From positions 1 through 23,253 of IMG/VR virus record IMGVR_UViG_3300049483_000201: a DNA stretch of 23,253 nucleotides, one strand, 5' to 3'. Position numbers and translations under genes: made by a program. Within the stretch, counting starts at the first letter, position 1. The number at the start of each line of letters is the position of its first letter. This DNA is from a virus. The notes beneath the pieces are model-generated. The model ran no database searches. It was given only the letters and a program-made list of their open reading frames with translations, and was not told the DNA's origin. This document shows positions 1-23,253 of the stretch, in pieces.

Positions 1-1843
1 TCTTATAGGCTTTAAGTGTATCAGCCGTTGCATTAAACACAATGGCTATCTTCAACTTGTCACCAACAACGAACGTTTCAGCAATGGAAGCAAGTTCACT
101 TGTTGATCCTGCCGAGGATTTATAGAATGCAGTGTGCCCCGCCCCGCTCGTCCCATCGGTGAATACTCCGTAGAATGAACCGCAACCAGTGTTTGCACTA
201 TCCCAAACCACCGCCGTGCAATACCCGTTACTTGTTGAAAAGGAACCAAGCTGGATCTCTGAGTATTGGTTGAGTGTTATACCATTCAGAGCTGAACCTG
301 TATATCGTATAGCAACATCCGTGTTGCTTGTTGAGGTATAGAGCGAATCACCAGTGACCGCCCAAGTACCATTATTTGCAGTCCATTCTGCGCTCGGACC
401 AGTAGCAAAATAATCGTAAGCAGAAACCCCCGTACCCGTACCCGTCGTGAAGCTGAACGTGCTTGACCATGAACTCGTACCACGGTAGTTAGTTCTCCTC
501 ACCCTCCAATAGTACGTCTTGCTTGGTGAAAGTCCACCGAAGGAAGCCGTGCCTCCCGTTGCAGTAATTGACGAGTCTTTAGTCAAAGCCGTGAACCCCG
601 TACCAACGGAATCTATCTGTATCCTATCTGAGACGAAGCCATACACCGCACCCGTTGACCATGTAAAAGTCGGGTTGAGAGACACTCCCGTTTGTGTATC
701 CGTCGGACCTATCAGCGTCACCGCTGATGGTAGAGCTAATGCCGAGTCATAAAAAGCTATCTTGCTATATACACCCGCATCACCGCCACGGTTGGATTGA
801 TACACGGTATCCGCTCCGGTTGCTCCTGCGGCATTATAGATTTTGTACCACGTGCTCATGTAAGTATCAGACCCGCCGATGTTTTGAACTCCTCTTTCCG
901 GCCCTGAGCGTGTCATCAGATTCGACCCTGGTACTCTCACATTGTTGGTGTCTGAGTTGTCATCCTGTGTGGCTCTGAAACTCAATACCACAGATGAGTC
1001 TTTGCCTGTTGTGATTGAAGGAGCAATCATCCTATAAGGTGCTGAAGGTGCTGTGAATGTCGCTGAGGCTTCATTTGCACTCAGCCCCCACGCGTGAGTC
1101 GTGTCGCATGGTCGGAAGACGTGGGCTGTGGTCGAGAACGGTGTACTTGTCCCACTGGTAGAAAAGTACGGACTAGTTGTCCATATCCCGTTGAATGTAG
1201 TGTACCATAACTGAGAATTAGCCGTAGTGCCTACGTCATCCCCCGCTGTCCATCTCTGCCCACCGTCAGAAGTCACCGAGAACGTCACGTTAGCTCTATC
1301 AAGGCAATACACTACCATCAAGTCCCCTCGTTGCATAGAGGTTACTGTTGGGCTCTGTGCTCCGTCACTACCAAGTACCGAGGCTGAATCTCCAAACCCT
1401 GCTTTGTAACCGAAGTATGATGGTTTGGTAGAACAAAGAACAATGTACGTCTTTGTCTTAAGTTCCCACTTCAACGAATAGGAGCTTGAGCCGTAACCAT
1501 TTGTGGCTCTTACGTGCCAGTAGTAGAACGTCCGTCCCGCGAGTCCTGAGAAACTTGCGCTCGTATCCGTGATTGAAGATGAATCCTTGAATGTAGAACC
1601 AAACGCAGGGTCATCGTCTATCTGAATTTGATAGCTTGTTGCCCCGCTTACCGTGTTCCACTTGAATTGGAGGCTGTTTGAATCCTGCTCAACGGCGAAG
1701 TTGATAGGAGATACCAATGTCGGTACTCCTGGAGGTGAACCGCCACCAGCCGAGAGATATGGGATAATCCTTCTCTGCCCGAAACAAACCGAAGAAACGA
1801 GAAGAAGAAGTATGATCTTATTCGTGTGTGAAGAAGCTAACAA
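1..1843 (-). CDS. Secreted FN3-domain protein, C-terminus beyond window edge
   Basis: This minus-strand frame is open from position 1843 to the left edge (614 codons), so the stop lies outside the window. An in-frame TAG about 15 codons upstream limits the start. I chose TTG at 1843, which has AGAGGG about 10 nt upstream. The N-terminus is a signal peptide (Asn-Lys, then IILLLLVSSVCFG before Gln23). Residues about 38-131 and 369-462 read as fibronectin type III domains (..FKWNTVSGATSYQIQID.. and ..TYYWRVRRTNYRGTSSW..). The last ~140 residues resemble a LamG/concanavalin-like beta-sandwich (NGTWAVTGDSLY). The start overlaps the tail-spike stop by 26 nt, so the two are probably co-translated. 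It is likely an adhesin or carbohydrate-binding tail-tip or cell-surface protein. The domain reading is by eye. Start choice is moderate; the presence of the gene is secure. Confidence 0.82.
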   Translation of the reverse strand, partial: MLASSHTNKIILLLLVSSVCFGQRRIIPYLSAGGGSPPGVPTLVSPINFAVEQDSNSLQFKWNTVSGATSYQIQIDDDPAFGSTFKDSSSITDTSASFSGLAGRTFYYWHVRATNGYGSSSYSLKWELKTKTYIVLCSTKPSYFGYKAGFGDSASVLGSDGAQSPTVTSMQRGDLMVVYCLDRANVTFSVTSDGGQRWTAGDDVGTTANSQLWYTTFNGIWTTSPYFSTSGTSTPFSTTAHVFRPCDTTHAWGLSANEASATFTAPSAPYRMIAPSITTGKDSSVVLSFRATQDDNSDTNNVRVPGSNLMTRSGPERGVQNIGGSDTYMSTWYKIYNAAGATGADTVYQSNRGGDAGVYSKIAFYDSALALPSAVTLIGPTDTQTGVSLNPTFTWSTGAVYGFVSDRIQIDSVGTGFTALTKDSSITATGGTASFGGLSPSKTYYWRVRRTNYRGTSSWSSTFSFTTGTGTGVSAYDYFATGPSAEWTANNGTWAVTGDSLYTSTSNTDVAIRYTGSALNGITLNQYSEIQLGSFSTSNGYCTAVVWDSANTGCGSFYGVFTDGTSGAGHTAFYKSSAGSTSELASIAETFVVGDKLKIAIVFNATADTLKAYK

Positions 1844-4800
1844 GCGCAGATTTCCCTCTTGATAATGGAGTTGACACACCTACCCATGTAAGCCTCAGTA
1901 GCTTCGCCGCTGTCAGGGTTGTCGAGTTGAGCGTCGCACCATACTGTACCCTTCTGCTCACGTTGTTACAAGTCGTGGTGTCTATGAGCGTCCCCGCCCC
2001 TTGAGTCAGTGAATCTACCATGTCTATCCTGAACGTCCCGACGAACCCTCTTCCAGTTGCATATCTGATTGAGTCAAGAGTACACGCCACGCCGATTGAA
2101 TAGATGGCGAGGGTATCGGTTGTCAAGCAAGTATCCACCATTGGATAAGAGAAGAGATTCTTGACCGTCGCCTTGGCTATCTTCCCGTCAAGCTGTGTCT
2201 GGATTGCACTTGTCACTCCATCAATATAGCTGAACTCCGACGAGTCCACGGCAGGAACGACCACCCTTGTATGTGAAGCGTCTCTCTGCCACAGCCAACC
2301 AGAGGACGGGCCTTCAAGGATTGGAACGATGGTGGTATCAAGCCCAAGCGTCACGGTGTTACCTGTGGTTCCCCTCGTTATCCCGTTTGAGACTGCAATG
2401 ATTGTGTCTGTGCCTGAACCTGTAATGAGAGACTTTGTATATGCGAGTAGTGCCGTTGAATCCGACCAGCCTAATTTACTTGCCTTGACGTAAGCCAAGA
2501 ATGTAGTAGAATCCGACATAGCTATCTTATTCGCCTTGACGTAGGCTAAGAAGGTGGTCGAGTCGCTCCACGAGAGTTTGGCGTTAGCTATTGACTTTGT
2601 GTAAGCGAGGAAAGTCGTACTGTCGGACATTGCTATCTTGTTTGCTTTAACATAAGCCAGAAATGTTGTTGAATCCGACCAGACAAGTTTCAAGTCAAGA
2701 AGGGATTTCACATAAGCTAAAAACGTCGTTGAGTCTGACCAACTCAAATCGCCTCCACCCGTAGGACTCCCCCAAGTCAAATCGCCCTTCAAGAAGTCAC
2801 CCGCGTGAGAGGTAGTGTCTGGCACTTTATACCGAATCCTCAAGATGTCTCCATCTATAACGAAGTCATCCGAGGTGTCTGGGGCTACTGACTGTGCCGT
2901 GATGTGTGAGTCTATCGAATCTCCAACGTGAGCCTTCGGGAGATTCAAGGCAATCAATGACTTCATGTAGGCATCGAAAGTCGTGGTGTCGCTCCAACCC
3001 AACTTCGCACTAATAAGGCTCTTTGAATAGGCAAGGAATGTAGTTGAGTCACTCCATGAAAGTTTTGCATTGGCAATAGACTTGGTATAGGCAAGGAATG
3101 TCGTACTATCCGACCAACCGAGCTTACCGGAAATGTCAGACTTCACCTTTGCAAATGCCGTTGTCGTATCAAGTGAAGCCGTGACAGCGTTCCCTGTCTG
3201 TGTCCATGTGAACATATTGAGATTGTGGAAGCGTAGCGAGTCCCCAGCCGTCGAGCTACCATCAACAGACCAAGAGAATCCTCCACCACCCGTGTTGTCC
3301 GTTCCCACTACCCATTTGCCCGATCCTGTGTTGTACTTAATGACTGAGCCATTAACCTTGCCCGTAGTGTCCACATCGGTTAATCCGCCGAATGTGCCGG
3401 AACCGCCAGCAGGTAGATTGCCGTAGGCACGGGCGTAGATGCTGTCGGCGGTGAGAGTATTCCAGTTTGAATTCCCCGTATATTCGTCTATAAGAGTCAT
3501 TGTTTCATCGTGGTTTCGCAAGAACGTACTATCCCCAAGAGTAATAACGCCAGTATTGCTAATACCAAAGATAGCTTTTGAGCCAGCATAATCTGTGAAC
3601 TGTACCGAATAACCGCCCCATCCTGGACGTATTTGTAATGAGGCTCCATCTGTACCACGAATATAATCTCCGATGTTCACAACCCCCTGGAGTGTAATAG
3701 TGCCAGCACCGGTTGAGTTTATCTTATCAAGATTAACCGCCCTAACTCTTATTGAATCATAATTGGCGGTTGATGCGCCACCGCCGATCTTCACTACTCG
3801 GAATGATGCGGAGTCACCAACGACATTGTTCCCCAATAATTGCTTAGTAGTATTGGGCATATATTTGTAAAGAGTGTCCTGGATTGTTTCACCAACGACG
3901 AGGTCGTTAACTGCCCTCTGGTCTATCGTATCACTTTGAAAGGTCATATTGGAAATAATTAGACTATCCCCGGTAGTTAAAGAGCGAGTCCCGTTACTAA
4001 TTAAAAGCCCTTCAAAAATTGCAGAATGGAAACTGCAATCAATAAATCGTTGGTGAACCGTTGCAGGCAGAGCAGGAACCCCAACAATAGCTCCTCCACC
4101 CCCATCCGAACCACGACCAAGATGTTCAAAATTACATTTAATCCATTCCCCTCTACCATTTGCTCCAGCAGATACACAGGATTGATAATAGGCACTTCCT
4201 CCAGAATCTATAAATGAACAATTAAAAGCATAGATACTATATGTCCCTGCCAATGAGACAGGAGAACCCGTAAAGCCTCCATGTTGAAAAGAACCAGTCT
4301 TAAAGGTTGAATTGTAAAGAAAAATAATCCCACCGTCTTCAGTCTCTATGTTATGTAGTCCGGCAACATTAGGAACATTTACCAAGAAATTACAATTTGC
4401 AACTATCAGCGTTGAAGTCGAATCAGCACAGGTAAGTTGTCCATGTTGCGAGCCGCCACTTTCGTGGATGTAAATTGTGGACGTATCATAAGCTGTGATC
4501 TTCTGGAGTAAGTGGTTCACTACAATGTCTGCGCGGGAACTACCCCAAAGTCTCAAGAGTTCTCCTGTTTGTGTCCCAGGTGAGACATAAAAACTATCCG
4601 CCCTAATTGTTAGATTAGCTCCCCCCGCTACCGTCCCGATGATTGTGCGGATAGACCTAAAATTCAATATCATTGTTCCACTTGTGTCTATTATTTGAGC
4701 GGTCATTACATCCCCCGCACAGGAGACATATCCCCCGTTTTGCTGAAGAACTCCTCCGATCTCCACCCCAGAAATAATAACAGTATCACCCTCAACAACA

Positions 4801-5153
4801 AAAAGATTCCCCGCAAGGCGTGTATTCTGGGATGAATGTAAATAAATTCTCTTCCCAAATGTAATATCTTCGGTATAGGTAGCTCCGAACAGTTCTACCA
4901 CATCCCCACTACTCGCCGCACTCACCGCCTCTTGTATCGTCTCATAGTACGGTGCAGCCAAGCCTGAGTATGTCGGGCTGACGTAGAGGGTCTTCTGGGG
5001 GGAAGTGCGTGCCAAAGCAACAGAGGCAGAGTCCCGTGCTATCTGGTCAACCGCACTCGCTCCCTGCACGTTTGTTTTCTTCATCAACCCCTTCGTCTGG
5101 CCAAAGAGCATCCCTGCCGAAAAAATCAGCATCAATACAAGTAATCGTTTCAT
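1818..5153 (-). CDS. Secreted beta-helix tail spike/fibre with internal peptide repeats
   Basis: This 1111-residue protein starts at an ATG preceded by GGGGAG. Residues 1-19 are a signal peptide (MKR, hydrophobic core, LFG before Gln19). Residues about 54-420 have the look of a right-handed parallel beta-helix: a YVSP...ETIQEAVSAASSGDVVELFGATYTE opening followed by many short N/G/S-rich strands, as in pectate-lyase-fold spikes. Residues about 678-912 hold nine repeats of a WSDSTTFLAYxKS unit. Near residue 970 is DSSEFSYIDGVTSAIQTQL, a common phage tail-fibre motif before the C-terminal domain. The likely role is receptor binding or polysaccharide depolymerisation at the tail tip. No catalytic residues can be assigned. 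The signal peptide is unexpected for a protein that should be assembled onto virions in the cytoplasm. The beta-helix part (about 3850-4850) looks more AT-rich than its flanks, compatible with domain exchange. Confidence 0.85.
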   Translation of the reverse strand: MKRLLVLMLIFSAGMLFGQTKGLMKKTNVQGASAVDQIARDSASVALARTSPQKTLYVSPTYSGLAAPYYETIQEAVSAASSGDVVELFGATYTEDITFGKRIYLHSSQNTRLAGNLFVVEGDTVIISGVEIGGVLQQNGGYVSCAGDVMTAQIIDTSGTMILNFRSIRTIIGTVAGGANLTIRADSFYVSPGTQTGELLRLWGSSRADIVVNHLLQKITAYDTSTIYIHESGGSQHGQLTCADSTSTLIVANCNFLVNVPNVAGLHNIETEDGGIIFLYNSTFKTGSFQHGGFTGSPVSLAGTYSIYAFNCSFIDSGGSAYYQSCVSAGANGRGEWIKCNFEHLGRGSDGGGGAIVGVPALPATVHQRFIDCSFHSAIFEGLLISNGTRSLTTGDSLIISNMTFQSDTIDQRAVNDLVVGETIQDTLYKYMPNTTKQLLGNNVVGDSASFRVVKIGGGASTANYDSIRVRAVNLDKINSTGAGTITLQGVVNIGDYIRGTDGASLQIRPGWGGYSVQFTDYAGSKAIFGISNTGVITLGDSTFLRNHDETMTLIDEYTGNSNWNTLTADSIYARAYGNLPAGGSGTFGGLTDVDTTGKVNGSVIKYNTGSGKWVVGTDNTGGGGFSWSVDGSSTAGDSLRFHNLNMFTWTQTGNAVTASLDTTTAFAKVKSDISGKLGWSDSTTFLAYTKSIANAKLSWSDSTTFLAYSKSLISAKLGWSDTTTFDAYMKSLIALNLPKAHVGDSIDSHITAQSVAPDTSDDFVIDGDILRIRYKVPDTTSHAGDFLKGDLTWGSPTGGGDLSWSDSTTFLAYVKSLLDLKLVWSDSTTFLAYVKANKIAMSDSTTFLAYTKSIANAKLSWSDSTTFLAYVKANKIAMSDSTTFLAYVKASKLGWSDSTALLAYTKSLITGSGTDTIIAVSNGITRGTTGNTVTLGLDTTIVPILEGPSSGWLWQRDASHTRVVVPAVDSSEFSYIDGVTSAIQTQLDGKIAKATVKNLFSYPMVDTCLTTDTLAIYSIGVACTLDSIRYATGRGFVGTFRIDMVDSLTQGAGTLIDTTTCNNVSRRVQYGATLNSTTLTAAKLLRLTWVGVSTPLSRGKSALVSFFTHE
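2418..3122 (-). repeat. Nine 17-20-residue peptide repeats inside the tail spike
   Basis: Nine copies of a [LI]xWSDSTTFLAY[TVS]K unit (17 or 20 residues; two copies have AMSDS) run in two blocks of three and six, separated by a non-repeat stretch of about 60 residues. The peptide is nearly invariant, but the codons differ between copies at almost every synonymous site. For example, the first Ser is TCG, AGC, TCC or TCA, and the Thr and Leu codons vary just as freely. Such heptad-like repeats usually form a trimeric fibre stalk. This is inference from composition. Confidence 0.9.
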
Positions 5154-5173
5154 CTTTTCTCCCCTTTAGGGAT

Positions 5174-6085
5174 TTACGAGAACAAAGCAGCCCAAGCACT
5201 AAGTAAGATTTCACCTGAACCGTGGAACCTAATCGTCCCGCCCTTGTCAACATCACCGTCAATCATCGGGTCAGCTACCGCACCGAGAATATCGGCACAG
5301 GTAATAACAACATTGTCCATGAGCGCGAACTTGCAATCCACTGAAGCGTACTGGTTGAACGTGTCAAGCACCGCCAGCGAAGTCGGGGACAAGTCCATCA
5401 CGTCAACGGAGTATTCAATCAAGACGGTATTCCGTGGGATGTACCTACCCTCAGAATCTTCGTCACACTGAAGCGTGGCTGTGAAGTTCGCATCCTTGAT
5501 AGGACCAAGAGACTCGTAGGTGTCAACGCCTTGAACGGAGAATGTCTTAATGCCCGCCGGCGAGCGATACGCCGCACCCGTGAACAGTCCACCATCGCCC
5601 GCAGAGGTGAATGTTGACCAGATGATGTCGTTGTCAATGATAGAAGAAGTAGCTGAAGCTATCACTGCTGTGCGCTTCAGCATCATCTCAACATATCTAT
5701 CCTCTGAAGTATTCCCACCAATGACAAGCCGCCACTTCGGGACTCCGTTATGTCCAACCGTGCTATTCCCAAACACAACCACATCGCCGTTGATGAGGTT
5801 GAGGCTTGAGTTGTGGAATCCACCGGCCCAGTTTGCAAGCAACGGAAGGTTCGTTCCATCCATGCGATGATACCGCCAGCTCGCTTCGGCTGTGATCGCA
5901 TGAGCTTTCTCCCGTCCGTGCTGATCTTTGAGAAAGCTGTGAGACTGCGTGAACTTTGTCTCACTGAGGTCGGATATGGTCTCCGAGTAGTTCCCGCCCG
6001 AACTCCAATCCGTTACCACGCTCGTAATCCCGCAAGGAAGGTTGTTTGCGGGGAGCGGAGAAGAGAATCCAAATGTTGCTGCCAT
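5174..6085 (-). CDS. Phage structural protein, unknown (303 aa)
   Basis: ATG at 6085 is preceded by AAAGGAG, and the stop lies 20 nt before the tail-spike start. The 303-residue product has no signal peptide, no membrane segment and no motif I can name. It is rich in beta-type sequence (DRYVEMMLKRTAVIAS, NTVLIEYSVDVMDL, GGTIRFHGSGEILLSAW). Its place between a baseplate-like protein and the tail spike supports a tail or tail-tip role. No major tail tube gene sits in the usual place before the chaperone, so this protein is one candidate for the tube or for a spike-anchoring adaptor. That is inference only. The gene itself is well supported by its start signal and tight spacing. Confidence 0.85.
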   Translation of the reverse strand: MAATFGFSSPLPANNLPCGITSVVTDWSSGGNYSETISDLSETKFTQSHSFLKDQHGREKAHAITAEASWRYHRMDGTNLPLLANWAGGFHNSSLNLINGDVVVFGNSTVGHNGVPKWRLVIGGNTSEDRYVEMMLKRTAVIASATSSIIDNDIIWSTFTSAGDGGLFTGAAYRSPAGIKTFSVQGVDTYESLGPIKDANFTATLQCDEDSEGRYIPRNTVLIEYSVDVMDLSPTSLAVLDTFNQYASVDCKFALMDNVVITCADILGAVADPMIDGDVDKGGTIRFHGSGEILLSAWAALFS

Positions 6086-6097
6086 GATGTTGCTCCT

Positions 6098-6961
6098 TTA
6101 GTTAGTCCACGATGAAGGCAGGGCTGAACCTAAGAGCCGAGCCGTTTTTTCTTTCAGTTCCAAAGAGTAATGCTTACTCGTTATAGTGTTATTCACCCTG
6201 TCAACGGGGAAACTGTTTACCGTTGAAATCACATCTAATGTTTCATTGTCATACGTCACCTGTTGAGTCGAGGCGAAGGCGAACTCTCTCAGGAACAACT
6301 GGTCTGCCGAATCCTGAAGAACACCCAAGTCTATCGAGATGTTTCTTGTCGTTGCGACTGTCGGGGTCTTGTAATGACTCCCATCAAGCAACTGCTCAAC
6401 CTCGGACTGCGGGAATCCCTCTTCGTTCTCTGGATTGTCGAAGCCGGCGATGTGGAGTTCGTTGAATGTCTTCGATGTGGTTGCTATCTCTATCTTGTCA
6501 AGGTAAATCTCCATATTCAACGACTTACTCACCGCAACCTTCAACCCAATAGAAATTACGGCTGTGAGTGCAGTCATGCTTGGCAACGTCAAGGTCACTT
6601 GTTTCCACGTATCGGCAGTGAGGGTCTCGTTTATGTCAACCGTTACGAGATGACTATTTCCGTTAGCACACTCCTCGTCATCGTCAATCAGGAATTGCAA
6701 ATCATTGGCATCGAGATTGTCCTGGCTTCGTATCCAGAACCGAATGCTCGTTGCAGCCGATAAATTCATTGCGCTGATTGCCCTTGTCCCGACAATGCCG
6801 GTAGTGAAGCTATCAGTGATGGCAAACTTGGACGAATACAACCCCCACTTCCGGTATGTCGAATCGGCTGTGTGGGTGACGTAAGTGATAGGCTCAAGCT
6901 CATCGAAGGCACTCTCACAGTCAAACACCGAACGAGGGCCGTATATCAAGGTTACGCTCAT
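6098..6961 (-). CDS. Tail-associated protein with carbohydrate-binding-like N-terminal domain
   Basis: The 287-residue ORF starts with an ATG that overlaps the stop of the upstream 500-residue gene (ATGA), so the two are translationally coupled. Residues about 25-165 read like a jelly-roll carbohydrate-binding or galactose-binding domain: KWGLYSSKFAI, SIRFWIRSQDN, DTWKQVTLTLPSMTALTAVISIGLKV and a closing MEIYLDKIEIA strand are typical of CBM-like beta-sandwiches. The C-terminal ~120 residues are not recognised. A tail tip or baseplate protein with a glycan-binding module fits the position between the hub-like protein and the spike. The domain call is by eye and its family is uncertain. Confidence 0.8.
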   Translation of the reverse strand: MSVTLIYGPRSVFDCESAFDELEPITYVTHTADSTYRKWGLYSSKFAITDSFTTGIVGTRAISAMNLSAATSIRFWIRSQDNLDANDLQFLIDDDEECANGNSHLVTVDINETLTADTWKQVTLTLPSMTALTAVISIGLKVAVSKSLNMEIYLDKIEIATTSKTFNELHIAGFDNPENEEGFPQSEVEQLLDGSHYKTPTVATTRNISIDLGVLQDSADQLFLREFAFASTQQVTYDNETLDVISTVNSFPVDRVNNTITSKHYSLELKEKTARLLGSALPSSWTN

Positions 6962-8460
6962 AGTTCAGTCCACCTGATTTTGCATTTATTGGTAAAGACG
7001 TTTTTGGTAATGTCTGTGGCGTAATAAGTCTTAGCTGACACACCATCATCTATACTCGTACAAGCAGTCAAAAAGATAAGTGAGTGGGTTGTATCCCCGG
7101 AATATGTCCCCTGAATAGAAACATACTCCCTATCAATCCAACGGCTTCGCCTTGAGAACTTCTTAAAGAGATATTTCGCCAAAGCAAAAGCGTAGATGGT
7201 GTTAGTCCCAAGGTATGCGCCAAATTCATAGTCCCAGTATTTCGCTGTCGTGATAGGCTGCATTGCCGCACCATCCGTTGAACCCCAGAACACCCACTGA
7301 AGCCACGTGAAGTCAACGAGATTGATGAGATATGGACTTCCAAAAAGTATGTCTTGGGATATGTCAAACTTGACTCCCGGAGGACTATACAAATCAGCAG
7401 AGAACCCCTCTATTGTTTTTGTCTTCCATGCGCTTTGTTGGAACACATCGTTGATAATCACGCTACTGGAAACCGAGTCCGAGTTTATCCCCATCTCCGA
7501 AGAGATTGGCGTGGGGAGTGTTATTGGAGTCCCCTGATACGATTTCCCTCTTGTCGTAAAGCGAATCTTCCACCTTGAGGAAGCTATGTCGTAAATGAAG
7601 TTCGGCAATACGGCAAAGGTTCTACATAAATCGCCTAACACTTCATACCCCGATTCGTAGTCCTGTTGGAGTCTTACTGAGTACCCCCATCTAACCCATC
7701 CACCCACCCCGGAATCGTACTGGAACGGCATATACAATTCGTCAAACACGTATGGAATTGGCGCACCCGAATACGAATACTCGTACACGAAATCATTCCC
7801 GTCACCGAGATACTCAATATCTGTAAGGCCGAATGATGGATTAAGCCCCGAACGAAACAGCATTGCAGAGAATATCGAGTTGAATGAAACCATCTTAATC
7901 CCCGGAGCGTAGCCCCACCCGCCACTTGTCGGCCTTACCAAGTGATTGGTTTCAAGATAATCCAGGAGATCGTTAAGGTCGAGTTCCTGAAGTGCCGTTA
8001 TCATGCTTATACAGCGGAACTCTCCCTGCCTTATGATTGCATCATCCACCAAAGACAATTCCCTGAGAACGGGGGTCTTATCCAAGAGTTTACCCCAGAA
8101 GAAAAGCGTATCACCTGCACCTTCGTCAAGCAAAATCTTTAACTGGAACACCTCTCCGTTTAATCTGTTGAACCAAAACCCATCCTGTTCCATCGAGTAG
8201 TCTTCGTAGTATCTAAACGCCATCTCTGGGACTTGTATCTCAAACGGGATGAGGTCTATGCGTTCATTCAACTCACCGTCAACGATAAGGTTTGTATTCC
8301 CCGATGGCGGGTCAGCAATATCAGTAATGAGATAGACTTTGAGCAATCCCGCGGGCAACCAAGTCCGCTGAATCAAGTGCGTGTAGGTCGTTGTCGCGGT
8401 ATCCCCCTGCGGGAAGTCCGCCACATCATTCGCATTATCGTATAGAATTGGAACTATCAC
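6958..8460 (-). CDS. Tail-tip/baseplate hub-like protein (500 aa)
   Basis: A GTG start at 8460 overlaps the stop of the upstream gene as GTGA, and its own stop overlaps the next ATG. The 500-residue product is rich in aromatic residues and beta-strand, without a signal peptide or membrane helix. Long-tailed phages usually encode the distal tail and tail-associated hub proteins soon after the tape measure. The size and position (second gene after it) fit a hub or tail-associated protein that opens the tail tip and carries the receptor-binding proteins. No catalytic motif such as a peptidase or lysozyme is visible. The functional call rests on gene order. Confidence 0.78.
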   Translation of the reverse strand: MIVPILYDNANDVADFPQGDTATTTYTHLIQRTWLPAGLLKVYLITDIADPPSGNTNLIVDGELNERIDLIPFEIQVPEMAFRYYEDYSMEQDGFWFNRLNGEVFQLKILLDEGAGDTLFFWGKLLDKTPVLRELSLVDDAIIRQGEFRCISMITALQELDLNDLLDYLETNHLVRPTSGGWGYAPGIKMVSFNSIFSAMLFRSGLNPSFGLTDIEYLGDGNDFVYEYSYSGAPIPYVFDELYMPFQYDSGVGGWVRWGYSVRLQQDYESGYEVLGDLCRTFAVLPNFIYDIASSRWKIRFTTRGKSYQGTPITLPTPISSEMGINSDSVSSSVIINDVFQQSAWKTKTIEGFSADLYSPPGVKFDISQDILFGSPYLINLVDFTWLQWVFWGSTDGAAMQPITTAKYWDYEFGAYLGTNTIYAFALAKYLFKKFSRRSRWIDREYVSIQGTYSGDTTHSLIFLTACTSIDDGVSAKTYYATDITKNVFTNKCKIRWTEL

Positions 8461-9137
8461 GATAAACTCGGTATTGTATATTCTTCCCAGAGGACGCTTA
8501 CCCAGTAAGAGTTAGTCGTCGGGTTGTCGCCTGCCGCAGCCGCCGATATATTCACGCCAAGACACTGGTTCTCATTCAACACAAACGGGCTTCCAGCAAC
8601 AAGTTCTATCTCGCTGAAGGATTGACCAACAAGAGTGTGCAACCTCATACCGCGTACTTTTCGGAGAATGGTAGTCCCCGTATAAGACAACCCCGTACCA
8701 GAAGAAGTATCATCGGCACTCGCATCCCCAATTACGAGAACATTCGCATCGCTTGAGAACGCACTATTGTCAATGGTCTGCTTTGTGAGCGATGTCCCAT
8801 CAGAAGGAGCGGTCCCACGTCCAACCGTAAACGATATGGCTCGACTTGTGAGAACTGCGGTTGCATCCATCCCGACACGGATAGACGAAACGCCGACAAG
8901 AACACCCGTCCCTGTTGCGTTCTCAATCGTGAAAATAGTCTGGGCGGCGGCAGCCCTCCCCGGAGTGACAAAAGTTGAGACTATCCCCCTATTGGTAATT
9001 ATCCTCTCTTCCTCTAACACAACAAGCTGTGCGTGAACATCTGTCCCGCCTACGCTACGCTTGCGGAATGAGAGGTACTTACCCGTGTTGCTGGTATCGT
9101 CAGCAAGCCGTACTTTTGCAACTGTTGTAAGTGACAT
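8457..9137 (-). CDS. Tail structural protein, unknown (226 aa)
   Basis: The ATG at 9137 shares its A with the tape-measure stop (TAATG), and the stop overlaps the next GTG (GTGA), so this is a coupled gene in the tail operon. The product is almost entirely small, beta-prone residues (TIFTIENATGTGVLVGVSSIRVGMD.., TGTTILRKVRGMRLH, NSYWVSVLWEEYTIP), consistent with a compact beta-sandwich virion protein. I do not recognise the family. Directly after the tape measure one expects a distal-tail protein, which is possible. Because no tube gene precedes the chaperone, a displaced tail tube is another option. Confidence 0.8.
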   Translation of the reverse strand: MSLTTVAKVRLADDTSNTGKYLSFRKRSVGGTDVHAQLVVLEEERIITNRGIVSTFVTPGRAAAAQTIFTIENATGTGVLVGVSSIRVGMDATAVLTSRAISFTVGRGTAPSDGTSLTKQTIDNSAFSSDANVLVIGDASADDTSSGTGLSYTGTTILRKVRGMRLHTLVGQSFSEIELVAGSPFVLNENQCLGVNISAAAAGDNPTTNSYWVSVLWEEYTIPSLS

Positions 9138-10675
9138 TAGAGCTTCCTCAGATTTTGTATTTGCCTTGCCTTATCAAGAACGAGGACTAAGTTCTGTCCC
9201 TTTACTTCAAATTGACCAGTAACATTCACAGAACCGCCCCCACCACCCCTTGACAATCTCGATTGCCTCATTGGGGTAACGTCTATTCTCTCCGGACCGC
9301 TTTCGCCTACCAAGGCCATACCCCCACGTGACGGAATAAGTGCTGGCCCTCTCGTAATAAAGGAACCACCCGAAGCATAGCCGCCTATGCCAAGTTCACT
9401 CATCAATCCCCCCGTGGCGATATTAAGCCCCAACTGAAGGAATATACCAAGTATCTGATCGCCCAAATCCTTTCCAAGCCCCAGTGACTCCCTTAGCGCA
9501 CCACCGATGCTTGAGGATATGGCGTGTCCGGCACTACGGGCAGCGGAGGAGATATAGTCGAAGGTTTTCTCGGATTCGTCTTTCTCTTTCATCCACGAAT
9601 TAGCCTTGTCAACTTCTTCTTGAAGCGTCCCAAAAGCTATCCCCTGTCCACCAACACCGGACTCTCCCATTTTAGGAATATTAAATTGCCCCGCCAAACC
9701 ACGATCAAACCCCGATTTACCAAGCGAAAACGGACTCCCACCACCAAAATATCTCTCCGCGTATCCTTCATTGATTGCTTTAATGGTATCAAGCTCATCC
9801 TGAGAAATCTTGGCAATCTTTTCTGCTGTCTCAGCCTTCTTATCAAAAATCTTCATCAGTGTGTCAACCGAACTTTGCGCCCCCTTCCATTCACCATAGG
9901 CGGTTAGTTCATCTGCGCTCGGCTTCATTTGTATGTCGTGACCATACGCTTTAGCGTCTGCAATAGCCTTTAATCTTGGACCACTCAATCTTTCATAAGC
10001 CGCTTTTTTGCTCGTAATTAAAGCCTGACCAGCACTTAGTGCGCTTAAAATATCTCCCCCCGGCACACCAACCGCAGCACTCGCGGCGGCGAAAGCAACA
10101 TCTTCATAGGAGCGCGTTAATTTCTCGTTCGATTCTTTTGCTTTTTCTGCCTCTCTTGCAGAATTGGCGAACCATTGAGTCAACAACTGCAACCCGCTTG
10201 ATGCAAGCGAGATACCAAGGAGAATCCCCATCGGCCCCTTGATTGCTTGTCCAATAGCGGTGAACATTGCACTTGAACTGCCAGCCTTCTGATGGAGAAG
10301 AATGAGTTGTTGAGACAAATACTCCACGTTGTTCGCAACAGCGCGAAGTCCCTGCCCGAATCCCATCGAGAACTGAGCGGAATCCTGAAACGCCTGAGAC
10401 AAAGATACAACCGCAGGAGTAGCCCTTGAGCGGAGTTCTGTACCAAGAGCGAAGTACGACTCCTTCATCTGGGCATTAGATGAAAGGGTGACTTTAGTAA
10501 GACTGGCTACTTGATCTTTCAGAGAAACTATTGATGCCCCAAGTTCCTTTTGTCGTGGGATGTTATCAACAGAAAGACCAAGGAACTCCTTGTTGAGTTT
10601 CTTGATCTCATCCTTTAACTTCTGGATTGTTGGACTTCCAGATACGCTAACTTGTAGTTTTATCTCGTCAGCCAT
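9137..10675 (-). CDS. Tape measure protein
   Basis: This 512-residue protein begins MADEIKLQVSVSGS immediately after the stop of the tail-chaperone frameshift product. The N-terminal ~130 residues are helical and coiled-coil-prone (IQKLKDEIKKLNKE). Residues about 148-170 form a hydrophobic segment (ILLGISLASSGLQLL). Near residues 408-445 is a second hydrophobic, Gly-rich stretch. The C-terminus has GGSFITRG...ALVGESGPERIDVTP, a signature seen at the end of many tape measure proteins. In assembly it sets tail length, is wrapped by chaperones while the tube polymerises, and is ejected with the DNA. At roughly 0.15 nm per residue the tail would be about 75 nm. The order chaperone, frameshift product, tape measure is the classic long-tailed layout. 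Confidence 0.92.
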   Translation of the reverse strand: MADEIKLQVSVSGSPTIQKLKDEIKKLNKEFLGLSVDNIPRQKELGASIVSLKDQVASLTKVTLSSNAQMKESYFALGTELRSRATPAVVSLSQAFQDSAQFSMGFGQGLRAVANNVEYLSQQLILLHQKAGSSSAMFTAIGQAIKGPMGILLGISLASSGLQLLTQWFANSAREAEKAKESNEKLTRSYEDVAFAAASAAVGVPGGDILSALSAGQALITSKKAAYERLSGPRLKAIADAKAYGHDIQMKPSADELTAYGEWKGAQSSVDTLMKIFDKKAETAEKIAKISQDELDTIKAINEGYAERYFGGGSPFSLGKSGFDRGLAGQFNIPKMGESGVGGQGIAFGTLQEEVDKANSWMKEKDESEKTFDYISSAARSAGHAISSSIGGALRESLGLGKDLGDQILGIFLQLGLNIATGGLMSELGIGGYASGGSFITRGPALIPSRGGMALVGESGPERIDVTPMRQSRLSRGGGGGSVNVTGQFEVKGQNLVLVLDKARQIQNLRKL

Positions 10676-11268
10676 TTACTTCTTCCAGTTGTCTGAATCG
10701 TTGCACCATGAATCGTACCTTTGGAACGACTGTCTAATCATTACGTCCGAAAGCGTCAGGTTGTCCATGATGTAATCAAAATCCTGTTGACTCTTTGCTA
10801 AACTCCATACTGCAAACAACGTCTCATACTTCGATGGGAAGGTATGAGGTTTTAATTGGCTTTTGGTGCTGAATCTTGAGAACTCTTTAACGCAGCGAGC
10901 CGCTGTTTCATTTGGCTGGCTGCATCGAAAAAACCCTTGCGAATATCCTCAACCTCCCATTCGAGCATATTAGACAAGTCCTTGATATGGTCGTCTGGAT
11001 TCTCGAACACTAAATCACAATATCTTGTCCATAATGGCTGGAACTTTGAGCACAGGTCTCTATCAAAAAGTATTTTGAGCATTGTCGGCTCGACCATCCT
11101 CTTGACAGACTTGGACTCTTCTTCATCCCAAACCTCGGACTCTACCTTACCAATAACATCAGCCATCTCGGAATCCAAGTCACCGACTTCCCAAACAAGC
11201 CCAATCGTAGGCTTCTTGAATTTGTATTCCTTGCCATCTACCGTGATTGTTAGTCCCTCTATTTCCAT
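10676..11268 (-). CDS. Tail assembly chaperone GT-type fusion via -1 frameshift (predicted)
   Basis: Within the chaperone gene the -1 frame stays open through the zero-frame stop and ends with TAA at 10678-10676, directly abutting the tape-measure ATG. A heptamer T_TTT_TTC (10933-10927) in the zero frame (Gly-Phe-Phe) is a textbook X_XXY_YYZ slip site. Slipping there joins the first 114 residues to 83 new ones (RCSQPNETAA...SDNWKK), giving about 197 residues. The extension has ordinary protein composition (YETLFAVWSLAKSQQDFDYIMDN) and no good independent start. In lambda-type phages the GT fusion binds both tape measure and tube subunits. The coordinates cover both frames; the shift itself is predicted, not observed. 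Confidence 0.75.
10852..11268 (-). CDS. Tail assembly chaperone, G-type zero-frame product
   Basis: The 138-residue acidic, helical protein starts at an ATG overlapping the previous stop as TAATG. It opens with a beta-type stretch (GLTITVDGKEYKFKKPTIGLVWEVG) and continues with amphipathic helices (WDEEESKSVKRMVEPTMLKILFD), which is typical of tail assembly chaperones placed just before the tape measure. It would coat the tape measure during tail assembly and be absent from the finished virion. About 24 codons before its stop lies the slip site that produces the longer fusion. The family was not confirmed by search; position and the frameshift make the role convincing. Confidence 0.82.
   Translation of the reverse strand: MEIEGLTITVDGKEYKFKKPTIGLVWEVGDLDSEMADVIGKVESEVWDEEESKSVKRMVEPTMLKILFDRDLCSKFQPLWTRYCDLVFENPDDHIKDLSNMLEWEVEDIRKGFFDAASQMKQRLAALKSSQDSAPKAN
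10927..10933 (-). promoter_or_regulatory. Predicted -1 ribosomal frameshift slip site TTTTTTC
   Basis: Read on the minus strand in the zero frame as GGT TTT TTC, the heptamer T_TTT_TTC allows both Phe tRNAs to re-pair after a -1 shift. The downstream -1 frame is open for 83 codons up to the tape measure start. No obvious strong hairpin was identified just downstream. Confidence 0.75.
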
Positions 11269-11681
11269 TAGTCCATCACCTCAGATAATTGTGGATTCGT
11301 GACATCTCCGTACCAGAACAACGCCCCTGCCATCAATTCAGTAATCCAATCTACATCCTCATCCTGGAACATGACGAACGGCCTCGGTACTAAGTTCCGC
11401 GGGGCATAACCAAACTGTTGTGCGAAGGCATAAGGTAATCCAGCACCAAAGCCTATCGTGACACTCTCCGAATCATAGGTATAATCACCCGACCTCAAAA
11501 GGTTCCCCGACTGGAAAAGAAAGGACGGGCCGCCACGCTTTAACGGCATCCATGTATTCGGCCTTCCACCCTGACCGAAGTTCTCACGGATTGAGCCTAA
11601 CATCCTCTCACCAATGAGAGCCATCTGCTGAGTCCAATCCTCCCTGACTTGAGGGATTTTTGTTATCTGGACTTCAATCAT
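11268..11681 (-). CDS. Phage virion morphogenesis protein (Mu gpG / P2 gpS-like tail completion)
   Basis: The 137-residue product is coupled to its neighbours (ATGA upstream, TAATG downstream). The central part FGQGGRPNTWMPLKRGGPSFLFQSGNLLRSGDYTYDSESVTIGFGAGLPYAFAQQFGY contains the hallmark order of the virion-morphogenesis family. It has a W-x-P motif, then an L-x-x-S-G-x-L segment, a strand-rich core, a Y-A-x-x-Q-x-G stretch, and PRPFV near the end. These proteins finish the head-tail junction or tail so that heads and tails can join. Placement between the presumed terminator and the chaperone agrees. The motif match is by eye but strong. Confidence 0.82.
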   Translation of the reverse strand: MIEVQITKIPQVREDWTQQMALIGERMLGSIRENFGQGGRPNTWMPLKRGGPSFLFQSGNLLRSGDYTYDSESVTIGFGAGLPYAFAQQFGYAPRNLVPRPFVMFQDEDVDWITELMAGALFWYGDVTNPQLSEVMD

Positions 11682-12208
11682 TCGGGTGTCTCACCTCTCA
11701 AGTTCACATCCTTGAAGAAGGAATTGATGACTGCCTTAATCCCAAACATAGACATGAGATTCCCCGCTTTGTCTGTTTCAACCCATCTGTCTATTTGAAA
11801 CCCCACACCATCAACAGGAGTAACCAACTGCCATCTATTGCTTCCGCTCGCTATATGCTTGATAGCGAGGTCAACCAAAACTCTCTTAACGTCATGGAGA
11901 AACTCTTCCCCAGTTACAGTCATGGGGTATTCGCTTTCACTCGGAGTTGAGACTTTGAAATACCCTATCAATCCAAGCTCGACCTCGGAGTTCCACACGG
12001 TCCTGTTTATGTTTTTGTTTACCATCCTCTCTTTGCCAAAAAGGATGTCCAGTTGAGGAAATTCTACCATCTTACTCGCACCGGAATAGACGGTATTAAC
12101 CTTGTGTATAATCGTCCTGAAGGCTACTCCGTTAAGCGTATTAGCTGTGTTGATCTGCTCGAAAGCCGTGACCAACTCATCCCTGATTATTTCAACCGAT
12201 GATCTCAT
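11678..12208 (-). CDS. Probable tail terminator / head-tail joining protein (176 aa)
   Basis: ATG at 12208 overlaps the previous stop (TAATG) and the stop overlaps the next start (ATGA). The 176-residue protein starts with a helix (VEIIRDELVTAFEQI) followed by a long strand-rich region (NSEVELGLIGYFKVST). It then has a second helix (EEFLHDVKRVLVDLAIKHI) and closing strands (VGFQIDRWVETDK..AVINSFF). This helix-beta-helix-beta pattern is that of lambda gpU/HK97 gp10-type tail terminators, which cap the tube on the head-proximal side. Gene order supports the call; sequence similarity could not be tested. Confidence 0.72.
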   Translation of the reverse strand: MRSSVEIIRDELVTAFEQINTANTLNGVAFRTIIHKVNTVYSGASKMVEFPQLDILFGKERMVNKNINRTVWNSEVELGLIGYFKVSTPSESEYPMTVTGEEFLHDVKRVLVDLAIKHIASGSNRWQLVTPVDGVGFQIDRWVETDKAGNLMSMFGIKAVINSFFKDVNLRGETPE

Positions 12209-12576
12209 TAGTGAAACACCGCTACATAGTGAGGTGCAGTAGAGCCTGTGTACTTAATCCAGAACTTGTTGATATAGACATCATCAGCGAACACTCCGGT
12301 CTCTCCGGGGATTATCGGGATCAAATACCCCGTATCAATGGCGTTCTTCGTTGAAGTCGTATCATTGTTGTACGACAACCAAAGAGTATCAGAGGTGCTT
12401 GTGCCATACACCACGACATTCAGCCAGACTATCTTCTGCGTGAATGCCGCATCTTTCCCTCTGGCTATCCACGAAGTCGTTGCCGTGGTATCTACAACGT
12501 ATTTCCTCGATGCCTGAGAAAACCCTATACAGGGGATGAAAAGTAACAGGAGTAATTTAGCGAGTGAGCGGTACAT
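12208..12576 (-). CDS. Small secreted beta-rich protein (122 aa)
   Basis: I place the start at ATG 12576, which has GAGGA 7 nt upstream. Longer readings of the frame run far into the connector gene and would bury the signal sequence. The start gives MYRSLAKLLLLLFIPCIGFS followed by Gln21, a Sec signal peptide obeying the Bacteroidota Q-rule. The mature ~100 residues are beta-prone (IVWLNVVVYGTSTSDTLWLSYNND, NKFWIKYTGSTAPHYVAVFH). The gene overlaps the connector stop by 20 nt and ends in TAATG with the next gene. It recalls the secreted protein after the capsid gene in size, style and Tyr/Thr content. Possible roles are a surface or periplasmic factor, or a decoration-type protein; nothing settles this. 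Confidence 0.8.
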   Translation of the reverse strand: MYRSLAKLLLLLFIPCIGFSQASRKYVVDTTATTSWIARGKDAAFTQKIVWLNVVVYGTSTSDTLWLSYNNDTTSTKNAIDTGYLIPIIPGETGVFADDVYINKFWIKYTGSTAPHYVAVFH

Positions 12577-13183
12577 TGGTCGTCCTCGGTCTGTATTGTG
12601 CAAAAATCTCTTCCCATCGTAAGTTGAGGTCAAGATATGAGACATTCCCGCCGATATTCCCGCCAGCGGCTTCGGCTTGCTTGCCGAGTCTATCACCTTG
12701 CGTCTTTGCCTCATCCCACATATTTTGTACTGCCTCAAGGCATACCTTTGTCAACGGTGCTGGTATGTCTGTCCAACCGGCAATATAGGTTATCTTGATA
12801 TTCTTCTGCCCTATCGGAAAGACTAATCCCCCTAAAAGCTGCAGTCGCGGTTCTTCACCTGTGCCAAAATTCAGATACTCAATTGAATCAAGAAGATTCG
12901 TCCACAACGGGGCATCGGTAAAGGAACTCCGGTATTGGAGATTATCAAGGCTGTCATCAAGAAGACTCACCGGCATATAACTTGTGGAAAGATAGGGAGT
13001 CCCATCGCCGTCAAGATATTCAGTAACGGATTGGGCGGCTATTTTCGTCCCTACCCTTTCCTCCATCCAGCCGGAAATAATGTCAATGAAATACTCAAGA
13101 GCGGTGTCCGTGGCGGTGGTTGCCGACGCACCAAGGTAGAGCTTGAGATTTCCAAGCGTAACAATCGAACGCGCTGTTGCCAT
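12557..13183 (-). CDS. Head-tail connector protein, gp6/gp15-like
   Basis: The 208-residue protein starts at ATG 13183 after AGGAAAG. It is mostly helical, with an N-terminal TLGNLKLYLG...LEYFIDIISGWMEERVG region. Residues 133-141 (YIAGWTDIP), followed by APLTKVCLEAV, match the recurrent 'Y-x-A-G-[YW]-x-x-I-P-x-x-[LI]' motif of HK97 gp6/SPP1 gp15-like connectors. Those proteins form the ring under the portal that receives the tail. Its position after the capsid genes and before tail-completion genes fits. The 3' end overlaps the next gene by 20 nt. Confidence 0.85.
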   Translation of the reverse strand: MATARSIVTLGNLKLYLGASATTATDTALEYFIDIISGWMEERVGTKIAAQSVTEYLDGDGTPYLSTSYMPVSLLDDSLDNLQYRSSFTDAPLWTNLLDSIEYLNFGTGEEPRLQLLGGLVFPIGQKNIKITYIAGWTDIPAPLTKVCLEAVQNMWDEAKTQGDRLGKQAEAAGGNIGGNVSYLDLNLRWEEIFAQYRPRTTNVPLTR

Positions 13184-13201
13184 ACTCTTTCCTGAAATAT
13201 A

Positions 13202-13219
13202 GGGGGAGTTGCCTCCCCC
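13202..13219 (-). other. GC hairpin with GCAA tetraloop between virion genes
   Basis: On the minus strand the sequence is GGGGGAG-GCAA-CTCCCCC, a perfect 7-bp stem closed by a GNRA-type tetraloop. It sits just after the secreted-protein stop (13226) and before the connector RBS. No T-run follows, so it is more likely an mRNA-stabilising or partial-termination element than a full terminator. Confidence 0.6.
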
Positions 13220-13225
13220 GTTTGT

Positions 13226-13666
13226 TTACCTCTTCTGGACGATTTTCTCGTACACCGTAGGGGTTGTAACACCAAGCCTGAACGCCTGGATGACCCTCAC
13301 GAATCTAATGGCTCTCAATCCACTCGCCCCGGAAGGGACAAGGAAGGATTTCGTGTTAGCCGTTGCCGTACTCATTGAGTCAATAAGCACGGGTGCGAGA
13401 TATGTAACACCGTCATAACTTGGCTGATAGTACACAAGCGTTGACAGGCTATCCAGAGCGTAAACATTGTAATACGTCTGGAGATACTGGTCAACATTAA
13501 CAGCCTGCATTGTGTCGGTGATACCGCCGGTTGAATCGTGCGCCCAAGACGAATACGTTGTACCCGTCCTAAAATGCCGAGCCGCAGTCACGTAGGAACG
13601 CATCTGAGCCTCAGCAAATACTGATACAACCATCAAGAGGGCGATTGCCAATGTGATTCTTTTCAT
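13226..13666 (-). CDS. Secreted beta-rich protein following the capsid gene (146 aa)
   Basis: The start at ATG 13666 has a perfect AGGAGGG ribosome site, which decides it over an upstream ATG in the capsid tail. The product begins MKR, a hydrophobic core and FAEA before Gln22, a clear Sec signal peptide with Q-rule ending. The mature ~125 residues are beta-prone (STLVYYQPSYDGVTYLAPVLID, LRAIRFVRVIQAFRLG). Phages often place a decoration or accessory head gene immediately after the major capsid gene, and this gene occupies that slot. A cleavable signal peptide would however send it out of the cytoplasm. It could be a surface or periplasmic protein made at capsid-like levels. Function unknown. 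Confidence 0.85.
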   Translation of the reverse strand: MKRITLAIALLMVVSVFAEAQMRSYVTAARHFRTGTTYSSWAHDSTGGITDTMQAVNVDQYLQTYYNVYALDSLSTLVYYQPSYDGVTYLAPVLIDSMSTATANTKSFLVPSGASGLRAIRFVRVIQAFRLGVTTPTVYEKIVQKR

Positions 13667-13680
13667 GGTTATTCCCTCCT

Positions 13681-14619
13681 TTAGTTTGCACCAACAGATG
13701 AAGCGCACTTGCCTTGGATTTGGTTGTTTGCGTCAATCGTGTCGAACACAATCAACGAATACCACCCGACGTTGATGAAGCGAGCCAACTTGTCAAACGG
13801 GCCGGTGATTCGTACTTCAAACATCCCCGCCTGACTTGCTCTCTTCGCCATACCAAGGGCGTTGAACCCGACAACATTGATCGTGTAGCCGTCAATCGTA
13901 CCGTTCACGTTTGAGGTGACGGTAGCATTGCCGGAACGCAACCAACGGATTCCCTTATACATCCCAATCTCTCCGGTCAACACAGATGCAAGGTCGGTGT
14001 ACTTGGAAACATCCGTCCATGCACCGTTTGCCGTATCTTCTCGGAGATCGTGGAGGCAATCGTCGTGAGCGATTCCGAAGTACGTCCCGCCAACAAGACC
14101 CGGTGTGTTGGCACGCGCCAGCTTGTTGTAGAGCCGTCCTGCGAATGTCTTGTCAAGAACGTCTGCCGTGGTGAGGTTGCCTACTGCTGTTGCTCCGTTG
14201 GGATAGATCGTCGTTCCGCCGAACGCATCGAGAGCCGTGATAGCACGGTAATCGAGTGTCTGTCCTGCGTTACGAGCAACCAACTGAGCCGCAGCAACGT
14301 CAACCTTTCCACCCGTCTGGAAAGAGCCGAGAGCGGTCTTCGTGACCACCAAGCCCTCTTCTGCCGGGGTGAGTGTTACCGCACTATCAACAAGAGTCAC
14401 GGAGTCTGGATCAACCCCATCACTCAAAGCCGATGGAACGGCGAGATTGCTGTACTTTGAAAACTGCATTGATTTGCCATTCAGTTCGCCGTCAATGTTG
14501 GCTACCTGTGTGGCAACGAGTTCAGGCGTTGAGAGCAAAGTAACCAGAGTGCTAAACTCCAGTACGATGCTATCGTCAACGTCTCCGACCTTCATAATGC
14601 CGGTTGTGAAGTCTGCCAT
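13681..14619 (-). CDS. Major capsid protein, HK97-fold (N4 gp56-like family)
   Basis: The 312-residue protein starts at an ATG with AAGGAAG upstream. Its pattern matches the N4 gp56-like capsid group: an early N-terminal helix (FSTLVTLLSTPELVATQ), then DGVDPDSVTLVDSAVTLTPAEEGLVVTKTAL, a helical spine (VAAAQLVARNAGQTLDYRAITALDAF), LTTADVLDKTFAGRLYNKLARANTP, and a C-terminal GPFDKLARFINVGWYSLIVFDTIDANNQI. It lies after a scaffold and before the connector. It forms the icosahedral shell. The family assignment is from motif memory; the capsid role itself is close to certain from context. Confidence 0.88.
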   Translation of the reverse strand: MADFTTGIMKVGDVDDSIVLEFSTLVTLLSTPELVATQVANIDGELNGKSMQFSKYSNLAVPSALSDGVDPDSVTLVDSAVTLTPAEEGLVVTKTALGSFQTGGKVDVAAAQLVARNAGQTLDYRAITALDAFGGTTIYPNGATAVGNLTTADVLDKTFAGRLYNKLARANTPGLVGGTYFGIAHDDCLHDLREDTANGAWTDVSKYTDLASVLTGEIGMYKGIRWLRSGNATVTSNVNGTIDGYTINVVGFNALGMAKRASQAGMFEVRITGPFDKLARFINVGWYSLIVFDTIDANNQIQGKCASSVGAN

Positions 14620-14631
14620 TGTTCTACTTCC

Positions 14632-15156
14632 TTATAGTCTGCCCGCCTTACGGAGTGCGTCTTTGTACTCGTCCGCATTCTTCCATTTGGTCGGGTCGTG
14701 TTCAAGCTGACCCAGTTTATCCTTGTCGGTATGTGGAGTTATCTTCCCCGCCACCACTCTGTCAGCGAATATCAACAGAGATGGAGTGGGTAAGTCTCCC
14801 GCTACCCTCTTGAGTTCCGGGTCCGTGATCTTTGCTAGGGTCTGCTCGCGGAGAGCCTTCTCTGCCTCGTCAGCCTTTGCCGCTTTCGCTGCAAGGGCTT
14901 CGTTCTCGACTTTGATGGCGGCGAGTTGGCTGTCTCGCTGCTCAAGGAGAGTCTTTAATTCTCCCTTACGCTTCAATTCGTCGTCTGCCGCTTTTGCTCT
15001 TTCCGTTTCTGCTGCCCGTAGCTTTTCCTCTGCCGCCTTCATTCGGTCATTGACCTCTTTGAAGCGATCATAAGGGACTGCCTTTTCAGTGATATCGGTC
15101 TGCACCGGGACCGGGTCTTTAACGACTACCGGTTCAGTCGGGGTTACATCTGCCAT
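14632..15156 (-). CDS. Capsid scaffolding protein
   Basis: The 174-residue, highly charged protein has a start preceded by AGGAG (ATG 15156). It opens with a Pro-rich acidic stretch, then VPYDRFKEVNDRMKAAEEKLRAAE, a phrase commonly seen at the head of phage scaffold proteins. A long Ala/Glu/Lys coiled coil (about residues 30-110) and a basic C-terminal domain (KWKNADEYKDALRKAG) follow. Scaffold proteins template procapsid assembly and bind coat protein through a basic C-terminal helix. The position immediately before the capsid gene supports this. No separate head protease is visible. Confidence 0.88.
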   Translation of the reverse strand: MADVTPTEPVVVKDPVPVQTDITEKAVPYDRFKEVNDRMKAAEEKLRAAETERAKAADDELKRKGELKTLLEQRDSQLAAIKVENEALAAKAAKADEAEKALREQTLAKITDPELKRVAGDLPTPSLLIFADRVVAGKITPHTDKDKLGQLEHDPTKWKNADEYKDALRKAGRL

Positions 15157-15159
15157 GAT

Positions 15160-15375
15160 TTACTCCTGCATTTGTGACGGCTTTTGTGCCTTGTGTTTCT
15201 TTTTGACTACTACTTCTTCGCCACTGTAAGGGACGAAAAACTTAACGTTGCTTGAAATCCTCACCATCTCACCGGTAGGTTTGGATTTATCACCGGCGTG
15301 AATAAGACTCACGTCCGGTTTGATCCCTACTTCAGCGAGAAGAGACTTCAGCGTATTCCATTTCTCTTGGTTCAT
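15160..15375 (-). CDS. Small hypothetical protein (71 aa)
   Basis: The frame starts at ATG 15375 with GGAGTAG upstream and ends 3 nt before the scaffold start, so it belongs to the coupled late operon. The product has a short helical N-terminus (NQEKWNTLKSLLAEVGIKP), a strand-type centre (EMVRISSNVKFFVPYSGEEVVV) and a very basic tail (KKKHKAQKP). I do not recognise it. A small head-assembly or nucleic-acid-binding role is possible because of the basic tail; this is speculation. Confidence 0.7.
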   Translation of the reverse strand: MNQEKWNTLKSLLAEVGIKPDVSLIHAGDKSKPTGEMVRISSNVKFFVPYSGEEVVVKKKHKAQKPSQMQE

Positions 15376-15407
15376 AATCTACTCCGCATATTCTTGAGTG
15401 AGTCGTT

Positions 15408-15676
15408 TCATACATCTGCCTCGATTTTGTCCATTATCTTGTCGAAATTCACCGCAATCGCCCTAATGACCGGAGATAATGGGAGGATATGCGCCTTTAA
15501 CGCGTCCAAAGGATATGCGCCTTTAACGCGTCCAAATTGTTCGCAAGCTCCTCTACGTTGGCTGGAGTCTGGACTTCTTCAATGCTTTCATTAAGCGAGT
15601 CAAGACTTAAGGATATTTCCATTAACCTTCTTTCAATCCTTAACATCCTGCGCTGCATAGCTGTTTTTTTCTTCAT
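15408..15676 (-). pseudogene. 80-aa coiled-coil gene interrupted by a 26-bp tandem duplication
   Basis: ATG 15676 has GAGGAGA upstream and overlaps the previous stop (ATGA). As written, translation gives 59 residues (MKKKTAMQRRMLRIERRLME...) and stops at 15497 inside an exact 26-bp tandem repeat. If one copy is removed, the frame continues smoothly (KAHILPLSPVIRAIAVNFDKIMDKIEADV) to a TGA at 15408. That restores an 80-residue, mostly helical protein whose end sits neatly before the next gene. The natural reading is a recent slippage duplication that truncates the gene. Sequencing or assembly error is the main alternative. The truncated 59-residue product may still be made. Function unknown. 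Confidence 0.75.
15485..15536 (+). repeat. Exact 26-bp tandem duplication
   Basis: Two identical 26-bp units (15485-15510 and 15511-15536), each starting GGATATGCGC and ending CGCGTCCAAA, lie head to tail. Because 26 is not a multiple of three, the second copy shifts the reading frame of the minus-strand gene it lies in. Confidence 0.97.
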
Positions 15677-15894
15677 CCTAACGTCTCCTCTTCTATTTGT
15701 GATGCTCTTGGATATTTGTCAGCCCCGCAAATCGTACAGAACTTGATAATAGTATTCGACCAACGATGCCAGGGGGAATCTATCGGCGCACCCTTGCACC
15801 ATTTCTCAGCGGGGACTTCTTCGGTGTTCCACTTCTTATTCCGTATCGTCCCAACAGCCAGCCCGTCCAAAGTCTTTACCGGCGTGTATGTCAT
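15673..15894 (-). CDS. Small putative zinc-binding protein (73 aa)
   Basis: The start ATG overlaps the previous stop (ATGA at 15894-15891) and its own stop overlaps the next ATG (15676-15673), so expression is coupled on both sides. Cys33, His43, Cys53 and Cys56 (WCKG...WHRW...CTIC) form a plausible single zinc site. The rest is short and rich in Trp and Lys (RNKKWNTEEVPAEKW). Small zinc-knuckle proteins near portal genes are of unknown role. I do not recognise a family. Confidence 0.75.
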   Translation of the reverse strand: MTYTPVKTLDGLAVGTIRNKKWNTEEVPAEKWCKGAPIDSPWHRWSNTIIKFCTICGADKYPRASQIEEETLG

Positions 15895-16034
15895 ACGTTA
15901 TCGTTGAATTGGAAGAGTTTGTAGAATTTCAGTATCGGCATAATCTCCGTACTGGTATGTTTATGTTCCCACCGGATAAACAACCCCTTTCTCCAGCTCC
16001 TCCACATCCAGGTTAAAGTAGGCCCGTAGAACAT
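15891..16034 (-). CDS. Tiny basic protein (47 aa)
   Basis: This short frame has its ATG fused to the preceding stop (TAATG, 16036-16032) and its TGA fused to the next ATG. Such exact end-to-end packing between other genes is strong support despite the size. The product is Trp- and Lys/Arg-rich (MWRSWRKGLFIRWEHKH) with a hydrophobic/aromatic C-terminus (ILKFYKLFQFND). Function unknown. Confidence 0.6.
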   Translation of the reverse strand: MFYGPTLTWMWRSWRKGLFIRWEHKHTSTEIMPILKFYKLFQFNDNV

Positions 16035-16114
16035 TATAACGCCTTCTTGCAGTGAATACAAATATTTGATCTGAATGTCACGTGAACACCATCTTTACAT
16101 TGCTCCAAAAGCAT
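16034..16114 (-). CDS. Tiny Cys/His protein (26 aa)
   Basis: The ATG is 2 nt after the portal stop, and its TAA overlaps the next ATG, so it fills the space between portal and the 47-residue gene exactly. The sequence holds Cys6, His11, Cys19, His21 and Cys22 (ending ICIHCKKAL), enough ligands for a minimal zinc finger. A longer in-frame reading starts inside the portal gene and lacks support. Moderate confidence because of its size. Confidence 0.5.
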   Translation of the reverse strand: MLLEQCKDGVHVTFRSNICIHCKKAL

Positions 16115-16115
16115 A

Positions 16116-17537
16116 TCACTGGCTTGGTATTCCTTTGGCTTCAACAGGAGCCACGCCAGTACCAGGATCAACAGGATTCTGAAACTGTGGTGCAATAATT
16201 TCACTAAAAGTCTTCCTGAGTTCAAGATTCTTCTTCACCGTTTCGATGGCCTTTTCTTCGTCAACACCCTCATCTTCGTCTATCAGTTCATCCACCGGAG
16301 TCCAGAGACCTAATTTGTATTTTCTTTCAAGAACATCCATCCTCTCGACTTCGGTTTGCATTGGGAGAATGTCTGAAAAGTCGCAGATGAATTTGGAGTC
16401 AAGCGGAATCTGTGGTTTTGTGTGGTAGTTCCACACCGCGGCGGTTGCGATAAATAGCTTCTTCTCGAACTTTCTCAAAGCCTCAATATCGTCCTGACGC
16501 AGTTCCATCAACTCGACATTATCAATATACTTCGCTGAGGCTGATTGGGCTTTTGTGTCAATGGAAACGGAGTCTGCCGTGAGTCCCCTCATCACCGCGG
16601 ACATCCTTATCATCCAATCTATCTGCAACAGACACGCCTGAATCGCCGGAGTCGGTTGTGCATAAAAAAGATTCGGTACAACCATTCCTTCTCTTACACC
16701 ATCCACCTCAATGATGGTGTCAGGCCCAGTTTGCATCTCTCCCTTTTTATTGAGATTGATTCCAACCGCCTGACCATGACTCTGCATGATTGCGTTATGA
16801 AATGTCGAGCAAAGCAGGATATTGGTCTTTTCGGCTACATCCACCAACTGACTGTCTCCCTCACCCCAATGATCTTCCGTTTCTCTCAATCTACATGGGA
16901 TGAACTGAAGCAATCCATAAGGATTTACACCATTGGGATTCTCCTCAGATTTCATCTTTCTGTCGTTCTGGTCTAAGATATAATGTTCTGTTGCCGACCA
17001 AAAGACTTTAACGGTTGAACCGTCTCTGTCTATTTCGTACAGAATCTCCAACGGCTCAAGATAGTTCTTCGGACTTTCCCTTACCGAAATCAAATGAGGG
17101 GGGAAGAGATCGTACTCTATGTGGTCATTTCTCCACACCGGAGCGACATAGACCGTATCCAAGAGTTTCGCCAATCTGTTCCATCTCTTTGCCTGGACGT
17201 TGATATTTGAACCTTCAAGTAATTCCTGATAGGTTATATTTACAGCATCGTCTTCCACCCATCTTTCCGCGGGGTCTTTGTAGGCTAACGAACTCCTGTC
17301 TATGACTTTCCTGACAATATCAATGTACGGTATCTGCATCCTTCTAAGAGTATCGGGCTTGAATTGATTCCCCATTGCCCTCACTAAATACATGAGTATT
17401 TCATCTTTATCACCCATGTAATAATCATAGAGTTTCTGGAAGTGTTTGGCACGATTGAACTCCCCCTGAGACTTAAATCTCTCAAGAAGAGGGCTATCAG
17501 TCCTGCCGAGCTTATCGAAAAGACTTAATGCACCCAT
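16116..17537 (-). CDS. Portal protein (SPP1 gp6-like)
   Basis: The 473-residue protein starts 13 nt inside the end of the large terminase gene. It shows portal features: an N-terminal helical part (FNRAKHFQKLYDYYMGDKDEIL..), IPYIDIVRKVIDRSSLAYKDP near residues 70-90, and a wing region with YDLFPPHLISVRESPKNYLEPLEILYEIDRDG. A WGEGDSQLVDVAEKTNILLCSTFHNAIMQSHGQAVGIN segment and a C-terminal helical stem (VERMDVLERKYKLGLWTPVDELIDEDEGV) follow. The dodecameric portal sits at one capsid vertex, docks the terminase and lets DNA in and out. Length and order (terL, portal) are standard for the SPP1-type family. Confidence 0.92.
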   Translation of the reverse strand: MGALSLFDKLGRTDSPLLERFKSQGEFNRAKHFQKLYDYYMGDKDEILMYLVRAMGNQFKPDTLRRMQIPYIDIVRKVIDRSSLAYKDPAERWVEDDAVNITYQELLEGSNINVQAKRWNRLAKLLDTVYVAPVWRNDHIEYDLFPPHLISVRESPKNYLEPLEILYEIDRDGSTVKVFWSATEHYILDQNDRKMKSEENPNGVNPYGLLQFIPCRLRETEDHWGEGDSQLVDVAEKTNILLCSTFHNAIMQSHGQAVGINLNKKGEMQTGPDTIIEVDGVREGMVVPNLFYAQPTPAIQACLLQIDWMIRMSAVMRGLTADSVSIDTKAQSASAKYIDNVELMELRQDDIEALRKFEKKLFIATAAVWNYHTKPQIPLDSKFICDFSDILPMQTEVERMDVLERKYKLGLWTPVDELIDEDEGVDEEKAIETVKKNLELRKTFSEIIAPQFQNPVDPGTGVAPVEAKGIPSQ

Positions 17538-18769
17538 ACGGAAGCCTGTGGTAGATTAACGAACTGTACTGCATACCTGATAGCGTCACAGGCATGGACA
17601 TTGAACTTGACGTACTCTCCGGGGATTATCAAACCATTTCTGTCTGTTTTGGTGGAATACCCCCGCCAATCTCTGTACCCGTTGAAACTCCTATCTGTAA
17701 ACTGTACGTGATACTTCAAACACGCATCCACACCCTGACGAACCGAACCAGCACCCTTTTTTGAGCCGTAAACATTAAACCCGGCATTTTGAAGCTCCAT
17801 AATTCTGTCGGGTTCGGCTGAATCGCAGACTATTTGCCCGGAAACACCCAACTCCTTCATCTTCTCGATGAGCATGGAATTGGTTAGATTCCTTTCGTAT
17901 ATCCACTCGTCTGCAAATAACTCCCCTCCTCTAAACCCACATCTCATAAGACACGTAGGATCGGGGTTGTATCCGAAGTCCAAACCCCAGATGTAATCAG
18001 TACAGTTCTCAGGCATCTCCCCACCCATCGCGTATCTTGTGTAAACTGCCGTTCTCCTGATCCCCCTCTCACCCAATCCATATACTCGCCAAAGGTTCTC
18101 ATCTTCGTCCTTTAACCTCTCAATCTCTTTTACCGTAATTTCATCCAAAAACGGATTGTCAAGGTATGTAGATTTTACAAGAGCAACGTCCCCCCTCGTT
18201 AAAACCTTGTCATAAATCCAGTGGTCTATTTCACTTGGATTATAGTCAAGAAAAATAGTCCCGGTGGTTCTAAGGGCCAACTGTAAGAAATCCTCATAAG
18301 CTAACTCATTGGCCTCGTTTAACCACAGATACTTCCTCTTTCTACCTCTGACTTTCTGACTCTCATCAACCCCGAAGAACTCGACCTCGGACCGCCCTAT
18401 TTTGTATATGCTGTTCGTCCTGTCATGTAATTCGGGGTTGTAGAGATCATACTGCTCCAACAACGCCTGAAAGTCCCTCATGGCACTACCCCTTAACGGA
18501 GGCATGGAAGCCCTTACTACTGAAAAAATAGCCTTCTCCTGTAAAGCCCTGATAATAAACAACTGGCATAAACTGAATGTCTTCGAGCTTCTCGTCCCAC
18601 CCTGATTGACTATCACCCTCTTCCCGGATTCTACATGAGCCAACGTCTCAGCCAATACCCTCGACATCTTCATCTCAAGGACTCTGCCCTCATTCACCGA
18701 CTGAAGCTCCCTCAGCCTCTCCTTGGCCTTCTCTACCCTCGGTACTTTACTCTTCGGACTCTTATTCAA
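17525..18769 (-). CDS. terL: Terminase large subunit (ATPase and nuclease)
   Basis: The 414-residue protein has all main TerL motifs. These are Walker A GGTRSSKT (residues 57-64), Walker B KYLWLNEAN (146-154, catalytic Glu152) and coupling motif LDYNPSE (174-180). RNase H-like nuclease acidic residues sit at Asp264 (WGLDFGYNPDP), Asp316 (VCDSAEPDR) and Asp395 (HACDAIRYA). It drives DNA packaging into procapsids and cuts the concatemer. The pattern fits the PBSX/SPP1-type large terminases. The start is a TTG at 18769 with a weak ribosome site; an in-frame ATG near residue 33 is possible but would shorten the N-terminus. A 437-nt gap separates it from the small subunit. Confidence 0.95.
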   Translation of the reverse strand: MNKSPKSKVPRVEKAKERLRELQSVNEGRVLEMKMSRVLAETLAHVESGKRVIVNQGGTRSSKTFSLCQLFIIRALQEKAIFSVVRASMPPLRGSAMRDFQALLEQYDLYNPELHDRTNSIYKIGRSEVEFFGVDESQKVRGRKRKYLWLNEANELAYEDFLQLALRTTGTIFLDYNPSEIDHWIYDKVLTRGDVALVKSTYLDNPFLDEITVKEIERLKDEDENLWRVYGLGERGIRRTAVYTRYAMGGEMPENCTDYIWGLDFGYNPDPTCLMRCGFRGGELFADEWIYERNLTNSMLIEKMKELGVSGQIVCDSAEPDRIMELQNAGFNVYGSKKGAGSVRQGVDACLKYHVQFTDRSFNGYRDWRGYSTKTDRNGLIIPGEYVKFNVHACDAIRYAVQFVNLPQASVWVH

Positions 18770-18815
18770 AGTGTTTTCTCGTAATAATCGCTATTCACGC
18801 CCCAAATTCGCCAGT

Positions 18816-18956
18816 TTAACCACCATTAAAAACGCCAACATACCAAACCCACTCACCAGATCGCTGATTCTGAACCAATTTCAACAACTCACCAAGGGTT
18901 TTGACGCTTTTCTGTGTCATTTTCGTCAATTCACAAATACTATCACCCACCCGCAT
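18816..18956 (-). CDS. Possible small ORF in the terS-terL gap (46 aa)
   Basis: The frame ATG 18956 to TAA 18816 encodes a helix-prone peptide (SICELTKMTQKSVKTLGELLKLVQ) ending in EWVWYVGVFNGG. A GAGGTG lies about 16 nt upstream, too far for a good ribosome site. It lies in the operon direction, within an otherwise empty gap, and has reasonable amino acid composition. It may be a real small gene or chance. Confidence 0.35.
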   Translation of the reverse strand: MRVGDSICELTKMTQKSVKTLGELLKLVQNQRSGEWVWYVGVFNGG

Positions 18957-19126
18957 AACTCGGTCTTATACACCTCAGCTACCGGGAAATCCCCCAATGC
19001 CCTCCGCAACTTTAATGTGCTCAATATGTTGCGCCATCGCTTTGTCACGCTAAACCCTTATCAATCCCACCGTTACAGACTGGGAACATGGTTTGTGAAA
19101 ATTGGCGGGAAGGGCTACCCTCCGCT

Positions 19127-19141
19127 CGGTCAATCTGACCG
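19127..19141. promoter_or_regulatory. 15-nt palindrome CGGTCA-N3-TGACCG
   Basis: Perfect 6-bp arms around a 3-nt centre. The outer positions match the 15-nt palindrome at 21711 (CGGTnA-N3-TnACCG), so both might bind the same regulator. Purely sequence-based. Confidence 0.4.
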
Positions 19142-19166
19142 CAAGGTTCCCAAATAGGGGGTATCT

Positions 19167-19205
19167 TATGACATAATGCGCTTGACATAATACCCATTAT
19201 GTAAA
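19167..19205. promoter_or_regulatory. ACATAAT box cluster, terS-distal site A
   Basis: Two direct copies of TGACATAAT start 14 nt apart (19169 and 19183). The second pairs with an inverted copy to make a near-perfect palindrome: left arm TTGACATAAT (19182-19191), centre ACCC, right arm ATTATGTAAA (19196-19205), with 9 of 10 pairs. It lies 2 nt from the terS stop. The same box recurs in the late promoter region (19994-20027). Candidate operator or small-terminase binding site. Confidence 0.6.
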
Positions 19206-19206
19206 C

Positions 19207-19890
19207 TTATGCCTTTTCGTCTGTCTTAGCCATTTCAAGCCTGCCTTCAGGATTAACTAGGGTGAGGGTGACCTCCCGGACCTGCTGCCTTTGGTCCGTG
19301 ATTTCCTGCTTGTCACGCCAGCCAGATACGTTCTTGAGTGCAAACATGGCCATTCCTGCGCTGGCTGAGTACTTTGCACTAAGGCCTAATCGCACTAACT
19401 TGCTTGTTTGCATTTGTTTACATGTCTGCAATGCCTTTGCGAATGGAATAGATCTCGACGCATAGACATGTAGCTCAGTATCTACAATGCCTCTATCTAT
19501 GCACCAATCAACTAACCATATTCTTGAAGGGTCATCGCTGCTAAACCATTCTAACATGTCGTTAGCTAATTGCTCTAAGGCATCATCATTATATTTGCGT
19601 GGCCTGCCTATCTTAACCGGTGGTAGTTCACTGGCTATGGCATCATAGGCTGACTTACGTTTAGGCTTGCCATTGCCTTTGTGTAGTCGCTTGGCTGGCG
19701 GAATAGCTCGGCCTGTCTTTGGATCAGTCTTGAATGGCACGGCGGGATCATATCCATCAGGGTAATTCGGATCAATATCAGAATTGATAATATCTTTCTC
19801 AGTTTTGACTTTGGGTTTCTCACCTTTGAGAAAGGGTGAGATGTACTCCCCGTTGTCTTTGATTTTCTTGTAGTTACTGAATTTTCCCAT
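19207..19890 (-). CDS. terS: Terminase small subunit
   Basis: I start this at ATG 19890 (MGKFSNYKKIKDNGEY..., 227 residues). The frame is open further to 19962, but that extension would run straight through a rho-independent terminator hairpin, so it is unlikely to be coding. The first ~90 residues are basic and low-complexity. From about residue 94, GRPRKYNDDALEQLANDMLEWF, then IWLVDWCIDRGI, SIPFAKALQTCKQMQTSKLVRLGL and MAMFALKNVSGWRDKQEITD follow the usual small-terminase plan of a DNA-binding helical domain and the '[MF]FALKN..GW.dk' phrase. It recognises viral DNA and feeds it to TerL. The ribosome site is weak (AGGG very close to the ATG). Confidence 0.85.
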   Translation of the reverse strand: MGKFSNYKKIKDNGEYISPFLKGEKPKVKTEKDIINSDIDPNYPDGYDPAVPFKTDPKTGRAIPPAKRLHKGNGKPKRKSAYDAIASELPPVKIGRPRKYNDDALEQLANDMLEWFSSDDPSRIWLVDWCIDRGIVDTELHVYASRSIPFAKALQTCKQMQTSKLVRLGLSAKYSASAGMAMFALKNVSGWRDKQEITDQRQQVREVTLTLVNPEGRLEMAKTDEKA

Positions 19891-19913
19891 TGCCCTGGAT
19901 TTACTCTTGCAAC

Positions 19914-19948
19914 AAAAAGCCCGCTGCGGTCTCGATGACTTAGCGGGC
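19914..19948 (-). terminator. Rho-independent terminator between late promoter and terS
   Basis: On the minus strand GCCCGCT (19948-19942) pairs perfectly with AGCGGGC (19925-19919) around a 16-nt loop, followed directly by TTTTT (19918-19914). It lies about 50 nt after the predicted transcription start and 24 nt before the terS ATG. Transcripts from the late promoter must therefore pass it to express the operon. Confidence 0.85.
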
Positions 19949-19978
19949 CTATCCTGGATCATTGAATGTTTGAATCAT
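19949..19978 (-). CDS. Nine-residue leader peptide MIQTFNDPG
   Basis: ATG 19978 is preceded by a strong GGGAGG and the frame stops with TAG at 19951-19949, immediately next to the first base of the terminator stem (19948). A ribosome terminating here would cover the 5' arm of the hairpin. This geometry is that of a transcription attenuator leader. The Asp-Pro-Gly-stop ending could slow termination. The frame is seen directly; the regulatory role is inferred. Confidence 0.6.
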   Translation of the reverse strand: MIQTFNDPG

Positions 19979-19993
19979 GTATCCTCCCATTCG

Positions 19994-20027
19994 GACATAA
20001 TGTAGTACTTTACATAATCAATGTCAA
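19994..20027. promoter_or_regulatory. ACATAAT box cluster, late-promoter site B
   Basis: GACATAAT (19994-20001) and TTTACATAAT (20009-20018) are direct copies. The second forms an interrupted palindrome with ATGTCAA (20021-20027), with arms TTTACAT/ATGTCAA and a 5-nt centre. The boxes overlap both promoter elements. The box TT(G/T)ACATAAT matches both arms of site A beyond terS. Confidence 0.6.
19999..20027 (-). promoter_or_regulatory. Late operon promoter TTGACA-N17-TACATT
   Basis: On the minus strand a perfect -35 TTGACA (20027-20022) and a -10 TACATT (20004-19999) are 17 nt apart. They place the start near 19992, 14 nt before the leader peptide. It would drive terS and the whole structural block. 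The promoter elements are embedded in the ACATAAT boxes of site B, so a bound protein would control it. Confidence 0.65.
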
Positions 20028-20191
20028 GTGAAATTTTCGGTAATCTTTTCCTGGATTATTAACGCCAAAAGCATTGAAAACATTGGAGAAAATGAGAAAA
20101 GGTAAGTTTTTCCGTTTGATTTGGGCACATTGAATTTTGTACCTTTATACAGTAATTCGCTGCAGCACACTAAACAAAAGGAGTAAACACC
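20028..20191. other. Divergent intergenic region upstream of the early cluster
   Basis: AT-rich region between the late promoter and the first early gene. It must hold the rightward promoter, but no clear TTGACA/TATAAT pair is present. A weak candidate is TTTG (near 20118) followed 21 nt later by TACCTTTA, resembling the Bacteroidota TTG/TAnnTTTG promoter. A ribosome site AAAGGAG precedes the ATG at 20192. Confidence 0.4.
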
Positions 20192-20404
20192 ATGAAAGCT
20201 CTCAATAGATACGATAAGTGCATTTCGGTTAACCGAACAATCTACTCTTACGAACAAACAGGGAAGCATGGAAAACTCTTCGACGTGGTTGTGTTCTTCG
20301 ACTCAACGGTCCCGGCTCAATTCAAGATTAACTCAAGGCTATCAGAAAAGACAGCGGACCACGAGGACATCATACGGCATTTCATTCTTGAGAAACTTGT
20401 ATAG
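20192..20404 (+). CDS. Small early protein, unknown (70 aa)
   Basis: ATG 20192 has AAAGGAG at good spacing and is the first gene of the rightward cluster. The product is basic at the N-terminus (MKALNRYDKCISVNRTIYSYEQTGKHGK), has a central strand (LFDVVVFFDSTV) and a helical C-terminus (EDIIRHFILEKLV). I recognise no family. A perfect 14-bp palindrome (TTCGGTTAACCGAA, 20224-20237) lies inside its beginning. As the gene nearest the late promoter it could be regulatory, but nothing in the sequence proves that. Confidence 0.75.
   Translation: MKALNRYDKCISVNRTIYSYEQTGKHGKLFDVVVFFDSTVPAQFKINSRLSEKTADHEDIIRHFILEKLV
20224..20237. promoter_or_regulatory. 14-bp perfect palindrome TTCGGTTAACCGAA
   Basis: A perfect 7+7 inverted repeat within the first codons of the first early gene. 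It may be an operator or chance; the centre GTTAAC is also a HincII/HpaI-type palindrome. Confidence 0.3.
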
Positions 20405-20414
20405 TTTTCACCCT

Positions 20415-20443
20415 CCCGGCCTTGCCCTAAAAGTGAGACCGGG
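20415..20443 (+). other. Intergenic hairpin 1 of the early cluster
   Basis: CCCGG (20415-20419) pairs with CCGGG (20439-20443), extended by two more pairs across one mismatch, around a loop containing CCCTAAAAG. There is no T-run. It lies just after the 70-residue gene and resembles two hairpins further downstream in position and loop content. Confidence 0.5.
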
Positions 20444-20491
20444 AACTAAGCGGCGCTAAATCACATATTTCACATAAGAAAGGGCGAAGTA

Positions 20492-20842
20492 ATGAACACT
20501 ATCCCATCTCAAACCAAATGGCAGTATAGCCACAAGCTATTGAAGGCCTGCGAAGTCCTAACACCGGACACAGTAGCCCGCGACGAACAGGCCCGCGGCA
20601 TGATGAAGGCAGAACCTTTGATCGTGGCCTTTGACGCGCTTGCAAAGTACGCCGAAAACTACAAGGCTGAATTTGACTCAGACCTTGCCACGGACGGATA
20701 CCTTGCAGACTATTGGCTCGATTCAATCAAGGCAATCAGAAAGCTATTGAGCGGGCCAGGACTGAAAGACAACGGCGTACTTGAGGAGCTGTATTGGCAA
20801 TCGCTCAAGTACGCCGGATTCACGGATGAACAGGGAGAGTAA
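20492..20842 (+). CDS. Early protein, unknown (116 aa)
   Basis: ATG 20492 follows AAAGGGCGAAG. The protein is soluble, acidic and helical throughout (QYSHKLLKACEVL, EPLIVAFDALAKYAENYKAEF, LADYWLDSIKAIRKLLSGPG, LEELYWQSLKYAGFTDEQGE), with no transmembrane part and no recognised motif. It sits between two intergenic hairpins in the early cluster. Its four-helix character could suit a small binding protein, but no role can be assigned. Confidence 0.8.
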   Translation: MNTIPSQTKWQYSHKLLKACEVLTPDTVARDEQARGMMKAEPLIVAFDALAKYAENYKAEFDSDLATDGYLADYWLDSIKAIRKLLSGPGLKDNGVLEELYWQSLKYAGFTDEQGE

Positions 20843-20848
20843 CACCCA

Positions 20849-20879
20849 GCCCTGCCCAGTCCTAAAGACTTAGCAGGGC
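20849..20879 (+). other. Intergenic hairpin 2 of the early cluster
   Basis: GCCCTGC (20849-20855) pairs perfectly with GCAGGGC (20873-20879). Inside, AGTC (20858-20861) pairs with GACT (20867-20870) around CTAAA. No T-run follows. The 3' part GACTTAGCAGGGC closely matches the GACTTAGCGGGC arm of the terminator at 19914-19948 (plus-strand reading). Confidence 0.65.
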
Positions 20880-20934
20880 ACAAGCTACACCTAAGCCAAA
20901 AAACAGTCACCCAAAAAACAGGAGGGGAACACCA

Positions 20935-21147
20935 ATGAACCTGCCAACATTCCACAACAGCCAACAGGCCATCAACTTTGGCCTACTTGCCACGGAGGAG
21001 GAGCGCGAAGCACTTAGAGAACGGCGGGAACTTACCATCGCTGAGGGGCACGTCTTCGGCCTCAAAGGACAGACTCAGGAAGCAATTAACAGGTTTACAG
21101 CGGCTCAGTTTGACCGTGAAGCCCTGGAAGCACAACCGCTTGCCTGA
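20935..21147 (+). CDS. Small early protein, unknown (70 aa)
   Basis: ATG 20935 is preceded by CAGGAGGGGAAC, a strong ribosome site, which itself follows two copies of a CCAAAAAACAG motif (20895-20925). The product is helical and charged (TEEEREALRERRELTIAEGHVFGLKGQTQEAINRF). No known family is recognised. It is flanked by hairpins on both sides. Confidence 0.75.
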   Translation: MNLPTFHNSQQAINFGLLATEEEREALRERRELTIAEGHVFGLKGQTQEAINRFTAAQFDREALEAQPLA

Positions 21148-21150
21148 CGA

Positions 21151-21185
21151 GTCCCAAAGGACGAAACGGCTCAACTCGGAGCCGT
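21151..21185 (+). other. Intergenic hairpin pair 3 of the early cluster
   Basis: GTCC-CAAA-GGAC (21151-21162) is followed by ACGGCTC (21166-21172) pairing perfectly with GAGCCGT (21179-21185) around AACTCG. It lies right after the 70-residue gene and before the GGAGG ribosome site of the next gene. No T-run is present. Confidence 0.55.
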
Positions 21186-21215
21186 AGCAAGCTAACCAAA
21201 AAAGGAGGCTACACA

Positions 21216-21482
21216 ATGAAAGCACTACACGAAGCAAAAACAGGGAACCACCAGGGGCTTATCATGGATTCTAATGGCCGCAACGTGGCAGTAGTCTATG
21301 AGAAGGAAGATACCCCTGCAATCGTAACCGCCTGCAACTGCCACGAGGAATTGCTGGAAGCACTCAAGGGGCTACTCTATACCTTGGATGAGCAACTTAC
21401 AGAGGACGCACAGGAAAACGAGGACATTATTGAAGCACAAAACAACGCCCGTGCCGCAATCCAAAAAGCAGAGGCCTTGTGA
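21216..21482 (+). CDS. Small phage protein with CNCHEELLEALKGLL motif (88 aa)
   Basis: ATG 21216 follows AAAAAAGGAGG. The N-terminal half is strand-like (LIMDSNGRNVAVVYEKEDTPAIVTACN). The second half contains HEELLEALKGLLYTLDEQ...NNARAAIQKAEAL. This layout is that of a widespread group of small phage proteins whose middle reads '..APELLEALK.LL' and which end in '..AR.AI.KA'. Their function is not known. Its stop overlaps the GTG of the next gene. Confidence 0.82.
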   Translation: MKALHEAKTGNHQGLIMDSNGRNVAVVYEKEDTPAIVTACNCHEELLEALKGLLYTLDEQLTEDAQENEDIIEAQNNARAAIQKAEAL

Positions 21483-21592
21483 TCATCGGAGTTGCAATAT
21501 ACCTAACCGCCAATGCCTTGATTGTCTTCGTGACGGTCAAGGCTTTGGACTACCTACAGAAAAAACAGGATCGAAATGCCGGACAACTCTAA
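21479..21592 (+). CDS. Small single-helix membrane protein (37 aa)
   Basis: GTG 21479 overlaps the previous TGA (GTGA), giving a 37-residue peptide with one hydrophobic helix (IIGVAIYLTANALIVFVTV) and a charged cytoplasmic-type tail (KALDYLQKKQDRNAGQL). Small phage membrane peptides may act in lysis or host takeover, but no assignment is possible. Support comes from the coupling and the clean helix. Confidence 0.55.
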   Translation: MIIGVAIYLTANALIVFVTVKALDYLQKKQDRNAGQL

Positions 21593-21710
21593 GCCCGTGC
21601 AGAAAAAAGGAACCCACTCTTAGCCCGGCGCGTACACTATCCCCTGGATGGAGGCGTACACCCTGAATCGTAGGCTAAAAGCCGAGCGCACACCCACACC
21701 CAAACCAAAT

Positions 21711-21725
21711 CGGTAAAATTTACCG
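21711..21725. promoter_or_regulatory. 15-nt palindrome CGGTAAA-A-TTTACCG
   Basis: A perfect 7-bp inverted repeat around a single A. Its outer bases match the palindrome in the terS-terL gap (19127-19141). It may be an operator. Confidence 0.4.
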
Positions 21726-21739
21726 CATAGGGGAGGGAG

Positions 21740-21826
21740 GGCGTACCCAAAAAACAGGGGCATACCCAAAAAACAGGTGTACCCAAAAAGCGCACCCCAA
21801 AAACCCCGAACGCCTACCCAAAAAAC
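21740..21826 (+). repeat. Short tandem (iteron-like) array, unit TACCCAAAAAACAGG
   Basis: Two 19-nt units (21740-21758 and 21759-21777) differ at one base. Three degenerate copies follow (near 21778, 21793 and 21812) with ACCCAAAAA cores. The same core occurs upstream of the gene at 20935. Iterons at a replication origin or binding sites for an early regulator are both possible. Confidence 0.75.
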
Positions 21827-21827
21827 T

Positions 21828-22097
21828 TCACTCCATCCCTGAATGAAACCGCTTGCCAGCCTTCATCTCAGCCTCACGGTCTTTGTCTCGATCCTCTAAC
21901 CATCTTGAGTAGAAAAGAAGATAAAAACAGCCAACGGCAATCAAAAAACAGAGGGCTATAAAAAGTAGTCGGAAATCATCCCCAAAAAATCCAGACTTCC
22001 CGTAAACCGGATCGCCCTGCAGGAAGTCAAGATTGAACGTGACACCTACCAGCATGGCCAAGACTATCGCTATTGAAAACCAGAACCAGAAGTTCAT
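21828..22097 (-). CDS. Two-helix membrane protein (89 aa)
   Basis: ATG 22097 overlaps the zinc-ribbon stop (ATGA). Two hydrophobic helices (about residues 3-22, FWFWFSIAIVLAMLVGVTF, and 44-65, LLFIALCFLIAVGCFYLLFY) are joined by a short loop and followed by a strongly charged tail (SRWLEDRDKDREAEMKAGKRF). Size and topology would suit a small holin or a superinfection-exclusion protein. No lysis gene is beside it, and its partner is a zinc-ribbon protein, so no function is claimed. Confidence 0.75.
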   Translation of the reverse strand: MNFWFWFSIAIVLAMLVGVTFNLDFLQGDPVYGKSGFFGDDFRLLFIALCFLIAVGCFYLLFYSRWLEDRDKDREAEMKAGKRFHSGME

Positions 22098-22468
22098 ACG
22101 GGATGCCTGCTTGGATAGGTTGGATTGACTCTAACGTCTAATTGAGCGAGGGCGAACTCCTCTGGGGCCATCTCATGCCTCTCTTCAACGAGGTCGTGGT
22201 ACAGTTCGTCCATTTTCCAAAATCTACTCTTGGGAACGGTTAGCGGGTCTTTCTTCCGGTGATCCATCCCACCCCACTTCTTCGACCCACACTGAGGACA
22301 CCGCTTGAATCTGACTCTTGGATACTGATAACCGCAATCAGCACAGCCTCTTTTGAATACAACCAATTCCACCCCACAGATAGGGCAGGAATCACCCCTC
22401 ATCCCTCCCGAAATAGTGTTGTTGCATTTCGGACAAATCATTACGCTGGTACTCACCGAGTGTCCCAT
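22094..22468 (-). CDS. Zinc-ribbon protein with four CxxC motifs (124 aa)
   Basis: I start at ATG 22468 because GGAGG lies 6 nt upstream; the frame is open 10 codons further but without a ribosome site. Cysteine pairs at residues 12/15 (CPKC), 28/31 (CPIC), 42/45 (CADC) and 57/60 (CPQC) form two rubredoxin-type zinc ribbons. A helical C-terminal half (FWKMDELYHDLVEERHEMAPEEF) follows. Such domains usually bind nucleic acid or proteins. The gene is followed by, and coupled to, the membrane protein. The Cys-rich gene upstream overlaps it by 77 nt. Confidence 0.8.
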   Translation of the reverse strand: MGHSVSTSVMICPKCNNTISGGMRGDSCPICGVELVVFKRGCADCGYQYPRVRFKRCPQCGSKKWGGMDHRKKDPLTVPKSRFWKMDELYHDLVEERHEMAPEEFALAQLDVRVNPTYPSRHPV

Positions 22469-22595
22469 ATCGTCCTCCGTATTTGATTGCCATTTCACAG
22501 CTTAAACAACAATCGTATCTGTTTCTACGATGATAAACGAAACCCGAAACCCTCTTAGTGCAAACGCCTGATTTGATCTGGCACTCATTACGCAA
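22392..22595 (-). CDS. Small Cys-rich protein, first gene of leftward operon
   Basis: The frame is open up to 22634, but the predicted promoter places transcription start near 22617, so the GTG at 22634 would lie upstream of the mRNA. The first usable start is TTG 22595 with AAGGGAG upstream, giving 67 residues. Cysteines occur as C-x6-C (ECQIKSGVC) and CC-x2-C (DCCLSCE), a possible zinc site. It overlaps the zinc-ribbon gene by 77 nt, longer than usual. It may be real or a translated leader; moderate confidence. Confidence 0.5.
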   Translation of the reverse strand: MRNECQIKSGVCTKRVSGFVYHRRNRYDCCLSCEMAIKYGGRYGTLGEYQRNDLSEMQQHYFGRDEG

Positions 22596-22623
22596 GGCTT
22601 GGCACTCCCTTCTGGTTAGTGGA

Positions 22624-22652
22624 AATATACTCACTCATATATACAAAGTCAA
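22624..22652 (-). promoter_or_regulatory. Leftward promoter TTGACT-N17-TATATT
   Basis: The minus strand carries -35 TTGACT (22652-22647), a 17-nt spacer and -10 TATATT (22629-22624). It is identical in both boxes to the rightward promoter at 22681. An operator-like GACTTTGTATAT box overlaps the -35 and spacer. Confidence 0.7.
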
Positions 22653-22710
22653 GGGGTATCTAAAATAATTTACTTTTCTCTTGACTTTCTATATACGACT
22701 TTGTATATTG
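22638..22710. promoter_or_regulatory. Triple operator-like box GACTTT(G/C)TATAT in divergent promoter region
   Basis: One inverted copy lies at 22651-22638 and two tandem copies start at 22683 and 22697 (14 nt apart, 11 of 14 identical). Each overlaps a promoter: the left copy the leftward -35/spacer, the right copies the rightward -35 through -10. The neighbouring ribbon-helix-helix-like gene is the obvious candidate binder. Confidence 0.65.
22681..22709 (+). promoter_or_regulatory. Rightward promoter TTGACT-N17-TATATT
   Basis: -35 TTGACT (22681-22686), 17-nt spacer, -10 TATATT (22704-22709); start near 22716, 18 nt before the ATG at 22734. It matches the leftward promoter box for box. Confidence 0.72.
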
Positions 22711-22733
22711 AGGCAAGCAATTTAGGAGACGCT

Positions 22734-22943
22734 ATGACGAAGCACCGCAAGAAGAACCGCCGCACCGCAGTAGTAATCCAGAACACCTACCCAGAGCGAA
22801 AGAGGCAATTCCAGAAGTTCGCCAAAGAGAATGGGTACGACTCGCTCACTCATTTATACGAGGAGGCTGTGCTGGCGTTGATGCTCAGAAAATCAGTACA
22901 AACCGGAGTATCCTATCCAATAATGGGAGAGGTCAAAGCATGA
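22734..22943 (+). CDS. Ribbon-helix-helix-like regulator (69 aa)
   Basis: ATG 22734 has TTAGGAGA upstream and is the first start after the predicted transcription start; an earlier ATG overlaps the -10 box. The product has a basic arm (MTKHRKKNRR), a short strand (TAVVIQNT) and two helices (PERKRQFQKFAKENG and SLTHLYEEAVLALMLRK). This is the strand-helix-helix plan of Arc/MetJ-type repressors, which bind tandem or inverted operator boxes as dimers. The boxes directly upstream suggest autoregulation and control of the divergent operon. Fold is inferred by pattern. Confidence 0.65.
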   Translation: MTKHRKKNRRTAVVIQNTYPERKRQFQKFAKENGYDSLTHLYEEAVLALMLRKSVQTGVSYPIMGEVKA

Positions 22944-23098
22944 CAACCTTCAGCCATTACGTGTACTCAAAAAACGGAAGAGGCGTGGAATTGTGGATGC
23001 CAGTATTTTCGTGCTACATCCCGACAGCTTTTGAGGTCTTGGACTGCACCGAAATCATTACCCGTGAGTCCGAGCTTGTGTATCTTTCAATGAATTGA
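22940..23098 (+). CDS. Small hypothetical protein (52 aa)
   Basis: ATG 22940 overlaps the regulator stop (ATGA), so it is translationally coupled. The 52-residue product (TTFSHYVYSKNGRGVELWMPVF...) is beta-prone with a Cys/Ile-rich middle and no recognised motif. It is followed 7 nt later by the YopX-like gene. Confidence 0.6.
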   Translation: MTTFSHYVYSKNGRGVELWMPVFSCYIPTAFEVLDCTEIITRESELVYLSMN

Positions 23099-23105
23099 GG
23101 GTGAT

Positions 23106-23253
23106 ATGAGAGAGATTAAGTTCCGAGCGTGGAATGCCACAAACGAGACGATGTGTTATCTTGACCCGCTCTATTGGCCCCTTATAGCAATAAACAGTAG
23201 TGAGAATTGGTTTGTCATGCAATACACCGGCTTGAAAGACAAGAACGGGAAGG
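23106..23253 (+). CDS. YopX-family protein, truncated by window edge
   Basis: ATG 23106 follows GAGGGTG. The first 49 residues open MREIKFRAWN and later read FVMQYTGLKDKNGK, the two signature stretches of YopX proteins, which are common small proteins in phages and prophages. The function of YopX is not established. The 3' part lies outside the window. Confidence 0.88.
   Translation, partial: MREIKFRAWNATNETMCYLDPLYWPLIAINSSENWFVMQYTGLKDKNGK

What the first reader, a model, noticed from the sequence alone, without database searches (positions are those of the whole stretch)
1..13666. Four proteins in the virion block carry Q-rule signal peptides
Seen: the products starting at 13666, 12576, 5153 and 1843 all open with a basic/hydrophobic leader ending just before Gln (AEA|Q, GFS|Q, LFG|Q, CFG|Q). 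Known: Bacteroidota signal peptidase I substrates favour Gln at +1 (the 'Q-rule'), allowing N-terminal pyroglutamate. Inferred: a capsid-adjacent protein, a connector-adjacent protein, the tail spike and an FN3 adhesin are all routed out of the cytoplasm. This conflicts with ordinary virion assembly and hints at a second life as surface or periplasmic proteins (receptor masking, biofilm matrix attack, late decoration), or at an uncleaved membrane-anchored stage.
Basis: partly seen in the sequence, partly recalled or inferred. Interest (0 to 1): 0.75.

Follow-up and report, generated by a model that had tools for sequence, protein, structure and literature searches.

The report
Exported tail proteins in Bacteroidota phages
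Four proteins encoded among the particle genes of this bacterial virus carry tags that send proteins out of the cell's cytoplasm, and related viral elements keep such tags on their tail-end proteins, which suggests that part of the particle is made outside the compartment where phages are normally built.

Summary
Four genes in the virion block (starts 13666, 12576, 5153 and 1843, minus strand) begin, directly behind good ribosome-binding sites, with leaders ending AEA|Q, GFS|Q, LFG|Q and CFG|Q. Against background rates in comparison phages, four or more of 19 genes is unlikely by chance (P about 2.6e-5 or lower). No homologues of P0001 or P0002 were found, so their leaders cannot be tested for conservation. 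P0003's beta-helix part does occur in a prophage fibre that has no leader. The strongest evidence comes from relatives. Portal searches led to prophages and a domesticated phage-like cluster in one class of Bacteroidota-type bacteria. There, a tail-end protein built like a receptor-binding protein has a Q-rule leader in 12 of 12 copies. In the five cluster copies aligned, the leader letters drift (22% identity) while |QFTSLPIRLV is invariant. Two prophages carry four more Q-rule leaders just after their neck and connector genes, a layout like the window's. Export and cleavage are well supported for these relatives and inferred for the window. My best mechanism is Sec export, then late attachment to particles at lysis. 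The main rival: exported envelope proteins that never join the particle. Published precedent: Q-rule genes in P. gingivalis phages.

The parts
13226..13666 (-). P0001, 146 aa: Q-rule leader (20 aa, bases 13666-13607) plus a mature part of 126 aa; lies between the major capsid gene and the head-tail adaptor; no family match
12208..12576 (-). P0002, 122 aa: Q-rule leader (20 aa, bases 12576-12517) plus a mature part of 102 aa with predicted beta strands (low-confidence model); start overlaps the adaptor gene by 20 bases
1818..5153 (-). P0003, 1111 aa: Q-rule leader (18 aa, bases 5153-5100), N-terminal beta-helix-like part, repeated SDSTTFLAY shaft segments, tail-fibre-like; last but one gene of the tail block
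2..1843 (-). P0004, at least 614 aa (3' end beyond the contig): TTG start, Q-rule leader (22 aa, bases 1843-1778), FN3 domains (PF00041), phrog_6977 minor tail protein
13681..14619 (-). major capsid protein (context)
   Evidence: phrog_1357, E 1.9e-31
12557..13183 (-). head-tail adaptor (context)
   Evidence: phrog_442, E 1.5e-14
16116..17537 (-). portal protein (inferred from position and homology to a phrog_533 portal in the relatives); the link to the prophage relatives (26-27% identity)
17525..18769 (-). terminase large subunit (context)
   Evidence: phrog_2, E 2.1e-33

Best explanation
The window virus infects a Bacteroidota-type host and encodes four late proteins that use the host's Sec pathway: two small ones by the capsid/adaptor genes and two large adhesin-like ones at the tail end. 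Each is exported, cut by signal peptidase I just before Gln, and presumably capped as pyroglutamate by host glutaminyl cyclase. They fold outside the cytoplasm while heads and tails assemble inside. When holin and endolysin open the cell, the exported proteins meet the particles and dock on them: the adhesins at the tail tip, perhaps through the conserved mature N-terminus, the small ones on head or neck. Shown: the leaders and their non-randomness; in relatives, conservation as signal peptides and the N-conserved, C-variable design. Inferred: export and cleavage in this virus, virion docking, timing at lysis.
For: Leaders with correct n, h and c regions and +1 Q directly behind ribosome-binding sites. 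In the relatives' tail-end protein, 12 of 12 copies have Q at +1. In five cluster copies, leader identity is 22% against 85% for the next 29 mature residues, and QFTSLPIRLV is invariant. Between cluster and prophage copies, mature identity falls from N to C terminus: 48, 40, 30, 18%, the pattern of receptor-binding proteins. Position: after tape measure, hub and ~175-aa genes in the prophages; before the holin-like and endolysin genes in the cluster. The cluster copy is under purifying selection (dN/dS 0.05-0.11 where dS is not saturated). Two prophages have four further Q-rule leaders directly after neck and connector genes, as the window has near its adaptor. No T9SS sorting domain in P0003 or the cluster adhesin.
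Against: No protein data: nothing shows any of these proteins in a virion. P0001 and P0002 have no convincing homologue, so their leaders cannot be tested for conservation, and no homology links the window's four proteins to the leader-bearing proteins of two prophages. P0003's beta-helix part occurs in a prophage fibre without a leader (G507) and in exported host proteins with one. Prophages of the same host class with related terminases showed no Q-rule leaders near the terminase.
Confidence: 0.45

Rival explanations
1. The proteins are exported but never part of the particle: phage-encoded periplasmic or surface proteins co-expressed with virion genes, acting in superinfection exclusion, receptor masking or release from the cell surface.
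For: Explains the conserved signal peptides without two-compartment assembly. Published reading of Q-rule genes in P. gingivalis phages (PMC10367356). A Q-rule leader with a T9SS tail occurs on a protein next to the cluster's endolysin.
Against: The family has receptor-binding-protein design and tail-end position and persists in a domesticated particle cluster. P0003 and the cluster adhesin lack a T9SS sorting domain.
Confidence: 0.33
2. The leaders are hitch-hikers: adhesin modules were captured from exported host proteins and the leader is neutral or only tolerated.
For: P0003's N-terminal module resembles host-encoded exported beta-helix proteins that have leaders (G464, G457), and the same module in a G507 prophage fibre has none.
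Against: In the cluster and prophage family the leader is kept in 12 of 12 copies although its letters have diverged, with Q fixed; a neutral leader would be lost.
Confidence: 0.12
3. The hydrophobic N-terminus is not cleaved and anchors the protein in a membrane or serves as a hydrophobic tip of the tail.
For: Hydrophobic segments are present.
Against: Invariant Q at +1 with small -1 and permitted -3 residues, and an invariant mature start, are expected only if cleavage matters.
Confidence: 0.06
4. Artefact: mis-called starts or chance hydrophobic N-termini.
For: The predictor is home-made; P0004 starts with TTG.
Against: Ribosome-binding sites abut each leader; probability by chance about 1e-5; conservation in relatives.
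Confidence: 0.04

Closest known systems
Q-rule proteins of Porphyromonas gingivalis phages (proposed family Nixviridae; PMC10367356)
   Same: Phage genes with Sec leaders exposing Gln at +1 in a Bacteroidota host
   Different: Those were five genes of unknown function, read as modifying the host surface; here the leaders lie on genes inside the virion block, including tail-end adhesins, with conservation tested in relatives
Bacteroidetes Q-rule signal peptidase I substrates (PMC5837995, PMC10653852)
   Same: Leader anatomy and +1 Gln
   Different: Host exported proteins, not phage proteins
Receptor-binding proteins / tail fibres of tailed phages
   Same: Tail-end position, conserved N-terminal and variable C-terminal parts (relatives), shaft-like repeats in P0003
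   Different: Known ones are made and attached in the cytoplasm and have no signal peptide (general knowledge; also the G507 prophage fibres)
Filamentous phage coat proteins (Inoviridae)
   Same: Virion proteins that use Sec and signal peptidase (general knowledge)
   Different: Filamentous ssDNA phages that extrude through the envelope; the window encodes a tailed dsDNA phage (terminase, portal, capsid)

Membership tests
Bacteroidetes Q-rule Sec/SPI substrate | basic n-region, hydrophobic h-region, small residue at -1 and permitted residue at -3 | tested here: met
   AEA, GFS, LFG, CFG; scores 11.4-15.7
Bacteroidetes Q-rule Sec/SPI substrate | Gln at +1 | tested here: met
   all four in the window; 12 of 12 relatives' adhesins; alternative sites score similarly for P0003
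Bacteroidetes Q-rule Sec/SPI substrate | cleavage and pyroglutamate at the new N-terminus | not testable with these tools
   needs N-terminal mass spectrometry
Bacteroidetes Q-rule Sec/SPI substrate | host that follows the Q-rule | tested here: inconclusive
   window host unknown; flanking genes of the relatives' host class: 17 of 43 signal-bearing genes have a Q site, 10 look like lipoproteins
Lipoprotein (SPase II) substrate | lipobox with Cys at +1 | tested here: not met
   no [LVI][ASTVI][GAS]C at the sites
T9SS cargo | C-terminal sorting domain (e.g. PF18962) | tested here: not met
   P0003 and cluster adhesin: no match; P0004's C-terminus lies beyond the contig
Receptor-binding protein / tail fibre | position at the end of the tail module | tested here: met
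   window gene order; relatives
Receptor-binding protein / tail fibre | conserved N-terminal, variable C-terminal part | tested here: inconclusive
   met for the relatives' family: 48, 40, 30, 18% from N to C; not testable for the window proteins, which lack homologues
Receptor-binding protein / tail fibre | presence in the virion and receptor binding | not testable with these tools
   needs virion proteomics
Gene transfer agent (the relatives' cluster, not the window) | vertical inheritance at one locus under purifying selection, no integrase or replication genes | tested here: met
   six genomes share at least one flank, three share both; dN/dS 0.02-0.19 where not saturated
Gene transfer agent (the relatives' cluster, not the window) | particles that package and transfer host DNA | not testable with these tools
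   needs induction and sequencing of packaged DNA

The most novel reading that the evidence does not exclude
Some tailed phages of Bacteroidota, and a gene-transfer-agent-like element, build their particles in two compartments: heads and tails in the cytoplasm, receptor-binding and small decorating proteins matured outside it (Sec, SPase I, pyroglutamate) and added on at lysis.
Probability: 0.38. Interest if true: 0.9.

Novelty: new variant of a known kind. Interest (0 to 1): 0.72.

Why it matters
Tailed phages are taught to assemble wholly in the cytoplasm. Conserved Sec leaders on tail-end adhesins would mean that host recognition parts are made outside it, and that host export, signal peptidase and glutaminyl cyclase are infection factors. 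It also gives a simple marker (Q-rule leaders in the virion block) for finding exported adhesins among Bacteroidota phages whose proteins match no family, and a domesticated cluster in which the idea can be tested genetically.

Tried and rejected
Searches for relatives of P0001, P0003 and P0002 in IMG/VR found none; the portal and terminase as single queries found only a 9.9-kb contig of practically the same virus, which does not reach the leaders. P0002, P0003 and portal found nothing in named phages. AlphaFold models of P0001 and P0002 from single sequences were too poor to use (mean pLDDT 39 and 54), so no fold search was run. P0001 and P0002 gave only marginal partial matches in 294 genomes of the relatives' class. 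No sequence homology between the window's four proteins and the leader-bearing proteins of prophages G309:C20 and G472:C99. Terminase relatives in viral contigs mostly lack leaders in the structural genes. The signal-bearing long proteins of capsid relatives proved to be Thr-rich proteins of another kind of phage. The relatives' adhesin matches no Pfam, PHROGs or viral-contig sequence and no convincing PDB entry. Papers on contractile injection systems use 'signal peptide' for a loading signal, not relevant. Considered and rejected: lipoproteins, because there is no lipobox.

Full report
What is there. The window is a 23,253-base viral contig, one strand of late genes: terminase, portal, a scaffold-like gene, major capsid protein, head-tail adaptor, neck, tape measure and tail genes. 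Four genes of this block start with a leader ending before Gln: P0001 (13666-13226), P0002 (12576-12208), P0003 (5153-1818) and P0004 (1843 to beyond the contig end). Each leader starts directly behind a plausible ribosome-binding site, so the leaders are translated. There is no lipobox.

More than chance. With no SignalP at hand I used a home-made score for n, h and c regions that ignores the +1 residue. The four score 11.4 to 15.7; nearly all other window genes are below 8. Q-compatible leaders occur in 12 of 1291 genes of terminase relatives, 3 of 1028 of capsid relatives and 6 of 733 of eleven named Bacteroidota phages. Four or more of 19 by chance: 2.6e-5 to 2.7e-7. In the named phages the Q-rule leaders are scattered; the one on a fibre-like protein is in FCL-2 (45363-45806).

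Relatives. The window's portal protein found two distant relatives (26-27% identity) in 395 genomes of the phylum of a MAG titled Bacteroidia bacterium. With that relative as query, 12 of 294 genomes of its class match. The locus is a 14-15 kb phage-like cluster: terminase, portal, scaffold, capsid, connector and tail genes, holin-like genes and GH19 endolysin. Its tail-end gene encodes a 446-447 aa protein with a Q-rule leader. A search of 44 genomes of the order found the same family in further prophages, among them a transposable phage with head maturation protease and transposase (G309:C20) and one with an integrase (G493:C24).

The leader is conserved as a signal peptide. In five cluster copies the leader columns are 22% identical, the next 29 mature residues 85% and the whole mature protein 71%; QFTSLPIRLV is invariant. 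In all 12 copies, cluster and prophage, the residue after the leader can be Q; in G472:C99 the site that aligns with the family is five residues after the one the script printed. Drifting letters with fixed cleavage chemistry are what selection for export and cleavage produces. Between cluster and prophage copies, mature identity falls from 48% at the N-terminus to 18% at the C-terminus, as expected of a receptor-binding protein with a conserved docking part and a variable recognition part.

Same layout as the window. In prophages G309:C20 and G472:C99, four more Q-rule leaders (on proteins of about 160, 157, 690 and 158 aa; the third of G472:C99 needs an earlier start than my caller chose) lie directly after the neck and connector genes, and the adhesin lies at the tail end. 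In G489:C281 and G493:C24 a second Q-rule protein follows the adhesin directly, as P0004 follows P0003. No sequence homology links these proteins to P0001-P0004, so this is likeness of layout, not proof of descent.

Contrary facts. P0003's beta-helix part (residues 51-141, 40%) occurs in a G507 prophage fibre without a leader and, at 37-39%, in host exported proteins with one, so leader capture from a host gene is possible. P0001 and P0002 have no convincing homologue. Five prophages of the class with related terminases show no Q-rule leader near the terminase, although my gene caller did not resolve their tail modules well. Leaders in the virion block are therefore common in some lineages, not universal.

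How it most likely works. Export by Sec and cleavage before Gln are well supported for the relatives and inferred for the window. Glutaminyl cyclase then caps Gln, which increases stability of exported proteins in Bacteroidota (PMC10653852, title and abstract). P0003 and the cluster adhesin have no T9SS sorting domain, so a stay in the periplasm is likelier than T9SS display. Since particles of tailed phages form in the cytoplasm (general knowledge), the exported parts can meet them only when the envelope breaks; docking at lysis is my best guess (0.45 for the whole chain). The main rival is that the proteins are exported and never join the particle (0.33).

What is known. The Q-rule is described in PMC5837995 (mean Q-value 71% in Bacteroidetes, 77% in Ignavibacterium album). 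PMC10367356 reports five Q-rule genes of unknown function in P. gingivalis phages and suggests host surface modification. Rumen Bacteroides phages have one or two predicted signal peptides (PMC5723332). I found no report of conserved Sec leaders on receptor-binding proteins of tailed phages in the held library; that library is incomplete. I therefore rate this a new variant of a known kind.

Limits. The window's host is unknown. P0004 is incomplete. No protein-level evidence exists.

Noticed in passing
L179/L205 (G309:C29), L180/L201/L202 (G274:C1), L196/L203/L204 (G415:C13), L198/L206 (G409:C119), L195/L207 (G472:C194), L197/L208 (G463:C34): A 14-15 kb phage-like cluster (terminase to endolysin, no integrase) sits between the same flanking genes in six genomes (three share both flanks), capsid protein 89-94% identical, dN/dS 0.02-0.19 where not saturated: a candidate gene transfer agent in a Bacteroidota-type class, for which I found no report.
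   Followed up: partly
L179:16697-17989, L180:5413-6702: Next to the cluster's endolysin lies a Q-rule protein with BNR/YCF48-like repeats and a Por secretion tail (PF18962), conserved in at least three genomes.
   Followed up: no
L100:19260-20747, L166:19797-20745, L105:19933-20834, L123:20051-20834, L097:12626-13201: Phages with related capsid proteins carry, about 10 kb downstream of the capsid gene, a protein with a classical signal peptide and long Thr-rich stretches.
   Followed up: partly
L009:596-973, L018:193-570, L025:1077-1454, L075:1917-2294, L081:662-1039: Terminase relatives in viral contigs share a 125-aa protein with a Q-rule leader and a VEFWADW motif, thioredoxin-like by eye.
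   Followed up: no
L176:45363-45806 (Flavobacterium phage FCL-2): Small fibre-like protein with Q-rule leader MKTIVITLLLSISTYS|QVGIATTTPTETLDVNG in a named, cultured phage; a convenient test case.
   Followed up: no
L263:1201-2361, L264:496-1626 (both reverse-complemented where noted): Genes resembling the window's terminase (32-33% identity) lie next to large genes for exported proteins, with no obvious phage genes downstream.
   Followed up: no
L001 (IMGVR_UViG_3300048672_000868): A second contig of practically the same virus (99.98% over 9214 bases) extends the window by about 650 bases beyond its 23253 end.
   Followed up: no
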